A DNA stretch of 64,000 nt, from the NCBI RefSeq assembly GCF_000015765.1, contig NC_008942.1, forward strand, positions 635,921 through 699,920, written 5' to 3'. Within the stretch, counting starts at the first letter, position 1. Each line of letters begins with the position of its first letter. This document shows, piece after piece, positions 1 through 64,000 of this stretch. Position numbers and translations under genes: made by a program. The notes under the pieces were generated by a model that was not told where the DNA came from, searched no databases, and saw only the letters and a list, made by a program, of their open reading frames with translations. Source of the stretch: Methanocorpusculum labreanum Z (GTDB taxonomy: Archaea > Halobacteriota > Methanomicrobia > Methanomicrobiales > Methanocorpusculaceae).

Positions 1-120
1 GCTGGGAGCGAGAGTAGCGATCCCAAATGAGTCATATCCACGGTATTCTAATGAAAGAAGGCCGTTCGTACATATGGGAGCTGCCTCATGATACCCGATA
101 TAACCGACAATCCCGCACAT
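1..120 (-). CDS. glmS: Glutamine--fructose-6-phosphate aminotransferase, N-terminal fragment
   Basis: The first 120 bases, read on the minus strand, encode the first 40 residues of a protein that runs off the window edge. It begins MCGIVGYIG and continues with [15 protein letters not shown]. Cys2 is the nucleophile of the class II glutamine amidotransferase domain, and the YRGYDS stretch is typical of GlmS. The enzyme makes glucosamine-6-phosphate from fructose-6-phosphate and glutamine, the first step towards UDP-GlcNAc. The ATG is one base from the stop codon of the upstream GlmU-like gene, and glmM lies further up the same strand, so the genes form one pathway operon. The rest of the gene cannot be seen. 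Confidence 0.9.
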
Positions 121-121
121 T

Positions 122-1246
122 TTACATCACCAGAGTGTTATCGGGAATCTCTTTTTCGAGGAGCTTTCCGCCTTCGATGCTGGCATTGTTTCCAATAACC
201 CCGTCCTTGATGGCGGTAAATGGTCCGATAGTTACGCGATCCCCGCAAACGGAACTGGATTTTTCAGAGAATGACGAGAGATGATCCCTGCAGATACACC
301 CCTCTCCCATGATCGTATCAACGATCCGGGAGTGAGAACCGATCACACAATCGTTCATGATGATACTGTTTTCAATGCAGGTGAACGGCTCGATCGTAAC
401 GCGCGATCCGATGCAGGTGTTCGGCCCGATATATACGTGCGGTCCGATTTTACCTCCCTCTCCTATAACGACCGGACCGTGAATCACTGTGCCCGGACCC
501 AGACTGTTTTTCTTTCCGATAACGGCATGCCCCTGCACGGTGACGCATTTATCGATCGTACCGGATACAGAATCCACCACCTGTCTGAGCAGATGTTTGT
601 TTACTGATAGCAGATCGTTTGGAGAGACCGCGTCCTGCCAGTCGCTTGCCGCAACGATGGATATCTGCATCCCCTCCTTTATTCGATTCTGCAGGGATTC
701 GGGAATCGTTTGTTCACGTATTTTTTGAATGAACTCCTGCGTAAAAATATACACACCGCAGCTTACGAGAGCCCCGGGCGGAACATCTGCCGGTTTCTCC
801 ACGATACGTGTAAGATTCCCGTCGTCTCCAAAAATTACGCCGAAGTTCGAAGGCGAGATGTGGCGTGCAACCAGCAGGGCATTATCCTTGTCCAGTATGG
901 ACCGCAGCGACTCGGGATCGATGTAGTTGTCTCCGGCAAGGACGAGGGTCTTTGTATGTACATACTCCTTTGCCATGGAAAGGGCATGCGCCGTTCCCAG
1001 CTGCTTATCCTGCACGACCACATTCACAGGAATTGGATAGGTGTTTAGGAACGTCATTACCTGTTCTTTTCTATACCCGACGACCACCGTGATGTCACGA
1101 ATACCTGCGGCAACGACCGAATTTAACACATGCTCGAGAATCGGGCGGTTTGCTACAGGCAGCATGACCTTCGGGCGGTTTTTCGTCAAGGGTCGAAGCC
1201 TCGTCCCTTCACCAGCAGCAAGGATCACTGCCTGAATATCCGTCAT
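122..1246 (-). CDS. GlmU-like sugar-1-phosphate nucleotidylyltransferase (second copy)
   Basis: A protein of 374 residues with two domains. Residues 1 to about 230 are a nucleotidyltransferase fold with the signature [12 protein letters not shown] and the downstream [11 protein letters not shown]. The C-terminal 140 residues are a left-handed beta-helix of hexapeptide repeats, as in sugar nucleotidyl/acyl-transferases. It is paralogous to the gene just upstream, but its C-terminus is shorter and I do not see the Asn-x-Arg-His stretch present there. It may therefore be a plain UTP- or dTTP-dependent sugar pyrophosphorylase rather than a bifunctional GlmU. It sits between the other GlmU-like gene (1 nt away) and glmS, which argues for amino-sugar nucleotide synthesis. 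The exact sugar substrate is inference. Confidence 0.85.
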
Positions 1247-1247
1247 C

Positions 1248-2447
1248 TTACTTCACCACCGTTTTATCTTCGATCATCCCTGTGACAAGAGTATGGGGTG
1301 CGACTCTCGTCCCGCTGCCGATCGAAGACCCGGTGTTTACGGAACAATTGATCCCAAACAGTACATCGTCCCCAATGACTGCCCCAAATTTCTTTCTGCC
1401 GGTTGATCTTCCGCCTACCTTTACCGGACCATGGTCATGACGAAGGTTTGCGATCTTTGTGCCGGCGCCGAAGTTGCATCCGCTTCCAATCACGCTGTCG
1501 CCGATATAATTGTAATGCGGGACTTTTGTATCATCAAAGATGATGGAATTTTTGATCTCGACGGCGTGACCGATGTGACAGTTGTTTCCAACCGTCGTTC
1601 CCGGGCGAAGGTAGGCATTTGGACCGACAACGGTGTTTTCGCCGATAATACAGGGACCTTCGATGTATGTTCCTGATTTGACGACCGATCCTTTTCCAAG
1701 AATCAGCTGACCTTTTACTATCACGTTTTCTTCAATCGTTCCGTTTAATTCGCTCGAAATACGCTCAAGGAGATGTTCGTTTGCCGTCAGCATATCCCAG
1801 GGATAGCCCACATCCATCCAGACGGACAATGGATACGCGGTAAGTTTTCCATCACCGATATAATCGGTCAAAGCATCGGTCAGTTCATACTCCCCCCGGG
1901 TTGACAGTGAAAGTTTTTTTAGGACGGCAAATATTTCAGCATCGAAGAGATATGCCCCGGCGTTAATGATATTTGATTTTGGGTGAAGGGATTTTTCTTC
2001 CAGCGAGGTGATCTTATTGTTTGCTACCGTCACCACGCCGAAGCTTTCCGGATGTGTTGTTGTCGAGGTGGCCATGACCGGACTTGGAAGATCAATAATA
2101 TTTGTCAAATCGGATCTTTCAAGGATCATGTCCCCGTTCAGCATGAGAAATGTATCATGGATGAACGGCTCGACCGTTTTCAGGGCATCCGCCGTTCCCA
2201 TCTGTCTGCGCTGGGTAACATACTGTATCGACACACCGAATTTTGAACCGCTCTCAAACCATGTCCGGATCGATTCTTCATGGTAGCCGACAACAACAAG
2301 AATCTCCGTAATGCCGGCATCACGCACATTACAGATGAGATGTTCAAGCATCGGCTTTCCCGCTAAAGGCAGCATAACCTTCGGGCGGGACGTCGTGAGG
2401 GGCCGCATACGCGAACCTTCACCTGCTGCAAGAATTACACACTGCAT
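1248..2447 (-). CDS. glmU: Bifunctional GlmU-type UDP-GlcNAc pyrophosphorylase / GlcN-1-P acetyltransferase
   Basis: A protein of 399 residues. The N-terminal nucleotidyltransferase domain opens with [15 protein letters not shown] and has PKVMLPLAGKPMLEH. The C-terminal half is a left-handed beta-helix. It carries NFGAGTKIANLRHDHGPVK, the type of Asn-Leu-Arg-His region found in archaeal bifunctional enzymes that acetylate glucosamine-1-phosphate and then attach UMP. It starts 3 nt after the glmM stop and ends 1 nt before the paralogous gene. Together with glmM and glmS this gives the complete route from fructose-6-phosphate to UDP-GlcNAc, a precursor for N-glycans and surface polymers. The assignment of this copy as the bifunctional one is by comparison with its neighbour and is fairly secure. 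Confidence 0.88.
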   Translation of the reverse strand: MQCVILAAGEGSRMRPLTTSRPKVMLPLAGKPMLEHLICNVRDAGITEILVVVGYHEESIRTWFESGSKFGVSIQYVTQRRQMGTADALKTVEPFIHDTFLMLNGDMILERSDLTNIIDLPSPVMATSTTTHPESFGVVTVANNKITSLEEKSLHPKSNIINAGAYLFDAEIFAVLKKLSLSTRGEYELTDALTDYIGDGKLTAYPLSVWMDVGYPWDMLTANEHLLERISSELNGTIEENVIVKGQLILGKGSVVKSGTYIEGPCIIGENTVVGPNAYLRPGTTVGNNCHIGHAVEIKNSIIFDDTKVPHYNYIGDSVIGSGCNFGAGTKIANLRHDHGPVKVGGRSTGRKKFGAVIGDDVLFGINCSVNTGSSIGSGTRVAPHTLVTGMIEDKTVVK

Positions 2448-2450
2448 ATA

Positions 2451-3710
2451 TTACTCCCTGATCTGATGCATTGAATCACGGATTTTGTTCATACCTGATT
2501 CCAGCATCCGTTTTGCATCGTCTTTTGTTCTTCCTTCAGCGGTACAGCGGATCTTCGGCTCGGTTCCGCTTGCACGAATCAGACACCAGCCGTTTTCATC
2601 GGAGATTCGGATACCGTCAGTTGGTTTGTCTGCGCCAAGTCCGGAAAGGATCTCTTTTGCATTCTTTGTCTCTAAAGCATCACGAAGAATAGTATATCTT
2701 GGCATCGCATCCAGTTCCTCGGCAACATTCCATTCACCTGATATCTCGGCAAAAAGTGCGGCAGCGTAAGGTCCGTCAGGGCAAAGGGAGTGCTTGGGAA
2801 AGATCCAGCTTCCCGACGGTTCCCCGCCGAACGTCCCCCATGAGATAAGTTCCTCGGATACAAAACTATCACCGACCGGCGTTCGCCGAACTTCGGCGAT
2901 CTCTTCGATCGCCATAGATGCATCAACTGTCGTCACAACCTGTTTTGCATCGAGATATTTTGCAAAAAGCATAAGCAGATGGTCCCCGTCGATATACCGC
3001 CCCAGATTGTCAAATGCCATCATCCGATCTGCATCTCCGTCATTTACGACGGCACAGTCGGCATTGATTTTTTTCATCAGTTTCGGGATGTGCAGGAGAT
3101 TTTTTTCCAGAGGTTCGGATGGCCGGGCAAACTTTCCTGAAGGATCGCAGTTTACCGGAATAACTGCCGTTCCCGACTCTTCAAAGAGTTTCGGCGTGAT
3201 TTGCCCGCCGGCCCCGTTTCCACAATCCACTACTATGGTGATATCTTCTGGAATGCAAACCGAGGTAAGGATCGCTTCTTTATGCGGCGTAATTAGATCG
3301 GCATCCGTAAAGGAACCCTGCTCATCCCATGAGCTCCAGACGGGGCAATCTACTTCCTCTTCGATCTCTTTTTGCTGAGCGAGGGTGTAGGACGAGCCGT
3401 CGGACCGGAAAAGTTTGATGCCGTTATAGGGTTCCGGATTATGTGAAGCCGTGATCATAACTCCCGCATCGGCAAATCCGGCGCCGAAGGCAACGGTCGG
3501 CGTGGGACAGATTCCTCCGTAGACAACGTCTGCTCCGCCGCTGATCAGTCCCGAGATTACGGCGTGCGCGAGAACATTTCTGCTGGTTCGTGAATCTGTC
3601 CCAAGAACGACATGTTTTGCATTTTTTGCAACTGCCGCCCCAACGATAGGTGCAAGAGAAAGTAGGTGCTGATCAAACAATTGTCTGATACCGGACGAAC
3701 CAAAAAGCAT
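2451..3710 (-). CDS. glmM: Phosphoglucosamine mutase / phosphohexomutase
   Basis: A 419-residue alpha-D-phosphohexomutase. All four active-site loops are visible in order: the phosphoserine loop TASHNP near residue 105, the metal-binding loop DGDADR near 225, the sugar-binding loop GEPSGSW near 295, and the C-terminal phosphate-binding RASGTEPKIR near 380. The enzyme interconverts glucosamine-6-phosphate and glucosamine-1-phosphate, or the equivalent hexose phosphates. Its place directly before two GlmU-like genes and glmS supports the GlmM role over a general phosphomannomutase, though archaeal members are often promiscuous. A 36-nt gap separates it from the DUF364-like gene upstream. I cannot tell whether a separate promoter lies there. 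Confidence 0.92.
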   Translation of the reverse strand: MLFGSSGIRQLFDQHLLSLAPIVGAAVAKNAKHVVLGTDSRTSRNVLAHAVISGLISGGADVVYGGICPTPTVAFGAGFADAGVMITASHNPEPYNGIKLFRSDGSSYTLAQQKEIEEEVDCPVWSSWDEQGSFTDADLITPHKEAILTSVCIPEDITIVVDCGNGAGGQITPKLFEESGTAVIPVNCDPSGKFARPSEPLEKNLLHIPKLMKKINADCAVVNDGDADRMMAFDNLGRYIDGDHLLMLFAKYLDAKQVVTTVDASMAIEEIAEVRRTPVGDSFVSEELISWGTFGGEPSGSWIFPKHSLCPDGPYAAALFAEISGEWNVAEELDAMPRYTILRDALETKNAKEILSGLGADKPTDGIRISDENGWCLIRASGTEPKIRCTAEGRTKDDAKRMLESGMNKIRDSMHQIRE

Positions 3711-3746
3711 AATGAATTATTTTATGTGCTGAATGGAGTTAAATTA

Positions 3747-4337
3747 TTAGGTCCCATAGGGACACCAGGCCTTTTTTCCAAGAAGAGCGGCAACGCCGGC
3801 ACATGAAGGCCCGAGAAATAGGAGTTCTTTTTTCAGAAGGATTGCTTCATCTATTTCTTCGAGATGATCAGTATTCAAAAGTGCATCGCCGGTCACAAGA
3901 ACCACGTCGGCATCTTCCAGAAGTAAGGCCTGTTGTATCCCTGGAATGTCACTACCGAGAATGTAAACATTTTTCCCGGAAAGATGCTGGACCAGTTCTT
4001 CATGGCAGTCTTCGAAGTTCACTGTTGGACAGGGACCAAGGTTTCGAATCAGCATCAGAAAACCGGTAACTACGGTAAGCGCCCCTGCCGCAGCTGCTTT
4101 TGTTTTCGGCGATTTCAGCGGTGCATCATAGAGATTTTCAAGGCGCATCTTTGCGCAGAAAGGTTCGGTTGATGCAATCTCGGCGACCCGTCCTCCAAAA
4201 CAAACCTGAAGACAGCTGCCCGAACAGAACTGACAGATGTGGTTTTCAGGTTTGCTAATATACACAAGGTCCCCGTCTTCGGTACCCATTCCATGCGCAA
4301 CGTCATGAAGTTTTTTTACAGCATCGTGTAGTATCAT
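3747..4337 (-). CDS. DUF364-like protein with a four-cysteine cluster
   Basis: A 196-residue protein. A Cys cluster of the form C-x2-C-x3-C-x3-C is visible at residues 35-46 (CQFCSGSCLQVC) and could hold an Fe-S cluster or a metal. The C-terminal half has the Rossmann-like pattern of the DUF364 putative heavy-metal-chelation family, ending in FLGPSCAGVAALLG and CPYG. Its ATG overlaps the stop of the cyclase-family gene by 4 nt (ATGA), so the two are translationally coupled and follow sufCB. That position fits a metal or Fe-S cluster role, but this is inference. I recognise the family only weakly and cannot name a reaction. Confidence 0.6.
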   Translation of the reverse strand: MILHDAVKKLHDVAHGMGTEDGDLVYISKPENHICQFCSGSCLQVCFGGRVAEIASTEPFCAKMRLENLYDAPLKSPKTKAAAAGALTVVTGFLMLIRNLGPCPTVNFEDCHEELVQHLSGKNVYILGSDIPGIQQALLLEDADVVLVTGDALLNTDHLEEIDEAILLKKELLFLGPSCAGVAALLGKKAWCPYGT

Positions 4338-4864
4338 ACTCTATCCTCAAGTAACACAACTCTTGCAGGCGAGGCATCTGCCCCCTCAATTTTCAGCGGC
4401 AGGGCTGCCATCCGATACACCCCATCCTGAATATTCGAAAGATCCAGCACCTCGATGATGATGATGCCGTTTTTCAGCAAAAAACGATGAACATCATCAT
4501 CTCCTATGGATGGAGTGTCGCAGCCAATTGTTTTGATGCCGGCAAGAAGAAGGTGTTTTGCCGTCTCAAGAGATAAGGGAACGGCATTTTTGAAAAGAAC
4601 CGCTTTACAGTTTTTTGCAGGCATTTGAGGCGAGGTTACGACCTCGGCAGACGTGATCAGGTTATTTAATTCCAGTTTGTTGACGGAAATTCCCTCTTCG
4701 AAATAATGTGCGGGCGCATCGATGTGGGTCCCGGTATGCGTGCCAAGGGAAAGTGATGAGATGACGGCATCTCCTGATTTCATCCTGATCAAAGAAAATT
4801 CAGGATCCCCGGGATATACATACATCCCGGGGTGCAGGCCGACACTCACATCATGGATCTTCAT
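4334..4864 (-). CDS. Cyclase / kynurenine formamidase-like metal hydrolase
   Basis: A 176-residue member of the cyclase (arylformamidase-like) family. The metal-binding motif H-T-G-T-H-I-D-A-P-x-H is at residues 43-53, with His43, His47, Asp49 and His53 as the likely ligands. The length is slightly short of the usual 200 or more residues. It starts 1 nt after the sufB stop and overlaps the DUF364-like gene by 4 nt, so it belongs to the suf transcription unit. Family members hydrolyse cyclic or formylated amides. The substrate here is unknown, and no tryptophan-degradation gene is nearby to suggest kynurenine formamidase. Confidence 0.75.
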   Translation of the reverse strand: MKIHDVSVGLHPGMYVYPGDPEFSLIRMKSGDAVISSLSLGTHTGTHIDAPAHYFEEGISVNKLELNNLITSAEVVTSPQMPAKNCKAVLFKNAVPLSLETAKHLLLAGIKTIGCDTPSIGDDDVHRFLLKNGIIIIEVLDLSNIQDGVYRMAALPLKIEGADASPARVVLLEDRV

Positions 4865-5974
4865 CTAAAATCCGTGATCAGCCGAATCGATTGCATTTTC
4901 GATCTGCTTTTGGAGGGCATCAGGCAGACCTTCGATCCTGACATCCAGGAACCCGCGGATAATGGTGGCGGTAGCTTCTTCTTCAGAAAGTCCGCGTGCC
5001 ATGAGATATTCGATCTCATCTCTGGCGATCTTTCCGACAGCCGCTTCGTGGGATAGTTCAATGTCGACAACGCGTCCGTCGATCTCAGGGATCGCATGCA
5101 TTACGCCGTCTTTTAGGATCAGGCCGCGGCATTCGATGTGTCCTTTCGTCTGCGGGACTTCGGCAATGATGGCTCCTCTGGATATGATCGTTCCGCCGTT
5201 TGTAATGGCGCGGGTGATCAGTTCGGCGCTGGTATTCGGCGCCTGAAGAACCGCTCTTGATCCGGCATCGATGTTTGATCCGGTTCCGGCGACGATCACG
5301 CTCGAAAAGCGGGCGACCGCACCCTCGCCTTTGAGATAAGCGGTTGGATACATTTGGACCATTTTCGTCGGGCGCATACAGACATAATTAGAAAGGAACG
5401 TTCCTCCCTCTTCGACAATGGTTGCCGTACGCGGGAAGACTTCGATCTCTTCGCCCCATGTATGGATCATCGTCGAGGTCACTTTGGCATTTTTCCCGAC
5501 ATATATCTCATTGATTCCGTAGTGTGCCCCTTCTTTTGTTTTCAGAGAGCTCGCACATCCGGCGATCAGATGGACCTCGGATCCTTCTTCGGCAATGACG
5601 ATATTGTGGACCGTCTGGATCGTATCACCCTGCATAAACATACAGCTCTGAAGGGGAAACGTGGTTTTCGCCCCTTTGTGGGCGATGATGACGTATCCTC
5701 TCTGAGGATGTTCAGAAACGTACGTCGTGTACTGATCTTTATCCGCCGGGACGATCTTCCAGCAGTACTCCTTGAGCCACTCGTATTTTTCGAGGGCTTT
5801 TTCGATCATGAGTACTTCAACGCCTTCCGTCTGGGAACCTGCGTGAAGGATATGGTCGTTGACGAGGAGGAAACTCCCTGCACGTCCTTCCATGGAATCC
5901 GTGTGGATTCCGGTCAAGGCAAGACGTTCTTTATCTTCGGGACTGATCCCTGAGAATCCATTCATTTCCTGCAT
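4865..5974 (-). CDS. sufB: SufB/SufD-family Fe-S cluster assembly scaffold
   Basis: A 369-residue archaeal SufBD-type protein, shorter than bacterial SufB. The second half is a repetitive beta-helix-like region (VVIAEEGSEVHLI, ISRGAIIAEVPQTKGHIEC) and ends with ELSHEAAVGKIARDEIEYLMARGL, a region conserved in SufB and SufD. It acts as the scaffold on which Fe-S clusters are built, together with the SufC ATPase encoded just upstream and overlapping by 13 nt. A lone SufBC pair without SufS or SufE is the usual minimal arrangement in methanogens. Methionine at 5965 is a possible alternative start. The first ATG at 5974 was kept. Confidence 0.9.
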   Translation of the reverse strand: MQEMNGFSGISPEDKERLALTGIHTDSMEGRAGSFLLVNDHILHAGSQTEGVEVLMIEKALEKYEWLKEYCWKIVPADKDQYTTYVSEHPQRGYVIIAHKGAKTTFPLQSCMFMQGDTIQTVHNIVIAEEGSEVHLIAGCASSLKTKEGAHYGINEIYVGKNAKVTSTMIHTWGEEIEVFPRTATIVEEGGTFLSNYVCMRPTKMVQMYPTAYLKGEGAVARFSSVIVAGTGSNIDAGSRAVLQAPNTSAELITRAITNGGTIISRGAIIAEVPQTKGHIECRGLILKDGVMHAIPEIDGRVVDIELSHEAAVGKIARDEIEYLMARGLSEEEATATIIRGFLDVRIEGLPDALQKQIENAIDSADHGF

Positions 5975-6690
5975 GATATACAGTCCTTGTATCCTGATGT
6001 TTTCACACTTTTGAGAATTTCACGCGGGTTCCCGCTGCACTGCAGATATCCGTCGATCAGAACATATCCGACATCCGCCTCGAGATAATCGAGGATATAT
6101 CCGGTGTGCGTGATGATAAGTCCCGATTTGGTACGGTTCTTCATGTGGATCTCCTTCTCGAGAAGGGATGCCGCGGCATTTCCAAGAAGGGCCATATTTT
6201 CCACATCGACGCCGCTTTCCGGCTCATCCAGCATCACAAAAGACGGATTCTGAACAGTAAGCTGCAGAATTTCACTGCGTTTTATCTCGCCGCCGGAAAA
6301 TCCCGCATTGACGTCTCTATCGAGGAATTTCGTCATGTGCAGTTTTTCCACGATTATTGGGATCCGAGCTTCATCGATGTTATTTGTTGCAGTGATGAAT
6401 TTGCCGAGTTTCAGACCGGATATTGTAGGCGGGCGCTGGAACATGATGCCCATTCCAAGTTTTGCACGTTCGTGAACCGGTTTATTCGTGACATCAACGC
6501 CGTTGAATATTATTTTACCGGAGGTTACTTTGGAAGAAGCAAAGCCCATAATTGTACGAAGAAGGGTGGTTTTTCCTGACCCGTTCGGGCCAAGGAGGAC
6601 ATGGGTCTGTCCGTCAGGCACGGTTAATGATATGCCGTGCAGAACTTCACGTCCGCCAACTTCCACATGCAGGTTTTCGATTTCAAGCAT
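5962..6690 (-). CDS. sufC: SufC-type ABC ATPase for Fe-S cluster assembly
   Basis: A 242-residue soluble ABC ATPase. Walker A is GPNGSGKTT at residues 34-42, the signature FSGGEIKR is near 130, and Walker B is MLDEPESGVD near 150. The signature and the SGVD after Walker B are typical of SufC rather than of a transporter subunit. It is the first gene of a minus-strand run that continues into sufB, a cyclase and a Cys-rich protein. No membrane permease lies beside it, which agrees with a role in cluster assembly. Confidence 0.93.
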   Translation of the reverse strand: MLEIENLHVEVGGREVLHGISLTVPDGQTHVLLGPNGSGKTTLLRTIMGFASSKVTSGKIIFNGVDVTNKPVHERAKLGMGIMFQRPPTISGLKLGKFITATNNIDEARIPIIVEKLHMTKFLDRDVNAGFSGGEIKRSEILQLTVQNPSFVMLDEPESGVDVENMALLGNAAASLLEKEIHMKNRTKSGLIITHTGYILDYLEADVGYVLIDGYLQCSGNPREILKSVKTSGYKDCISCRK

Positions 6691-7092
6691 GAAAAATCAC
6701 GTACGTGTTATGTCGTCTGTAATTGTAAAGATGTGTATTTGATCAGTGTATCTCCCGGAGTTCAGCTGGATTATCTAGCATTTTTCTGCATTCAATTTTG
6801 GACGCAATATCTGCGTAAATTTTGAAAATAATGAATATATGCGATTAAATTGTGATCTTTAAATGGACCGCAGAGGCATTATCGCACCGCGCGGTCCGGG
6901 ATATATATACTCTGACGTTGATTTTTGTTTATGACGAGCATTGCGTTAAACTCAATCGCAAAACGTGCAGAAGGATACACCATTATTCAGAGAAGAAATC
7001 AGCTTTCGAAGCTTTGCTGGTTTGCATCCGACAACTCTGAATCAGTGTCCTTTGAAAAAGATCAGAATTACCTTATCTGCTGATCCGGTCCA
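6691..7092. other. Divergent intergenic region between sufC and the mrfB-like gene
   Basis: About 400 nt without a convincing gene. It separates two divergent transcription units and should hold both promoters. The only distinctive sequence is the 40-bp TATA-containing block at 6873-6912, which is repeated near 31.6 kb. Short open frames on either strand have no ribosome site and do not look protein-like. The 180 nt between the TATA and the mrfB-like ATG could be a long leader or a small RNA, but I see no recognisable RNA fold. Confidence 0.5.
6873..6912 (+). promoter_or_regulatory. TATA-containing 40-bp block, copy 1
   Basis: The block contains the palindrome CCGCGCGG followed by GGGATATATATACTC, a strong archaeal TATA-like element pointing towards the mrfB-like gene. 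An inverted pair GGACCGC (6866) and GCGGTCC (6891) flanks it. The same 40 bases occur at 31592-31631 with three differences. It may be a promoter of this gene or of an unrecognised short RNA. Confidence 0.45.
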
Positions 7093-8036
7093 ATGCAGAC
7101 TCTCAGCAAGGCATTCATACCGGGAGTATTTCTGAAAACCGAAACGCCAAAGGCGGGTTACGGAGGGATTCCCGGAACATATGAGATCGAGACACCGGAG
7201 GGTGTCTGCCTTGCGAAAAAAACCACATGGAAGTACTCCGATTATTGTATTCCAGAGGAGAAGGTTCGGGATCGGTGCATGCGTGAATTGACACTCATTC
7301 CCGGCATTGGTCCACGGCGCGCCTTTGAACTTCGCAGAAAAGGACATCTCTATTTGACAGATTTAGGAGATACCTGCTGGGGGGACAGCGCATCAGAGAT
7401 CGCGGACGTGATCGAAAATGATGCTCCCAAAGATATATGCCGCCTGTTTCAGGATGCCCGCAGGGGAAATGATCCGCTCCTTCTGGGTTTTTCTCATGCT
7501 TTTCCAAAAGAGGATCTTCTGTATTTCGATATTGAAACCCTTGGCATGTTTCAGTCGCCGATCATCCTTTTCGGATGCGGGTTCTGGAAAGAAAACGAAC
7601 TTACCGTCATTCAGTATCTGCTTCGCGATATTAAGGATGAGCCTGCCGCTCTCTATCTGACGAATCAGCTGTTCTGTGAACATACCCATGTGGTTACCTA
7701 TAATGGAAAAGGGTTCGATGTTCCGTATCTGAATAATCGCCTCTCCTATTACGGGGAGAGAACGGTAACCCCCAACCTCCATTTCGACCTACTGTATCCC
7801 ACCCGGAGATTATACGGAGGAATATTCCAAACTGCTGTTTGGGCACAGTCGAAAAATATATCCTCCAGAGACCGAGAACCGATGACCTGCCGGGTTATCT
7901 GGTTCCGGAGTATTACCAGAATTATCTTCGTACCCGAAACGTTTCAAAACTCGTCCCGATCGTTGAACATAACCAACTTGATGTAGCAAATCTTGCTTTC
8001 CTCCTCAGAACTGAATGTGAGGCCATCTATGGATGA
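7093..8036 (+). pseudogene. MrfB/YprB-like DEDD exonuclease, frameshifted
   Basis: Read with one frame change, this encodes about 314 residues of a YprB/MrfB-type 3'-5' exonuclease. A helix-hairpin-helix-like stretch (IPGIGPRRAFELRRKG) comes first, then Exo I YFDIETLG, Exo II VTYNGKGFDVPYL and Exo III EHNQLDVANLAFLL. The frame breaks near 7816-7823. Upstream codons end LYGGIFQ, while the protein-like continuation (NIPNCCLGTVEKYIL) is in another frame. Restoring one A in GGAGGAATATT would join them. Left as it is, the protein ends at 7986 without Exo III and should be inactive. The partner helicase gene follows at once. In Bacillus, MrfA and MrfB act together in UvrA-independent repair of mitomycin damage. 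A sequencing error is an equally good explanation for the shift. Confidence 0.8.
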
Positions 8037-8079
8037 AGACAATAAAGACAATATGTACATAAAATGCGAGGAGGCAAAA

Positions 8080-10245
8080 ATGCCAAAGTTTCAAAATCCT
8101 CACTCTCCTGTCTCGGAGAAGCTTGGCTGCTACCTTGCAGAGAAAAATATTCAACTCTATACCCATCAGGCTGATACCTTCGATCACGTTTTTGAGGGGA
8201 AAAATGTCATTATTACCACTCCAACCGCGTCCGGCAAAACCCTTGCCTACGCGCTTCCCGTTTTTGAAGGTCTGATCGCGAATCCGGAAGCGACGGCACT
8301 GTTCATCTATCCGACAAAGGCGCTCACCCGCGATCAGTTGCTTTTCCTGAAATCTCTTGACACCGATCTTCGCGCACGCACAAAACCGGCGATCTACGAC
8401 GGAGACACCCGGCAGGAACTTCGTTCCAAGATCAGGTCCAGTTCGCGGATCATTCTCACCAACATGTATGAACTCCACCATATTCTTGCATGGCGGGCAA
8501 AATGGGGTGATTTCTGGGCCAATCTCTCCTATGTTGTGGTAGACGAGGCACACAGATACCGGGGAATCTTTGGATCCAATACCGCTCTTCTCTTGAGAAG
8601 ACTGCGTCGCGTCTGTAATTATTATGATACCGACCCGCGGTTTCTTCTTTCAACTGCTACCCTGGGAAATGCCGGGACGTTTGCCGAGACATTAACCGGC
8701 CTGCCGTTTGTCGAAGTGGATAATGACGGTTCACCGCGGGCAAAACGCACATTCCGCATATACTCTCCGCAAAACAAAAACAGTATCTCGGCCGCTGCCG
8801 AGCTGGTTACTTCTCAAATGAATGCAGGGATGCAGACCTTATGTTTTACCCGTTCACGAAAAGCCGCAGAGATCACTGCCATACGATGCAGGGAGGAGCT
8901 GCCTGCTGGTAAAATCGCATCGTACCGCGGTGGATATCGTCCGTCAGAGCGGCGGGAGATCGAGTCGGCTCTGAAAACGGGAAACATGTCCGGCGTTATC
9001 AGCACCAATGCATTGGAAGTCGGCATAGATGTAGGCGGTCTTGACTCTGTAGTTATAAGCGGATTTCCGGGTTCCATGATATCTGTTCTCCAGCAGGCCG
9101 GGCGTGCCGGAAGAAATCAAAAGGATGCGGTCATCACCTTTATCGCCGATCAGAATCCTATCGATCAGTATTATGCCAGAAACCCCGAGGCCTTTTTCAA
9201 TGCTCCTCAGGAAGAAGTGATTCTTGGAATCCATAATCCCTATCTACTCTCAGCCCATCTCCTGTGTGCCGCCGCAGAATTACCTTACAGGATTGAGCGT
9301 GACCAGGAATACTTCGGGGAAGCGGCCTCCGATATCATTGATTCTCTCAAGGATGCCCATCTCCTCGCCAGTACATCGAAAGGGTATGTCTACTGCGGCG
9401 GAGATAACCCGGTACAGAATACACCGTTCTTTGGAATGGACGCAGAATCCTGGACGGTACGCTATGAAAATACTACCCTTGAGACCATGGATGAAAATCA
9501 GGCATATCGGGAAGCATATTTTGGCGCAGTCATTTTTCACCAGGGGGAACGCTATCGTGTCGAAACCATTGATGCAGAACTCCGCATTATCAGAGTAGTA
9601 AAAACGTACGATATCTATTCTACCCGGCCGATCATAAGTACGGAAATATCCATTACTTCCAGAGAAAAAACCAGAAGACATAATGATCTTATCGTAAATT
9701 ATGGAGAAGTCCTGGTTTCATCACAGTTACGTGGGTATTCAGTGATCGAATATGATCAGATCGTAACCACCTGTGAGCTCGACGTTGCTCCAAGACAATT
9801 CACGACGAAAGCCTGCTGGATTACGATTGATGAGGAATGCGGAATTGATGCCGAAGCCTTTCCCGGATCCCTTCACGGTGTTGAACATGCCCTCATAGCT
9901 GCAATGCCGCATTATGTATTGTGTGACAGGTCCGACATCGGCGGGGTGGCAACCCCATTCCACAGTGACACCCTTGCTCCAACCATTTTCATGTATGATG
10001 GAGTGAAAGGCGGCATAGGTCTCACTGAAAAAGCAGCGGACCTTTTTCCGGATATTCTTACTTTTGCCCATGAACTGGTAACCGGTTGTCCCTGCATGGA
10101 CGGCTGCCCGTCATGTATTCACTCTCCAAAATGCGGAAATAATAATCAGCCCCTGAATAAAGCCGGTACGGCTGAACTTCTAAAATACCTTGAGGTTGAA
10201 TCCAAAAAACCGTTGTCTATAAATAATCCTGATGTGAATTCTTAA
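8080..10245 (+). CDS. MrfA/YprA-like superfamily 2 helicase with DUF1998 domain
   Basis: A 721-residue DEAD/DEAH-box helicase. Walker A lies in TTPTASGKT at residues 46-54, motif II is VVVDEAHR, motif III STATLG, and motif VI QQAGRAGRNQK. The C-terminus has the four-cysteine cluster CPCMDGCPSCIHSPKC of the DUF1998/MrfA family. I chose the ATG at 8080 because a strong ribosome site GAGGAGG lies 5 nt before it. Longer open frame upstream (from 7993) overlaps the exonuclease end. Paired with the exonuclease gene it matches the MrfAB DNA-repair module, where the helicase translocates 3'-5' and the exonuclease processes the damaged strand. The intact helicase next to a frameshifted partner is odd. 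Confidence 0.9.
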   Translation: MPKFQNPHSPVSEKLGCYLAEKNIQLYTHQADTFDHVFEGKNVIITTPTASGKTLAYALPVFEGLIANPEATALFIYPTKALTRDQLLFLKSLDTDLRARTKPAIYDGDTRQELRSKIRSSSRIILTNMYELHHILAWRAKWGDFWANLSYVVVDEAHRYRGIFGSNTALLLRRLRRVCNYYDTDPRFLLSTATLGNAGTFAETLTGLPFVEVDNDGSPRAKRTFRIYSPQNKNSISAAAELVTSQMNAGMQTLCFTRSRKAAEITAIRCREELPAGKIASYRGGYRPSERREIESALKTGNMSGVISTNALEVGIDVGGLDSVVISGFPGSMISVLQQAGRAGRNQKDAVITFIADQNPIDQYYARNPEAFFNAPQEEVILGIHNPYLLSAHLLCAAAELPYRIERDQEYFGEAASDIIDSLKDAHLLASTSKGYVYCGGDNPVQNTPFFGMDAESWTVRYENTTLETMDENQAYREAYFGAVIFHQGERYRVETIDAELRIIRVVKTYDIYSTRPIISTEISITSREKTRRHNDLIVNYGEVLVSSQLRGYSVIEYDQIVTTCELDVAPRQFTTKACWITIDEECGIDAEAFPGSLHGVEHALIAAMPHYVLCDRSDIGGVATPFHSDTLAPTIFMYDGVKGGIGLTEKAADLFPDILTFAHELVTGCPCMDGCPSCIHSPKCGNNNQPLNKAGTAELLKYLEVESKKPLSINNPDVNS

Positions 10246-10259
10246 TATAGGTTTAAACC

Positions 10260-10553
10260 ATGAAAATCGAGCATATTGGTGTATCATCCGCAGCATTTGT
10301 TGTGGGAGGAGTATTGGCCGTCCTCTGGGCAATCCTTGGAATACTTAAAGGTGTTCTGCTGATGTTCAATCTTCAGCTTGACGTAGGATTCACAGTTGGA
10401 CTTGGTTTAGGTGTTGTCGACATCCTCGCCTATTTCATCATCTACGCACTCGCAGGCTTCATCATCGGCATGATTGCTGGAGCAATTTCTGCAGTTGCCT
10501 ACAACAAAACCGTCAAACTCTTTGGCGGACTTGAAATTTCAGTGAAAGAATAA
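10260..10553 (+). CDS. Small membrane protein of unknown function
   Basis: A 97-residue protein with two hydrophobic segments (about residues 9-35 and 46-80), both rich in glycine and small residues, and a short charged C-terminus. It follows the helicase by 14 nt on the same strand. A T-rich tract (10554-10580) lies after its stop and before the convergent chagasin gene, and probably ends transcription from both sides. I do not recognise a characterised family. It resembles short membrane proteins often seen in methanogens, possibly a DUF3566-like type, but that is a guess. Confidence 0.7.
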   Translation: MKIEHIGVSSAAFVVGGVLAVLWAILGILKGVLLMFNLQLDVGFTVGLGLGVVDILAYFIIYALAGFIIGMIAGAISAVAYNKTVKLFGGLEISVKE

Positions 10554-10591
10554 AAAAATATTTTTTCTTTTTATTTTACCTCTTTCCGAAT

Positions 10592-11332
10592 TTACGTAAA
10601 CGTCAGATCGAAAAAGAACACATTTGCCGGATCCTGCCCTGATCTCTGATATGTTGCTTTGAACTCATACGTTCCTGCTTTTTCTGCCGTTACATACCAA
10701 ACGTATGTTCCGCCGACACCAACAAGTCCGGTGGTGGTATCAGTGATATAATCATCCTTTACGACCTTTAATCCATCCTGCGTTACGGCTGTCCAGTAAT
10801 ACCCGGTTGTCGGGTTTCCTTCCGTGCAGATTTTGACAACGTCGCCTGCTTTCGGATTGACCGTCCCGTCAAACAGTACGCTCAGCATAACATCGCCGGC
10901 ATAATCATCGTTCTCTGCCTCTGAAAAGACCAGAATCTGCTTCATGGTATAGATCGGTTCGGTATCCGTTTCCCAGGAACGTGCATATGCTGCTTTGAAC
11001 GTATAGGTCCCTGCCTTTTCAGCGGTTAATGTGTAATACTGATAGCCTCCTCCGCCTGTCCACCCTTCGGGAACAGGTGTCGACTTATACTCATCGGTGA
11101 CATTCAGTCCGGAACTTTCCATTACGTTCCAGGTGTAGCCGGTCGTGGGATTTGCCGGGAGAATAAATGTCATCGCAGCATTTGCCGGAATCAGTATGCC
11201 TTCCTTTTCGACAATAACCGTCAGGACAGGATCATCCGTGTTCACCGGTACTTCCGGAGATACGCAACCCGCTGCAAATATGCAGATGACAAGTATGCAT
11301 GCTCCAAGAATCATCAGTCTGATTTTCTTCAT
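10592..11332 (-). CDS. Lipoprotein with two chagasin-type (I42) protease-inhibitor domains
   Basis: A 246-residue secreted lipoprotein. The signal peptide ends in FAAGC with the lipidated Cys at residue 23. Two tandem repeats follow, each with the chagasin hallmarks: the loop NPTTGYTWN (first) or NPTTGYYW (second), then a GGGYQYYTL or GVGGTYVWYV strand, then AEKAGTYTFKA or AEKAGTYEFKA. Chagasin-family proteins inhibit papain-like cysteine proteases by inserting these loops into the active site. A double-domain, membrane-anchored form suggests protection of the cell surface from outside or own proteases, but no cysteine protease is encoded nearby. Domain assignment is firm; biological role is inference. 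Confidence 0.88.
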   Translation of the reverse strand: MKKIRLMILGACILVICIFAAGCVSPEVPVNTDDPVLTVIVEKEGILIPANAAMTFILPANPTTGYTWNVMESSGLNVTDEYKSTPVPEGWTGGGGYQYYTLTAEKAGTYTFKAAYARSWETDTEPIYTMKQILVFSEAENDDYAGDVMLSVLFDGTVNPKAGDVVKICTEGNPTTGYYWTAVTQDGLKVVKDDYITDTTTGLVGVGGTYVWYVTAEKAGTYEFKATYQRSGQDPANVFFFDLTFT

Positions 11333-11385
11333 ACTGAATGATGGACCAGACTAATATAAGTATTTTTTTAGAAAAAAAGGGATGG

Positions 11386-12066
11386 TTACTCGTCGAGAAC
11401 CTTGCTTGTCAGATCGAGCGGTAAAAGGTACTCGCCGTTTCTGTATGCACGCATGTTTCCGCCGGAGATCTCATCGATTAAAACAACCTGGTCGCCGATC
11501 TTACCGAACTCGAACTTAATGTCGTAGAGTTCAATGTTCTTCTTTGCGAGCTCTTCCTTCATGATGCCGGCGATTTTCTGGGTGAGAACTTTCAGGCTCT
11601 CATAATCCTCGGGGGACATGATGCCCAGAATTTCAAGTGCATCTTTGGTTACTGGCGGGTCTTCACGTGCATCATCTTTGAACGTTGTCTCGACAAATGC
11701 CGGCAGTACTGCTGCTTCCGTAATGTAGTCGCCATAGCGACGGTAGAAGCTACCGACTGCACGGAATCTGCAGATGACTTCAAGTCCCTTGCCGAATGTC
11801 TTGGCGGGCTTTACGGTCATCGTTACATTTTCGATGTCTGCACTGATGAAGTGAGTTGGGACCCCTTTTTCGTTCAGGATCTTCATAAAGTACTCAGTTA
11901 ATCTAAGACCAGCACGTCCGGCACCTTCAATAGTTGGGCCAACTGTGTTCATCCCTGGATCGAATACCCCATCAGCACCAGTACAGTTATCCTTAAATTT
12001 CAGCAGATAGTTCCCATCTTCTAGTGAGAATACATCCTTTGTTTTGCCGGTGTATACCAATTTCAT
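11386..12066 (-). CDS. purC: Phosphoribosylaminoimidazole-succinocarboxamide synthase
   Basis: A 226-residue SAICAR synthase of normal archaeal/bacterial single-domain length. The start YTGKTKDVF and the regions [14 protein letters not shown] and [16 protein letters not shown] match the ATP-grasp-like PurC fold. It joins aspartate to carboxyaminoimidazole ribotide in purine synthesis. It stands alone: no other pur gene is in the window. Its neighbours on the same strand are a lipoprotein downstream and rlmH upstream with a 73-nt gap, so it probably has its own promoter. Confidence 0.95.
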
Positions 12067-12139
12067 GGTACTTATATGTTGGAACTAACCACGTATAATA
12101 TTGATGCTACATGACAACAGGTAACATGGCCATACGCTG

Positions 12140-12616
12140 TTATTTGTGGTAGGGTTCGCCGTTCAGGATCCGAAACGCGCGATACACCTGTTCGAGGAGA
12201 ATAAGCCTGGTCATGGGGTGAGTAAAGGTCATACGGGATAATGACAGTTTTTTTTCGACCGATTGGAGCAATTTTGGTGACAGGCCAAGAGGTCCGCCGA
12301 TGATGAAGCAGAGGTTCTTTCCGGATAATTTCGCATCGCGAAATACATCGGAAAACTCTTCGCTCGAGAGAGACATCCCGTTCGGGTCAAGAGCGATTTT
12401 AAAGAATCCCTCCTTGACATTTGCCAGGATCAGTTCTCCTTCTCTCTCCTTCACGCGGAGTTCATCCGATGCCGAGGCGTTATCCGGGATTTTCACTTCG
12501 GCAAGTTCCGTGATGAAAATCTTCCCGTAAGGCCGCAGACGTTTTTCAAACTCGACAACCCCGGATGAAATATAGGCGTCTTTGATCTTTCCTACGCAGA
12601 CGATCTGAATCTGCAT
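12140..12616 (-). CDS. rlmH: 23S rRNA (pseudouridine1915-N3)-methyltransferase RlmH
   Basis: A 158-residue SPOUT-class methyltransferase. The SAM-binding knot is visible as FIIGGPLGLS, and the C-terminal family signature EQVYRAFRILNGEPYH is complete. RlmH methylates a pseudouridine in helix 69 of 23S rRNA in bacteria, and archaeal homologues are common. Its ATG directly abuts the TGA of the long TPR gene, so the two are co-transcribed and probably translationally coupled. No obvious functional link with the TPR protein is known to me. Confidence 0.93.
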   Translation of the reverse strand: MQIQIVCVGKIKDAYISSGVVEFEKRLRPYGKIFITELAEVKIPDNASASDELRVKEREGELILANVKEGFFKIALDPNGMSLSSEEFSDVFRDAKLSGKNLCFIIGGPLGLSPKLLQSVEKKLSLSRMTFTHPMTRLILLEQVYRAFRILNGEPYHK

Positions 12617-15600
12617 TCAGTCCTCGGATGGTCCCATCTCTTTATCGATCTCCGAGAGCTGCACGATTCTGTCGTAATACCCGATGGCTTCTTTGAGTCT
12701 GCCCACAGACTCGAGAGACCGAGCTTTGAGATGCATGGCGGGCATATGATCAGGATCGTTTTTCAGGATGTGGTCGGCGGCTTTTTCCGCCATATCGAAT
12801 CTGTTCTGCTGAAGATAGATGAGCCCGCGGCAGAAGTTCAGGTCAGGGTCTTTGCATCCCGCAGTTTCCGCTTTGTCGAATGCGGCGAGCGCTTCGGTCG
12901 GGTGGCCGGTGACCATCTGCATGAATCCAAGACCGGAAAGGACATAGGGATTTTTCGGATCGGCCTGGGCCGCGGTCGTCATGTCGCTCGTGATATCCGC
13001 CGGTTCGCCGATCTTGATCGAAGCAAGGGCTTTTTCGATATGGAGCAGACTGTTTCGCGGGTATTTTCCGATCAGTTTGTCGAAATGTCTGACTGCTTCC
13101 GGATATTTACCCATGCGTGATAGCATCTCGGCATATCCGAAGAGGGCTGCGGTGTTTTCCGGGTCTTTGAGGGTCAGCTCGGCATACTGTTTAAGGGCAT
13201 CCTCCGTTTTTCCGATGTTGGCAAGTGATGCGGCATAGAGGGATCTTATACTCTGGTCATGCGGGCGAAGAGTCAGCATTTCTGCACAGGCTTCTGCCGC
13301 TTCAATGTCTTTCCCAAGGAAGTGCAGAGCCTCGGCTCTCAGACGGCGGGTGACTATGTCGTCTGAATTTGATTCGAGCAGGAGGTCGTATCCGGAGAGT
13401 GCCTCGTCATATTCACCCCTCATGATATATATCGAAGCAAGTTTTCTGATGACATCCGCATTTGGAATGCCTGCCTGGAGGTATTTTGCATACACCTCAA
13501 GGACCTCGTCATACTTCTGCAGCTGCTCAAGAACATCTGCGAGTTCCAGCAGGGCTTTGGTGTTGGCGGTGTCGATATCCGTCAGATGCCGAAGTACTTT
13601 TTCCGCATCTTCCAGTCTGCCAAGGTTCACATAGGCCGATCCTTTGTCAGCTAAAGCTTTGGTGTGATCGGAATCAAGGCTGAGGCACCGATCCATGTAG
13701 TCGACACAGAGCTTGAACTCGCCCTTTAACAAGTGGACATGTCCAAGCGAGTAAAGGGAGTGGATATCGTCCGGATCTAATTTAAGTGCTGCAGTATAGC
13801 AGTCCTGCGCCTGATCCAGCATATCTGCCGAGGTACAAAGATCTCCTCCAAGAGTAAGAAGAGCTTTGCCCCCCTCTCCTTTGGATAATGCAGCTAAAGC
13901 CGCATTTGCCGCCTCTTCATTTCGTCCGAGATCGGCGCAGAGTGTCGTGACATGAACTGCCGCTCCGGCAATGTCGGGGTGGTTGTTCATGATTCCAAGA
14001 TAGGTTTGTGCAGCAGCCTTATTTTGTCCCGCCTCTGCCTGAACCCTTCCAAGATTGAGAAGGATTCCCGGCCGGTCCGGCAGGATTTCGTCTGCTGAGG
14101 AAAACGCTTCCACGGCTTTTTCATAATCGCCGAGCATCTCATATGCGGATCCAAGACCTATGTATGGTGCCGGCGTATTGGACGATAAGGCTACGGCATT
14201 TTGGTAATGGGTAACGGCCTCTTCGTAATTTCCGGCGGAAAGGGCCGCATCTCCCGCAAGCAGGGTGATTGTAAGATCGCGGGGCTGATACTCTTTTAAC
14301 AGATGGCCTGCAAGCTGCTCCGCCTCAGCATATTTCCCGGTCCCGCTGCATGCTTTGAGGAGGCCGATATAGGCAAGCGTGTTTTCCGGCGCCGCTTCAA
14401 CGAGTTTTTGCCATGATCCGGCGGCTTCCTTATATTTCCCTGCAAGCATCATGGACTCGGCGTGCCGTTCCAAAGCCGCGATGTTATCGGGAGATTTTGC
14501 AAGTACGCGTGCTGCCGCGTCTCCAGCATACTGATAACGCCCAAGTCCGGCAAGACACCTACTGTGCAGAAGTTCCATGTCGAGCCTTGAGGGAGCATGG
14601 CTTAAAACAACGCCGGCGGCTTTGTCTGCGTCTGCGTATCGGCCGAGTGCCGCAAGGGCATATCCCTGCATAGCCAAAAGCCCTTCATTCACGACGCCGA
14701 CCTCGACTTTAATCTGTTCTTTCTGGGCCGGAGCGTTATCGAACAGATCAAGGTCGCTGTCCTCGAACCATTTCATTTTCGCAGGCGATGGTCCAGCGGT
14801 TCCAATTTTTCCCATCTTCTCAAAACTTTCGACTGCCTCTTTGTATTTTCCGGAGAGATACTCGGCACATCCTTTCATATACCAAACCGCAGAATTCGTC
14901 TGGTTCAGATGAATGCATTCGACGAATGCTTCGACGGCACGTTTGAATTCTCCGTTCAAAAACGAGATTGTACCAAGCAGATGCCAGAGTTCAGCGTTTG
15001 CGTAGCCTTTTGCCAGGATCTTTTCCAGCTGGACCGCGGCTTCTTTCCCGTTTCCGTCCCAGTAAAATGATAAAGCCCGGCGGATTGTGACGGTAATATC
15101 ATCGCCGGTCGCATAATGCTGGATCATACCGTATGCTGCGGCGGCGCTTTTAAAGTTTCCAAGACTCTCTTCGAGCCGGGCTCTGCGGTACCAGCCGACA
15201 ATGTTGTTTTCGGCAAGATGGGCATACCGTTTCAGCGCTCCTTCGACATCTCCCGTCATCTCGCTGCAGAATGCGGCGTTGGAGATCAGGTCCGTCTGCC
15301 CCAGAGAGGAGGAGAGATCGTCGTAAACCGATCGTGCTTCGGCAAACATTCCGCTTCGCATCAAAAGATCGGCATAACGGATCCGGTATTGGATATTTCC
15401 CGGGAAATGGGAGATGAGCTGCGAGCAGACGGCGGCAGCTTCCCGGTATTTTCCGGAACGCAAAAGCCACTCGCATTTTCTGTCTTTGAGGTATACCTCG
15501 CTTTCCGGGAGAACGACATGGCCGAGGGCAGAGAGTGCCTCTTCGTATTTTCCAGAATCTCCCAGAATAACCGCGAGCGAGGTCCAGGCATGGAAATCAT

Positions 15601-15838
15601 CCGGGTTGAGTTCCACAACTTTGGCGTATGATCTGGAGGCTGCATCGTATTTTTGAGTAAATTTCTGGCAGGCGGCAAGTTTTGTCCAGAGCTTTGCCGA
15701 ACCCGGCTCTAGTTCCAGAGCTTTTGTGAAATGCTGGGCTGCGTCGTCGTACATTCCTTTTTCGTATGCCTGTTCCCCGCGTGCTATCCACGGATTCTGT
15801 TTGTCGTTTTTGCCGAAAAGACCGCCAATATCTACCAT
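12617..15838 (-). CDS. Very long tetratricopeptide-repeat protein
   Basis: A 1073-residue protein made almost entirely of 34-residue TPR units from about residue 17 to 1055. Typical helix pairs such as AYEKGMYDDAAQHFTKALEL and ALAAFDKAETAG recur roughly thirty times. It has no signal peptide, membrane segment or enzyme domain, and starts MVDIGGLFGKNDKQNPW. It should act in the cytoplasm as a protein-binding scaffold. The gene is transcribed divergently from nifB across 118 nt and leads into rlmH. The repeated DNA explains the many open frames on the opposite strand, which are shadows. Partners cannot be predicted from sequence alone. Confidence 0.9.
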   Translation of the reverse strand: MVDIGGLFGKNDKQNPWIARGEQAYEKGMYDDAAQHFTKALELEPGSAKLWTKLAACQKFTQKYDAASRSYAKVVELNPDDFHAWTSLAVILGDSGKYEEALSALGHVVLPESEVYLKDRKCEWLLRSGKYREAAAVCSQLISHFPGNIQYRIRYADLLMRSGMFAEARSVYDDLSSSLGQTDLISNAAFCSEMTGDVEGALKRYAHLAENNIVGWYRRARLEESLGNFKSAAAAYGMIQHYATGDDITVTIRRALSFYWDGNGKEAAVQLEKILAKGYANAELWHLLGTISFLNGEFKRAVEAFVECIHLNQTNSAVWYMKGCAEYLSGKYKEAVESFEKMGKIGTAGPSPAKMKWFEDSDLDLFDNAPAQKEQIKVEVGVVNEGLLAMQGYALAALGRYADADKAAGVVLSHAPSRLDMELLHSRCLAGLGRYQYAGDAAARVLAKSPDNIAALERHAESMMLAGKYKEAAGSWQKLVEAAPENTLAYIGLLKACSGTGKYAEAEQLAGHLLKEYQPRDLTITLLAGDAALSAGNYEEAVTHYQNAVALSSNTPAPYIGLGSAYEMLGDYEKAVEAFSSADEILPDRPGILLNLGRVQAEAGQNKAAAQTYLGIMNNHPDIAGAAVHVTTLCADLGRNEEAANAALAALSKGEGGKALLTLGGDLCTSADMLDQAQDCYTAALKLDPDDIHSLYSLGHVHLLKGEFKLCVDYMDRCLSLDSDHTKALADKGSAYVNLGRLEDAEKVLRHLTDIDTANTKALLELADVLEQLQKYDEVLEVYAKYLQAGIPNADVIRKLASIYIMRGEYDEALSGYDLLLESNSDDIVTRRLRAEALHFLGKDIEAAEACAEMLTLRPHDQSIRSLYAASLANIGKTEDALKQYAELTLKDPENTAALFGYAEMLSRMGKYPEAVRHFDKLIGKYPRNSLLHIEKALASIKIGEPADITSDMTTAAQADPKNPYVLSGLGFMQMVTGHPTEALAAFDKAETAGCKDPDLNFCRGLIYLQQNRFDMAEKAADHILKNDPDHMPAMHLKARSLESVGRLKEAIGYYDRIVQLSEIDKEMGPSED

Positions 15839-15956
15839 TCCTTCCTCCTTGCTACTCTGTTTAAACTATTTCCGCCCAGTGAATATAAAGCCTATCTGTG
15901 AATCATCAGTGCCAGAAACGTTTGGACTTTATAGAACGAAACACAATAGATTTACT

Positions 15957-16889
15957 ATGGATTCCCGTGAAACCGACAAAGATCTGCGTGATGCCCAGAA
16001 TCTGCCGTATGATCCTGATACGCTTCGAAGAATCAACGAGCACCCCTGTTACAGTCAGGATGCACGACACGTGTTCGGCCGGTGCCATGTTGCCGTCGCT
16101 CCGAAATGTAATATTCAGTGTAATTACTGTGTCAGGGATTATGACTGCGTCAACGAATCCCGTCCGGGGGTAACGAGCGAGATCCTTGCTCCCGGTGATG
16201 CTTTGGAGCGGATCGATGAAGTCGTTTCACGGATGAAACACATTAAAGTCGTGGGAATCGCAGGGCCCGGAGACCCGCTTGCAAACGAGGAAACGTTCGA
16301 GACGCTCCGTCTCGTCCATGAAAAGTATCCTGATGTGATTCTTTGTATCAGTACGAACGGTCTTCTTCTTCCGGAAAAGATCGATATTCTGGAAAAATAC
16401 GGTGTCAGAAACATCACGGTCACCCTGAATGCGATCGATCCTGCCATCGGTGAAAAGATCTACACGTTCGTCGAGTATGGAGGAAAAAAGTATCATGGAC
16501 GCGAAGCTGCCGAACTTCTGCTGAAAAACCAGATGAAAGGTATCGAAGAAGCCGTGAAGCGAAAGATGCTCGTCAAGATCAACACTGTGTACATCCCGGG
16601 TGTAAACGATCAGCATATCCCGGAGATCGCAAAGAAGGTTGGAGCCATGGGAGTTTTCAACTTCAATATCATACCGCTTATCCCGCAGTATAAATTCAAG
16701 GATGTCGTGCCGCCGACGCCTGCTGATAAGGCAAAAATGCACGAACTTTGCGCACCCTATGTCCGTCAGATGCGTCATTGTCAGAGATGCCGGGCTGACG
16801 CCGTCGGCATTCTTGGAAAAGATGTCCAGAACGAATTCGGATGCTGCGGCAAAGGCGACGGGTCAGGAAAAGGCTGCAGCGGCGAGTAA
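15957..16889 (+). CDS. nifB: NifB-type radical SAM protein (short form)
   Basis: A 310-residue radical SAM enzyme. The 4Fe-4S motif C-x3-C-x2-C is at residues 51-58 (CNIQCNYC), inside the NifB block that continues DYDCVNESRPG. A GIAGPGDPLA motif follows, and the C-terminus has the conserved RHCQRCRADAVGILG. NifB builds NifB-co, the Fe-S-C core of the nitrogenase cofactor. This is the short archaeal form without the NifX-like tail. I placed the start at 15957 because upstream in-frame codons run through the promoter region of the divergent TPR gene. No nifHDK or other cofactor gene is in the window. The C-terminal GKGDGSGKGCSGE is an odd glycine-rich tail. Confidence 0.9.
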   Translation: MDSRETDKDLRDAQNLPYDPDTLRRINEHPCYSQDARHVFGRCHVAVAPKCNIQCNYCVRDYDCVNESRPGVTSEILAPGDALERIDEVVSRMKHIKVVGIAGPGDPLANEETFETLRLVHEKYPDVILCISTNGLLLPEKIDILEKYGVRNITVTLNAIDPAIGEKIYTFVEYGGKKYHGREAAELLLKNQMKGIEEAVKRKMLVKINTVYIPGVNDQHIPEIAKKVGAMGVFNFNIIPLIPQYKFKDVVPPTPADKAKMHELCAPYVRQMRHCQRCRADAVGILGKDVQNEFGCCGKGDGSGKGCSGE

Positions 16890-17094
16890 TTCCTTTCCGA
16901 AAACCGGCTTCCCTCCTTCTCTTTTTTTTCGGCGTATCTGCTTTTTTCCGGCTTTCATTCTCTCACTACCCCAACAATTAAAGCCTTTCCCTACCAACAA
17001 TAATATACCTTACATACACCCGCCCCACGCTTCACACATTCGGCGGACAAAAACGGTTAGATGGGGAATCTGGAAATCTTCCCATTATATAACA

Positions 17095-17934
17095 ATGATA
17101 TCAAAAATACCGGCAGAGCCCAAGGCTACGGAAAAGTCTGCGAGGCTCTCAACACTCTCGGGTAGATTCTATCCAAAAAATGAGCAGGAGCTGGATGCAC
17201 TGTTGTCCGCTCTTTTTGCAGCTACGGAAACGTCTGTTTCGGATCCGTACGGGATACTCGTTCCTCATGCAGGCTATGTGTATTCGGGGAAAACGGCCGC
17301 ATACGGGTATGCCGCGATATCTCCGGCATTTAACGGGACCTTTGTTCTGCTCGGTCCAAGTCATGCAGGGCTCGAAACATCCACCGCGGATATGATCTGG
17401 GAAACGCCGCTTGGGAACGTGTTCCCGGACTCGGCATTTATCGAGGCCCTTTCGGCGCAGATTCCTGTTCGGAACGATTTGATCTCGGCAGAGGAAAACT
17501 CCCTCGAAGTTCAGCTGCCCTTCATCCGGTATCGGTTCCCAAAAGCCAGGATCGTTCCGATCCTGATGGGAGACCAGTCGCCAAACGGTGCAGTCAGGGT
17601 TGCACAGGCGGTTTTGTCTGCTGCAGAAACCACCGGGATCCGTCCGATTATCATCGCATCTGGCGACGGTTCGCATTATGTGCCGGCGAAGATTGCCGCA
17701 GAAAAAGATCTGGCCGTCCTTGCAGCCGTAAGGCATCTGGATGTTTCCGTCTTCTACGATACACTGTTCAGGCTTCGCCCCTCTATGTGCGGCTACGGAT
17801 GTATTGCCGCCATGGCGCTGATCTGTTCCTCGTTTGGTGCAAAAGAGGCCCGTGTTCTTTTATATCAGACATCTGGGGATGTCACCGGCGATCTGACCGA
17901 AGTAGTAGGATATGCTGCCATGGAGGTTGTCTGA
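17095..17934 (+). CDS. MEMO1-family protein (AmmeMemoRadiSam system protein B)
   Basis: A 279-residue MEMO family protein with PHAGYVYSGKTAAYGY, GPSHAG and GDGSHYVPA, which hold the His residues of the extradiol-dioxygenase-like fold. The start at 17095 was preferred over the much longer upstream frame that overlaps nifB. The stop codon is 1 nt before the mevalonate kinase ATG, so it is the first gene of the isoprenoid operon. Archaeal MEMO genes are often found with mevalonate pathway genes, but their reaction is not settled. A redox or metal-related role is possible. Confidence 0.88.
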   Translation: MISKIPAEPKATEKSARLSTLSGRFYPKNEQELDALLSALFAATETSVSDPYGILVPHAGYVYSGKTAAYGYAAISPAFNGTFVLLGPSHAGLETSTADMIWETPLGNVFPDSAFIEALSAQIPVRNDLISAEENSLEVQLPFIRYRFPKARIVPILMGDQSPNGAVRVAQAVLSAAETTGIRPIIIASGDGSHYVPAKIAAEKDLAVLAAVRHLDVSVFYDTLFRLRPSMCGYGCIAAMALICSSFGAKEARVLLYQTSGDVTGDLTEVVGYAAMEVV

Positions 17935-17935
17935 C

Positions 17936-18808
17936 ATGGCAACATGGAGTGCTCCGGGAAAAGTCATCCTTTTTGGGGAACATTCAGTTGTTTACGGAAA
18001 ACCTGCCATCGCGATGGCGATAAAACCCCGGGTTCAGGTGACGGTTCGGCATTCCCGTTATTATCAGAAACCAAACTCCCCTTACATCTCGGAATGTTTC
18101 CGGCTCACCGATGTGAAAGGCAGTGTGTATGTCAGATCCCAGCTGCCGAGCGCCTCGGGCCTCGGGTCTTCGGCGGCCGTGACGGTAGCAACGCTTTTTG
18201 CGATCAACGATGAGTTTGAACTGGGATACACCCGCGAAGAAGTCGGGGATCTGGCCTTCGAGGTGGAAAAAGCAACGCAGGGCGGGCGTGCCAGTGCGAC
18301 CGACACGTATGTTTCGACATTCGGCGGCCTGGTCTTTATCCGGGGCAGTGAAAAACGCCGTCTTCTTCCCCCGCAGAATCTCTCAATCGTGATCGGTAAC
18401 TCGCTTATCTCGCACAACACCGCTGAGATGGTGGAGAAAGTCGCCGAACTCAGACGAACCTCGCCCGTGATTGCAAACGGGATCATGGATGCGATCGGCG
18501 GCGTGACCATGGAAGCCATGCACAATCTTGAAAATCCTAAAGAGCTGGGTGTTTTGATGAACCGGAACCATGCTCTCCTCGACGCGCTCGGCGTTGGTCA
18601 CCCGGTCTTGTCCCAGCTGGTTCTTGCGGCCAGGAATGCCGGTGCATACGGAGCAAAACTTTCCGGCGCCGGCGGCGGGGGATGCATTTGGGCTCTCTGC
18701 TCAAAGGGTTCCCGCAACCGGGTGGCCGGGGCGATCGAAGACTGCGATGCCCGTCCGATAACCACGTCCATAGATACGGAAGGGGCGCGGAGGGAAAAAG
18801 ATGAGTGA
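17936..18808 (+). CDS. mvk: Mevalonate kinase
   Basis: A 290-residue GHMP-family kinase. Motif 1 is PGKVILFGEHSVVYGKPAI, motif 2 is LPSASGLGSSAAV, and motif 3 is KLSGAGGGGCI. It phosphorylates mevalonate to 5-phosphomevalonate. The start at 17936 gives the usual N-terminus MATWSAPGKV. A longer frame from 17912 would overlap the MEMO gene. The 3' end overlaps isopentenyl phosphate kinase by 8 nt. With that kinase and no phosphomevalonate kinase beside it, the operon fits the archaeal alternative mevalonate pathway. Confidence 0.94.
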   Translation: MATWSAPGKVILFGEHSVVYGKPAIAMAIKPRVQVTVRHSRYYQKPNSPYISECFRLTDVKGSVYVRSQLPSASGLGSSAAVTVATLFAINDEFELGYTREEVGDLAFEVEKATQGGRASATDTYVSTFGGLVFIRGSEKRRLLPPQNLSIVIGNSLISHNTAEMVEKVAELRRTSPVIANGIMDAIGGVTMEAMHNLENPKELGVLMNRNHALLDALGVGHPVLSQLVLAARNAGAYGAKLSGAGGGGCIWALCSKGSRNRVAGAIEDCDARPITTSIDTEGARREKDE

Positions 18809-19556
18809 ACTGGTAATTATCAAACTCGGCGGCAGTATTGTAACGAAAAAATCCGAAGACGGCGTCGTCGATTCGGCAAAGATCACCCTTCTGGCAGAGC
18901 AGATCGCCCCGTTTGCCGGGAAATTCCCCCTCATCATCGTGCACGGGGCAGGCTCCTGCGGTCACCCCGAGGCAAAGGCCTATGATATCCCGGGCGGCGT
19001 CACGAAAGAAAACGCCGCAGGAATTTATGTAACCCACACGGCAGTTTCCACGCTCAACCGCTCAGTGGTCGCCTCGCTTCGCAAAGCCGGCATGGAAGCT
19101 GTATCTCTCCATCCGTTCGGGTGCTGTCTTGCGGAAAACGGTCGGCTCGTCTCGGCAGGCGTTTCGCAGATCAAAGAGATGCTTGCTCTTGGGATAATCC
19201 CGGTTCTGCACGGTGACGTGGTCATGGACACAAAACGCGGCGCATGTATCATTTCCGGCGATCAGATCGTCCCCTACCTTGCAGTCAAACTCGGCGCAGA
19301 ACGCGTAGGGATCGCGACCGATGTCGGCGGCGTTCTTGAAAACGGCGAGATCGTTTCCGAGATCAACCGGAAAAACGTCGGAGAAATCGATCTCGGCGGG
19401 TCGTCGAGCACCGATATAACCGGCGGGATGCGCGGAAAGATCAATGAACTTCTCCTTCTCGCCGACGAGGGGGTCGACTCACACATCTTTGCCGCGAACC
19501 GTGTGGGAGACTTCCTCGCAGGACACAATTACGGCGGAACTCTGGTGAAAAAATGA
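18801..19556 (+). CDS. ipk: Isopentenyl phosphate kinase
   Basis: A 251-residue amino-acid-kinase-fold protein. The N-terminal KLGGSIVTKK binds ATP, and HGAGSCGHPEAKAY has the conserved Gly-His segment of isopentenyl phosphate kinases. It makes isopentenyl diphosphate from isopentenyl phosphate, the last phosphorylation of the archaeal mevalonate route. It overlaps mvk by 8 nt and fni by 4 nt, which indicates strong translational coupling and matched stoichiometry. Confidence 0.93.
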   Translation: MSELVIIKLGGSIVTKKSEDGVVDSAKITLLAEQIAPFAGKFPLIIVHGAGSCGHPEAKAYDIPGGVTKENAAGIYVTHTAVSTLNRSVVASLRKAGMEAVSLHPFGCCLAENGRLVSAGVSQIKEMLALGIIPVLHGDVVMDTKRGACIISGDQIVPYLAVKLGAERVGIATDVGGVLENGEIVSEINRKNVGEIDLGGSSSTDITGGMRGKINELLLLADEGVDSHIFAANRVGDFLAGHNYGGTLVKK

Positions 19557-20620
19557 CCCCGAATACACCTACCTCATCACGAAAACTGGATCATCTGCGC
19601 CTCTGCAGCGAAACCGACGTAACCGCCGGAAGTGCGGGATTTGAAGACATCATTCTCGTCCATAACGCCCTGCCCGAATGCGATCTTGACAGGATCGATC
19701 TCTCCGTCGATTTCCTTGGAAGAAATCTATCCTCGCCGTTGTTTATCTCCGCCATGACCGGCGGCCATCCGGACACCGCCGAAGTGAATCGCGTGCTTGG
19801 AAGTGCCGCGGAGAAATACGGTCTTGCGATGGGGGTCGGGTCTCAGCGTGCTGCTCTCGAAAATCCCGAGCTTGCAGACAGTTTCAGTGTCGTCAGAGAC
19901 GCCGCACCTCATGCCTTCCTCTGCGGAAACATCGGGGCGGTCCAGCTGGCCAGCCACGGGATGGAGTGGGTGGATGCCGCGGTCGATATGATCGACGCCG
20001 ATGCACTTTGTATCCACTTAAACTTCCTTCAGGAAGCCGTCCAGCCCGAAGGCGACCATGATGCGACCTCGTGTCTCGATGCCATATCAACGGCCTGCAA
20101 AGAAGCAAACGTTCCTATAATCGTAAAAGAGACCGGATGCGGTATTTCCTCTGAAGTTGCCGCCCGGCTTTTCGATGCCGGTGTTTCAGCAATCGATACC
20201 GGCGGATACGGCGGGACCTCCTGGGCAAAGATCGAGGGGGCCCGTGCACAGAAAAGGGATGCTGCCGGTGATAAAGCTCTGGCCGGACTTGGAAATTCTC
20301 TGCATACATGGGGAATTCCTACCACAGTCAGCGTTTTTGAGGTAGCGAAGGTGAGTAAAGGACCGGTTATTGCAACAGGCGGGTTGAAGACCGGTCTTGA
20401 TATTGCAAAAGGGATCGTTCTTGGTGCCACGCTTGGAGGGATGGCTTTATCCCTCCTTAGCCCGGCACTTTCCGGCGAGGAAACCCTTGGATCTGCAATA
20501 GACAAAATTCACACGGAACTCAGGGCTTCGATGTTTCTCTGCGGGGCACAAGATATTGCCTCCCTTGCAAAGGTCAGGTATTACCTCCTTGGAAACGTCA
20601 GGCAGATGATTCGGACATAA
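19553..20620 (+). CDS. fni: Type 2 isopentenyl-diphosphate delta-isomerase
   Basis: A 355-residue FMN-dependent isomerase. Typical blocks are FISAMTGGHPDTAEVN, MGVGSQRAALENP, and the active-site region HLNFLQEAVQPEGD. The last has Phe where Pro is usual, a minor change. It interconverts isopentenyl and dimethylallyl diphosphate, making the primer for chain elongation. It overlaps ipk by ATGA and is followed after 19 nt by an RNase J gene. The flavin-binding glycine-rich segment (DTGGYGGTSWAKIEG) is intact. Confidence 0.94.
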   Translation: MTPNTPTSSRKLDHLRLCSETDVTAGSAGFEDIILVHNALPECDLDRIDLSVDFLGRNLSSPLFISAMTGGHPDTAEVNRVLGSAAEKYGLAMGVGSQRAALENPELADSFSVVRDAAPHAFLCGNIGAVQLASHGMEWVDAAVDMIDADALCIHLNFLQEAVQPEGDHDATSCLDAISTACKEANVPIIVKETGCGISSEVAARLFDAGVSAIDTGGYGGTSWAKIEGARAQKRDAAGDKALAGLGNSLHTWGIPTTVSVFEVAKVSKGPVIATGGLKTGLDIAKGIVLGATLGGMALSLLSPALSGEETLGSAIDKIHTELRASMFLCGAQDIASLAKVRYYLLGNVRQMIRT

Positions 20621-20639
20621 AAAAATCAGGAAACAAAAT

Positions 20640-21983
20640 ATGGTTGACATAGAAGTAATAGCCGTAGGCGGGTACAACGAGGTCGGAAGAAACATGACCG
20701 CGGTCCGCGTCGGCAAAGAAATCGTCATTTTCGACATTGGCTTATATCTGGACCCGATCACGGGTAACAACAACGTGGATATGGAGAATATGCACTCGCT
20801 GGATCTTATCCAGATGGGTGCCATTCCCGATGACACTGTAATGAACTCGGTCGAAGGGACCGTCAAAGCGATCGTCTGTACGCACGGTCACCTGGACCAC
20901 ATCGGTGCTATCCAGAAACTTGCCCACCGGTATAACTGCCCGATCATCTCGACTCCATATACGAATGAGCTGATCAAACAGCAGATCGAAGGCGAACGCA
21001 AATTCTCGGTGATGAACAAGACCTTTGCACTGAAGGCCGGAGGGAAATACACCATCTCCCAGAACCTCACCTTAGAGTTCGTCCGCGTTCAGCACAGTAT
21101 CATTGATTCGGTCATGGCCGTTCTCCACACCCCGGTCGGCTGCGTCGTATATGCAAACGATTTCAAGTTCGATATGACGCCGGTGATCGGTGAAGCTCCG
21201 GATCTCGCCCGCATGCGTGAGATCGGGAAAGAGGGCGTCAAGGTTTTGATCGTTGAATCGCTGAACCTTGATGACCGCGGCTACTCTCCAAGCGAACAGG
21301 TTGCCCGTCTGCGGGTCCGCGATGCGATCATGAGGTGCGAGGACGACAAGAACGCTATCATCGTCTCGACGTTTGCTTCGCAGATCGCGAGGATCAAGAC
21401 GATCACCGAATGCGCCCGCGAGATCGACCGGATCCCGGTGCTTCTCGGCCGCAGTATGGAAAGGTACAACACCACTGCAGAGATTTTAAAGCAGGTCGCT
21501 TTCCCGCAGGGGACCAGCATTTATGGAAACAGAAAAACCACCGACCGGATGCTCCGCCGCGTTCTGAAAGAAGGCAAGGACAAGTTCCTCCTCGTTGCGA
21601 CCGGTCACCAGGGTGAGCCGGGATCAATGCTTTCGAGAATCGCACTCGGCGAGACGCCTCTTAAGATCGAGAGGGGAGATAAGGTTATGTTTTCTGCAAA
21701 CATCATCCCCAATCCGACCAACTATGCCCAGCGTGCCGAGGTCGACCGGCTTCTGATGCGGCAGGGTGCCCGTATCTTCGACGGACTTCACGTGACCGGT
21801 CACGCCTATTATCAGGAACATTACGATCTGCTTTCCATGCTGAATCCTGAACACATCATTCCGTCCCACGGTCCTTTCGCTATGAAAGGCGGATACGTGG
21901 CGCTTGGTTCCGAATTTGGATACACCCTGAATAAGGAGGTCCATATTATGCAGAACGGCGACCGTCTGGTCCTTCCGAAATGA
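20640..21983 (+). CDS. rnj: Archaeal RNase J, metallo-beta-lactamase/beta-CASP nuclease
   Basis: A 447-residue metallo-beta-lactamase/beta-CASP ribonuclease. The metal motif is THGHLDHIGA at residues 81-90. NEVGRNMTAV near the start and the C-terminal HVTGHAYYQEHYDLLSML and PSHGPFAMKGG are typical RNase J regions. Archaeal RNase J is a 5'-3' exoribonuclease in mRNA decay. It has no direct role in isoprenoid synthesis, but it lies between fni and the prenyl synthase with short spacings (19 and 9 nt), an arrangement I recall from other euryarchaea. It lacks the long C-terminal domain of bacterial enzymes, as expected for archaea. Confidence 0.92.
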   Translation: MVDIEVIAVGGYNEVGRNMTAVRVGKEIVIFDIGLYLDPITGNNNVDMENMHSLDLIQMGAIPDDTVMNSVEGTVKAIVCTHGHLDHIGAIQKLAHRYNCPIISTPYTNELIKQQIEGERKFSVMNKTFALKAGGKYTISQNLTLEFVRVQHSIIDSVMAVLHTPVGCVVYANDFKFDMTPVIGEAPDLARMREIGKEGVKVLIVESLNLDDRGYSPSEQVARLRVRDAIMRCEDDKNAIIVSTFASQIARIKTITECAREIDRIPVLLGRSMERYNTTAEILKQVAFPQGTSIYGNRKTTDRMLRRVLKEGKDKFLLVATGHQGEPGSMLSRIALGETPLKIERGDKVMFSANIIPNPTNYAQRAEVDRLLMRQGARIFDGLHVTGHAYYQEHYDLLSMLNPEHIIPSHGPFAMKGGYVALGSEFGYTLNKEVHIMQNGDRLVLPK

Positions 21984-21992
21984 GATGATCTT

Positions 21993-22961
21993 ATGAAACT
22001 TGATGAATATCTGAAATCTGTAGCCGCCAAAGTCGATATGGAGGCGGATGAGTATAGTAAAGCCGTCGATTCGACCCTGCAGAAAGCTGCGTCCCATCTC
22101 CTCGTAAGCGGAGGGAAACGTCTGCGGCCGGCTCTCGTGCTTCTCTCGGCTGAATCTATCCGGAAAGGAGCATCGGAAGATATCTTCCAGGCAGCTCTCG
22201 CTCTTGAATGGACCCACACTTTCACGCTGGTTCATGATGATATCATGGACGGCGATTCTCTCCGCCGCGGGAGACCCACGGTCCATGTCGTCTGGAACGA
22301 GGCCACCGCGATTCTCGCGGGCGATGTGTTGTATGCGAACGCGTTTGAATATCTCTGCCGCGTGAAAAATGCCACGGCCGAGTCCAAAGTCATCGCAGTT
22401 CAGATGCTTGCTCACTCCTGCCATGAACTCTGCGAAGGCCAGCAGGAGGATGTCTCCTTCGAGACGAGATCCGATGTGACCCTGGAAGAGTATCTCTCGA
22501 TGGTTCGGAAAAAGACCGGTGTCCTTTATGCGGCAGCTGCCGGAATCGGAGCCGCCCTTGCCGGCGGGGATGTCAAACAGATTTCCGCTCTGTACACGCT
22601 TGGCCTGAACACCGGTATCGCTTTCCAGATTCAGGATGATATCATCGATCTTCTCGCACCGTCGGAAGTCTCCGGTAAAGATCAGGCATCGGACCTCCGG
22701 GAAAACAAACAAAGCATTCTTGCAATCCTTGCACGCGACGGAGGCATTGACCTTTCCGCATATCACAAGCCGGAACTTTCCAAAGAGGAGATCAGTGAAG
22801 CAATCAGCCTTCTTGAGACCTCGGGAGTTCTGGACAAAGCCCGGGGCATGGCTGAAAAACTCATCAATGATTCCAAAGCAGGGCTTTCCGTTCTTCCTGA
22901 CTCGGAAGCAAAGACTCTCATTCTTGAGATGGCCGACTTCTTCGTTGCAAGAAAATACTAA
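21993..22961 (+). CDS. Short-chain polyprenyl (geranylgeranyl) diphosphate synthase
   Basis: A 322-residue trans-prenyltransferase. The first Asp-rich motif DDIMD is at residues 82-86, followed by RRGRP. The second, DDIID, is near 214. Phe77, five residues before the first motif, is at the position known to limit product length in archaeal type I GGPP synthases, which supports a C15/C20 product for membrane-lipid side chains. It closes the isoprenoid operon, 9 nt after rnj. The region beyond the stop is a repeat element, so the operon ends here. Confidence 0.92.
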   Translation: MKLDEYLKSVAAKVDMEADEYSKAVDSTLQKAASHLLVSGGKRLRPALVLLSAESIRKGASEDIFQAALALEWTHTFTLVHDDIMDGDSLRRGRPTVHVVWNEATAILAGDVLYANAFEYLCRVKNATAESKVIAVQMLAHSCHELCEGQQEDVSFETRSDVTLEEYLSMVRKKTGVLYAAAAGIGAALAGGDVKQISALYTLGLNTGIAFQIQDDIIDLLAPSEVSGKDQASDLRENKQSILAILARDGGIDLSAYHKPELSKEEISEAISLLETSGVLDKARGMAEKLINDSKAGLSVLPDSEAKTLILEMADFFVARKY

Positions 22962-23054
22962 TATTATTCCCCTTTTTGCGGTCCTGCATTTTCTCATATG
23001 TTGAGCTTGTTTTGGGTGGCGGGTTGGACGCTGAAAGCGTCCGACCTCAGCGGA

Positions 23055-23071
23055 GCAAATCTTTGATTTGC
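23055..23071. repeat. 17-bp palindrome GCAAATC-N3-GATTTGC, copy 1
   Basis: A perfect palindrome with 7-bp arms and a 3-bp spacer. Further copies are at 23440-23456, 34516-34532, 34568-34584 and 36392-36408. All five lie outside genes, inside or beside larger repeats. The spacer is AAA or TTT according to orientation. Confidence 0.85.
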
Positions 23072-23439
23072 GCCTGAAGGCTTCGGTTTCGTGTACGGGA
23101 TTCTTTCGGATGGTACAATTCATCACACGAAATGCACGAAAAACACACGAAAACACGAAAAATAGATAGATCGGTTGTTAGGCGATTGTACATCATATCC
23201 TCCCCCGTCCCCCTTTTTGTGCATTTCGTTGATTTTTGTGGATTTGGTGTGGGGGACGGGGGTACTACCTGGAGCCCATCCAACTGTTTTTTTTCTTTTC
23301 GTGTTTTCGTGTGTTTTTCGTGCATTTCGTGTGATGGCTGGTATCACTCAAAAAATCCCATACACCAAATCGAAAAATATCGGCTAAGGTCGCCCCTACG
23401 GGTCGTCTGCTTCGCTTCGCTCGCATCCAACCCGCAGTC

Positions 23440-23456
23440 GCAAATCAAAGATTTGC
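23440..23456. repeat. 17-bp palindrome GCAAATC-N3-GATTTGC, copy 2
   Basis: Same palindrome in the opposite orientation to copy 1, within the right outer arm of the nested repeat element. Confidence 0.85.
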
Positions 23457-23531
23457 TCCGCTGAGGTCGGCCGCTTTCAGCGTCCGCCCCGCCCCCTAAA
23501 TTCATGTCATATCACGTCCAAATACTATCCC

Positions 23532-24761
23532 ATGAAGTTTTCGCGGGAAATTGAACTTCGGGGCCACATTGTAGATTCCGGTATCCTTGCCAAGGTCATG
23601 GACACCGTGGTTGAATACAATGGTGATTTTGAAACGGAAGAGTTCACTTTAGGCCGGCAGAAGACGGATCCGAGTTATGCCAGAATGCAGATCTCAGCAG
23701 AGACGCCTGAGCAGCTTAGTGCCCTGATCAGCGAACTTCGCCGGTTAGGTGTGCTTGTATCCGGGGAGGCCGAAGTCGAGCTCGTCTCCGTTGTAAAAGC
23801 AAAAGTAGCGCCGGAGGGATTCTACTCAACAACCAATCACCCGACGTATGTCCATTATCTGGATACCTGGATCCCGGTCGACACCATGAAAATGGATGCG
23901 CTGATCTCGGTCGACACGAAAAATATGACCGCAAAATGCGTTGTCCAGGGCAAACTTCAGCCGGGAGACACCGTTGTCGTCGGCGAAGAAGGCGTCAAGG
24001 TCGACTTCCCCGAACGTCCGCGTGAGATCGGCGTTTTCGAGTTCATGGGCGGCAATGTCTCTTCCGAGCGGCCAAGCCGGACCATCATCAGCCGGATCGC
24101 CAAAGAACTCCTCGCGGTCAAAGCCTCGGGAAAAAAGGTCGCGCTTGTCGGCGGACCCGCGATCGTGCATACAGGGGCATCCGACTCGGTGGCCGCCATG
24201 ATCCGCGAAGGTTATCTGGACGTCATCTTCGCTGGAAACGCTCTTGCGACACACGATCTTGAGAGCAGCATCTTTGGCACATCGCTTGGCATGAACCTTG
24301 CGACCGGTGAACTGGTGAGCGGAGGACACCGGCATCACCTCTATACCATTAATAAGATCATGAATGCAGGATCGATTCGCGCCGCTGTTGAATCCGGCCT
24401 GGTTACCCGGGGGATCATGTATGAATGCATCAAAAATAATGTCCCCTATGTGCTTGCCGGTTCGATCCGTGACGACGGCCCTTTGCCCGATGTTATCCAG
24501 AATGTTATGGAATCCCAGGACGCCATGCGCCGGCATATTCCTGAACTTGGCATGGTCTTGATGGTGGCAACCCTCCTGCACTCCGTGGCTGTTGGAAATC
24601 TCCTTCCCTCACACGTCAAAACCATCTGTGTGGACATCAACCCGGCATCCGTCACAAAACTCATGGATCGCGGAACCTCCCAGGCGATCGGGTTGATAAG
24701 CGATGCAGGAACATTTATGCCGCTTCTTTTGGAAGAGTTGAGAAATCAGTCGAAGCACTGA
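23532..24761 (+). CDS. TIGR00300-family ornithine cyclodeaminase (LOR/SDH-like)
   Basis: A 409-residue protein of the TIGR00300 / LOR-SDH-like family. The N-terminal part (residues 1-110) is the LOR/SDH conserved domain, with REIELRGHIVDSGIL at the start. The C-terminal 220 residues form a Rossmann-like domain with KVALVGGPAIVHTGA and VIFAGNALATHDLESSIFGT. A homologue in Methanococcus maripaludis has been described as an ornithine cyclodeaminase that makes proline from ornithine, unrelated to the bacterial enzyme. That role is likely here and would explain archaeal proline synthesis, but I infer it from family memory. It stands alone, with a repeat element upstream and a convergent small gene 20 nt downstream. 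Confidence 0.8.
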   Translation: MKFSREIELRGHIVDSGILAKVMDTVVEYNGDFETEEFTLGRQKTDPSYARMQISAETPEQLSALISELRRLGVLVSGEAEVELVSVVKAKVAPEGFYSTTNHPTYVHYLDTWIPVDTMKMDALISVDTKNMTAKCVVQGKLQPGDTVVVGEEGVKVDFPERPREIGVFEFMGGNVSSERPSRTIISRIAKELLAVKASGKKVALVGGPAIVHTGASDSVAAMIREGYLDVIFAGNALATHDLESSIFGTSLGMNLATGELVSGGHRHHLYTINKIMNAGSIRAAVESGLVTRGIMYECIKNNVPYVLAGSIRDDGPLPDVIQNVMESQDAMRRHIPELGMVLMVATLLHSVAVGNLLPSHVKTICVDINPASVTKLMDRGTSQAIGLISDAGTFMPLLLEELRNQSKH

Positions 24762-24781
24762 TCTCTCCAAAAATTACTTAC

Positions 24782-24961
24782 TTAAAAAAAATCGGTGCTG
24801 CAGCCGGTAATGGCGACGTGGTGCGCGTCACAGTATTCCTGAAAAGGTTCACGGTTGAACTCGAAAATTTTACAGATGGCAATGGCCTTGTCACAACTGA
24901 GCGAATCCTGAACACCTAATGCTTTAAGTGCTTTTTGATACATGATTGGATTTTCTTCCAT
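24782..24961 (-). CDS. Small Cys/His-containing protein of 59 residues
   Basis: A short open frame starting MEENPIMYQKALKALG. It ends CDAHHVAITGCSTDFF, so a C-x3-H-x6-C-like arrangement with paired His could bind a metal. The amino-acid mix and lack of low complexity look like a real protein. It is convergent with the cyclodeaminase gene (20 nt between stops). No clear ribosome site is visible before the ATG, so translation from a leaderless message is possible. I know no family name for it. Confidence 0.6.
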   Translation of the reverse strand: MEENPIMYQKALKALGVQDSLSCDKAIAICKIFEFNREPFQEYCDAHHVAITGCSTDFF

Positions 24962-25080
24962 AGAACTCTAATTGTCATTATTGAATGATAAATCTATGTG
25001 TGATATTTTTTTCTCTGAATACATATGTTTATTACTTATACCAGCTGATATATCATCGAACACGGAAGGTGAAATCAGAA

Positions 25081-25308
25081 ATGACCACGAAAATTTATGT
25101 AAGGGAACGCAACAAGGTCGGAACTGGAGTACAGGAACCGAGATATCGGATTGCCGCCGTCACCGGAGACCGCAGCGATATTCGTTTTTCTGCCAGTCAT
25201 TTCAGAAAAACCGAACTTGAGGCTATTCTGCAGGGTACCGATTGCGAACTCATCTATCTTGCCCCGATGGACGAGGCAGAACACGGTAAAAAGAAATACT
25301 CTGACTGA
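25081..25308 (+). CDS. Conserved-looking small protein of 75 residues
   Basis: Starts MTTKIYVRERNKVGTG and includes YRIAAVTGDRSDIRF and a charged C-terminus (DEAEHGKKKYSD). The ATG at 25081 has GGAAGGTGA 8 nt upstream as a ribosome site, whereas the longer frame from 24985 runs through AT-rich promoter DNA. It lies 17 nt before the MoSto-like kinase gene and is probably co-transcribed with it. No signal peptide or membrane segment. I do not recognise the family; function unknown. Confidence 0.7.
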   Translation: MTTKIYVRERNKVGTGVQEPRYRIAAVTGDRSDIRFSASHFRKTELEAILQGTDCELIYLAPMDEAEHGKKKYSD

Positions 25309-25325
25309 CTTTATGTATAGTACGT

Positions 25326-26147
25326 ATGAAAATAACGCCCTATACACGTAAAAGTCTGGAATCTAATCTTAAGGATGAAACCCTCTCCCGCTTCGGTCTT
25401 CTTGCCGGGCAGGAGGGGATCACCCCTCTTCGTATTGCTCCGGAAGTTAACGTCGTCAAGATCGGCGGACACGGAGTTATTGATTATGGATCGATCGCGG
25501 TCCACCCTCTTATTACTGAAATAAAGGCACTGTGTGCCGATTTTCCTATGCTCATTATGACCGGCGGCGGGGCACGCGTTCGTCATATAATGGACATCGG
25601 TCTGGATCTTGGAATGCCGACTGGTGTTCTTGCCTCCCTTGCAGGGAAGATCAGCGAACAGAACGCTCTTATGCTCTCTATTCTGCTTGCAGATGTTGGA
25701 GGGCAGGCCATTTCCACTGCCGATATTCTGGAGGTCCCAAACCTCCTCAGACAGGGTGTTTTGCCGGTGACTCAGGGGACTCCGCCGTTTGGCCTTTTTG
25801 AGGTCCCCCCCGAAAAGGGTATGCTGCCTCAGTATCGGACCGACTGCGGCGCGCTTATCGCGGCAGAAGTTCTTGGAGCGAAATCCTGCATCTTAGTGAA
25901 GAATACCGCCGGCCTCTTTGATAAAAATCCATTTTTATGTGAGGATGCCGAGTTGATCCCTTCAATTACTACGACCGAACTAATGGATATGGGTATGGAT
26001 GACATGGTCATGGAACATAAGGCCGTGGAGATTCTGTCTCATTGTAAAAATCTGCATGAGGTCAAAATCGTCAATGGACACAACCCGGGTGAACTGACTG
26101 CGGTTTTACGTGAAGGAAAAGCCGGAACGATAATCCGCCGCGGCTGA
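25326..26147 (+). CDS. Amino-acid-kinase-fold protein similar to molybdenum storage protein subunits
   Basis: A 273-residue protein of the UMP-kinase branch of the amino-acid-kinase superfamily. The glycine-rich VVKIGGHGVIDYGS and LIMTGGGARVRH match nucleotide-binding loops. The overall pattern (ILLADVGGQAIS, LPQYRTDCGALIAAEVLGAK, VKNTAGLFDKNP) is closest in my memory to MosA/MosB, the ATP-using molybdate storage proteins, rather than to PyrH, which is shorter. A role in storing or handling molybdate or tungstate would suit a methanogen with formylmethanofuran dehydrogenase, and nifB is 9 kb away. The link is inference; an ordinary nucleotide or carbamate kinase activity cannot be excluded. 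Confidence 0.7.
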   Translation: MKITPYTRKSLESNLKDETLSRFGLLAGQEGITPLRIAPEVNVVKIGGHGVIDYGSIAVHPLITEIKALCADFPMLIMTGGGARVRHIMDIGLDLGMPTGVLASLAGKISEQNALMLSILLADVGGQAISTADILEVPNLLRQGVLPVTQGTPPFGLFEVPPEKGMLPQYRTDCGALIAAEVLGAKSCILVKNTAGLFDKNPFLCEDAELIPSITTTELMDMGMDDMVMEHKAVEILSHCKNLHEVKIVNGHNPGELTAVLREGKAGTIIRRG

Positions 26148-26217
26148 TTCTTTCTCCCTCCCTTTTCAAGTAGGCAGCTTTGGATTGAGTACTTTCGTAC
26201 AAGAATAGATTGTTTTT

Positions 26218-26634
26218 TTAGGTAAATCTCAGTTCGATTACCTTCAGGAGTTTTACCGATCCATCTGTGAAGATTCCCCGGACGCCGACATTTCTCGTTC
26301 CCGTTACCTGGGAAGCAATACCGACATAGACGATCTGGGTTGCGCCGCTTGGAACATTCTGCACGACGGGCGCATATCCTTCGATCTCCAGAGAGAGCTG
26401 GACAAGTTCGCCGACCTTTTCTCCTTCATATATCGTGACAATGATGTCGTTTCCGGATATTGCAGGATGTACAAGAACTTCTGGATCCTTGAGGGACTGG
26501 TCGAGAATATAGGAGGCTCCAAAAAGTAATCCGCCAAGAGAAGCAACCAGGATCACGATGATGGTTATCACGAGAGATATCGCCATAACTATCCTTCTCT
26601 GTTTTGGGCTTGTTTTCTTGTAGCGGATAACCAT
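26218..26634 (-). CDS. Membrane-anchored pilin-like partner of Cache lipoproteins (P1)
   Basis: A 138-residue protein with a basic N-terminus (KKTSPKQRR), one membrane helix at about residues 16-42, and an outward beta-rich domain (NDIIVTIYEGEKVGELVQLSL ... VGVRGIFTDGSVKLL). It is paralogous to the gene at 40386, and both lie a few bases downstream of a Cache lipoprotein gene (6 nt here). The short N-terminus, single helix and terminal dG-x-V-x-LL pattern remind me of archaeal type IV pilins (DUF1628), but a pilin cleavage site is not clear. It is probably co-translated with the lipoprotein and may bind it at the outer face of the membrane. Confidence 0.75.
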   Translation of the reverse strand: MVIRYKKTSPKQRRIVMAISLVITIIVILVASLGGLLFGASYILDQSLKDPEVLVHPAISGNDIIVTIYEGEKVGELVQLSLEIEGYAPVVQNVPSGATQIVYVGIASQVTGTRNVGVRGIFTDGSVKLLKVIELRFT

Positions 26635-26640
26635 TTACGT

Positions 26641-28338
26641 TCACTCGAGAATTATGAGACTACCTAGATACACCGAGGCATTAGCCGGTTCAACATAGAT
26701 CAGCACGTACTGTTCTTCGTTTGAGGGCGGGATACCCCAGAGACAATACATCCATCCCCCGCCTGCCTGGGCAAGGGAAATGACCTCGCGGGCTATCGAC
26801 ATTCCAAGCGAATTTATCATGCCCAGCTGGTTAGTTCCCGCCATCTCCGGGTTCATCGCATCCGCAAGGTCAATTCCGTTTTCCGTGACGGCAAACGGAT
26901 ATAATCCTTCGATCTGCAGTTCACTGTTTGGATCCTTGATCATCTCAATCACCGATTCGATTCCTTCCGTCTTCGCAAGATACTGCATGTTTCTCACCTG
27001 ATACGTCAAATCCTCGTGTTCGGTCCAGGAGATGTACTGGTCCTGGGACAAGGGGTTTTCCTGTATATATATGCCAGATCCGATCAACCACGTATCATCC
27101 ACCGGCATAACATAGGAAAGTTTGAACTCCTGCGCAAAGTCATGATCCGGGTTTGGATACAGATAACAGACATACCCTCCTCCCTGTTTTGCTCTGGCGA
27201 TCACTCTATGCAGAACCTTGACTCCATTTGGGTCCTCCATGAAAAATCGGTCTTCGCCGATAAGGCCTGGCTGATAGGGTAGAGCCAACACTTCTCCATC
27301 CATGCTGTATGCAAAGATATACTGCTCCCCATTGACGAACTCACCTTCTTGATCATTGAACGCATTCAAGGCCTCTTCTTTGGTATGGGTCTGAGCATAG
27401 ACATACGCCTTCTCGACAAAACTTTTCAGATCTTCTATCGTCAGGTTTGTTTTTGTCTCGTTTGTGGTCTTCACTTCGGCATTGTCGGTAACGACCATCC
27501 TCCACTCCATGCCGTATCCTGGATACACCGTGTCCCAGACCGCGTTGATCTGGATCATGTCGACCCACGTGGAGTCATAGAACAGATACGAGACATTTCC
27601 AGACGAAGAATCAATAATTATCTTCGCTGCATTCTGTAAGGTGTCGCTCTGATACAAGGAATCAGTAAATATGTTTTTACCGATCTCCTGCGAGTCCTTA
27701 TCATAAATCACTATGCCGTCATTTTGAGCGACCCACAATGTGTATCCATATATGTGTCTGACGTATTCATTGAGTCCGGCAAAAAGCGCCCATGTATTGA
27801 TCCCGACCCGTAGAGTACCGTTAAACGTACCCTCTGCATCATACAACGGCGCAGTGATCACGATCCCGCTTTCATTATTGAGCAAACGCGAGTATCCTGA
27901 TATTATGCACTGTGATCCTGCGGCCTGGTAATCCTCTTTGGTATAATGGGTTGTTGCCTTGCTGACACCGATCTCCATGGTTTGACTGAGATCTTCAGTT
28001 GACGCAATGAGCGTGTTATTTGTATCAAACAGTCCTGCTTCGAACGAAAACGGGATGTCCCGTCTCAATTTCAGAAGTGCAAGCTCGACTTTCGGATCAT
28101 CGATTGGTACGCCGTCAAGGTCTCTCGCGGTTTTCCACACTAAACAGCACGCTTGCTCCATCTCTTTGGTGATCAAATGCGTGAGCGGATAAAGGGCCGC
28201 ATCCATCTCACTGATGTGTTCAGCGGAAACCGGCTGCAGTTCGGTTGTATTTTGTGCAGATATAACACACCCGGAGGTACAAATGCAAAATAGGAGTAAT
28301 GCAATTATACTGACACCCGAAATTACATGCCGTGTCAT
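26641..28338 (-). CDS. Multi-Cache-domain lipoprotein A
   Basis: A 565-residue lipoprotein. The start at 28338 gives a normal signal peptide ending ICTSGC with the lipid Cys at residue 24. The longer frame from 28437 would put 33 charged residues before it. GGTGA lies 5 nt before the ATG. After the lipobox come a helical segment and a first PAS-like sensor domain (to about 310), then a Cache_2-type domain (ALNAFNDQEGEFVNGEQYIF ... LSYVMPVDDTWLIGSGIY), then a third Cache-like unit (DPNSELQIEGLYPFAV ... QAGGGWMYCLW). There is no cytoplasmic or output domain. Four close paralogues lie upstream. It is followed by P1. Ligand unknown; it presumably binds small organic molecules outside the cell. 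Confidence 0.85.
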   Translation of the reverse strand: MTRHVISGVSIIALLLFCICTSGCVISAQNTTELQPVSAEHISEMDAALYPLTHLITKEMEQACCLVWKTARDLDGVPIDDPKVELALLKLRRDIPFSFEAGLFDTNNTLIASTEDLSQTMEIGVSKATTHYTKEDYQAAGSQCIISGYSRLLNNESGIVITAPLYDAEGTFNGTLRVGINTWALFAGLNEYVRHIYGYTLWVAQNDGIVIYDKDSQEIGKNIFTDSLYQSDTLQNAAKIIIDSSSGNVSYLFYDSTWVDMIQINAVWDTVYPGYGMEWRMVVTDNAEVKTTNETKTNLTIEDLKSFVEKAYVYAQTHTKEEALNAFNDQEGEFVNGEQYIFAYSMDGEVLALPYQPGLIGEDRFFMEDPNGVKVLHRVIARAKQGGGYVCYLYPNPDHDFAQEFKLSYVMPVDDTWLIGSGIYIQENPLSQDQYISWTEHEDLTYQVRNMQYLAKTEGIESVIEMIKDPNSELQIEGLYPFAVTENGIDLADAMNPEMAGTNQLGMINSLGMSIAREVISLAQAGGGWMYCLWGIPPSNEEQYVLIYVEPANASVYLGSLIILE

Positions 28339-28450
28339 TTTTTCACCAGGGTTTTGATGATGACCCCTCTCTTTGAAGAGTTTCCGTCTTTTTCCGTATG
28401 GAGCATCAGTCCTCGTTTTTCTAAAAGATTTGATCATTTTCCGCCTCCAC

Positions 28451-30145
28451 TCACTCCAGGATCATATAACTGGCAAAGTAGGTGTCGTTCCCTGCCGGCT
28501 CCACATAATCCAGAACAAACACCTCTTTTTGTTTTTCCGCGTCCCAGGCAAGCGTATACATCAGACCGCCTCCTTCCTGACCCAGGGATATTCCTTCCCT
28601 GACAAACGACATTCCGTAACTGTTGAGACTGCCGAGCTGATTGGTCCCGACAATCGCCGGGTCATTGGAAAAGGCAAGAATAGTACCGTTTCCAGAGATC
28701 GCAAACGGATACAGACCATCCCGCTGGAATGAACTGTTTGGATCCATCATCATGTCGGTAACGGCAGGAATACCCTCGACGGCTGCAAGATACTTCATGG
28801 TTCGAACCTGCTTGATAAGTTCGTTTCGCATCTTCCAGTCGACATTGGTCGTATGGGAAAACGGAGCATTATGTTCATACAGACCAGCACCAAGGTACCA
28901 TTCGTTGTCTACCGGGATCACATAGGAGAGCTTTAATTCGGTAGAGTAACCGACACTTGGATTTGGATACAGGTACAGAACATACCCTCCGCCCTGCTCT
29001 GCCCGTGCGATCACTCTCTGTACATATTTTACGCCGGCAGGATCCTCTGCAAACCAGGAATTTTCTCCGATAAGTGCCGGCTGATAGGGAAGCGACAACA
29101 CGGTCCCGTCCATACCTCCTGCAAAGATATACAGCTCTCCGTCAATAAAATCCCCCTTTGGATCATTGAATGCGGCGAGGGCTTTTGTTTTACCTTCGGT
29201 CAGGGCATAGATATAGGCCTTCATAACGAACACCTTCAGTTCGTCTGGAGTAACTATCGGCTCCATAAGTTCGTGGAGTGGCGGGACTGTGTCGACAAGT
29301 ACAATTTTCCATGTCTGTCCGTATCCTGGTTCAAGTGTGCTCCATACGGCATTTGTCTGGGAAATATTGTTCCATGCTGCTGAATAGAAAATGTAGGAGG
29401 TGTGTCCTGATTCGTTTGTGAGAATATCTTTAGTTGCTGCAGTGAATGATGGTGTGTACGCCGATGAAGGGTTCGTGAGGTCGGATCCGATTTTGGTCAT
29501 TTCTTCGTCATATATTATTTGTCCGTTTTCCTGAGCGGCCCAGACGGTATATCCGTATTTTGTCCTCAGTTCGTCCGCCGGTCCGGAGAAAAGAGACTCT
29601 ATGTTGAGAGATACCTGTATGGTCCCGTCATAATTGCCTTCTGCGTCGTAGACTGGTGCAATAACCTTTATTCCTCTGTCTCCATTTTGGAATGTGACAA
29701 AGTTGGATACTACACAGGCAGATCCGACAGCTTTTAGCTCTTCTTCGGTGTATGGCGTAGTTATGATCTCTGTTCCAACGAGTTGCTGACTATTCTGTTC
29801 TCCCGTAATGGCTGTAAGAATGTTGTCCTTGTCCACGCGGCCGACTTCGTAAGAGAGGGGGATCTCACTTTTGAGTTTCAGTAAAGCGAGATCTACCTCC
29901 GGGCCATCTTTGGGCATGCCGTCTAGTTCTCTTGCTGCATTCCACACCGCTGCAGTCGTCTCCTTCATCTGCTCATCGATGTTTAGGATATAGGTGTCCA
30001 GAGCTGCGTCCATCTCGGCATAGTACTCATCCGATACCGGCTGAAGCGTCGGTGTTTCCTGAACTGGCGTAATACAGCCGGATGCAGATATAAAAAAAAG
30101 AACTATCAGTATGGATAGGATCTTCGAAGACGCGTTTCGTATCAT
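28451..30145 (-). CDS. Multi-Cache-domain lipoprotein B
   Basis: A 564-residue paralogue of lipoprotein A with the lipobox ISASGC (Cys24). The N-terminus MIRNASSKILSILIVLFF is nearly the same as in lipoproteins C and D. Domain order is the same: N-terminal sensor region with ARELDGMPKDGPEVDLALLK, Cache_2-like domain with ALAAFNDPKGDFIDGELYIF and LSYVIPVDNEWYLGAGLY, and a C-terminal unit ending YFASYMILE. It has its own TATA box, 39 nt before the ATG, and AAGGAA as ribosome site. Upstream of the promoter is the relic of a sixth paralogue. It may read through into A, 112 nt downstream. Confidence 0.87.
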   Translation of the reverse strand: MIRNASSKILSILIVLFFISASGCITPVQETPTLQPVSDEYYAEMDAALDTYILNIDEQMKETTAAVWNAARELDGMPKDGPEVDLALLKLKSEIPLSYEVGRVDKDNILTAITGEQNSQQLVGTEIITTPYTEEELKAVGSACVVSNFVTFQNGDRGIKVIAPVYDAEGNYDGTIQVSLNIESLFSGPADELRTKYGYTVWAAQENGQIIYDEEMTKIGSDLTNPSSAYTPSFTAATKDILTNESGHTSYIFYSAAWNNISQTNAVWSTLEPGYGQTWKIVLVDTVPPLHELMEPIVTPDELKVFVMKAYIYALTEGKTKALAAFNDPKGDFIDGELYIFAGGMDGTVLSLPYQPALIGENSWFAEDPAGVKYVQRVIARAEQGGGYVLYLYPNPSVGYSTELKLSYVIPVDNEWYLGAGLYEHNAPFSHTTNVDWKMRNELIKQVRTMKYLAAVEGIPAVTDMMMDPNSSFQRDGLYPFAISGNGTILAFSNDPAIVGTNQLGSLNSYGMSFVREGISLGQEGGGLMYTLAWDAEKQKEVFVLDYVEPAGNDTYFASYMILE

Positions 30146-30183
30146 GATCGGATTCCTTAGTGAACAATAGGAAAGGGAAAGTT

Positions 30184-30196
30184 CTTATATCTTTTT
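30184..30196 (-). promoter_or_regulatory. TATA box of Cache lipoprotein gene B
   Basis: On the minus strand the sequence reads AAAAAGATATAAG, 39 nt before the ATG. The surrounding 50 bp (from the ATG to CCCACGATAAAAAG) is almost identical upstream of gene C (38420-38432) and similar before gene D (40244-40255). Confidence 0.7.
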
Positions 30197-30223
30197 ATCG
30201 TGGGAATTACTTTCAGTTTTTTC

Positions 30224-30271
30224 TCATTCGAGAATCATAAAACATGCAAAGCAGGCATCATTGCCCGCCGG
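30224..30271 (-). pseudogene. 3' relic of a sixth Cache lipoprotein gene
   Basis: These 48 bases on the minus strand encode PAGNDACFACFMILE and a stop, aligning with the last 15 residues of paralogues B-D (for example PAGNDTYFASYMILE). DNA identity with the same spot in gene D is clear up to the CCGG at 30268-30271 and then ends. In paralogues C and D the promoter is likewise preceded by the 3' end of another array member, so this is what is left of a gene lost when the island at 30.3-35.5 kb arrived or rearranged. Confidence 0.8.
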
Positions 30272-30574
30272 TGACCATCATGAGATGGAAAAAATCCATC
30301 GACCTACCACTCCAAGAATCATTTTTGCAGACATTTTGCGATGGAGAGGTACGCTCAACTATTCTCCTCCACCTTTTCCCTCCTCATCACCCGCCTCAAT
30401 ACCCCGGATTTTTCCGCGTCTCTACTCGAAAACCACAATTTCGATTGGAAAATACCCGTCTGCCAAGCAAAAACACCCCTTTGCCGACAGCAAAATACCA
30501 TACCCCAGACAAAAAATACGCCGTATGCTGGCGATTCTGCCGGCAAAACCTCAAAACTATATAAAGGAATACCC

Positions 30575-30833
<259 letters not shown>

Positions 30834-31067
30834 CCCTGTTAATTTATATATAATGACCGCATGGGGGAGAAAATACGTCGAATCTTGCCGATTTACAATT
30901 TCGACCACCGAAAATCATCATTAAAAAATGGTCAAAATTGATCGGCGGGAGGTGATTTTGGAATCGAAACACCTATTTGCGAATGGAAAAATGAACAAAA
31001 TTTCGTCCGTGAAGATCGTCCCAAAAACGACCCCGGAACTACCGATCCAATTCGGAAATGGTAAGGC
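30834..31067. other. Intergenic stretch, no gene seen
   Basis: Low-to-medium GC DNA between two repeats. An 87-residue frame from 30928 extends into the next repeat and has no ribosome site, so I do not call it. Confidence 0.4.
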
Positions 31068-31258
31068 CGGGTTTGGATGTATGAGAATTCCACCGCGAAT
31101 AATCGCGAATCTCCGCGAATCGCATTTTCCTTACGCTGTCTTCTTGTCCTCGTCGTTTCACTCCTCGGCCGCGTTCCTACGCTCCGCCTGATCGGCTCCG
31201 CGTGGCCGGAACGCCAGCGTGGAAAATGCTGGAAAACCCGCGTCGCGGGTTTTCTCCT
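31068..31258 (+). repeat. CGCGAAT-type dispersed repeat with terminal hairpin, copy 1
   Basis: The unit starts near TTTGGATGTATGAGAATTCC, continues with three CGCGAAT-like motifs (CCGCGAATAATCGCGAATC), a variable GC-rich middle (CGCTCCGCCTGATCGGCTCC), and ends with GCTGGAAAACCCGCGTC and its complement, forming a strong hairpin followed by TTTTCT. It is paired with an inverted copy at 31304-31482, giving a 415-bp palindrome. Related units are at 36420-36620 and 49147-49320. Confidence 0.8.
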
Positions 31259-31303
31259 GATAATTTATTGATCTATTTTGTAATTACAAGGATTTCAGAC
31301 TCT

Positions 31304-31482
31304 TTATAGAAAACCCGCGACGCGGGTTTTCCAGCATTTTTCGTTTCGCCGTCCCGACCACGCGGAGCCGATCAGGCGGAGCGTAGGGACGCGACCGAAG
31401 GTCAAGAGGGCGGAACAGGAAAAATGCGATTCGCGGAGATTCGCGATTATTCGCGGTGGAATATCTCATGTGTCCACACCCG
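31304..31482 (-). repeat. CGCGAAT-type dispersed repeat with terminal hairpin, copy 2 (inverted)
   Basis: Inverted partner of the unit at 31068-31258, separated by a 45-nt AT-rich loop. The CGCGAAT block, the CGGAGCCGATCAGGCGGAGCG block and the terminal hairpin AAAACCCGCGACGCGGGTTTT are preserved, while the middle has diverged in parts. Confidence 0.8.
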
Positions 31483-31591
31483 ACCAACTCCTTCCCGAAT
31501 CTTCACGTTTTTCTCCCCCCTCCTAATACGATTTTTTTGCATCGTAAAATCCTCTTCTCACTCACTGACCACCACGGATCTGCAAAAATAG

Positions 31592-31631
31592 GAGGCATTA
31601 TCGCACCGCGCGGTTCGGGGTATAAATACTC
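31592..31631 (+). promoter_or_regulatory. TATA-containing 40-bp block, copy 2
   Basis: Matches the block at 6873-6912 at 37 of 40 positions, including CACCGCGCGGT and the TATA (GGGGTATAAATACTC). It lies inside the accessory island, 325 nt before the first gene of the eight-gene operon. The sequences that follow the two copies are unrelated. Confidence 0.45.
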
Positions 31632-31857
31632 ACAATCCAACAAAAGATATATTCCGGGGACCTCTCCCGAAAACCAAAAACACCAAAGCAAGCGTGATAC
31701 CAAGAAAAAAATCAACAAACCGCCGGCCATAATCCGACCGGCCAAAAGGACTCTCTTTCCCCCAACTTCGACGTTACCTCAGCCCCCCTTATCTTCTCTA
31801 AATTATGATGCAATTTTTGAAATAATTTCTCGTTTTTCAAAAAAACATACACTAATA

Positions 31858-31886
31858 TGCATAGAAAAATAATTATTTTGTATGCA
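31858..31886. promoter_or_regulatory. 29-bp palindrome, possible operator of the island operon
   Basis: TGCATA arms flank an A/T core (AGAAAAATAATTATTTTG), with 11 of 14 arm positions pairing. It is 70 nt before the start of a short RHH-like gene, the first of the operon. Such an arrangement is typical of self-regulating small DNA-binding proteins, but the binding is inference. Confidence 0.45.
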
Positions 31887-31956
31887 ACTGAGGGGGAAAT
31901 GACCCCGGTGAAACTGCTGGAAAAAACCTCTGCAAAAGAGGGGAAGTGATAAAAAA

Positions 31957-32106
31957 TTGAAAAACCATTTCAACCTCACGATCAGCGACCCTGACAAAAA
32001 GACGTTCGCTGCATTCACGAAAAAGTATCCAAACCCGAGGACTTCGAAAGTCATCCTCGCTCTCATCAGAGAACACATGAAAGGAGAACCACAGAGAAAT
32101 GCCTGA
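31957..32106 (+). CDS. Small putative DNA-binding protein (RHH-like), first gene of island operon
   Basis: A 49-residue frame starting at TTG 31957 with GAGGGGAAG 9-13 nt upstream. It reads LKNHFNLTISDPDKKTFAAF and TSKVILALIREHMKG, which has the strand followed by two helices of ribbon-helix-helix proteins. The stop lies in ATGCCTGA and overlaps the next ATG by 8 nt. The ribosome site is inside a small hairpin (CCTCT/AGAGG). A palindrome upstream could be its operator. TTG start and short length make the call moderate. Confidence 0.5.
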   Translation: MKNHFNLTISDPDKKTFAAFTKKYPNPRTSKVILALIREHMKGEPQRNA

Positions 32107-32464
32107 CTTTAGAGTTTACGTCCCAGAATCAAAATCCGGGGTCATGTATCAGTTCAAAGAACAGTTCGGCAAAGATGGATCACCCATGATCGTAAACTTC
32201 ATGGAAGAATCCCTGAATGGAAATGTGGCCGCTCCCGAAAATCAAGAAGAAAAAACCGCCCGCATCTACGACCTCTACTTCGGCGACATAACCAACGAAC
32301 GTGAATTCGTCCGACTTCTCGGCGGAAGAAAAAGCGCGGAAGCCGCCGTCATCAACCGGTGTGCAGAACTTAGCAGAAAATACCCGGACATCTCAGGTGA
32401 TGTCATAGAAAAGTTCAAAGAAAACCATCCAAACTTCGAAAAAATCACTGGAGTAATCAAATGA
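32099..32464 (+). CDS. Island operon protein of 121 residues, unknown
   Basis: Starts MPDFRVYVPESKSGVMYQF and is acidic overall with helical segments towards the C-terminus (EKFKENHPNFEKI). The ATG overlaps the preceding small gene and the stop overlaps the next by ATGA. No motif that I recognise, and no signal peptide or membrane segment. Compact overlaps like these are common in archaeal viruses and plasmids. Confidence 0.65.
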   Translation: MPDFRVYVPESKSGVMYQFKEQFGKDGSPMIVNFMEESLNGNVAAPENQEEKTARIYDLYFGDITNEREFVRLLGGRKSAEAAVINRCAELSRKYPDISGDVIEKFKENHPNFEKITGVIK

Positions 32465-32577
32465 CCAAAAAACATGCCTGTCCGATGACGGTCTGGAAAC
32501 TTAATCAGGGAACAGGCAATAGACAATTTGCACTGCAAAGAGAAAAAGCAACCGCCCCCACGACAGGTGGACCATGA
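32461..32577 (+). CDS. Island operon mini-protein of 38 residues
   Basis: A short frame starting MTKKHACPMTVWKLNQGT. It is held between two ATGA overlaps (32461 and 32574), and this placement is the main support for translation. No known family. It could also be a non-functional spacer frame, but the exact coupling at both ends argues against that. Confidence 0.45.
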   Translation: MTKKHACPMTVWKLNQGTGNRQFALQREKATAPTTGGP

Positions 32578-32828
32578 CCTTTGAGCCCAAAAACCAGATA
32601 TGGAGCAGAGCCGATTACGACGCATCGCCCTATCTCGACACGATCATCACGTCCCTCAATCCCAAAAGGAACAATCGTGCAGCCCGGCTCATCAATGTAA
32701 TGCACAAACTCCTTGTCGGTCTTATCACCGATCATCTTAGGGATCATGGCATTCCCTTTGCCGCCATCAGCGGCGAAACATTTACTCTCACCATCAGATT
32801 TTTCAGCGAAGTGCCGGAGGAACCATGA
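32574..32828 (+). CDS. Island operon protein of 84 residues, unknown
   Basis: Starts MTFEPKNQIWSRADYD. The middle is helical (RAARLINVMHKLLVGLITDH) and the end is strand-like (ETFTLTIRFFSEVPEEP). Both ends overlap neighbours by ATGA. No cysteine motif, no signal peptide. Function unknown; its position directly before an HNH endonuclease suggests a nucleic-acid related role. Confidence 0.6.
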   Translation: MTFEPKNQIWSRADYDASPYLDTIITSLNPKRNNRAARLINVMHKLLVGLITDHLRDHGIPFAAISGETFTLTIRFFSEVPEEP

Positions 32829-33352
32829 CCCCTGACAGGAAACCCTGCCTGGGTCTCCGGCTCGCCGACCGGGTGATCCTCTCAAAGATCCTTACAGGCA
32901 CGTGGAAACTCGATGCGGAAAACGGCGAGATCATCTCGCGGAACACCGGGAAGCCTCTGAGATTTGTCCATAAGAACAACGGGTATCTCTCGATGACAAC
33001 CCAGTACAAAGGGCATAACGTCGCCATCACCAAGCATCGGGCCGTCTTCATCGCCGGAACCTGTAAAACTATGGACGATCTACCGGTCGACCTGAACCTT
33101 CACATCGACCATATCAACGGGAACATCGAAGACTGCCGGCTCGCAAACCTTCGGCTCATCCCCTTCTGGGACAACAACCACCCGCAGTCGGGACAAAAAA
33201 AGCGGATCTTTACCGATGAACAAGTCGCTGAGATCCGACGACGGTATGCGGAAGGCGAACCACCGCGGGTTCTTGCGCCGGAGTTTGGTGTGGTCAAGAG
33301 CACGATCCACCGGATCGTTTCCCGGCGGACCTATGCGGAGGTGGGCCTGTGA
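32825..33352 (+). CDS. HNH endonuclease with C-terminal helix-turn-helix
   Basis: A 175-residue protein. The HNH motif is HIDHINGNIEDCRLANLR near residues 93-110, preceded by a strand-rich domain (GYLSMTTQYKGHNVAITKHR). The C-terminus has a resolvase/AP2-type helix-turn-helix, FTDEQVAEIRRRYAEG then APEFGVVKSTIHRIVSRRTY. This layout is seen in free-standing HNH homing-type nucleases of phages and group I intron-like settings. It overlaps its neighbours by 4 nt on both sides. It is the only clear enzyme in the island and marks it as selfish or viral in origin. Confidence 0.85.
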   Translation: MTPDRKPCLGLRLADRVILSKILTGTWKLDAENGEIISRNTGKPLRFVHKNNGYLSMTTQYKGHNVAITKHRAVFIAGTCKTMDDLPVDLNLHIDHINGNIEDCRLANLRLIPFWDNNHPQSGQKKRIFTDEQVAEIRRRYAEGEPPRVLAPEFGVVKSTIHRIVSRRTYAEVGL

Positions 33353-33609
33353 GCGAACCCGGAACGGAATACCTGCGAAGGATCAAGTTCTCCTGCCCGG
33401 TCTGCCTGAACTCGGTCACGGAAAAGATCTGGGTCGAGGACAAACGCGATCTGAAACAGGCGGTTCTAAACTGCCCGGTCTGCGGTTCGCCGACGATGCG
33501 GATTGATTCTCCGGATGACGACATCCAGTTCTTCGCCTATCTGGATATGCGAAGGACAATTATTGAACGGATCAATGAACAGCAGGAGGATACCTATGAC
33601 TATCTTTAA
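33349..33609 (+). CDS. Zinc-ribbon protein of 86 residues
   Basis: Starts at GTG (33349) within the HNH stop codon. Two CPVC knuckles, CPVCLNSV at 16-23 and CPVCGSP near 42, form a clear zinc ribbon. The tail is acidic and helical (RRTIIERINEQQEDTYDYL). It may bind nucleic acid or protein. The next gene starts within its last codons. Confidence 0.65.
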   Translation: MSEPGTEYLRRIKFSCPVCLNSVTEKIWVEDKRDLKQAVLNCPVCGSPTMRIDSPDDDIQFFAYLDMRRTIIERINEQQEDTYDYL

Positions 33610-34096
33610 TGCTGACGAGATCCGGGCAGCTCTGGAGACGGCGTTTCCCGTGCCGATGGACGAATACGAAGATGCGTTCTACTGTCAGCTGATGGCCGGT
33701 TCCTTAAACGATCTGGCGAAGGTCTACAAACGCCGGTTTAACGAGACCGTTGATGAGATCAAGGCCGGAGGTCTTCTTTCTGAGGATTTTGTTCTGGTGC
33801 AGGAAGAATCCCGGAGAAAGGAGGTCGATATCAAGGCGCTGAGAAACGGTTTGCCGGATCTTTTCCAGGAGGTGGTGCATGTCACGACATCGGACGCGGC
33901 GAAACTTCTGTCGAACCGGTTCATCTATGAAGCGGTGAAAAAGAAGATCGGGGACCGGATCACGGATTATGACGCGGTAAATGTGGATGATCTGGAGGCG
34001 AGGCTGCCTGAGCCGGAACTTTCGGAATACATGAAGATAATAACGATCCCGAAAGGGTATGTGGTGAAAAGGGTGAGCCAGAGGAGGAGGAACTGA
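33596..34096 (+). CDS. Island operon protein of 166 residues, unknown
   Basis: The ATG at 33596 has an ideal ribosome site CAGGAGGATA and overlaps the previous gene by 14 nt. A longer frame from 33503 is not needed. Mostly helical and acidic (NADEIRAALETAFPVPMDEY), with a basic end (KGYVVKRVSQRRRN). No recognised domain. Codon use is as GC-rich as in host genes, unlike the first genes of the operon. Confidence 0.6.
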   Translation: MTIFNADEIRAALETAFPVPMDEYEDAFYCQLMAGSLNDLAKVYKRRFNETVDEIKAGGLLSEDFVLVQEESRRKEVDIKALRNGLPDLFQEVVHVTTSDAAKLLSNRFIYEAVKKKIGDRITDYDAVNVDDLEARLPEPELSEYMKIITIPKGYVVKRVSQRRRN

Positions 34097-34099
34097 CCG

Positions 34100-34285
34100 A
34101 TGAGATACTGGTACAGTTATCCGGAGCTTTTAGATAAGGAGAAGTTGAAGGCCCTGCTCGCAGAGCATAAGAGGGTCTCGGCGGTCGCTCTGCAGATTGG
34201 ATGCAGCCGGCATTCGGTGGAGACGGCGATGATGCGGCACGGGATCGAGTATCCGTCCGGGTGTATGGCGGATAAGATTCTCTAA
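34100..34285 (+). CDS. Small helix-turn-helix protein of 61 residues
   Basis: Starts MRYWYSYPELLDKEKLKALL. The stretch RVSAVALQIGCSRHSVETAMMRHGI has the spacing of a helix-turn-helix of the Hin/resolvase type. It lies 3 nt after the preceding gene and is last in the operon. A terminator-like hairpin follows at 34307-34330. It could regulate the island or assist the HNH enzyme. Confidence 0.6.
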   Translation: MRYWYSYPELLDKEKLKALLAEHKRVSAVALQIGCSRHSVETAMMRHGIEYPSGCMADKIL

Positions 34286-34306
34286 CCATCAGAGTTGTGA
34301 GGGAAT

Positions 34307-34330
34307 CTCTCGTTTTTGTCTGAACGAGAG
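34307..34330 (+). terminator. Hairpin after the island operon
   Basis: CTCTCGTT at 34307 pairs perfectly with AACGAGAG at 34323 over an 8-nt loop, and a T-rich tract follows (CTATTTTTTATTCTTTT). It marks the end of the eight-gene unit. Confidence 0.55.
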
Positions 34331-34439
34331 CAAATTTCCTCTATTTTTTATTCTTTTCCGTCCAATAATCACATAGCATGTGTGAAACGGCACGTGAATT
34401 CCGATCAACGATCTCCTCCCAATAGGGCAGAAAAAATCA

Positions 34440-34650
34440 CGTGTGTTCTGCATATGTACGGCAAGTCTATCGACAAGCGCCTTGTCTTAGCCATCTTTGA
34501 TGACCTCGATGGATCGCAAATCAAAGATTTGCTTGGCTAAGGCCACCCCTTATGGGGTTGCCCGCTCGCAAATCAAAGATTTGCTCCTCGCTTCGACCGC
34601 CGTGAGCGGTCTCAGCGATCGCAAGCCTATCGACTTGCTCATCACCTCCA
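34440..34650. repeat. Repeat cluster with two GCAAATC palindromes
   Basis: The gap between the operon and the next gene holds two 17-bp palindromes (34516-34532 and 34568-34584). It also contains AAGGCCACCCCTTATGGGGT, related to repeats near 23.39 and 35.44 kb, and near-copies of CTATCGAC. In-frame translation through it gives repetitive peptides, so I start the following gene after it. Confidence 0.65.
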
Positions 34651-34652
34651 CC

Positions 34653-35144
34653 ATGACAGCAGATTTCATTCAGACAGCAATCTCGAAGTCCGCAAAGCGG
34701 ATCTTCACCGCAGAGTTTACGAACGCCGCCGCGTATGATGCGATCGTCGCAGAAATTACCGGCGTGGATAACCCCCTCGGCCTTGCCGAAGTCGAACTCG
34801 GGAAGCAGACCTACAAGACCTATGTCGGCTACTTCGACCCGAACACTTCCGAGATGAACGGCAAGGTTCAGGTCACGGCATACACCCGTGCTGAGTATGC
34901 CGCGGCAATTACCGCCCTTACCGGCAGTGCGGATCTCAAGACCGCATTCGGGAACGGCGGTACGGCAGAGACCTCCGAGATCGGTACCGAAGCGACCTGG
35001 AACGTCCGCATTTCCGCGAAGCTTGGGACCGATACTTTCCAGATCAGTCTCAACCGCGATTCGATGACCGTCTCCGGCTATGCCGATGACGCCACCCTTG
35101 CAGCGGTCGATGCCTGGGCAGACACCAAGCCGGCCCTGAACTAA
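34653..35144 (+). CDS. Island protein of 163 residues paired with a tiny membrane peptide
   Basis: From the ATG at 34653 the protein starts MTADFIQTAISKSAKRIF and is rich in Ala, Thr and Gly, with beta-strand-like segments (GKVQVTAYTRAEYAAAI, TWNVRISAKLGTDTF). No signal peptide. The upstream CACCTCC is the wrong strand for a ribosome site, so the start is uncertain. The open frame extends back to 34497 through repeat DNA. It is followed 12 nt later by a 34-residue membrane peptide with a strong ribosome site. A virion or surface structural protein is possible; I do not recognise it. Confidence 0.6.
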   Translation: MTADFIQTAISKSAKRIFTAEFTNAAAYDAIVAEITGVDNPLGLAEVELGKQTYKTYVGYFDPNTSEMNGKVQVTAYTRAEYAAAITALTGSADLKTAFGNGGTAETSEIGTEATWNVRISAKLGTDTFQISLNRDSMTVSGYADDATLAAVDAWADTKPALN

Positions 35145-35156
35145 CGGGAGGCGGAG

Positions 35157-35261
35157 ATGCAGATCTCCAGACGCCTCCGGAAGCTCATCATGCTCTTCCT
35201 CGGGTTTCTCATCATGCTTTTTGGGAAACTCGTCGAGGGGTTTGTAGAATCCGGAAAATAA
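35157..35261 (+). CDS. 34-residue single-pass membrane peptide
   Basis: Starts MQISRRLRKL, then a hydrophobic stretch LIMLFLGFLIMLFGKLV, then a short tail ending VESGK. A strong ribosome site GGGAGG lies 6 nt before the ATG, only 12 nt after the stop of the 163-residue protein. Basic N-terminus plus one helix suggests an N-in membrane peptide such as a holin-, toxin- or anchor-like molecule. Function is unknown. A terminator hairpin follows. Confidence 0.6.
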   Translation: MQISRRLRKLIMLFLGFLIMLFGKLVEGFVESGK

Positions 35262-35290
35262 CATAAAAACGGGGTTGCGAGCTTTGTCGC

Positions 35291-35317
35291 TGGGCAGAGG
35301 TGAACACACCTCTCCCG
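35291..35317 (+). terminator. Hairpin terminator after the two-gene unit
   Basis: AGAGGTG (35296) pairs with CACCTCT (35307), extended by GGG/CCC across one bulged base, followed by TTTTTCTATTTTTTC. Confidence 0.65.
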
Positions 35318-35379
35318 GCGATTTTTCTATTTTTTCAATACGGATTCCATACAGGAAATCAACGATATCCCCACTGCAG

Positions 35380-35593
35380 ACTGATTCGCAGGGCAAAGCC
35401 TTGCTCGGTTGAGGGATCTAAGGCCCCCTCCTCCGTTGAGGCCGCCCCTAACGGGAGAACGTCAGATGATCCCCTTACCTCTGATTTATCTCATCACGCT
35501 CCAAAGATACTATGACTGCCTGCTATAATCGGCCGGTGAAATACTGATTTAATAGCAGGACAGATATGACAATGCAGATAACAGGAAGGAACG
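35380..35593. other. Intergenic edge of the accessory island
   Basis: Contains degenerate repeat text (AGGCCGCCCCTAACGGG near 35443) related to copies at 23.39 and 34.54 kb. It also contains the inverted pair CTGCTATAAT / ATTTAATAGCAG around 35521-35560, which may be a hairpin. No gene is seen. The host-like cupin gene starts after it. Confidence 0.4.
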
Positions 35594-35959
35594 ATGGCAG
35601 ATTTTGAACTGGAAATGACAAACAAACCCGTCAAAAAGCGGGAAGAATTATTGGGAAAAGTCCTCGACCTCAAAGAACTGGTCTCCTATCAGGAAGGGGC
35701 GGTTTCGAGCCGGATGATCGTCAGTAATAAATCAGGGAGCATCACCGTCTTTTCGTTCGATGAAGATGAAGGACTTTCCGAACACACCGCTCCATATGAC
35801 GCCGTGGTCACGATCATCGACGGCGAATGCGAGGTATGGATCGCCGGCAATACCCTCCAGATGAAAACGGGCGATACTATCATATTCCCGGCAAATGCCC
35901 CCCACGCGCTCAGTGCCATAACAAAATTCAAAATGACTCTGACCATGATCCGGGGGTAA
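35594..35959 (+). CDS. Single-domain cupin protein
   Basis: A 121-residue cupin of the small quercetinase-like type. The two motifs are SEHTAPYDAVVTIIDGECEVWI and GDTIIFPANAPHALSA. The first motif has one His and the second one His, with fewer metal ligands than usual, so metal binding is uncertain. GGAAGG upstream is the ribosome site. It sits 5 nt before a small Cys-containing gene, and the pair looks like a host operon rather than island cargo. Such small cupins in methanogens often go with redox or metal proteins, but the substrate is unknown. Confidence 0.82.
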   Translation: MADFELEMTNKPVKKREELLGKVLDLKELVSYQEGAVSSRMIVSNKSGSITVFSFDEDEGLSEHTAPYDAVVTIIDGECEVWIAGNTLQMKTGDTIIFPANAPHALSAITKFKMTLTMIRG

Positions 35960-35964
35960 CTGAG

Positions 35965-36243
35965 ATGAGCGGGAATGATACAGACGGATATTACTGCACG
36001 ATTTGCGGAGGTATCCCGCCGGACAGGATCCACATCCGGCATATACTCGTAGACGACAAAGCAACCGGGATCGACAAACTGGACTGGATCATTGCCGAGG
36101 TGAAAAAATTACATCTTACCGATGACACCGCCATCACCGAAGAACTGCTCAAACGGACAAAGGTGCTCAACTACGTTCCCACAAAAAAGACAGAGGCATA
36201 TGAGAAAGCTCTGCTGAAGGAATATAAAGATACAACGCAGTAA
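35965..36243 (+). CDS. Small protein with CxxC motif (methanogen 'NAC-like' family)
   Basis: A 92-residue protein. DGYYCTICGGIPPDRIHIRH has a C-x2-C that may bind zinc or take part in redox. The C-terminus LLKRTKVLNYVPTKKTEAYE is the most conserved-looking block. I recall similar proteins in Methanomicrobiales, sometimes labelled NAC-family transcription factor on weak grounds. The start at 35965 follows the cupin stop by 5 nt. Longer frames overlap the cupin gene. Function unknown. Confidence 0.65.
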   Translation: MSGNDTDGYYCTICGGIPPDRIHIRHILVDDKATGIDKLDWIIAEVKKLHLTDDTAITEELLKRTKVLNYVPTKKTEAYEKALLKEYKDTTQ

Positions 36244-36253
36244 CGCCTTGGTC

Positions 36254-36291
36254 GTTCCTTCCCCGGATCCTGGAAAAACCCGGGAAGGAAC
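36254..36291 (+). terminator. Strong hairpin after the cupin operon
   Basis: GTTCCTTCCCCGG pairs with CCGGGAAGGAAC around a loop that holds GGATCC. No immediate T-run follows, although TTTTTTTGTTT occurs 50 nt on. Confidence 0.5.
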
Positions 36292-36391
36292 GGCAGTTCG
36301 ACAGGAGGGAAAATGTTGCCGGTTTTTCTCTTCGCTAACTTCTCTTTTTTTGTTTAATCGAATGATAACGAAACAACAGAGAAACCCGCAC

Positions 36392-36408
36392 GCAAATCTT
36401 TGATTTGC
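36392..36408. repeat. 17-bp palindrome GCAAATC-N3-GATTTGC, copy 5
   Basis: Lies at one end of a CGCGAAT-type repeat region. The sequence context differs from copies 1-4. Confidence 0.85.
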
Positions 36409-36419
36409 ACGCATTAGCC

Positions 36420-36620
36420 TGAGAGAGCACCCGAACACATGGAAAATGCGATTCAAACGAGGCTCGAAGACCCGAGTCGGAGAGCAACGCGAAGCTTTGC
36501 GAGTGGGAGGAATCGCGGAGGCGTGAGAGCCAAAGGCTTGCGTGCCGCCTCAAATGGGCAAAGCCAATTTGGGCTTATTCGCGGTTACATAAATTCAGGT
36601 TTCCACACCTAGCCGTATCC
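36420..36620 (-). repeat. CGCGAAT-type dispersed repeat, diverged copy
   Basis: On the minus strand it begins GGTGTGGAAACCTGAAT, then TAACCGCGAATAAGC, then a long GC-rich variable middle with direct repeats (CAAAGC, CGAGTC), then GAATCGCATTTTCCATGTG. The order of parts matches the units at 31 kb and 49 kb, but the terminal hairpin is replaced by the GCAAATC palindrome. No gene is present between 36244 and 36683. Confidence 0.6.
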
Positions 36621-36683
36621 TTCCCAAATTGGATTGAGAGCACACCGCGTAACTCCTATTTAAAAAAATATGACACCCCCCCT

Positions 36684-38381
36684 TCAATCCTCCAGGATCA
36701 TGTAACTGGCAAAGTAGGTATCATTCCCCACTGGTTCGACGTAATCCAGAACATACACTTCCCTTTGATAATTCTGATCCCAAGTGAGCATATACATCAG
36801 ACCTCCGCCGGACATACCGAGAGATATCCCCTCCCGGACAAACGACATGCCGTATGAGTTGATTAAACCTAACTGATTTGTTCCAACAAGCGATTTGTCG
36901 CTGGAAAAAGCAAGAATTGTGCCGTTTCCCGTGACCGCAAATGGATAGAGCCCTTCTCGTTGGAATCCACTTTCCGGATCCATCATCATTTCTGTTACAG
37001 AAGAGATACCATCGACTGCTGCAAGATAATGCATGGTCCTTACCTGGCTGATCAATTCATTTCGTTTCTGCCAGTCGATACTGACCGTATGGGAAAACGA
37101 GGCATTATGTTCATACATTCCTGCTCCGAGGAACCACTCGTTGTTAATGGGCAGTACATAGGACAGTTTTAATTCTGTTATGTAATTCTGGTTTGGATTT
37201 GGATACAGATAAAATACATATCCGCCTCCCTGTTGTGCCCGGGCGATCTGTCTCTGTATATATTTCACTCCGGTCGAATCTTCTGCTGACCAGGAATCCT
37301 TCCCGACAAGGGCCGGCTGATACGGGTGTGACAATATCGTGCCGTTCATATCTCCGGCGAAGATATACATCTCGCCGTCAATGAACTCCCCGTTTGGATC
37401 ATCGAATGCTGCAAGTGCCTTCTCTTCTCCCTCTTTATTGGCATAAACGAAGGCATTCACTACAAAGGTTTTTATCTCTTCCGGGGTGGTTGTGCTCTCT
37501 TCAATTTCACCAGGTTTTGGGAAATTGTCGACAAGCACGACCCGCCATGTTTGTCCATATCCGGGTTCTACTGTATTCCATATGGCGTTCCTCTGAGAAG
37601 TATTGTTCAATTCGGCTGAATAGTAAATGTAGGATACATCTCCCGACTCGTTTTTGAGGATCTCTGCGGCTGCTTTGGTGAATGAAGGTGTATTCCCTAG
37701 TGACGGGTTCGTGAGATCGACCCCGATTTGCCGCGTATCCTCATCATAGATCACGCTCCCGTCGTCCTGAGTGACCCAAACGGTGTACCCGTATTCCGTT
37801 CTCAGTCTCTCCGCCGGTCCGGAGAAGAGATACCCTGAATCCATAATTACCTGCAGGGTCCCGTCAAAATTACCCTCTGCGTCATAGATCGGTGCGCTGA
37901 CCTTTATTCCGCTTTCACCGTTTTGGAATGCGGTGTATTTGGATATGATACACTGCGATCCGGCGGCTTTGAACTCTTCTTCGGCATACTGGTTAGTTAT
38001 GATCTCCACGCCGATCAGCGAAAGTTTATCTGATTCCCCGGTAATCATCGTCAGGACGTTATCTTTATCGATGCGTTCGACATCATAGGAAAGCGGGATC
38101 TCACTTTTGAGTTTCATTATGGTCAGATATACTGAGGGGTCATCTGCCGGCACGCCGTCGAGTTCCCGTGCGGCATTCCAGACCGATGCGGTTATCTGCT
38201 TCATCTGATCATCGATCGTCTGAATATACGGGTCGAGGACATCGTCCATCTCGGCATAATATTCCTCGGAAACCGGCTGGAGTGTCGGGCCCTCCTGAAC
38301 GGGAGTAATACAGCCGGATGCGGAGATGAAAAGAAGAACTATCAGTATAAAGAGGATCTTTGAAAAAGCATGTCGTATCAT
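36684..38381 (-). CDS. Multi-Cache-domain lipoprotein C
   Basis: A 565-residue paralogue of B and D, with lipobox ISASGC (Cys24). The Cache_2-type domain has ALAAFDDPNGEFIDGEMYIF and LSYVLPINNEWFLGAGMY. The last unit has DPESGFQREGLYPFAV and ends YFASYMILED, one residue longer than B. It lies just past the island and its promoter region is the twin of that of B. The 130 nt between it and D hold only this promoter. It presumably has a different ligand from its paralogues, since the ligand-binding strands differ most. Confidence 0.87.
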   Translation of the reverse strand: MIRHAFSKILFILIVLLFISASGCITPVQEGPTLQPVSEEYYAEMDDVLDPYIQTIDDQMKQITASVWNAARELDGVPADDPSVYLTIMKLKSEIPLSYDVERIDKDNVLTMITGESDKLSLIGVEIITNQYAEEEFKAAGSQCIISKYTAFQNGESGIKVSAPIYDAEGNFDGTLQVIMDSGYLFSGPAERLRTEYGYTVWVTQDDGSVIYDEDTRQIGVDLTNPSLGNTPSFTKAAAEILKNESGDVSYIYYSAELNNTSQRNAIWNTVEPGYGQTWRVVLVDNFPKPGEIEESTTTPEEIKTFVVNAFVYANKEGEEKALAAFDDPNGEFIDGEMYIFAGDMNGTILSHPYQPALVGKDSWSAEDSTGVKYIQRQIARAQQGGGYVFYLYPNPNQNYITELKLSYVLPINNEWFLGAGMYEHNASFSHTVSIDWQKRNELISQVRTMHYLAAVDGISSVTEMMMDPESGFQREGLYPFAVTGNGTILAFSSDKSLVGTNQLGLINSYGMSFVREGISLGMSGGGLMYMLTWDQNYQREVYVLDYVEPVGNDTYFASYMILED

Positions 38382-38419
38382 GATCGGATTCCTTAGTGAA
38401 CAATAGTAAAGGGAAAGTT

Positions 38420-38432
38420 CTTATATCTTTTT
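38420..38432 (-). promoter_or_regulatory. TATA box of Cache lipoprotein gene C
   Basis: Same AAAAAGATATAAG and the same 39-nt distance to the ATG as in gene B; the flanking 60 bp are nearly identical. Confidence 0.7.
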
Positions 38433-38510
38433 ATCGTGGGACTATCTCTCTGATTTTTCTTGGAAATGTTTCGAGAGATAAAAAAATTAGGTTATTTTCT
38501 CTTGTATTCC

Positions 38511-40205
38511 TCATTCAAGAATCATAAAACTTGCAAAGTAGGCATCGTCATCTGCCGGAACCACATATACCAGTATAAAAATCTCTTTGTTTAGTGTGGA
38601 ATCCCAGAGAAGAGTATACATCAGTCCTCCTCCCTCTTTCCCAAGTGATATGCCTTCCCGTATGAGTGATATGTCTAATGAATTTACTCTCCCAAGCTGA
38701 TTCGTACCTACAATGTCCGGATTTCTTGCAAATGCCAGTACGGTCCCGTTTTCGGTGATCGCCATCGGGTATAATCCTTCGACCTGGATATCACTGTTTG
38801 GATCCATCATCATGTCAGTAACTGCAGAGACCCCCTCGACTTCTGCAAGATACTGCATGGTTCGAACCTGCTTGATAAGTTCGTTTCGCTTCTGCCAGTC
38901 AACACTGGTCGAGTGGGCAAGCAAGGTGTTGTGTTCATATATTCCCGCACCGATGAACCACTCGTTATCTATCGGCATCACATAGGCCAATTTTAATTCG
39001 GTTGCGAAATCCTGTGTCGGATTTGGATAGAGGTACATGACATATCCGCCGCCCTGTTCTGCGCGTGCGATCTGTCTTTGAATGTATTTAACCCCAGTTG
39101 TATCTTCTGCCATCCATTGATCCGTTCCGATAAGAGCCGGCTGATATGGAAGTGAAAGCATTGTCCCATTCAGAGTTTCGGCGAATATGTACAGTTCTCC
39201 ATCGATAAACTCTCCTTTTGGATCATTGAACGCCGCCAAGGCCTCGGTTTTTTCATGTGTCCGTGCATAGACATAGGCATTGGTGACGAAGGCTTTCAGT
39301 TCGTCCTGGGTAACCGTGAGTTCGCTCGTCATACGCGGCATCGGGACGTTGTCGATAAGCACGACCCGCCAGTTCTGTCCGTATCCTGGGTCGAGAGTAC
39401 TCCATACGGCATTCGTCTGATTGATATCATGCCAGTCTAGCGTATAGAATATGTAGGATGTCTGTCCTGATTCGTTTGCGAGGATATCTGCGATCGCCGA
39501 GTTCAATGAAGGGGTATATGCCGATGTGGGTTTCGTGAGGTTTACTCCTATCTCCTGCGTGTCCTCGTCATAAATCACGATTCCGTCGTCCTGAACGGCC
39601 CAGACGGTATACCCGTATTTCGTTCTCAGTTCCTCTGCAGGTCCGGAGAAGAGATACCCTACATCCAGAGCTACCTGAAGGGTACCGTCAAAATTCCCGT
39701 TTGCATCGTAGACCGGTGCGATGACCATAACCCCCTGCTCGCCGTTATCAAAGAGGGTGAACGGGGATATCGTACAATTCTCACCTGCAGCTTTGAGTTC
39801 TTCTTCGGTGTATTGGTTTTCTCCGATATATGTCCCGACAGACCACTCGATATACTGTTCATTGGTAACGGCCCGTAAGACGTTGTCTTTGTCGAGGCGT
39901 CCGGAATCAAAGGACAGCGGTATCTCGCTTTTCAGTTTCAGTAATGCCAGATCGACCGCAGGATCGTCCATCGGCACGCCGTCGAGTTCCCGTGCCGTCT
40001 CCCAAACCAATGCAGTAATTTCCTGCATCTGCTCATCGACGGTCTGCATGTAAGGATACAGAACCGTATCCATCTTGGCATAATATTCATCTGAGACTGG
40101 TTGAAGTTCCGGGGTTTCCTGTTTCTCTTGAATGCAGCCGGATGCGGATATGAAAAGAAGAACGACTAGGATAAAGAGGATCTTCGAAAAAGCATGTCGT
40201 AGCAT
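38511..40205 (-). CDS. Multi-Cache-domain lipoprotein D
   Basis: A 564-residue paralogue with lipobox ISASGC (Cys24). Conserved marks are ARELDGVPMDDPAVDLALLK, ALAAFNDPKGEFIDGELYIF, LAYVMPIDNEWFIGAGIY, and the final YFASFMILE. It has its own TATA box at 40244-40255. The spacing to gene P2 upstream (180 nt) contains that promoter, so D is a separate unit. Like the others it has no membrane helix besides the signal and no intracellular part. Confidence 0.87.
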   Translation of the reverse strand: MLRHAFSKILFILVVLLFISASGCIQEKQETPELQPVSDEYYAKMDTVLYPYMQTVDEQMQEITALVWETARELDGVPMDDPAVDLALLKLKSEIPLSFDSGRLDKDNVLRAVTNEQYIEWSVGTYIGENQYTEEELKAAGENCTISPFTLFDNGEQGVMVIAPVYDANGNFDGTLQVALDVGYLFSGPAEELRTKYGYTVWAVQDDGIVIYDEDTQEIGVNLTKPTSAYTPSLNSAIADILANESGQTSYIFYTLDWHDINQTNAVWSTLDPGYGQNWRVVLIDNVPMPRMTSELTVTQDELKAFVTNAYVYARTHEKTEALAAFNDPKGEFIDGELYIFAETLNGTMLSLPYQPALIGTDQWMAEDTTGVKYIQRQIARAEQGGGYVMYLYPNPTQDFATELKLAYVMPIDNEWFIGAGIYEHNTLLAHSTSVDWQKRNELIKQVRTMQYLAEVEGVSAVTDMMMDPNSDIQVEGLYPMAITENGTVLAFARNPDIVGTNQLGRVNSLDISLIREGISLGKEGGGLMYTLLWDSTLNKEIFILVYVVPADDDAYFASFMILE

Positions 40206-40243
40206 AATCAGACTCCTTAGTGAACAATTGTAGGGGGAAAGTT

Positions 40244-40255
40244 CTTATAGCTTTT
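40244..40255 (-). promoter_or_regulatory. TATA-like box of Cache lipoprotein gene D
   Basis: AAAAGCTATAAG at the same 39-nt distance from the ATG as in genes B and C. One C replaces A inside the box, so strength may differ. Confidence 0.6.
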
Positions 40256-40385
40256 GTTGTGGGGTATTATTTGGGAGGATCAGCGGAGCTGAGGTAATAA
40301 AAAATGTGGAAATTTTTGCGTCTAAGGGCACTCATACTATTATCGAAGAGAGTGTAATCACTTACTTTAGAAAAAAAGGATTGAT

Positions 40386-40817
40386 TTATGTGAATTTTAT
40401 GGTAGTCAGCTTTAGGAGCTGCGTTTTTCCGTCTGAAAATACACCGCGAACGGCAATATCCCTTACACCTGTTACGCCGGCGCATGCCTCCGTAAAGTAG
40501 ATTTCTCCGGTCCCTGAATTTGGTGCTGGTTTTAGGCTGACTGATTGCGGCAGCGAAACTCCTTCGATCTCAAGAGAGACCATGGTAAGTTCATCAACTC
40601 TGCGTCCTTCATAGATCGTAACGATCACATCATTGCCGACCACAAACACATGCAGAAGTACGTCCGGGTCTTCAAGTGATTTATCGATGACGTATCCGGT
40701 TCCAAGAAGTGCGACACTGGCACAGGCCGCTACGATTATGATTGAAACAATAGCTAAAACGCTTGCCATCACCAGGCGTTTCTCTTTTTGACTCTGTTTC
40801 TTATATTTTAGCGCCAT
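40386..40817 (-). CDS. Membrane-anchored pilin-like partner of Cache lipoproteins (P2)
   Basis: A 143-residue paralogue of P1 with the basic start KYKKQSQKEKR, one membrane helix (about residues 17-40), and a beta-rich outward domain (NDVIVTIYEGRRVDELTMVSL ... IAVRGVFSDGKTQLLKL). It is 3 nt downstream of lipoprotein E. P1 and P2 therefore flank the whole array at its two ends, each tied to the nearest lipoprotein. This repeated pairing is the best evidence that the two proteins work together. Confidence 0.75.
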   Translation of the reverse strand: MALKYKKQSQKEKRLVMASVLAIVSIIIVAACASVALLGTGYVIDKSLEDPDVLLHVFVVGNDVIVTIYEGRRVDELTMVSLEIEGVSLPQSVSLKPAPNSGTGEIYFTEACAGVTGVRDIAVRGVFSDGKTQLLKLTTIKFT

Positions 40818-40820
40818 TGT

Positions 40821-42482
40821 TCACTCCAAACGCATCATACTGCCGTAGTAGGTCTCTTCATCGGCGGGTTCCACATAAATGAGTACATACACCTCTTTTT
40901 TCAGATCTGCGTCCCAAACAAGGCTGTACATCAACCCCCCTCCTGATTCTGCCAGAGAGATGATCTCCCGTACCGGGGACATGTCATAGGAATTTGTGTA
41001 CCCAAGCCGGTTCTTTCCCGTCATCGACGGGTTGTGTGCATTGCCAAGGACGGTTCCCTCTGGATCCAGAGCAAAAGGATACAGCCCATCGACCTGGATC
41101 GTACTGTTTGGATCATTGATCATCTGCAGCAACTCCTCTTTTTGGAGGGTGGTGGAAAGATACTGGAGTCCCCTGACTTGGGAGATCAGCTGATTTCGGT
41201 CTTCCCAGCTGTAGTTGAGGGACATGGTTCCCGGATAGATTCCAGCTCCAATCAGCCAGTCTTCATCGACGGACATGACATATGACAACTTCAACTCAGG
41301 CAGAAACTTGTCGCTCGGGTTTGGATACTGATAATACACGAACCCTCCTCCGAATTTCGCTTTGTCGATAAAACGCTGGAGAGGTCTCACTCCGACGATA
41401 TCTTCTCCGTACCATCGGTTTGTTCCGACAAGGCTCTGCTGATACGGCAGAGCAAGTGTCGTTCCGTTCATATCGTAGGCAAAGATGTAGAGTTCACCGT
41501 CAATGAACTCCCCATTCGGGTCATTGAACACACGGAGTGCCTCTTCTTTGGTGTGAGTCTGGGTGTAAATGTATGCTTTTTCAACAAATGCTTTCAGATC
41601 ATCGACGGTAGGCCTTCTGTTTTGATTCGGATCGAAGTTGGAATTGTCACTAAGAACAACTCTCCATTCAATGCCGTTTGGCAGATCGATCGTATTCCAC
41701 ACGGCGTTTGCCTGTACGTAATCGGTCCATCCGACATTTTGAAACATATATGATACGTTCCCCTGTTTTTCTTCAGCTATAAGGTGCATCGCACTGCTGA
41801 TGGTCGGTTCACTGTACAACGGGTCGGTCAATACGTTTTTGTCGAGTTCTTCGATATCTTCATCATAGATTTGTACGCCGTCCGGCTGGATCGACCAGAC
41901 GGTGTATCCTTCCTGCATTTTGAGTTCGTTCACCGGTCCGGAAAAAAGGTAGACTGGGTTCAGCGAGACGCGAAGCGACGCTATGTATGTGCCGTTTTCG
42001 TCATAGATCGGGGCAATGATGAGAACACCTCTTTCTCCGGTGATAAATGTGATGGGTTTTGTGATAATGCAGCCATTCGTCGTATTGGTGAAATCCGCAT
42101 CGCTGGTCGAGATTCCAGCTTGTTTCCCGATAAGATTCTGTTTATCCTGTTTGCTGATCACCGCAAGAAAGGTGTTGTCTGCACTGACGACATATACGTC
42201 ATATGCGGCAGGGATGTCGCGGCGAAGCTGTAATAAGGCCTGGTTCAACGTTTGGCTGTCTGGTGTGGTTCCCGTAAGATTACCTGCAGTGCTGTTTGTA
42301 AGGATGAATATTTCGTTGAGTTGTTCTTCGATTGTCGGGATAAACTCGTCCAATGAACTCTGCATATCGGCCAATTTTGCAGTGGAGACCGGTTCCAGCT
42401 GTCGGGTTGTAATACACCCGGTGGCGAGAATTAGTGCCAGGATCAGACATATTATGATAAAATGTATTGTTTGCCGCTTCAT
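40821..42482 (-). CDS. Multi-Cache-domain lipoprotein E
   Basis: A 553-residue, more diverged paralogue, closest in layout to A. The lipobox is ILATGC (Cys23). The Cache_2 domain reads ALRVFNDPNGEFIDGELYIF and LSYVMSVDEDWLIGAGIY. The C-terminal unit has DPNSTIQVDGLYPFAL and ends YYGSMMRLE. It is first in the direction of transcription and is followed by P2. The TATA box lies only about 20-28 nt before the ATG, so its mRNA may be leaderless, unlike B, C and D. Confidence 0.86.
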   Translation of the reverse strand: MKRQTIHFIIICLILALILATGCITTRQLEPVSTAKLADMQSSLDEFIPTIEEQLNEIFILTNSTAGNLTGTTPDSQTLNQALLQLRRDIPAAYDVYVVSADNTFLAVISKQDKQNLIGKQAGISTSDADFTNTTNGCIITKPITFITGERGVLIIAPIYDENGTYIASLRVSLNPVYLFSGPVNELKMQEGYTVWSIQPDGVQIYDEDIEELDKNVLTDPLYSEPTISSAMHLIAEEKQGNVSYMFQNVGWTDYVQANAVWNTIDLPNGIEWRVVLSDNSNFDPNQNRRPTVDDLKAFVEKAYIYTQTHTKEEALRVFNDPNGEFIDGELYIFAYDMNGTTLALPYQQSLVGTNRWYGEDIVGVRPLQRFIDKAKFGGGFVYYQYPNPSDKFLPELKLSYVMSVDEDWLIGAGIYPGTMSLNYSWEDRNQLISQVRGLQYLSTTLQKEELLQMINDPNSTIQVDGLYPFALDPEGTVLGNAHNPSMTGKNRLGYTNSYDMSPVREIISLAESGGGLMYSLVWDADLKKEVYVLIYVEPADEETYYGSMMRLE

Positions 42483-42500
42483 TGTGTCATGATCCAGAAC

Positions 42501-42510
42501 TATATATTTA
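42501..42510 (-). promoter_or_regulatory. TATA box of Cache lipoprotein gene E
   Basis: On the minus strand TAAATATATA, ending about 19 nt before the ATG, preceded by an A-rich tract. The distance fits a leaderless transcript. Confidence 0.55.
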
Positions 42511-42980
42511 CTTTTTTACGCCTTCCGGTATATTATATCTTGTTTATTCTCATGTAGTTTTTGTCCATTTTTTTAGGAGCATTAGGTTCTTCCACCTTCT
42601 TGAATGGAGCTTCAATTTCCTATTTCGCGGCATAATTGTGTTATTTTCGAGTTGGGGGTGACATATGCAGAGAGGAAACCTTATATTCAAATGGGAAATT
42701 TCGGCCGTAATTTTGAATAAAAAGGCAATGGGACGGAATATACCGATAATTGATCTACTACTCACACGCAAACCTTCAAAAATGAGTTGAAAACCAATTT
42801 TGAGTGTCATGGGCCTTATTCGCACTGCGCGTCTGCGCGGTGGTTTTTCCCTCGAATGTGATTTGGGAAATGCATTTTAATGTGCCGCATAGGGAAAGTA
42901 TTGGGGGATGTCCTTTCCAACAGCTGGAAAATACAGTACAAATAATAGGCCCTGGATGAAAATAACATAAGAGTAATCCC
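42511..42980. other. Intergenic region before cbiZ
   Basis: About 470 nt without a gene that I can support. It separates divergent genes. TTCGCACTGCGCGTCTGCGCG near 42820 forms a small GC hairpin. No cobalamin-riboswitch-like fold is evident. A frame of 91 residues on the minus strand has no ribosome site and looks random. Confidence 0.4.
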
Positions 42981-43871
42981 ATGCGGTATCATTATACAAA
43001 AAACACCCTTTATGTCAGGGGAACATTCCATGCGGTCAGTACCGGTGTCGACGGCGGTCTCAGGGATGTTTCCACGCTTCTCAATCACACTGTTGACAAG
43101 GAGTTCGATCATAACGATCCGCTTGCATTCATCCGCGGTCTCTTGGCCGATGCAAAGTATGCAGATGATGGATTCGGCCTTCTCACCGCCGTTTCGATGA
43201 AGGATCTCTGTATTCTCCAGTATGATTATATCACGGTTTTCGTTACCGCAGGGGTTTCCAATCCGAATCCGGATCCGACCAAACCGCATACGATCAATAT
43301 CATCGTCACCTCGAACGAGGGTTTTTCCGATGCCGCTCTTCTTGAAACGATAATCACCGTCACCGAGGCGAAAGCTCATGCCCTGCGGCTTTTGGGCAGG
43401 GATTTCACCGGTACAACATCAGACGCTGTCATAATCGCATCCGAAGGCGAGATCAAGCATACGTATGCCGGGACCTTCACCGAGCCTGGAAAACGCATCT
43501 ACGCTGCCGCCCTCCATGGTGTTATGGAAGCGGTCAAGCGGCACGAGGATACGGTTAAAGCGACCGCTCCCACCTACTTCATCTACTCCAGATACAATGA
43601 TCACGGATGGTTCGAATGGAAAAAAGAGGGATGTCCGTATTATCCCTGTCATTTCCCCGGCCAGTCCTGTGATTTCTGTTACTGCCCGTTCTATCCCTGT
43701 CATGATGAATCCCTCGGGGAATGGATCGACAGTTCATCAAACGGTCAGAAGGTGTGGGCATGTACTAACTGCCTGCTTCTCCACAAACCAAACGTTGCCG
43801 ATTATCTGAAAAAACATCCAGACGCAACGCTTGATGAATTGAAAAAAGTAGACAAAGATACAAATCAATAA
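42981..43871 (+). CDS. cbiZ: CbiZ adenosylcobinamide amidohydrolase fused to a Cys-rich domain
   Basis: A 296-residue two-part protein. Residues 1 to about 200 are the CbiZ domain (GGLRDVSTLLNHTVDKEF ... FVTAGVSNP ... NIIVTSNEGFSDAALLE). CbiZ removes the aminopropanol arm from adenosylcobinamide so that salvaged corrinoids can enter the archaeal route through cobyric acid. The C-terminal 90 residues are a Cys-rich domain with CPYYPCHFPGQSCDFCYCPFYPC and CTNC, similar to the stand-alone COG2158 proteins often encoded beside cobalamin genes; it may bind Fe-S, zinc or cobalt. No other cob gene is in the window. Confidence 0.88.
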   Translation: MRYHYTKNTLYVRGTFHAVSTGVDGGLRDVSTLLNHTVDKEFDHNDPLAFIRGLLADAKYADDGFGLLTAVSMKDLCILQYDYITVFVTAGVSNPNPDPTKPHTINIIVTSNEGFSDAALLETIITVTEAKAHALRLLGRDFTGTTSDAVIIASEGEIKHTYAGTFTEPGKRIYAAALHGVMEAVKRHEDTVKATAPTYFIYSRYNDHGWFEWKKEGCPYYPCHFPGQSCDFCYCPFYPCHDESLGEWIDSSSNGQKVWACTNCLLLHKPNVADYLKKHPDATLDELKKVDKDTNQ

Positions 43872-43959
43872 TTTTTTTGACACCCGAATTTGACAGTTGC
43901 AGAATATTCCACGACAGGGAATGTCTCCCGACTGCTTAATTGATTTTTGAAAATAGGAT

Positions 43960-44020
43960 ATTTCCACCGCGTCGGGCTCCGCGCCGAAGTCGCCCTCCCG
44001 CACCCCTAAATAAGAACCAG
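43960..44020. repeat. Short GC-rich dispersed repeat (GGGTGCGGGAGGG type)
   Basis: CGCCCTCCCGCACCCCTAAATAAG at 43991 is, in the other orientation, almost the same as the last 25 bases of the window (63975-64000). Upstream CGTCGGGCTCCGCGCCGAAG is also GC-rich. The rest of 43872-44133 holds no gene. Confidence 0.5.
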
Positions 44021-44133
44021 AAATGGGCTATATCTAAATTGGGCTGATATTCCTGTTTTTGCAGAGGCAACTCTCTGACTACAGTTGAGTGAGAAAAGAA
44101 TAAAAAAAATAGTGAAGGTAATTTGCGGGGGTT

Positions 44134-45384
44134 TTAGACCCAGCCGCGGACTTTCATACCTTCAACTACGCGGGAGACTGCAACAACGTATGCTGCCTGA
44201 CGCATGTTGATCTTGTATTCTTTGGATGCTTTCAGGACTTCGTGATAGGACTTGGTCATTGCTGCATCGAGTTTTGCGTAGACGTCGTCGAGAGTCCAGT
44301 AGTGCATATACATATTCTGGACCATCTCGTAGTAAGATACAGTTACTCCGCCTGCATTGCACAGGAAGTCGGGGATAACGTGAACGCCGTTCTTGTAGAG
44401 GATTGCGTCTCCTTCCGGAGTGGTCGGGCCGTTTGCGAGTTCGCAGATGACCTTTGCCTTGACGGTCGGGGCGACCTTCTCGTTGATTGCTCCCTCATCG
44501 GGTGCTGCGGCGACAATGACATCAACAGGGAGTGCCATGACTTCATCGTTGGTGAGGGTCTTGAGACCTTTGTAGCCGACGACGGATTTGGTCTGTGCCT
44601 TGTGGGCTGCGACTGCTGCGATGTCAAGTCCGTTCTCATCGTAGATACCGCCTTTCGAATCGGTGACTGCGACGACTTTGGAGCCGAACATTTCCTGGAC
44701 GAGCGTGGATGCGAATGCACCTGCGTTTCCGTATCCGAGGATTGCGACTTTTGCAGTCTTCAGGTCAATGTTGAGTTCTTTTGCTGCTTCACGGAGGGTG
44801 AACAGACCGCCTTTTGCGGTGGAGTCACCGCGGCCGAGTGAGCCGCCGATAACGAGTGGTTTGCCAGTCAGAAGACCGAACTGGTTCTTGCCCTGAATGG
44901 TGGAGTACTCATCCATCATCCATGCCATGATCTGACCGTCGGTGTATACATCCGGTGCCGGGACATCAGTGTCGGGACCGATGTTCTTCCAGATTGCACG
45001 GATATAACCGCGGCTCATGCGTTCAAGTTCGCCCTTGGACATTTCCTTCGGGTTGCAGATGATACCGCCCTTTCCTCCGCCGAGCGGAAGGTTCAGTACT
45101 GCGCATTTCCAGGTCATCCATGCTGAGAGAGCACGAACGGTGTCGATCGTCTCTTCAGGGTGATACCGGATTCCTCCCTTATAGAGTCCGAGTGCATTGT
45201 TGTACTGTACACGGAATCCCTGGAAAACCCGGGTGGTGCCGTCGTCCATCTTGACGGGGATAGATACCTGAATCTGTCTCTGCGGTTGCATGAGGATATC
45301 AACAACGCCCTGGTCGAGCTTGAGGATTTTTGCACAATCCATAAGCTGATGCTGGGCCATTTCAAACGGGTTTACCTTCGACAT
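44134..45384 (-). CDS. gdhA: Glutamate dehydrogenase (Glu/Leu/Phe/Val dehydrogenase family)
   Basis: A 416-residue hexameric-type glutamate dehydrogenase. Visible marks are GGIRYHPEE, the catalytic-lysine loop PLGGGKGGI near residue 110, the Asp-containing DVPAPDVYTDG, and the dinucleotide fold AILGYGNAGAFAS. It interconverts glutamate and 2-oxoglutarate plus ammonia. Length matches archaeal and bacterial NAD(P)-dependent enzymes of this size. It stands alone; 260 nt of non-coding DNA lie on each side. Confidence 0.94.
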   Translation of the reverse strand: MSKVNPFEMAQHQLMDCAKILKLDQGVVDILMQPQRQIQVSIPVKMDDGTTRVFQGFRVQYNNALGLYKGGIRYHPEETIDTVRALSAWMTWKCAVLNLPLGGGKGGIICNPKEMSKGELERMSRGYIRAIWKNIGPDTDVPAPDVYTDGQIMAWMMDEYSTIQGKNQFGLLTGKPLVIGGSLGRGDSTAKGGLFTLREAAKELNIDLKTAKVAILGYGNAGAFASTLVQEMFGSKVVAVTDSKGGIYDENGLDIAAVAAHKAQTKSVVGYKGLKTLTNDEVMALPVDVIVAAAPDEGAINEKVAPTVKAKVICELANGPTTPEGDAILYKNGVHVIPDFLCNAGGVTVSYYEMVQNMYMHYWTLDDVYAKLDAAMTKSYHEVLKASKEYKINMRQAAYVVAVSRVVEGMKVRGWV

Positions 45385-45647
45385 GGTTTGTTTCCTGCCA
45401 ATCGCACGGAACTCTGGAGTTCAACTGCGTTGTGACAATTAATGTTGGGATTCTCACATATAAAACATATCGTGTTATTTCCGATTCAGGCCGAGATTCT
45501 CGATGCATTTCTAAAAATACTCTATAATTGCCGGGATTTTTATTTCAGGCTTTGAGCGAGGTATTTGCATGATACGTGTTAGCATGGCACCATTCACCCG
45601 GATGCAATAAAGAGAAAATAGATTGGAAAACGCGCATAAAAATAGGA

Positions 45648-46496
45648 TTATGAATATTTATACCAGCGCCCCTTCTCGTCAACCGTGCCCTGCTGTGTTT
45701 GCTGCGAAGGCTGCGCGGGCAGGTTGAGGAGGCTGCGTTTGTAGAAGCAGGCCTTATAGGTTACAAAAATCGGCACGAATATTATCGCACAGATCGCGAG
45801 GGCCATACAACCCGATGAAATGATCTCCGGGCTGGTAAAGAGAGCCAGAAGTTCCTCCTGGGACATAGCCAGAATCTCGGATTCAGTCATCTGCGTGATC
45901 GGAGTCAGTACATCCACTGCTAAAAGCGACCATATCGCGGAAAAGATAAAGGACGCGGCGAAAAAGATCGCGACGTTAAATAGATAGAACGCCGTGACCG
46001 AGATCGAACCCGTGGTCACGCGGAGTGCGCTGTCTTTAATCGCCCGAAATGCCGCGTAATTATTCACCATTGCCGAGATGTCGGCAAAGTAGAAGAAGAA
46101 CACCAGCGGGATGATCAGGAATATACTGAAGTAGAACGCAGTATCGACGGAAATGCCGAGCATCAGCAGAATATACGTCAGCGTGTTGGAAAGCACGAAT
46201 CCGATCATGAGAACGACAACATTCGGGATAAGGCATCTGAAGTATCCGTAAACCGCATATTTTCTGAAATCGGCCGAGGATGATTTTTCCCCGATGACGA
46301 TCCCGTAGGTTCCTGCGAGAAATGCCGGGAAGACCAGCAGAAGGATGATCCCTGCCGCTAATGCCGCTACCGACCCGAAAAGCGTGATGATGTAATAGGT
46401 AAACAGGATGGAAAATGCGGCAAAAAGCCCCGGCATCCAGACGAGCGGCTTTTTGACGAGCAGGCCAAGCGCTTCCGACAACGATTTGAGTGCCAT
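45648..46496 (-). CDS. Six-helix membrane protein of unknown function
   Basis: A 282-residue protein with about six hydrophobic segments (for example LFAAFSILFTYYIITLFGSV, VVLMIGFVLSNTLTYILLML, ALAICAIIFVPIFVTYKAC). The layout resembles DUF4013 or glycerophosphodiesterase-membrane-domain proteins. The C-terminus is polar (QPSQQTQQGTVDEKG). I start it at 46496, 1 nt after the upstream stop. A longer start would overlap the pyruvate-kinase-like gene. Its operon partners are a PK-C domain protein and an acylphosphatase, which give no clear clue. Confidence 0.7.
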   Translation of the reverse strand: MALKSLSEALGLLVKKPLVWMPGLFAAFSILFTYYIITLFGSVAALAAGIILLLVFPAFLAGTYGIVIGEKSSSADFRKYAVYGYFRCLIPNVVVLMIGFVLSNTLTYILLMLGISVDTAFYFSIFLIIPLVFFFYFADISAMVNNYAAFRAIKDSALRVTTGSISVTAFYLFNVAIFFAASFIFSAIWSLLAVDVLTPITQMTESEILAMSQEELLALFTSPEIISSGCMALAICAIIFVPIFVTYKACFYKRSLLNLPAQPSQQTQQGTVDEKGRWYKYS

Positions 46497-46497
46497 C

Positions 46498-47085
46498 TCA
46501 GCGGTCCCGTGGCATCGCGACAAATTCCCTGACCTGCAGATCGAAGAAAGCAGCCGTGTGGGCAGGTTTGATCACGACTACCGTGTCGGCTCCCTCGATG
46601 GTCCCTCCAACCGCCATGACTTCGTCGGATACGGATATCACTCCCTGATCTGTAGCGATCAGCACGCACTCGACGGCGACCTTCATTCCGATCGCGACGG
46701 TTCTCCTGAAAGCTTCAGCAATGGCCTCGGTCCGGCTGCTGCCGCCGAGCTTCGGGTTCCGCGAGATCGCCCGCTCGAGACCGGAAAGAGAATGTGTGCC
46801 GCAGACGATCACGACGCCGGCAGCTCTAAGCTCCTCTGCAAGGGAGGGATCGAACTCCCAGACCCCTGGTTTTGAAAATCCCACCGCGTGGGCCACGACC
46901 ACGAGACGAAGGTTCGTCCCCTTCATCGCCTCGAAAAATATTTTTGCCGTGTATCCTCCGGTACTTGCCACAACGATCGTTGAAAGCCCGAGTTCCTTGG
47001 CACGCTGTACGGCGATCTCTGCGCAGTCCCGGGTATTTTCTTTTCCCGGTTCGCTGAAGTATGTGATGGTTTTCTCGATTTTCAT
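46498..47085 (-). CDS. Stand-alone pyruvate kinase C-terminal-domain protein
   Basis: A 195-residue protein that is only the alpha/beta C-terminal domain of pyruvate kinase (AEIAVQRAKELGLSTIVVASTGGYTAK ... GTHSLSGLERAI). There is no TIM barrel, so it has no kinase activity. Such stand-alone domains are common in methanogens and may bind a phosphorylated effector. It lies 4 nt after acylphosphatase and 1 nt before a membrane protein gene, so the three form an operon. Function unknown. Confidence 0.8.
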   Translation of the reverse strand: MKIEKTITYFSEPGKENTRDCAEIAVQRAKELGLSTIVVASTGGYTAKIFFEAMKGTNLRLVVVAHAVGFSKPGVWEFDPSLAEELRAAGVVIVCGTHSLSGLERAISRNPKLGGSSRTEAIAEAFRRTVAIGMKVAVECVLIATDQGVISVSDEVMAVGGTIEGADTVVVIKPAHTAAFFDLQVREFVAMPRDR

Positions 47086-47089
47086 GTCT

Positions 47090-47362
47090 CTACTCCCGTT
47101 TAATTGTAAAATCTGTAAAATCGGTCAGAACATAACCTGTGCATTTCACATCCCTGATGATTGCACGCGGACAGGAGTAGGTCATGGCCAGGAACTTTTC
47201 GATGATGACCTCCTCGCCTGTCACAAGGACTCTGACCCTGCCGTCGGATAAATTCTCCACTTCTCCGCACAATCCTAAGTTTAATGCTGCATTTCTTACA
47301 CAGGCGCGAAAGCCGACTTTTTGTACTCTTCCCGAGAAGAGGATCTCCATTGTCTGTTTCAT
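47090..47362 (-). CDS. acyP: Acylphosphatase
   Basis: A 90-residue acylphosphatase. The phosphate loop is GRVQKVGFRACVRNAA with the catalytic Arg in GFR, and the catalytic Asn is in VENLSDGRVRV. Lys replaces the usual Gly in VQGVGF, a mild change. It hydrolyses carboxyl phosphates such as acetyl phosphate or 1,3-bisphosphoglycerate. First gene of a three-gene operon and divergent from serS across 107 nt. Confidence 0.9.
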   Translation of the reverse strand: MKQTMEILFSGRVQKVGFRACVRNAALNLGLCGEVENLSDGRVRVLVTGEEVIIEKFLAMTYSCPRAIIRDVKCTGYVLTDFTDFTIKRE

Positions 47363-47469
47363 GAGCGTCTGACCCGGTTATTATCTTTAGTATGTCATTC
47401 GATGTTTAATAACTCGTTTGTGCAACAAAAACCCTCTTCATCTAAAAGCACAAACATTACTAGTCAATC

Positions 47470-48747
47470 ATGCTCGATATCAAATTCGTCAGAGCCCACC
47501 CCGAGGTCGTGCTGGCAGATCTGGAAAAACGCCAGGATGCCGAGAAACTTCTCTGGGTCGATACGGTTCTTGAACAGGATAAACTTTTCCGCGAACTCAC
47601 CGTCAAAAACAATGAACTTCGCGCCAGAAGAAATCAGATAGCAAAAGAGATCAATGCTTACAAAAAAGAGGGGAAGGACCCCGCTCCTCTCTTTGCCGAA
47701 GCAAAGGCTCTGCCGGGACTGATCAAGGATAACGACGATATCATGGAAAAGGCGACCGAACAGGTAAGATATTACCTGATGCGTCTGCCAAATATCCTCC
47801 ACGAGAGCGTTCCCTACGGAAAAGACGACACGGAAAATGTCGTCGTGAAGAAAGTGGGAACTCCCAGGTCCCTTGATTTCGAGCTGAAGAACCACGGGGA
47901 ACTCGCCGCGGCAAACGGCTGGGCCGACTTTGAACGTGCCACAAAGACGAGCGGCGCCGGATTCTATTTCCTGAAAGGCAACCTCGCTCTTCTCGATATG
48001 GCCCTCCAGAGATTCGCTCTGGACACGATCATCGCCAAAGGCTATACGCCGATCATCCCGCCGTACATGATGAACCGGAAATCCTACGAAGAGGTCACCG
48101 ATCTCGGCGACTTCGAGAAGGTTATGTACAAGATCGAGGATGACGACGCCTATCTCATCGCGACAGCCGAGCACCCGATGGCGGCCATGTATCAGGACGA
48201 GATCTTCGAAGAGAAGGACCTTCCCTTGAAAATGGTCGGGATCTCTCCCTGTTTCCGCCGTGAGATCGGCGCTCACGGACTTGACTCCCGCGGTCTCTTC
48301 CGTGTCCACCAGTTCACCAAGATCGAACAGTTCATCTACTGCATGCCGGAAAAATCCTGGGAGATGCATGAGGAACTTCTCGCCAATGCCGAAGAAATCT
48401 TCACCAAACTCGGGTTACCCTACAGGGTCGTGAACATCTGTACCGGAGATATCGGAACCGTGGCCGCCAAAAAATACGATATGGAAGCATGGATGCCGCG
48501 GGACAACGAGTACCGCGAAGTCGTTTCCTGCTCCAACTGCACGGCCTATCAGTCGGTCAGGCTGAACATCCGCGTTCGGGATGCGCATGATTTCGAGTCC
48601 AAACAGTGGCTCCACACCCTCAACTCGACGGCGGTCGCTACCTCCCGCGCCCTGCGCTGCATCCTTGAAAATTACCAGACCGAAGACGGCAAAGTCGAGA
48701 TACCCAAAGTCCTTCGCCCGTACATGAACGGTCTGGAGTATCTCTAA
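47470..48747 (+). CDS. serS: Seryl-tRNA synthetase (bacterial/canonical type)
   Basis: A 425-residue class II synthetase of the common type, not the rare methanogen type that is about 100 residues longer. The N-terminal coiled-coil tRNA-binding arm covers residues 1-105. Motif 2 is FRREIGAHGLDSRGLFRVHQ and motif 3 is NSTAVATSRALRCILEN. Presence of the canonical form fits Methanomicrobiales better than Methanococcales or Methanobacteriales. Poly-T after the stop is a likely terminator. Single-gene unit. Confidence 0.95.
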   Translation: MLDIKFVRAHPEVVLADLEKRQDAEKLLWVDTVLEQDKLFRELTVKNNELRARRNQIAKEINAYKKEGKDPAPLFAEAKALPGLIKDNDDIMEKATEQVRYYLMRLPNILHESVPYGKDDTENVVVKKVGTPRSLDFELKNHGELAAANGWADFERATKTSGAGFYFLKGNLALLDMALQRFALDTIIAKGYTPIIPPYMMNRKSYEEVTDLGDFEKVMYKIEDDDAYLIATAEHPMAAMYQDEIFEEKDLPLKMVGISPCFRREIGAHGLDSRGLFRVHQFTKIEQFIYCMPEKSWEMHEELLANAEEIFTKLGLPYRVVNICTGDIGTVAAKKYDMEAWMPRDNEYREVVSCSNCTAYQSVRLNIRVRDAHDFESKQWLHTLNSTAVATSRALRCILENYQTEDGKVEIPKVLRPYMNGLEYL

Positions 48748-48863
48748 TCTTTTTTTCTCTGTTTCTCTCCATCTAAAGCGTATCTGAGTCTGTCCAATCG
48801 ATATGTTGATCCGTTAGGCAGAATTGTGTTGATTGAAGATACCGTTTATTGTGTGCTTTTAGA
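48748..48863. other. 3' flank of serS
   Basis: Contains a T-rich tract (CTTTTTTTCTC) directly after serS, then AT-rich DNA leading to the left CACGAAA repeat. No gene seen. Confidence 0.4.
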
Positions 48864-49102
48864 TTTGGTTTATTGGGTTCTTTTTGATGGACGAATTCTC
48901 GCAAGGCATTTGCCATGCTCAGCTAAGTTCGTCGACTTCGTCTCCAACCCGCTCATCACACGAAATTCACGAAAAACACACGAAAACACGAAAAATAAAA
49001 GAATCAGTTGAGTGGGGTACAAATCGTATCCTCCCCCGCCCCCCAACACCAAAAATCACTAAACTCAACGAAATTCACGAAGAAGGGGGATCGGGGAGGA
49101 TG
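48864..49102 (+). repeat. CACGAAA-type repeat, left copy flanking the EEP gene
   Basis: About 240 nt. It starts near TTTGGTTTATTGGGTTC, then CTCGCAAGGCATTTGCCATG, then CTAAGTTCGTCGACTTCG, then the CACGAAA tract shared with 23.1 kb, then a C-rich/G-rich pair. The copy at 50264-50506 is the same in inverted orientation with roughly 85 per cent identity by eye. Peptides read from it (HEKHTKTRK) are not genes. Confidence 0.85.
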
Positions 49103-49146
49103 GATGGGGAGATCAGTAAGCTCTCAGAAGAAAGTAGTTGAGATAA

Positions 49147-49320
49147 GTGTGGATGCTTGAGAATATTTAACCGCGAATCTCCGCGAATTCCCGCGAATCG
49201 CATTTTTTCTTGCACCGTCGTGCTCTGCTCCGGCGTATCGCCTGCGCAGAAATCGCACGCCGTCTGGAAAAATGCTGTCGAAAAAACCGGCGTGCCGGTT
49301 TTTCTATCATTTCATTATAT
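49147..49320 (+). repeat. CGCGAAT-type dispersed repeat with terminal hairpin, copy near EEP gene
   Basis: Begins GTGTGGATGCTTGAGAATA, then CCGCGAATCTCCGCGAATTC, then CGCATTTTTTC, a variable GC-rich middle, GGAAAAATGCTG, and the hairpin AAAACCGGCGTGCCGGTTTT followed by TCT. Same modules in the same order as at 31068-31258, but the hairpin stem differs in sequence while keeping its pairing. Confidence 0.8.
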
Positions 49321-49490
49321 CTCATAATTGTTACGGGAAATATGTGGGACTTCAAATCAGATGTCAGGGTTTGGATGGAATATTCTAATTACCGTTGATT
49401 TAATCTGGGAAAAGCAGATGTTATTTGAGACCTAATTTTAATCCAAATTATTATTTTGATAAGAATAGACATAATCAGATTGGTAATATA

Positions 49491-50195
49491 ATGAAAATAA
49501 TTACTTGGAATTGTGGTGGTAATTTTAGAAAGAAATTCAGGTATATTGAAAAGTATAATGCTGATATTTTAGTAATCCAGGAATGTGAATCTATAGATAA
49601 AATACAGTCTGCTAATCAGACAATAGTTATCAAGTACAATGTTGAATGGATTAATGACGGCTCTCAGCGAACCGATAAAGGGCTTGGCATATTTCTTAAA
49701 AAAGGCGTTGTATTTAAGAAACAAAACTGGGAAACATTTGGTCTGAATCATTATCTTGCTGTAAAAATTGAAAATAAATTTGATTTGATTGGGATATGGA
49801 CGGAGAATCCGGGATATATTCGGGATGCATGTGTGTATCTCCAAATGTATGAGAAATTGTTTACGAATAAATCTGAGAATGTTCTTTTATGTGGTGATTT
49901 AAACTCATTTAAAAAGGATAAATATACCTCGAAAACGAAAAACATTGAAACATATTTCAAAAAATTATATGAAATGAATATTCATAGTTGTTATCATTAC
50001 ACATACGATAAAGAACTCGGGGATAAAGAAGAGTTAAAAACTTTCATATCCCCGAATGGAAAGAGGTATCATATTGATTATATTTTTACAAACATGGAAT
50101 ATTCAGGTTTTTTCATTGATGATTTCGATAATTTTAAAGTAAGTGGGAAGAATATAAGCGATCATGTGCCTTTAGGTGTAAATCTGGATATATAA
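49491..50195 (+). CDS. Endonuclease/exonuclease/phosphatase-family protein, AT-rich and repeat-flanked
   Basis: A 234-residue EEP-fold enzyme related to exonuclease III and DNase I. Motifs in order: MKIITWNCGGNF at the start, ILVIQECE with the metal ligand Glu31, LLCGDLNSF, and the C-terminal ISDHVPLGV with the catalytic Asp-His. ATG 49491 was chosen; a TTG at 49425 would add an unrelated stretch. The gene is far richer in A+T than all neighbours, with many ATA, AAA and TTA codons. It lies between two inverted 240-bp repeats, which points to recent transfer. Substrate (DNA, RNA or a phospholipid) is not predictable. Confidence 0.85.
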   Translation: MKIITWNCGGNFRKKFRYIEKYNADILVIQECESIDKIQSANQTIVIKYNVEWINDGSQRTDKGLGIFLKKGVVFKKQNWETFGLNHYLAVKIENKFDLIGIWTENPGYIRDACVYLQMYEKLFTNKSENVLLCGDLNSFKKDKYTSKTKNIETYFKKLYEMNIHSCYHYTYDKELGDKEELKTFISPNGKRYHIDYIFTNMEYSGFFIDDFDNFKVSGKNISDHVPLGVNLDI

Positions 50196-50263
50196 GTTGG
50201 TATCGAGATAGATTCCAGAGAATTAGAAGCAATAAGAGCAACTAAAAAAACCTCTTCCTTTAG

Positions 50264-50506
50264 TCATCCGCCCCCGTCCCCCTTTTCGTGCATTTCGTTG
50301 ATTTTTGTGAGTTTTGTGTGGGGGCGGGGAGGGTACAATTTGCATCTGCCTAACAACCAATCTATCTATTTTTCGTGTTTTCGTGTGTTTTTCGTGAATT
50401 TCGTGTGATGAGCGGGTTGGAGACGAAGTCGACGAACTTAGCTGAGCATGGCAAATGCCTTGCGAGAATGCGCACATCAAAAAGAGTCCAGTACACGAAA
50501 CCAAAG
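50264..50506 (-). repeat. CACGAAA-type repeat, right copy flanking the EEP gene
   Basis: Inverted partner of 48864-49102. The inner part also contains GATAGATTGGTTGTTAGGC, which is shared with the 23.1-kb element but not with the left copy, so the three copies are mosaics. The remaining 150 nt up to asd hold no gene. Confidence 0.85.
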
Positions 50507-50654
50507 TACAATCAAAAAAGCTCAACGTCGGAAAAATGAATGGAGGTATATTTTACAGAACCTATGATCGGACAAATCCCACTCGACAGTCCTATTCGTA
50601 GGACAGACTCTATCTAACACGTCTTTAAATAAGAGCCGCACCCTATATCTTCCT

Positions 50655-51671
50655 ATGATAAATGTTGGTGTACTTGGCGCGACCGGCGCGGTCGGTCAGC
50701 GGTTTGTACAGTTGCTCGCAGACCACCCCTGGTTCAACCTGACCACGCTTACGGCTTCCGACCGTTCGGCAGGAAAAACCTACGGCTCGGTGGTAAACTG
50801 GCGGCTCGACTCACCCTTTCCGGACTCTTCAGCCGAACTCATCGTCTCGCCGACGACCGTCGACGCGGTAAAAGACTGCGATGTTGTCTTCTCAGCTCTG
50901 CCGGCTGATATCGCCACCAAACTCGAGACCGACATCGCCGATGCCGGAGTCGGTGTCTGCAGTAACGCAAGTTCCCACCGAATGGAAGCCGATGTCCCGC
51001 TGATGATCGCCGAGGTCAACCCCGAACACGCCGCACTCATCGACGTGCAGCGTAAGAAGGGCCGCGACGGGTTCATCGTAACCAATCCGAACTGTTCGAC
51101 CATCATGCTTGCAACGGCGCTGGCTCCGTTACGGAAGTTCCCCTTCACAAACATCAATGTCGCAACCATGCAGGCGATCTCCGGTGCTGGATTTGAGGGC
51201 GTGCCTGCTTTCAGCATCTACGACAACGTGATCCCCTATATCGGCAGCGAAGAGGAGAAGATGGCCCGCGAGGCAAATAAGATCCTCGGGATCCTCGAAG
51301 GCGGCAAGATCACCGGTGCTCCGTTCACTGTCTCCGCATCCTGCAACCGCGTGCCGGTCATCGACGGACACACGCTCAATGTCTGGATCGACATCAAGGC
51401 AACGCCTGCAGAGGTCATTGACGCATTCAAGACCTGGCAGCCTCCGTTCTCGGGTCTGCCGACCCAGCCGGACCACACCGTCCTCTACCTCGATCAGGAA
51501 AACCGCCCGCAGCCAAGACTCGACCGGAACCGCGGAAATGCCATGACGGTCTCCGTTGGCAGAGTCCGGGAAGGAATCCGCTTCGTTGCGATGGGTCACA
51601 ACACCATCCGCGGTGCCGCCGGCGCCTCCGTCTTAAATGCAGAACTGCTGCATACGATGAAATATATCTGA
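50655..51671 (+). CDS. asd: Aspartate-semialdehyde dehydrogenase
   Basis: A 338-residue archaeal/fungal-type enzyme. The NADP-binding loop is GVLGATGAVGQRF (residues 5-17), the nucleophile is Cys147 in NPNCSTIM, and ISGAGFEGVPAFS follows. It reduces aspartyl phosphate to aspartate semialdehyde for the synthesis of threonine, methionine and lysine. It is followed after 22 nt by alba. No aspartokinase or dap gene is beside it. Confidence 0.95.
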   Translation: MINVGVLGATGAVGQRFVQLLADHPWFNLTTLTASDRSAGKTYGSVVNWRLDSPFPDSSAELIVSPTTVDAVKDCDVVFSALPADIATKLETDIADAGVGVCSNASSHRMEADVPLMIAEVNPEHAALIDVQRKKGRDGFIVTNPNCSTIMLATALAPLRKFPFTNINVATMQAISGAGFEGVPAFSIYDNVIPYIGSEEEKMAREANKILGILEGGKITGAPFTVSASCNRVPVIDGHTLNVWIDIKATPAEVIDAFKTWQPPFSGLPTQPDHTVLYLDQENRPQPRLDRNRGNAMTVSVGRVREGIRFVAMGHNTIRGAAGASVLNAELLHTMKYI

Positions 51672-51693
51672 GAATCCCCAATATACTAGATAA

Positions 51694-51963
51694 ATGGACG
51701 ACAACACGGTATTAATCGGCACAAAACCCCTGATGAGTTATGTACTTGCCGTCGTTACGCAGTTCAACAACGGGAAGTCCGAGGTCGTTATCAAAGCAAG
51801 GGGGAAAGCCATCGTGCGGGCGGTCGATACTGCGGAGGTGTCGACCCGCCAGTTCCTTACCGGTGTTGTCAAAAAAAATATCTCAATATCTACGGATTCG
51901 GTTGAAACAGACGAGGGACCTGCAAATGTCTCTTCGATAGAGATCGTTCTGCAGAAGTCGTAA
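51694..51963 (+). CDS. albA: Alba, archaeal chromatin protein
   Basis: An 89-residue Alba (Sac10b) protein: [19 protein letters not shown] at the start, then [19 protein letters not shown] with the DNA-contacting Lys/Arg loop, then [10 protein letters not shown]. It binds DNA or RNA as a dimer and helps pack the chromosome. The usual acetylated Lys near residue 16 is represented by the K in GTKPLMSY. Good marker for an archaeal genome. Confidence 0.95.
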
Positions 51964-51969
51964 CAGGTT

Positions 51970-53202
51970 ATGGTCCCGATCGCCGTCTGGATCCTTGCAG
52001 CTGTTTTTTGTCTGATCGTTGTCAGGCGTATCGGCGGGGTGCGTCTTCCGATCTGGGGGATCATGACTGCCGGAGCTTTTGCCGCCCTGATCCTCGGCAC
52101 GATCTCGATTCGGGATGCGTTTTTTTCGATCAATTACATCGTCATCCTCTTTCTCTTGGGGATGTTCGTTTTCGGAGCGGCTCTCGAAAAGTCCGGTCTC
52201 CTGCATCTGGCATCTCTGAAGGGGTTTGCCCGTGCAGCGACAAAAAAAGCGGTTCTTTTCTGGTTTATTCTGTTAATGGCGATCTTCTCAGCATTTCTGA
52301 TGAATGATACCGTGGCAATAATCGGAACGACGGTCGCGCTTTTCTGTGCGGCAAAATATAAGATGCCGGTCAAAACGATGCTCTTTGCATTGTGTTTTGC
52401 GGTAACGTTTGGGAGCTGCATGACCCCTATTGGAAACCCGCAGAACCTGCTTGTAGCCCTTTCCGGAGGAGTGCCGTTTGCGTTTTTGCAGTTCCTGCTC
52501 TATCTTGTCGTTCCGTCGGTGATCTGCCTGTATATTTTGTATAGGATCCTTCTTTTGACGATCACCGATCCCGATTCGTCGGTCGTGCAGGAGAGTGAAG
52601 AGGTGATCTTCGATGAGAGTCTTACCCGGCTTACGAAGATCGCATTGAGGCTTGTCCTCATCGCGGTCGCCTGCCAGATCGTTCTTTCGTTTGTCGGGAT
52701 CGAGATGCCGTTCGTGATTATCGCGGCCGCGGCGGCCTTGCCCCTCCTCCTTTTTTCCCGGAGACGGGTGGAACTTCTCCGGGCCGTGGACTGGTCGACG
52801 CTTCTGTTCTTTGCGTCCATGTTCGTTTTGATGGCGGCGGTCTGGAACTCCGGCTTCATCCAGACCATCCTGCCGTCGGAAATCTCATCGATCCCCGTCC
52901 TGTTCGCATCGGCGGTCATCGTGTCCCAGTTCATCTCGAACGTGCCCTTCGTGGCACTGGTTCTCCCGCTCCTGGAAGGGTCGGGCATTCCTTTGTATAT
53001 GACGCTCGTTGCCGGATGCACGGCCGCCGGCTCCCTTACGATCATCGGCGCCGCTTCGACCGTGATCATTCTCCAGCATGCGGAAAAAAACGGCAAGACC
53101 TTTTCCTTCCTGGAGTTTTTCAGAATGGGGCTGCCGATGACCCTGGTCGCGGCCGCGGTGTACATTGGGTGGATCTTCTGTATCGGGCTGCTGATGGGCT
53201 GA
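51970..53202 (+). CDS. SLC13/ArsB-type anion permease
   Basis: A 410-residue membrane protein with about ten helices in two halves. The marker is CMTPIGNPQNLL in the first half (residues 150-160), which is typical of the ArsB/NhaD/SLC13 superfamily. The second half has the matching FISNVPFVALVLPLL and SLTIIGAASTVI. Substrate could be arsenite, a dicarboxylate or sodium/proton; no arsenic genes lie beside it. It starts 6 nt after alba. Confidence 0.85.
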   Translation: MVPIAVWILAAVFCLIVVRRIGGVRLPIWGIMTAGAFAALILGTISIRDAFFSINYIVILFLLGMFVFGAALEKSGLLHLASLKGFARAATKKAVLFWFILLMAIFSAFLMNDTVAIIGTTVALFCAAKYKMPVKTMLFALCFAVTFGSCMTPIGNPQNLLVALSGGVPFAFLQFLLYLVVPSVICLYILYRILLLTITDPDSSVVQESEEVIFDESLTRLTKIALRLVLIAVACQIVLSFVGIEMPFVIIAAAAALPLLLFSRRRVELLRAVDWSTLLFFASMFVLMAAVWNSGFIQTILPSEISSIPVLFASAVIVSQFISNVPFVALVLPLLEGSGIPLYMTLVAGCTAAGSLTIIGAASTVIILQHAEKNGKTFSFLEFFRMGLPMTLVAAAVYIGWIFCIGLLMG

Positions 53203-53281
53203 ACCTGATCTAAAAAAGGCGGGGGGATCTGGATTTTCGTTAGGATGGTTTCACTTAGTCATCTTTGATTTTAAGGCTTTT

Positions 53282-53821
53282 CTAAACATCTTCTGGCATC
53301 TTTGGTAGGTCCAATAAATCCATTATCTCGTTAAGTAGATTTTCAGCGTCGCCGTTCTCTATCCTCGTCGCTTTATTTTTATTATCTAATTCTAATTTCT
53401 TCTTCTTGACTATCTTTATCACATTCTCATAATTACTCGCATGTTGAATAAGTAGATTACTTTTATTCTCTGACTCATATAATTTCTTTGTTATTTCTGT
53501 ATTTTTCGTCTTTTCCAAGCTCAAATCAGCCATAGATGCCGAAATCCTGTTTTCCGTGTTTTCTCTGTTGGCCGATTCGATTTTTTGGCCAAAGAAATAC
53601 CCTGTAAGCGTCCCGGTGACCGAGGTGAATGCCCCGATCACTGCCACGATATCACTCGCTGTTCTCATGCCGACCAATATCATCAAACATCCAATCAGTA
53701 ATGATGCTATCAGTCCTACGAGCGCGATGTAGAGACCGTAACTAGCATTTGTTCCGCTGTGTTGTTCGCTTGCCCCCGCTTGATTTGCATTTTGTGCTTC
53801 CGGGTTCTGAGTTTCTGTCAT
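53282..53821 (-). CDS. Two-helix membrane protein with a coiled coil
   Basis: A 179-residue protein. The polar N-terminus (TETQNPEAQNANQAGAS) is followed by two membrane helices (YGLYIALVGLIASLLIGCLM and VAVIGAFTSVTGTLTGYFFG). A long charged coiled coil follows (STEs such as ENTENRISASMADLSLEKT) to the C-terminus. ATG 53821 with GAGGA as ribosome site was preferred to TTG 53836. The gene is AT-rich compared with its neighbours, and a strong TATA (TAAATATATATATACG) precedes it. Could be an effector-like or scaffold membrane protein; unknown. Confidence 0.7.
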   Translation of the reverse strand: MTETQNPEAQNANQAGASEQHSGTNASYGLYIALVGLIASLLIGCLMILVGMRTASDIVAVIGAFTSVTGTLTGYFFGQKIESANRENTENRISASMADLSLEKTKNTEITKKLYESENKSNLLIQHASNYENVIKIVKKKKLELDNKNKATRIENGDAENLLNEIMDLLDLPKMPEDV

Positions 53822-54007
53822 GTTTTCAGTCCTCAATAATTGTAGTGATAGCTATATTCGTATATATATATTTAACTCATCTTTTTCTTACAATATATTG
53901 ATCATCCGATAATACTAGAGAAAATCGGAAAAAACCATGAAATAGGGTGGTTTCAAAAAAAAATATGGGTGATTTTCGCTCAATCCTGCTGCAGGGCCTG
54001 TATCCGG

Positions 54008-54925
54008 TCAGGTATATCCGAGCGGATGGACACAGCGAACCTTTCTTCCGTCGATGTTTCGTAAGACCTGCATCTCCTTACACAGATCATCGCGGAAAGC
54101 GCAGCGGTCAAAATATCTGCAGCCCTCTTCAGGAATAGGTGGTTTTTCGCTGGGAAGCACCGCCATTTCCCGGTAATGCGCCGCATCCCACAACGCCTGC
54201 GTATAGGGATGCAGGGGATGAGTGAACACATCCTCCCCGATCTCGACGAATTTTCCCCCGAACATCACATACGTCAGATCAGCCACGACGTTTGCAAACA
54301 CCAGATCGTGTGTGATGATAATAAGAGCAATATTTCGCTTCTTCTGAATATCCTTCAGCAGGGACATGATGTATGACTGCACGGAGACATCCAGCATCGA
54401 GGTCGCCTCGTCACAGATCAGCAGATCCGGTTTCAGTGCCAGGGCACGGGCGATAACCACCCTCTGCAGTTCGCCGCCGCTCACCTGATGCGGGAACCTT
54501 GTTATGAACTCCGGTCCGAGTCCGACCTCGGCGAGAAGTTCAGGCACCATCTTGGCGATCTCTCCCCGTGAATACTTCCCGGAAAGAACCAGCGGTTCGG
54601 CCACCGACCTTCCGAGTTCCCACCGCGGATCCACCGCATCGTCAGGGTTCTGAGGGATCATCTGGAACTTCACGATGTGCTGCCGAAGCTCCTTCCACTT
54701 CATCCCGGTCAGTTTCTCACCGGAACAGTACACCTCGCCTTCGGTTGCCGGAAGCTGCATGGTGAGCATTTTCACGAGCGTGCTCTTCCCGCATCCCGAC
54801 TCCCCGACGATCGCGATCGTCTCGCCTTTGCCGATCGAAATACTTACCCGGTCCACGGCCACCTTCTTCGTCACGGAAATCATACCGGACGTATAGACTT
54901 TCCTTAGTTCCTCTCCTCTAAGCAT
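54008..54925 (-). CDS. Peptide/nickel ABC transporter ATP-binding protein (DppF/NikE-type)
   Basis: A 305-residue ATPase. Walker A is GESGCGKST, the signature SGGELQRV, Walker B LLICDEATSMLD. The C-terminal oligopeptide domain has HPLHPYTQAL and the Cys-rich CRYFDRCAFRDDLC, which in such ATPases may hold an Fe-S cluster. It pairs with the DppD-type ATPase whose gene overlaps by 8 nt. Last gene of the transporter operon. Confidence 0.92.
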   Translation of the reverse strand: MLRGEELRKVYTSGMISVTKKVAVDRVSISIGKGETIAIVGESGCGKSTLVKMLTMQLPATEGEVYCSGEKLTGMKWKELRQHIVKFQMIPQNPDDAVDPRWELGRSVAEPLVLSGKYSRGEIAKMVPELLAEVGLGPEFITRFPHQVSGGELQRVVIARALALKPDLLICDEATSMLDVSVQSYIMSLLKDIQKKRNIALIIITHDLVFANVVADLTYVMFGGKFVEIGEDVFTHPLHPYTQALWDAAHYREMAVLPSEKPPIPEEGCRYFDRCAFRDDLCKEMQVLRNIDGRKVRCVHPLGYT

Positions 54926-55856
54926 ACTTCCAGCACCTCACGGTTCGTCCGTTCGTTTCGGTCATCGGCGGTTTTTCCGTCCGGCACCTGTTGTCGGCAA
55001 AGGGGCACCGCGGATTAAATCTGCATCCGTCCGGGACCTCGATCATCGACGGGGAGGGGCCGGGGATCGGATGCATCCCGCGTTCCGGCAGGGAATCGAG
55101 CAGGGCCCGGGAGTAAGGATGAAGAGGTTCTTTGAAAAACATCTCTGTTGGAGCGATTTCGAGGATCTCGCCGCAGTAGTTTACCGCGATCCTGTTTGCC
55201 ATCGCTTTGGCAAAATCAATATCGTGCGTTATCAAAAGAAAAGCACATCCTTCGGCAGAGACCCTTCTAAAAGTCTCCGCGATCTCCTGTTTTTTGAGAG
55301 AGTCGACCCCTTTCGTCGGCTCGTCTGCGATGATCAGCTGAGGATTTGCCGCCGTTCCCATGGCGACCATCGCCCGCTGGAGCATACCTCCGCTGTACTG
55401 GAAAGGATACTCGCGTGCACGGGTCTTTCCAGGCACGATGGAAAACCTTTCCAGAAGCGACACGGCTTTTTCTCTGGCAGCTTCTTTTGTTATCCCCAGA
55501 TGCGTCCACATCGGCTCCGCGATCTGGTTTCCGACCCGGATCCCCGGGTTCATCGAGAGATACGGGTTCTGAAAAATCGAACCGATCGTTTTTCCCCGGA
55601 TCTTCTGCATCTCCTTTTCTGAAAGATCCGTAAGAGAGATCCCGTCAAGAGAGATATTGCCGGAAAAAATTGCATTGTCGGGAAGTAACCGCAGCACCGC
55701 AAGGCCGAGAACCGACTTGCCGGATCCCGATTCTCCAATAAGGGCGAACGTCTCATGCTCTTTTATCGAAAAGGAGGCATTGTCCACTGCCCGGACCGAT
55801 CCGTTTTCCGTGGTCAGATGGACGCAGACATCCGTCACTTTCAGTATGCAGGTCAT
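54918..55856 (-). CDS. Peptide/nickel ABC transporter ATP-binding protein (DppD/NikD-type)
   Basis: A 312-residue ATPase. Walker A is GESGSGKSV (Val instead of Thr at the end), the signature is YSGGMLQRAMVA, Walker B is LIIADEPTKGVD. The C-terminus has HPYSRALLDSLP and CRFNPRCPFADNRC. It overlaps the permease and the second ATPase. The TKGVD after Walker B is not the common TTALD and is seen in some nickel/peptide systems. Confidence 0.92.
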   Translation of the reverse strand: MTCILKVTDVCVHLTTENGSVRAVDNASFSIKEHETFALIGESGSGKSVLGLAVLRLLPDNAIFSGNISLDGISLTDLSEKEMQKIRGKTIGSIFQNPYLSMNPGIRVGNQIAEPMWTHLGITKEAAREKAVSLLERFSIVPGKTRAREYPFQYSGGMLQRAMVAMGTAANPQLIIADEPTKGVDSLKKQEIAETFRRVSAEGCAFLLITHDIDFAKAMANRIAVNYCGEILEIAPTEMFFKEPLHPYSRALLDSLPERGMHPIPGPSPSMIEVPDGCRFNPRCPFADNRCRTEKPPMTETNGRTVRCWKYA

Positions 55857-56701
55857 ATTCTCCCCTCGAGTTCGGTTTTGGTCATCTTCTGGTCGAGAAC
55901 ATCACGCAGTCCGTCGCCGAAATAATTGAAGGCGAGCACGGTTATCATGATCATAAGACCCGGGAAGAACATCAAATACGGATCGGTCGTGACATAGGTC
56001 CTGCCCGCATTCAGCATCGCTCCCCACTCGGGAGTAGACGGCTGGACACCGAGTCCAAGGAAACTCAGACCCGCAGCTGCGAGAATAACGTTTCCGATGC
56101 CAAGCGTCGCCATGATCAGGACCGGCGAGATGATATTCGGCATCAGATGCTTTCCCATGATATAGAAGTTGGAACCGCCGACCCATCGTGCCGCGTGCAT
56201 ATATCCTTTTGATTTGATATCGAGGGTCGCTCCGCGTGCGACCCGGGCAAACGAGGTCCACTCGACGATGATGAGAGCAAGGATCATGTTCTCTATTCCC
56301 TGTCCCAGGAACGCAGTTATCGCGAGGGCGAGAAACATCGACGGGAACGCGAGGAAACTGTCCGTCAGCCGCATGATGACTTCATCCAGCCACCCGCCGT
56401 AATATCCCGCAAGGATCCCAAGGGTAAGGCCGATCGCGAGCGAAACTCCGACAACGATGAACCCGACCGAAAGCGAGGCACGTGCTCCGTACATCGTCAT
56501 GGTAAGGATGTCCCTGCCTAAATGATCGGTCCCGAACGGGTGTTCCAAAGACGGGAACTGCAGACGGTCCGAGAGATTTTTGTTGGTGTAGTCGTACGGT
56601 GACAGAACATCCGCAAAAAGCGCCATACAGATGAGCAGCCCAAGAATGATGAGGGAGATCATGATCTGCCGGTTTTTGAGATACTTACGAAGTTCTGTCA
56701 T
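55853..56701 (-). CDS. Peptide/nickel ABC transporter permease (DppC/NikC-type)
   Basis: A 282-residue permease with about six helices and the EAA loop (RVARGATLDIKSKGYMHAAR). The start MTELRKYLKNRQ at 56701 overlaps the end of the first permease gene by 17 nt. The N-terminal helix ISLIILGLLICMALFADVLS and the EHPFGTDHLGRDI block are typical of DppC. It forms the channel with the DppB-type protein. Confidence 0.92.
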   Translation of the reverse strand: MTELRKYLKNRQIMISLIILGLLICMALFADVLSPYDYTNKNLSDRLQFPSLEHPFGTDHLGRDILTMTMYGARASLSVGFIVVGVSLAIGLTLGILAGYYGGWLDEVIMRLTDSFLAFPSMFLALAITAFLGQGIENMILALIIVEWTSFARVARGATLDIKSKGYMHAARWVGGSNFYIMGKHLMPNIISPVLIMATLGIGNVILAAAGLSFLGLGVQPSTPEWGAMLNAGRTYVTTDPYLMFFPGLMIMITVLAFNYFGDGLRDVLDQKMTKTELEGRI

Positions 56702-57635
56702 ATCGTATCTCCGGGTTTGCCCATACATAGAGCAGGTCGACAATGAAGTTGATGACTAAAAATATGATTGCGACGAAGAGGATGGAACCCTGGATCATCA
56801 TGTAATCATACGAGAGAATCGAACTTACGACGAGATTTCCGATACCCGGCCAGCCGAAGATCGTTTCTACCACGACGGACCCGTTTAAGAGGAATCCGAT
56901 CGAAAGACCGACAACGGTAATGATCGGAACAAGGGCGTTTTTCAGCGCATGCCGCATCAAAACCGTCGCCTCGGACAAACCCTTTGCCCGGGCAGTCTGG
57001 ATATACTCTTTTCCAAGCACATCGAGCATACTCGATCTGACCATGCGCATCATCACGGCGGCCGATCCCGTCCCAAGGACAAGGGCGGGGAGGATCATAT
57101 ACGAGATGTCGGTCCCGTGCCCGAACCCGCCGCCCGGCAGCCAGTGAAGGATGACGGAAAACACGATGATCATAAGGTATGCCTGCCAGAAGTTCGGCAT
57201 CGACACGCCGATAAGGGCGCCGAACCGGCATAAACTGTCGAAGATCGTGTTGTGTTTGACCGCCGAGATGATGCCAAGCGGGATCGCGATGATAAGTGCG
57301 ATGACGAGTGCAAGGGCCGACAGAGTCAGTGTATTTTTGAATGCATTGATCACGGTCTCAAAGACGGGTTGTTCGCTCATGTAGGAGTACCCAAGATCGC
57401 CGGTCGCTGCGTTTTTCAGCCAGGTCATATACTGGACGATGAACGGCTGGTCAAGTCCGTGGGCCACACGGAATTGTTCGACGGCCGCCTCATCGTAGCC
57501 CCCGCCGGGGCTCGTCATCATGATCTCCGCCGGGTCTCCCGGGGCGATGTAGATAAGAGAAAAACTCAAAAATGAGATGAAGATAAGTATCGGTATCAGA
57601 TACAGAAGTCTTCTGATGAAATACTCTCTCAGCAT
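56685..57635 (-). CDS. Peptide/nickel ABC transporter permease (DppB/NikB-type)
   Basis: A 316-residue permease, starting MLREYFIRRLLYLIPIL. The ABC permease motif with EYIQTARAKGLSEATVLMRH and VETIFGWPGIG is intact. It overlaps the second methyltransferase gene by 7 nt, so methyltransferases and transporter are translated as one coupled unit. Confidence 0.93.
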   Translation of the reverse strand: MLREYFIRRLLYLIPILIFISFLSFSLIYIAPGDPAEIMMTSPGGGYDEAAVEQFRVAHGLDQPFIVQYMTWLKNAATGDLGYSYMSEQPVFETVINAFKNTLTLSALALVIALIIAIPLGIISAVKHNTIFDSLCRFGALIGVSMPNFWQAYLMIIVFSVILHWLPGGGFGHGTDISYMILPALVLGTGSAAVMMRMVRSSMLDVLGKEYIQTARAKGLSEATVLMRHALKNALVPIITVVGLSIGFLLNGSVVVETIFGWPGIGNLVVSSILSYDYMMIQGSILFVAIIFLVINFIVDLLYVWANPEIRYDRTS

Positions 57636-58333
57636 GATTTCTTTGCAGAGACTATGTAGGGGGTGACCGTAGTTTCGCCGATATCGATCGACTTCAGGAA
57701 CGCCTGATAGTCGTCAAGATACCGCCATGTCGAGTCGGAAAATCCGTGACCCGTAATGAGGGAGACGACCTTTTCAGGCGTGTTGTTTTTGCCGAGCGGG
57801 AGATTTGGACGGACTTCCTCGTAGCATTCGTCGAAGAATTCAGAGTAGGGTTTGTTTGGTGTGGTATGATCTTGTGTGTCGGTATACCAGACCCCGTCTA
57901 CGGCTATTATCTGGCCGCCCGGTGTGAGGATTTTGTTTGCTCCGTTAAGAAAAGCATCAGGATGCGGCAGGGTCCACATCAGATATTTGCTGATGATGAG
58001 ATCGGCGGAACCTGCGTCAAGATCGAGATTTTCAGCGTCGCCCTCGCGGAATGCTGCTGTAATTCCGAGTTTTTCCGCATTGGCCTGTGCTTTTTTGACC
58101 ATTTCTGGAGAGAGGTCGATCCCGGTAACAGTGTGCCCCATCTTTGCAAGAGCGAGCGCTAAAATGCCGGGTCCGGTTCCTACCTCGATGACGTTGAGAT
58201 GCTTTCCCGCCGGAATGATCGGCGTAAAGATTCGTTCCCAGAACTCGATCTCATCGGTGATTCGGCTCATATATTCCTGGTGATAACTTGTGCTTCGCCA
58301 GTTCCAGTAATCAGCTATTTTGTCTTTGATCAT
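57629..58333 (-). CDS. Class I SAM-dependent methyltransferase (second of pair)
   Basis: A 234-residue protein of the methyltransferase-11 group. Motif I is VIEVGTGPGILAL, motif II follows with GIDLSPEMV, and the acidic EGDAENLDL and the LTPGGQIIAVDGVWY are in place. It is paralogous to the gene before it, with a 4-nt ATGA overlap. It overlaps the permease by 7 nt. A small-molecule substrate carried by the transporter is the simplest explanation. The pair may act in turn on one substrate. Confidence 0.85.
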   Translation of the reverse strand: MIKDKIADYWNWRSTSYHQEYMSRITDEIEFWERIFTPIIPAGKHLNVIEVGTGPGILALALAKMGHTVTGIDLSPEMVKKAQANAEKLGITAAFREGDAENLDLDAGSADLIISKYLMWTLPHPDAFLNGANKILTPGGQIIAVDGVWYTDTQDHTTPNKPYSEFFDECYEEVRPNLPLGKNNTPEKVVSLITGHGFSDSTWRYLDDYQAFLKSIDIGETTVTPYIVSAKKSC

Positions 58334-59007
58334 GATTTAACTCCTGTTTCAAGGTAAGGTGTCGTTTGATAATCCCGTCCGTTCGGGTCGCATCTCTGCA
58401 TGTAGTCGGCATACTCGGGGAGATATTTCCAGGAGACCTCGGAGAAACCTGCGGTTTCCACGAGGCCTGCGATCCTTTCCGGCGTGTTCGCATTATAGAG
58501 AGGAAGATACTGCCGGATATTTGCCGAACACTCTTCGGTTTCCTGGTCATCGGGTTTGAACCAGTGACCGTCTATCGCAAAGATCCTGCCGCCGGGGACG
58601 AGGACACGTTTGCATTCCTGGAAAAATTTTTCATGGTCCGTCAGGGTCCACAGAAGATGCATGTTCACGACAACGTCGAAACTGTTGTCCGCGAACGGAA
58701 GGTTTTCTGCATCTCCCTGATGGAAATCGATGGAAAGACCTCGGGCCGCAGCGCCTTGTTCTGCCCGTGCGAGCATCTCCTCGGAGAGATCGAGAGCCGT
58801 GACCCGATGACCTAATTCCGCAAAGGTCATCGCCTGGATCCCGTAACCGGTCCCGATATCCAGTACTTTCAGGGGTGTTTGTTTGGGGAGATACTCTTTG
58901 AAGTAGCTCTGCATCAAAACGATCTCCTCGTCGAGATATGCATGATATCGTTTCCGATATCCCGGACTCAGCTCGTTCCAGTGTTTGCGGATCGTTTCGT
59001 TCGACAT
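58330..59007 (-). CDS. Class I SAM-dependent methyltransferase (first of pair)
   Basis: A 225-residue paralogue. Motif I is VLDIGTGYGIQAM, then TALDLSEEML, QGDAENLPFADNSFDVVV, and LVPGGRIFAIDGHWF. It lies 5 nt after the first binding-protein gene. C-terminal regions of the two methyltransferases share SEVSWKYLPEYADYM-like ends, which suggests a common substrate type. Confidence 0.85.
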   Translation of the reverse strand: MSNETIRKHWNELSPGYRKRYHAYLDEEIVLMQSYFKEYLPKQTPLKVLDIGTGYGIQAMTFAELGHRVTALDLSEEMLARAEQGAAARGLSIDFHQGDAENLPFADNSFDVVVNMHLLWTLTDHEKFFQECKRVLVPGGRIFAIDGHWFKPDDQETEECSANIRQYLPLYNANTPERIAGLVETAGFSEVSWKYLPEYADYMQRCDPNGRDYQTTPYLETGVKS

Positions 59008-59012
59008 GGGAT

Positions 59013-60581
59013 TCAGGTGATGGTGATGTCTTTGGTCATCATCGTGTATTCGTTCGGGTAGATCTCGAGATTCAGGACATCATTGCCGACTCCCCAGTTC
59101 TGCGATTCATAGAACAGATAGATCAGTCCTGCGTCGTTCTGGGTGATGTTCTGGATCTCGTCGTACAGTTCAGCCCGCTCCGCCTGATCGAAGGTCGTGC
59201 TTGCTTTCAGGATGAGTTCATCGACTTCGGGGTTGGAGTAGTGCAGCCAGGTGGAAGCATACGCGGCGGTCGAGAAGAACATTCTGCTCAGGAAATAATC
59301 CGGGTCTCCGGTCGGCATGGTCGACCAGGCGGCCATCGTCATGTCGTAATTTCCGGCGGCGACATCGACTTTGATGGCGCTGCTTTCCATGATACGCGTG
59401 TTGACGGTAATACCCAGATCTTCATACTGGGCTGCGATGACTTCCAGTGTCGGCGGGAGAGCCGCACGTTTGGAGTAGGTCGTTATCTCGATGGTGAACG
59501 GTTTGCCGTTGTAATACAGTTTCCCGTCAGCCCCCGGCAGGATCCCTGCCTCGGCTAAGAGAGCCAGCGCCTTTTCTTTGTTGTATGCATATGATTCGAT
59601 CTCGTCGTTTGCGTTCCACGGCGAGGAGTATGAGAACGGACCGACCGCGACAACGCCGCCGACGCCTTCAAGCGCCGTGTCGACGATCTCCTGACGGTTC
59701 ACTGCGTAACTGAGTGCCTGACGGACGCGGACGTCATTGAACGGCGCTTTGTTTTCGTTCATGTAGACAAAGTACGTACGGAGCATCGCTTTCGATTCGA
59801 CATGCGTGTCTGCCGCGTTTTTCACGGCTGCATACTCGCTTGGGAGAATGTCACGAACTACGTCGGCATCACCAGATTTGATGAGAAGCGTACGTGCGGT
59901 GGCATCACCGATGTAGGTCGTGTTCACTCCGGCAAGTCCTACTTTGCCGCCCCAGTAATTCTCGTTTCTCACGACGTCCAGGCTTGCGCCGGATTCAAGC
60001 GCGGAGAAAACGAACGGTCCCGTTCCGACCGGTTGTTTGTTGACATCGACGATGTTCGGACTGACGATAGACATGATCGGGTCGACGAGGGATGCGATCA
60101 GCGGAGCATACGGTTTATTGGTCTCGATGATGATCGTATAGTCGTCCGTTTTTCTGACATCTTCAATGAACGCATACTCGTAAGCACGGCTGTTTGATGC
60201 ATTGAGGACACGGTTGAACGAGAAAATGACCGCGTCGGCATTGAACGGCGTCCCGTCATGGAACGTAACACCTTTACGCAGAGTGATCTCCCACGTCGTG
60301 TCGTTCAAAAGCTTGTATCCGGTCGCAAGTTTGGGCTGGAGGACCATGTCCGGGTCGTATGCGAACAGGGTCTCGTAAATGCCTGCTTTATCGACATACC
60401 ATCCTTCCCAGCCGTTTGCCGGGTCGAGACTGCCGCCCGTGTCCGGGCCCTCGATCTCCACGAGACGAAGAACTTTTTCTCCGGAATCGGATGACTGAAC
60501 GCATCCTGCCACGCAAACCGCGGCGATAAGGAGGACCGCGATACTTATGAGCAAGATTATTTTCTGGAAACCACTCTGCAT
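59013..60581 (-). CDS. Substrate-binding lipoprotein (DppA/NikA-type), SBP1
   Basis: A 522-residue family 5 binding protein. The signal peptide ends AAVCVAGC with a lipidated Cys near residue 26. The family block SLDPANGWEGWYV and the region ITLRKGVTFHDGTPFNADAV are clear. It is first in a seven-gene run to the ATPases and has its own promoter with an operator-like palindrome. Sequence is close to the second binding protein upstream (about 60 per cent by eye). Ligand may be a peptide, nickel complex or methylated metabolite. Confidence 0.92.
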   Translation of the reverse strand: MQSGFQKIILLISIAVLLIAAVCVAGCVQSSDSGEKVLRLVEIEGPDTGGSLDPANGWEGWYVDKAGIYETLFAYDPDMVLQPKLATGYKLLNDTTWEITLRKGVTFHDGTPFNADAVIFSFNRVLNASNSRAYEYAFIEDVRKTDDYTIIIETNKPYAPLIASLVDPIMSIVSPNIVDVNKQPVGTGPFVFSALESGASLDVVRNENYWGGKVGLAGVNTTYIGDATARTLLIKSGDADVVRDILPSEYAAVKNAADTHVESKAMLRTYFVYMNENKAPFNDVRVRQALSYAVNRQEIVDTALEGVGGVVAVGPFSYSSPWNANDEIESYAYNKEKALALLAEAGILPGADGKLYYNGKPFTIEITTYSKRAALPPTLEVIAAQYEDLGITVNTRIMESSAIKVDVAAGNYDMTMAAWSTMPTGDPDYFLSRMFFSTAAYASTWLHYSNPEVDELILKASTTFDQAERAELYDEIQNITQNDAGLIYLFYESQNWGVGNDVLNLEIYPNEYTMMTKDITIT

Positions 60582-60598
60582 GTTTTTACCTCGAAAAG

Positions 60599-60634
60599 TA
60601 TGAACAAATTTTATGTTTGTAATATTATATTAAT
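60599..60634 (-). promoter_or_regulatory. Operator-promoter block upstream of SBP1
   Basis: The 36-bp block TATGAACAAATTTTATG...TATTAAT matches the block at 62328-62362 in 30 or more positions. It contains the palindrome TAATA-TTA-TATTA (60620-60632), beside a TATA-like CATAAAATT on the minus strand about 30 nt before the ATG. A regulator bound there could block TATA recognition. Confidence 0.6.
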
Positions 60635-60727
60635 TGCCTCTTTTTATTCGTATGTTTTTAAAATCTACAAATATTATATTCGTAATAATAAAAAAGAAGC
60701 TGCCGGGTTCATCCGGCAATCGCTCTG

Positions 60728-62311
60728 TTATACGACCGCGATGTTCTTTGTGACGAGCGTGTAGTCGTTGGGGTAGATGGTGAATCCCTTAACGGAGGTA
60801 CTCATCGCATCGTTTTCCATCGCATAGAACACGTAGATGATCGGACAATCGATCTGCGCCTGTTCCTGGATCTTGTCGTAGAGCTCGGCTCGCTTGGTCT
60901 GATCAAAGGTCGACCGTGCGGCAAGGATCCATTCATCCATCTGCGGATTCGAGTAATGGGTCCAGCCGGAAGCGTATGCCCCGGTCGAGAGATAGTGACC
61001 GCTGATGAAGTAGTCCGGGTCTCCGGTCGGTGCCGTGACCCAGGTATAGAGTACCATATCATAGGTTCCCGATGTCACGGTTGATTTGATCGCGCTCCAT
61101 TCAGCGTGTTTCGTCGTGACCGTGATACCGAGCTTTTCATACTGGGCCGCGATCACTTCCAGGCTTGCCGGAAGGGCCGCACGGTTCGTATAGGTCATTA
61201 TCTCGATGGTGAACGGTTCGCCGTTATAATACAGTTTTCCGTCGGATCCTTTGGTGATTCCTGCTTTGGCCAGGAGTTCAAGGGCTTTTGCCTGATCGTT
61301 GTCGTAGCTGGCGATCTTGTCGTTTGCGTTCCACGGCATGGTATTCGTAAACATACCTACCGCAGGAGAACCCGCCACGCCTTCAAGCGCGGTATCCACG
61401 ATTTCCTGACGGTTCAGTGCGTAGCTGAGTGCCTGACGAACGTTCACGTCATCGAACGGAGCTTTTCCGCCGTTGATGTAGATGAAGTATGCTCGAAGCG
61501 TCTCCTTGGATTCGACATCGGTCGAGGAGTCTGATTTCAGGGAAGCATACTCGCTTGGGAGAATATCCTTTGCGATATCGACATCGCCGGACTTCAGCAT
61601 AAGCGTCCGTGCGGTCGCGTCGGCGTTGTATGTCATGGAGAGTTTCGCAGCTTTCGGCGTGCCGCCCCAATACTTGTCGTTTCTGACGAGATCCATGCTT
61701 GCACCCGATTCAAACGAAACGAATGCATAGGGTCCGGTACCGACCGGCTGTTTGTCCACATCGACAATGTTCGGACTGATGATCGACATGACCGGATCAA
61801 CGAGCGATGCGATCAGCGGAGCATACGGTTCGGTCGTTTCGATTACGATCGTATAGTCGTCAGTCTTTCTCACTTCTTTAATGAATGAGTACTCGGATGA
61901 ACGGCTGTTTGCGGGGTCGAGGACCCGGTTGAACGAATATATCACCGCGTCGGCGTTGAACGGCGTTCCGTCGTGGAAGACTACGCCCTTGCGAAGCGTG
62001 ATTTCCCATTCGGTATCGCTCAATGCTTTGTAGCCGGTTGCCAGTTCGGGTTTGAGTTCCATGTTCTGATCATCATAGAAAAGCGTCTCAAAGAGGCCCG
62101 CTTCCCGCACATACCAGCCTTCCCACCCATTGGCCGGGTCGAGACTGCCGCTTGAATCGGGACCGAAGTTCATGACGACGCGAAGCGTACTGTCATCATT
62201 TCCTGACTGGACGCATCCGGCGCAAATCACCATGGCGCCGATCAGTACGCCTGCAATACACAGTGCGGCGAATCCGTTGATGGATAAGCCCTCTAAAATA
62301 CGTTTTTTCAT
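60728..62311 (-). CDS. Substrate-binding lipoprotein (DppA/NikA-type), SBP2
   Basis: A 527-residue paralogue of SBP1. It has a long signal peptide, MKKRILEGLSINGFAA and onward, ending VICAGC with Cys at about 32. SLDPANGWEGWYV and ITLRKGVVFHDGTPFNADAV are as in SBP1. It is a separate unit with a 146-nt gap before SBP1, but shares the same operator block. Two binding proteins for one permease may widen the ligand range or give different affinities. Confidence 0.92.
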   Translation of the reverse strand: MKKRILEGLSINGFAALCIAGVLIGAMVICAGCVQSGNDDSTLRVVMNFGPDSSGSLDPANGWEGWYVREAGLFETLFYDDQNMELKPELATGYKALSDTEWEITLRKGVVFHDGTPFNADAVIYSFNRVLDPANSRSSEYSFIKEVRKTDDYTIVIETTEPYAPLIASLVDPVMSIISPNIVDVDKQPVGTGPYAFVSFESGASMDLVRNDKYWGGTPKAAKLSMTYNADATARTLMLKSGDVDIAKDILPSEYASLKSDSSTDVESKETLRAYFIYINGGKAPFDDVNVRQALSYALNRQEIVDTALEGVAGSPAVGMFTNTMPWNANDKIASYDNDQAKALELLAKAGITKGSDGKLYYNGEPFTIEIMTYTNRAALPASLEVIAAQYEKLGITVTTKHAEWSAIKSTVTSGTYDMVLYTWVTAPTGDPDYFISGHYLSTGAYASGWTHYSNPQMDEWILAARSTFDQTKRAELYDKIQEQAQIDCPIIYVFYAMENDAMSTSVKGFTIYPNDYTLVTKNIAVV

Positions 62312-62327
62312 ATCAACACACCAAAGT

Positions 62328-62362
62328 TATGAATAATTTTATATTTGTAATACTATATTAAT
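62328..62362 (-). promoter_or_regulatory. Operator-promoter block upstream of SBP2
   Basis: Contains TAATA-CTA-TATTA (62348-62360) and on the minus strand the TATA-like ATATAAAATT. It lies in the 157-nt divergent gap between SBP2 and the MFS gene, so it may control both. Confidence 0.6.
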
Positions 62363-62468
62363 ACATTCAGAATAATTATATGTTAAATATTTGTTGAAAT
62401 TTGATGAACGTAAGATTAAACAAATAAATAGAATGCGTGATTATCAATACTCATCTTCAGGCGACTCC

Positions 62469-63653
62469 ATGCGTCATACCTACAATACAAAAATAACCGG
62501 GGCGATCAGCGGTCATTTTCTGATCGATCTGTATACGCCGATCCTGCCGGTGATCCTCCCTCTTCTCATTGTCAATCTGGGGCTCTCGTATTTTCTTGCA
62601 GGGCTTGTCGTTACCGTATTCAATGTGGTCTCGTCCGTGACCCAGCCGTTTATCGGGCTTTACGGAGACCGGACTGGTAAATGGGTGAGCGTGCCGTTCT
62701 GTGTTCTGATCGGCAGCGTAGGAATATCACTCTCGGTTCTGGCGAACAATTACCTGATCGTTCTGTTCCTTGTCGGAGGAGCGGCCGTCGGTCATGCCCT
62801 CTTCCATCCTTCCGCGATGGCCCTCGTCCATAAACTGAGTCCGCCTGCCAAAAAGGGATTGTACAACTCGATTTTTACCACAAGCGGCAGCATCAGTTAT
62901 TCGCTCGGCCCGATGATCGCCGGTTTTTTCATCACGTTCGGCGGTCTGCCGTCGGTCGCCTGGATGATGGTTCCGGGGATCGTCGGGGCTGCCTGGATCT
63001 ATCGAAACGACCGCCGCACCGGAACGGTTGAGCCGATCAAAAAAGAGCCGGTCGAAAAGAAACAGGTCCACGGGAAGTACTGGTGGATCCCGGCCGGTCT
63101 GGTTGTGACGGTGTGTGCTCTGCGGGCCTGGGCGTATGTTGGGGTCATTACGTATCTGCCGACCCTGCTCCTTTTATGGAATCAGGGGATCGACACGTTC
63201 ACGGTCTCGGTCATCATCACGGCCATGCTCTTTACCGGCGTGTTCGGGCAGGTGGCCGGCGGCTATCTTTCCGACCGTTTTGGACGGAAAAAAGTCCTGG
63301 TGCTTGGATTCCTCTGTGCGATCCCGTGTTTCTGTCTGATATTCCTCACGACCGGATGGACGATGTATGCCGGGATCATGCTGTATGCATTCTTTGCGAG
63401 CTTCTGTTATGTGGCTTCGGTGACGATGACTCAGGATCTTCTGCCGGGCAGCGTCGGGTTTGCGTCTGGCCTCACGCTCGGTCTTTCGATGGGTATCGGC
63501 GGAGTTGGAGCGGCCCTGATCGGGTGGGTAGCGGATGTCATGGGTTCCCTGCCGGACGCGATGTTTCTGCTGATTATTCCAACGATCCTCTGTCCGATTC
63601 TCGCGCTGTTTATCAAATACTCGGATAAGCCCGCTGCGGTCGCCGAAGAGTGA
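62469..63653 (+). CDS. MFS transporter of the fosmidomycin-resistance (Fsr) type
   Basis: A 394-residue protein with about twelve helices. The N-terminus HFLIDLYTPILPVILPLL and GLYGDRTGKW are typical of the Fsr branch of major facilitator exporters; the second signature GGYLSDRFGRKKVL follows in the second half. I chose 62469 (AGGCGAC before the ATG) over a TTG at 62391, which adds a charged unlike stretch. Divergent to the binding-protein operon, it probably exports a compound related to what the ABC system imports. Confidence 0.85.
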   Translation: MRHTYNTKITGAISGHFLIDLYTPILPVILPLLIVNLGLSYFLAGLVVTVFNVVSSVTQPFIGLYGDRTGKWVSVPFCVLIGSVGISLSVLANNYLIVLFLVGGAAVGHALFHPSAMALVHKLSPPAKKGLYNSIFTTSGSISYSLGPMIAGFFITFGGLPSVAWMMVPGIVGAAWIYRNDRRTGTVEPIKKEPVEKKQVHGKYWWIPAGLVVTVCALRAWAYVGVITYLPTLLLLWNQGIDTFTVSVIITAMLFTGVFGQVAGGYLSDRFGRKKVLVLGFLCAIPCFCLIFLTTGWTMYAGIMLYAFFASFCYVASVTMTQDLLPGSVGFASGLTLGLSMGIGGVGAALIGWVADVMGSLPDAMFLLIIPTILCPILALFIKYSDKPAAVAEE

Positions 63654-63733
63654 GGCGGCGTCTCACTGACTGCTGAATCTCCGGCAAAAATCCGAGAATA
63701 ATTTTATCTTCAAACACAGCTATACAGAAAATA

Positions 63734-63868
63734 ATGGCATTTGATTTTGTAGATTACGATGACGATTCCATCCGATTTGCAGATAAGACCGACAAAAAGA
63801 AATCCGGCGAACATTTCCCGAAAAAGGCTGATATCAAAGCGATGAAAACCAAGAATAAACGCAGGTAA
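63734..63868 (+). CDS. Small basic protein of 44 residues
   Basis: Starts MAFDFVDYDDDSIRF and ends with a strongly basic stretch (DIKAMKTKNKRR). The acid start and basic end look like a designed short protein rather than chance. No ribosome site is clear; TTTTATCTTC at 63701 may be a promoter and the message leaderless. Family unknown. Confidence 0.5.
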   Translation: MAFDFVDYDDDSIRFADKTDKKKSGEHFPKKADIKAMKTKNKRR

Positions 63869-63974
63869 TTTTTTTTCAAAAATCTATTTTCTCATTTCCG
63901 TATCCGGAACGAATTGAAACCAAAATTTGACCGTTGGCAAATATACATCTCCCACATCTCATTACTTATTTCTG

Positions 63975-64000
63975 ATTTAGGGGGTGCGGGAGGGGACAGC
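63975..64000 (+). repeat. Short GC-rich dispersed repeat, window end
   Basis: TTAGGGGGTGCGGGAGGGGAC is the same repeat as the inverted copy at 43990-44014; it runs off the window. Confidence 0.5.

Follow-up and report, generated by a model that had tools for sequence, protein, structure and literature searches.

A multi-copy and probably mobile element of Methanocorpusculum that joins an HNH endonuclease operon to an order-wide conserved protein

The locus described here raises the question of what a compact run of eight short frames, packed between a palindrome and a hairpin in the genome of Methanocorpusculum labreanum Z, represents. The window, i.e. the whole stretch of DNA that was analysed, is 64,000 nucleotides long (bases 635921-699920 of the 1,804,962-bp genome), and coordinates without a locus name refer to it. 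A first-pass annotation took the frames for the early-region-like operon of a virus, plasmid or other selfish element; the finding is real, and it is broader than that first reading. The operon and its regulatory DNA consist of the following features.

31858-31886, no strand: 29-bp imperfect palindrome, putative o1 operator, identical in four copies at four sites
31957-32106, plus strand: o1, small RHH-like regulator, 49 aa, TTG start; its family profile matches 9 loci
32099-32464, plus strand: o2, unknown, 121 aa, present in 10 genomes of Methanocorpusculum
32461-32577, plus strand: o3, 38 aa, fused with o4 in other copies
32574-32828, plus strand: o4, 84 aa, dispensable; the copy at 170 kb in G016 has most of it deleted
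32825-33352, plus strand: o5, 175 aa, homing-type endonuclease of the HNH class (Pfam HNH_3, 5e-6) that carries an HTH at its C terminus
33349-33609, plus strand: o6, zinc ribbon (weak matches), 86 aa, GTG start, in 7 genomes of Methanocorpusculum
33596-34096, plus strand: o7, 166 aa, with a possible likeness in predicted fold to phage exonuclease/Gp157-associated domains
34100-34285, plus strand: o8, small HTH-like protein, 61 aa, the HTH coming from weak matches only
about 34299-34357, plus strand: hairpin with T-rich tail 3' of o8, probable terminator (-21.7 kcal/mol)

The eight frames (31957-34285) form one operon downstream of the palindrome, in which six of the seven junctions overlap (by 8, 4, 4, 4, 4 and 14 nt) and the last is a 3-nt gap; apart from small corrections, the arrangement first described holds. 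The first-pass annotation had also proposed looking for the same gene order elsewhere, and profile searches indeed find homologues of the operon, in the same order and on the same strand, in about 30 element copies across Methanocorpusculum. This conservation of order and strand means that the eight frames are genes, beyond chance. Some parts are looser than others: in several copies one ORF stands in place of o3 and o4, the closest copy has lost most of o4 to a deletion, and o8 is kept downstream of o7 in every context with an intact o7. The palindrome has a perfect 14-bp core (31866-31879), TGCATA/TATGCA arms and a one-base bulge, and other element subfamilies carry an AT-rich TGCA...TGCA stretch at its position; it is probably the operator of o1. 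The RHH-like nature first proposed for o1 survives in pattern and position, by which the assignment is made, and not in Pfam, where o1 gave no significant match. Upstream of the operon, (AG)n or (CT)n runs occur in several subfamilies (30712-30746 in the window, L022:7849-7877 and L030:11962-11986).

Two of the products can be placed further. First, o5 is, as judged from its sequence, an I-HmuI-type HNH homing endonuclease with its active site kept. The best PDB match of its family profile is I-HmuI (1u3e_M, E 5.7e-11), and D95, H96, N108 and N117, which are invariant in 17 diverse copies, align with the DH...N...N of 1u3e, the catalytic D-H, N and N of I-HmuI. Its C-terminal HTH matches, i.e. 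the DNA-binding domain, lie at residues 126-168, and together with Pfam HNH_3 and 1u3e they bear out the earlier call of an HNH endonuclease with a helix-turn-helix. PADLOC matches on the element are limited to "homing endonuclease" (HEase) models; no known defence or metabolic system, homologues in which would have counted against the first reading, was recognised. Second, o7 may resemble phage exonuclease/Gp157-associated domains, and this in predicted fold only. Its model is good and its best structural neighbours are phage proteins, among them one annotated as Siphovirus Gp157, several DUF2800 proteins, a RecB-like exonuclease and a portion of a PD-(D/E)XK protein; Foldseek probability reaches 1.00, but with E 0.004 or worse and a TM of about 0.39. 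None of the 13 family members examined has a Pfam match, and neither PF05565 nor other families match at the sequence level. No relatives of o7 were found in phage or plasmid collections, and the weak matches outside Methanocorpusculum, mostly within RecQ-type helicases or other large frames, were judged spurious. Unlike Gp157, which its predicted fold may resemble, o7 stands alone, is confined to one genus and lacks the PF05565 match.

The unit does not end at 34330, as the first-pass annotation had it. In blastn comparisons, homology to copies at other sites starts at 31533 (in three copies) and ends in most at about 35238-35240, so that the conserved unit reaches about 35240, and its last 590 bp encode a conserved protein (CP) and a short membrane peptide. 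No other part is as widespread or as well conserved as this distal pair, which the first reading overlooked. The outer features are as follows.

31533-31956, plus strand: non-coding leader, left end of the shared homology, 98-99% identical to two non-allelic G016 copies and 86% to a remnant
34653-35144, plus strand: CP, 163-aa order-wide hallmark protein, function unknown
35157-35261, plus strand: 34-aa peptide with one probable membrane helix, read from the sequence; co-conserved with CP (family F8, 15 loci)

CP is separated from o8 by about 0.1-5 kb of DNA whose contents vary by copy, e.g. GxxExxY-type proteins or 90-bp tandem repeats. Host-associated species have other regulators in place of some of the upstream part, with HNH-o7-o8 and then CP retained. 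Model searches confirm the earlier statement that the unit holds no integrase, known capsid or replication gene, and find no transposase, casposase or polymerase either. The ends are not clean, no clear terminal inverted repeats or target duplication were found at them, and the window contains no tRNA gene as a target.

The element, of which the operon represents one copy, is restricted to Methanocorpusculum and multi-copy. A single genome can hold its HNH and o7 genes, always in the same order, as many as six or seven times, and o7 is found in 19 of the 25 Methanocorpusculum genomes, likewise in up to six or seven copies each. Whether copies are fixed in place was addressed by comparing the entire genome of a relative, G016, with the window and with the other M. 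labreanum copies; two features of the window bear on this comparison.

30421-30989, no strand: R1, 570-bp dispersed repeat upstream of the element subfamily
30989-36453, no strand: stretch missing at the matching G016 site (5465 bp versus 454 bp)

The G016 site is thus empty, with a junction that is not clean, and in G012, G003 and G020 the contigs with the homologous Cache-gene cluster carry no CP or HNH copy. Among the other M. labreanum copies, L022 also has an empty counterpart site in G016, L021 matches a remnant there, and L023 occupies a site that is filled in both. The check on variable presence proposed at first therefore came out positive, and the operon is not fixed at one site in all relatives. 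The nearest relative of the window element lies instead at an unrelated G016 site (169.7-173.1 kb). Against this copy, dS is 0-0.08 for o1, o3, o7, o8 and CP, the median for 27 core genes being 0.37 (range 0.11-1.03), and the non-coding leader is 98% identical; a near-identical copy at an unrelated site implies transfer or movement after the lineages split. Higher values in the comparison with G016 for HNH (0.34), the zinc ribbon (0.20) and o2 (0.15, with its best match in another copy) indicate that the element is mosaic. We are thus highly confident that the element is mobile, integrated and recently exchanged. R1 precedes each of the five subfamily members by about 0.3-0.9 kb and stands alone at three G016 sites, the empty window site included. 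The window R1 is 92% identical to the R1 of the 170-kb copy versus 85% to its positional partner, which fits co-conversion, and R1 may be a target or left flank of conversion. Among 97 candidate spacers from G016 and other loci, few of them from real arrays, none matched the element beyond repeat noise.

At silent sites, CP has diverged far less than o7 or HNH of the same element pairs. Between the window and G016c it is 0.11 for CP, 0.81 for o7 and 0.55 for HNH; against G016d, 0.12 for CP and 2.83 for o7; and against G003a, 0.21, 1.38 and 1.31 for CP, o7 and HNH, respectively. The boundaries of the shared DNA are abrupt, falling at the CP start codon and just within the 3' end of the peptide gene. 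The simplest account is that CP is kept uniform by gene conversion that reaches only as far as the shared sequence. Localised conversion close to the site of the cut is a known effect of free-standing homing nucleases (PMC2988022), and conversion by a homing nuclease may be the source of the low CP divergence. The uniformity of CP does not cleanly follow its linkage to HNH, since a truly CP-only locus in G003 is diverged and a CP locus in G012 that has no HNH in its vicinity is not.

Our leading reading, which we hold tentatively and at a little short of even confidence, is that of an integrated element spread by nuclease-triggered recombination, a homing-type mechanism. The RHH-type o1 would probably silence the early operon through the palindrome; once the operon is expressed, the I-HmuI-like nuclease would nick or cut a recipient site, and o7, perhaps with the zinc-ribbon and HTH proteins, would probably assist recombinational repair from the element-bearing copy. 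Such repair would copy the element, or its CP-membrane-peptide end, into another site or genome. We infer that o1 represses, that o5 cuts, that o7 has the part given to it here, and that conversion triggered by the nuclease moves the element in place of an unseen recombinase; what is observed is the footprint, i.e. low CP divergence together with recent exchange. Homing requires homology on two sides, on the other hand, and only R1 and CP offer it, which counts against homing alone. If the HNH operon does drive the spread of CP, this would be a multi-gene homing element in archaea, and integrase-free movement would be directly testable in the cultured type strain M. labreanum Z.

A comparison with known systems brings out what is particular to this element. 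Like the free-standing T4 MobA/MobE and the intron-encoded I-HmuI, o5 combines an HNH nuclease, its active-site residues kept, with a C-terminal DNA-binding domain, and the element is present or absent at one site among relatives, as free-standing homing elements are. Unlike those enzymes, its nuclease belongs to a conserved operon of several genes, copies of which are scattered as a unit through one genome, and the element adds a regulator, o7, o8 and the distal CP module. It shares small early-type genes, variable presence, multiple copies and low annotation with archaeal proviruses, casposons and integrated plasmids (PMC6563490, PMC4158269), from which it differs in having no integrase, transposase, casposase or polymerase and no clear inverted repeats or target duplication. 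We found no earlier description of it in the literature searched, a scope that leaves out most subscription journals.

The alternatives depend largely on CP, which reaches far beyond the genus: it is present in 51 of the 55 Methanomicrobiales genomes sampled and in none of 240 others in the phylum, with up to ten copies per genome, and is under strong purifying selection (dN/dS mostly 0.03-0.18). Its copies lie at unrelated sites, some are broken or partial, and often no HNH gene is present. In other genera, CP copies within one genome have about 0.5-1.1 kb of DNA in common and small membrane or secreted proteins often follow CP. There, a divergent Cdc6/Orc1 homologue lies near CP in 14 of 66 loci, always on the opposite strand (Pfam Cdc6_lid in the one tested), and a protein of about 1000 aa in 9 of the 66; Pfam finds no match in the latter, which we take, from motifs judged by eye, to be a probable primase-helicase. 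These neighbours suggest that CP belongs to mobile elements across Methanomicrobiales. The CP model is confident (pLDDT 91.5) and without a convincing structural relative; the best PDB matches are triphosphate-tunnel/CYTH-like, but with a TM of about 0.3, and this identity was not accepted. Of the exclusive signature clusters of Methanomicrobiales, 26 of 62 are hypothetical proteins (Anderson 2009, PMC2686161). CP has the order-specific distribution sought for those clusters; a mobile context is not mentioned in the text consulted. That almost every genome of a major methanogen order carries this gene pair, in as many as ten dispersed copies, and that the pair has no family annotation and does not occur in the rest of the phylum, marks a clear gap in knowledge. 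Two further features of CP loci may be recorded: a divergent protein of about 84 aa (STRELVxETxRDVKWICRTL) lies about 0.4 kb upstream of CP at L092:8154-8417 and some 20 other loci outside Methanocorpusculum, and 90-bp tandem repeats with related units, which could be iterons or a partition site, lie immediately upstream of CP at L089:4368-4679 (3.5 copies) and L040:11564-12046 (5.4 copies).

It is possible, though we would not lean towards it, that CP and the membrane peptide are the hallmark of undescribed order-wide mobile elements or viruses without an integrase, whose early modules are interchangeable (HNH-o7 in Methanocorpusculum; elsewhere Cdc6/Orc1 homologues and large proteins of replication type) and whose CP is kept uniform in Methanocorpusculum through homing-driven conversion. 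We regard as rather unlikely a reading in which the element is a reduced provirus or a satellite belonging to some undescribed lineage of Methanomicrobiales viruses or plasmids. CP and the peptide would then be its hallmark module, perhaps one for particles or membranes, the eight genes would be its early region, and a larger relative would provide integration and replication in trans. The Cdc6/Orc1 and large neighbours of CP, the small membrane or secreted proteins downstream of it and the phage-type o5 and o7 all speak for such an origin, but no relatives of CP were found in viral contigs, phages or plasmids at the sensitivity used, fold comparison with viral proteins gave no match, and no capsid, packaging ATPase or integrase was recognised near it. 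The original proposal is thus upheld for a mobile or selfish element with an operon of early-region appearance, by variable presence and dispersed copies, and not for a virus or plasmid.

We consider it improbable that CP and the peptide are an ordinary host family of Methanomicrobiales, upstream of which the HNH operon inserts as a parasite. The near-universal occurrence of CP in the order, its purifying selection and its frequent lack of HNH would fit, but the empty G016 site lacks CP too, so CP moved together with the operon there, and scattered sites and broken copies are likewise not what a host family would lead one to expect. Far less likely still is a defence or toxin-antitoxin island with the nuclease as effector and the membrane peptide as toxin: a nuclease, small regulators and a small membrane peptide occur together, and a link between Gp157 and phage immunity is reported for prophages of Streptococcus thermophilus (PMC6356513), but PADLOC gave homing-endonuclease models only and it is a homing enzyme that matches best in the PDB. 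An ordinary, vertically inherited chromosomal operon, for which HNH in all 12 genus genomes at least 90% complete and one copy at the same site in G000 and G016 could be cited, is contradicted by the empty G016 site and by dS far below core genes, and unrelated locations, remnants and broken copies also speak against it.

Finally, the surroundings of the integrated element hold several repeats and genes. It lies inside an array of about five tandem paralogous genes for Cache-domain lipoprotein-like proteins of about 560 aa (26641-42482, minus strand). A dispersed palindromic MITE-like repeat at 31045-31500, with nested inverted arms of 91 and 64 bp, has dozens of partial matches in G016 and caused Rfam miRNA matches that are spurious. 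Short dispersed REP-like palindromes at 34514-34585 and 36390-36409 (GCAAATCAAAGATTTGC, GGGGACCTTTAGGTCCC and a GGTTGGACGCTGAAAGCGGACG unit) also flank many G016 element copies. Downstream of the element, the DNA that G016 lacks also holds a cupin gene and one unknown gene (35594-36243); neither is convincingly matched by G016 DNA, and both are possible extra cargo. At 49001-50000, G+C drops to 0.36 in a window of about 0.5, marking a second possible foreign stretch.
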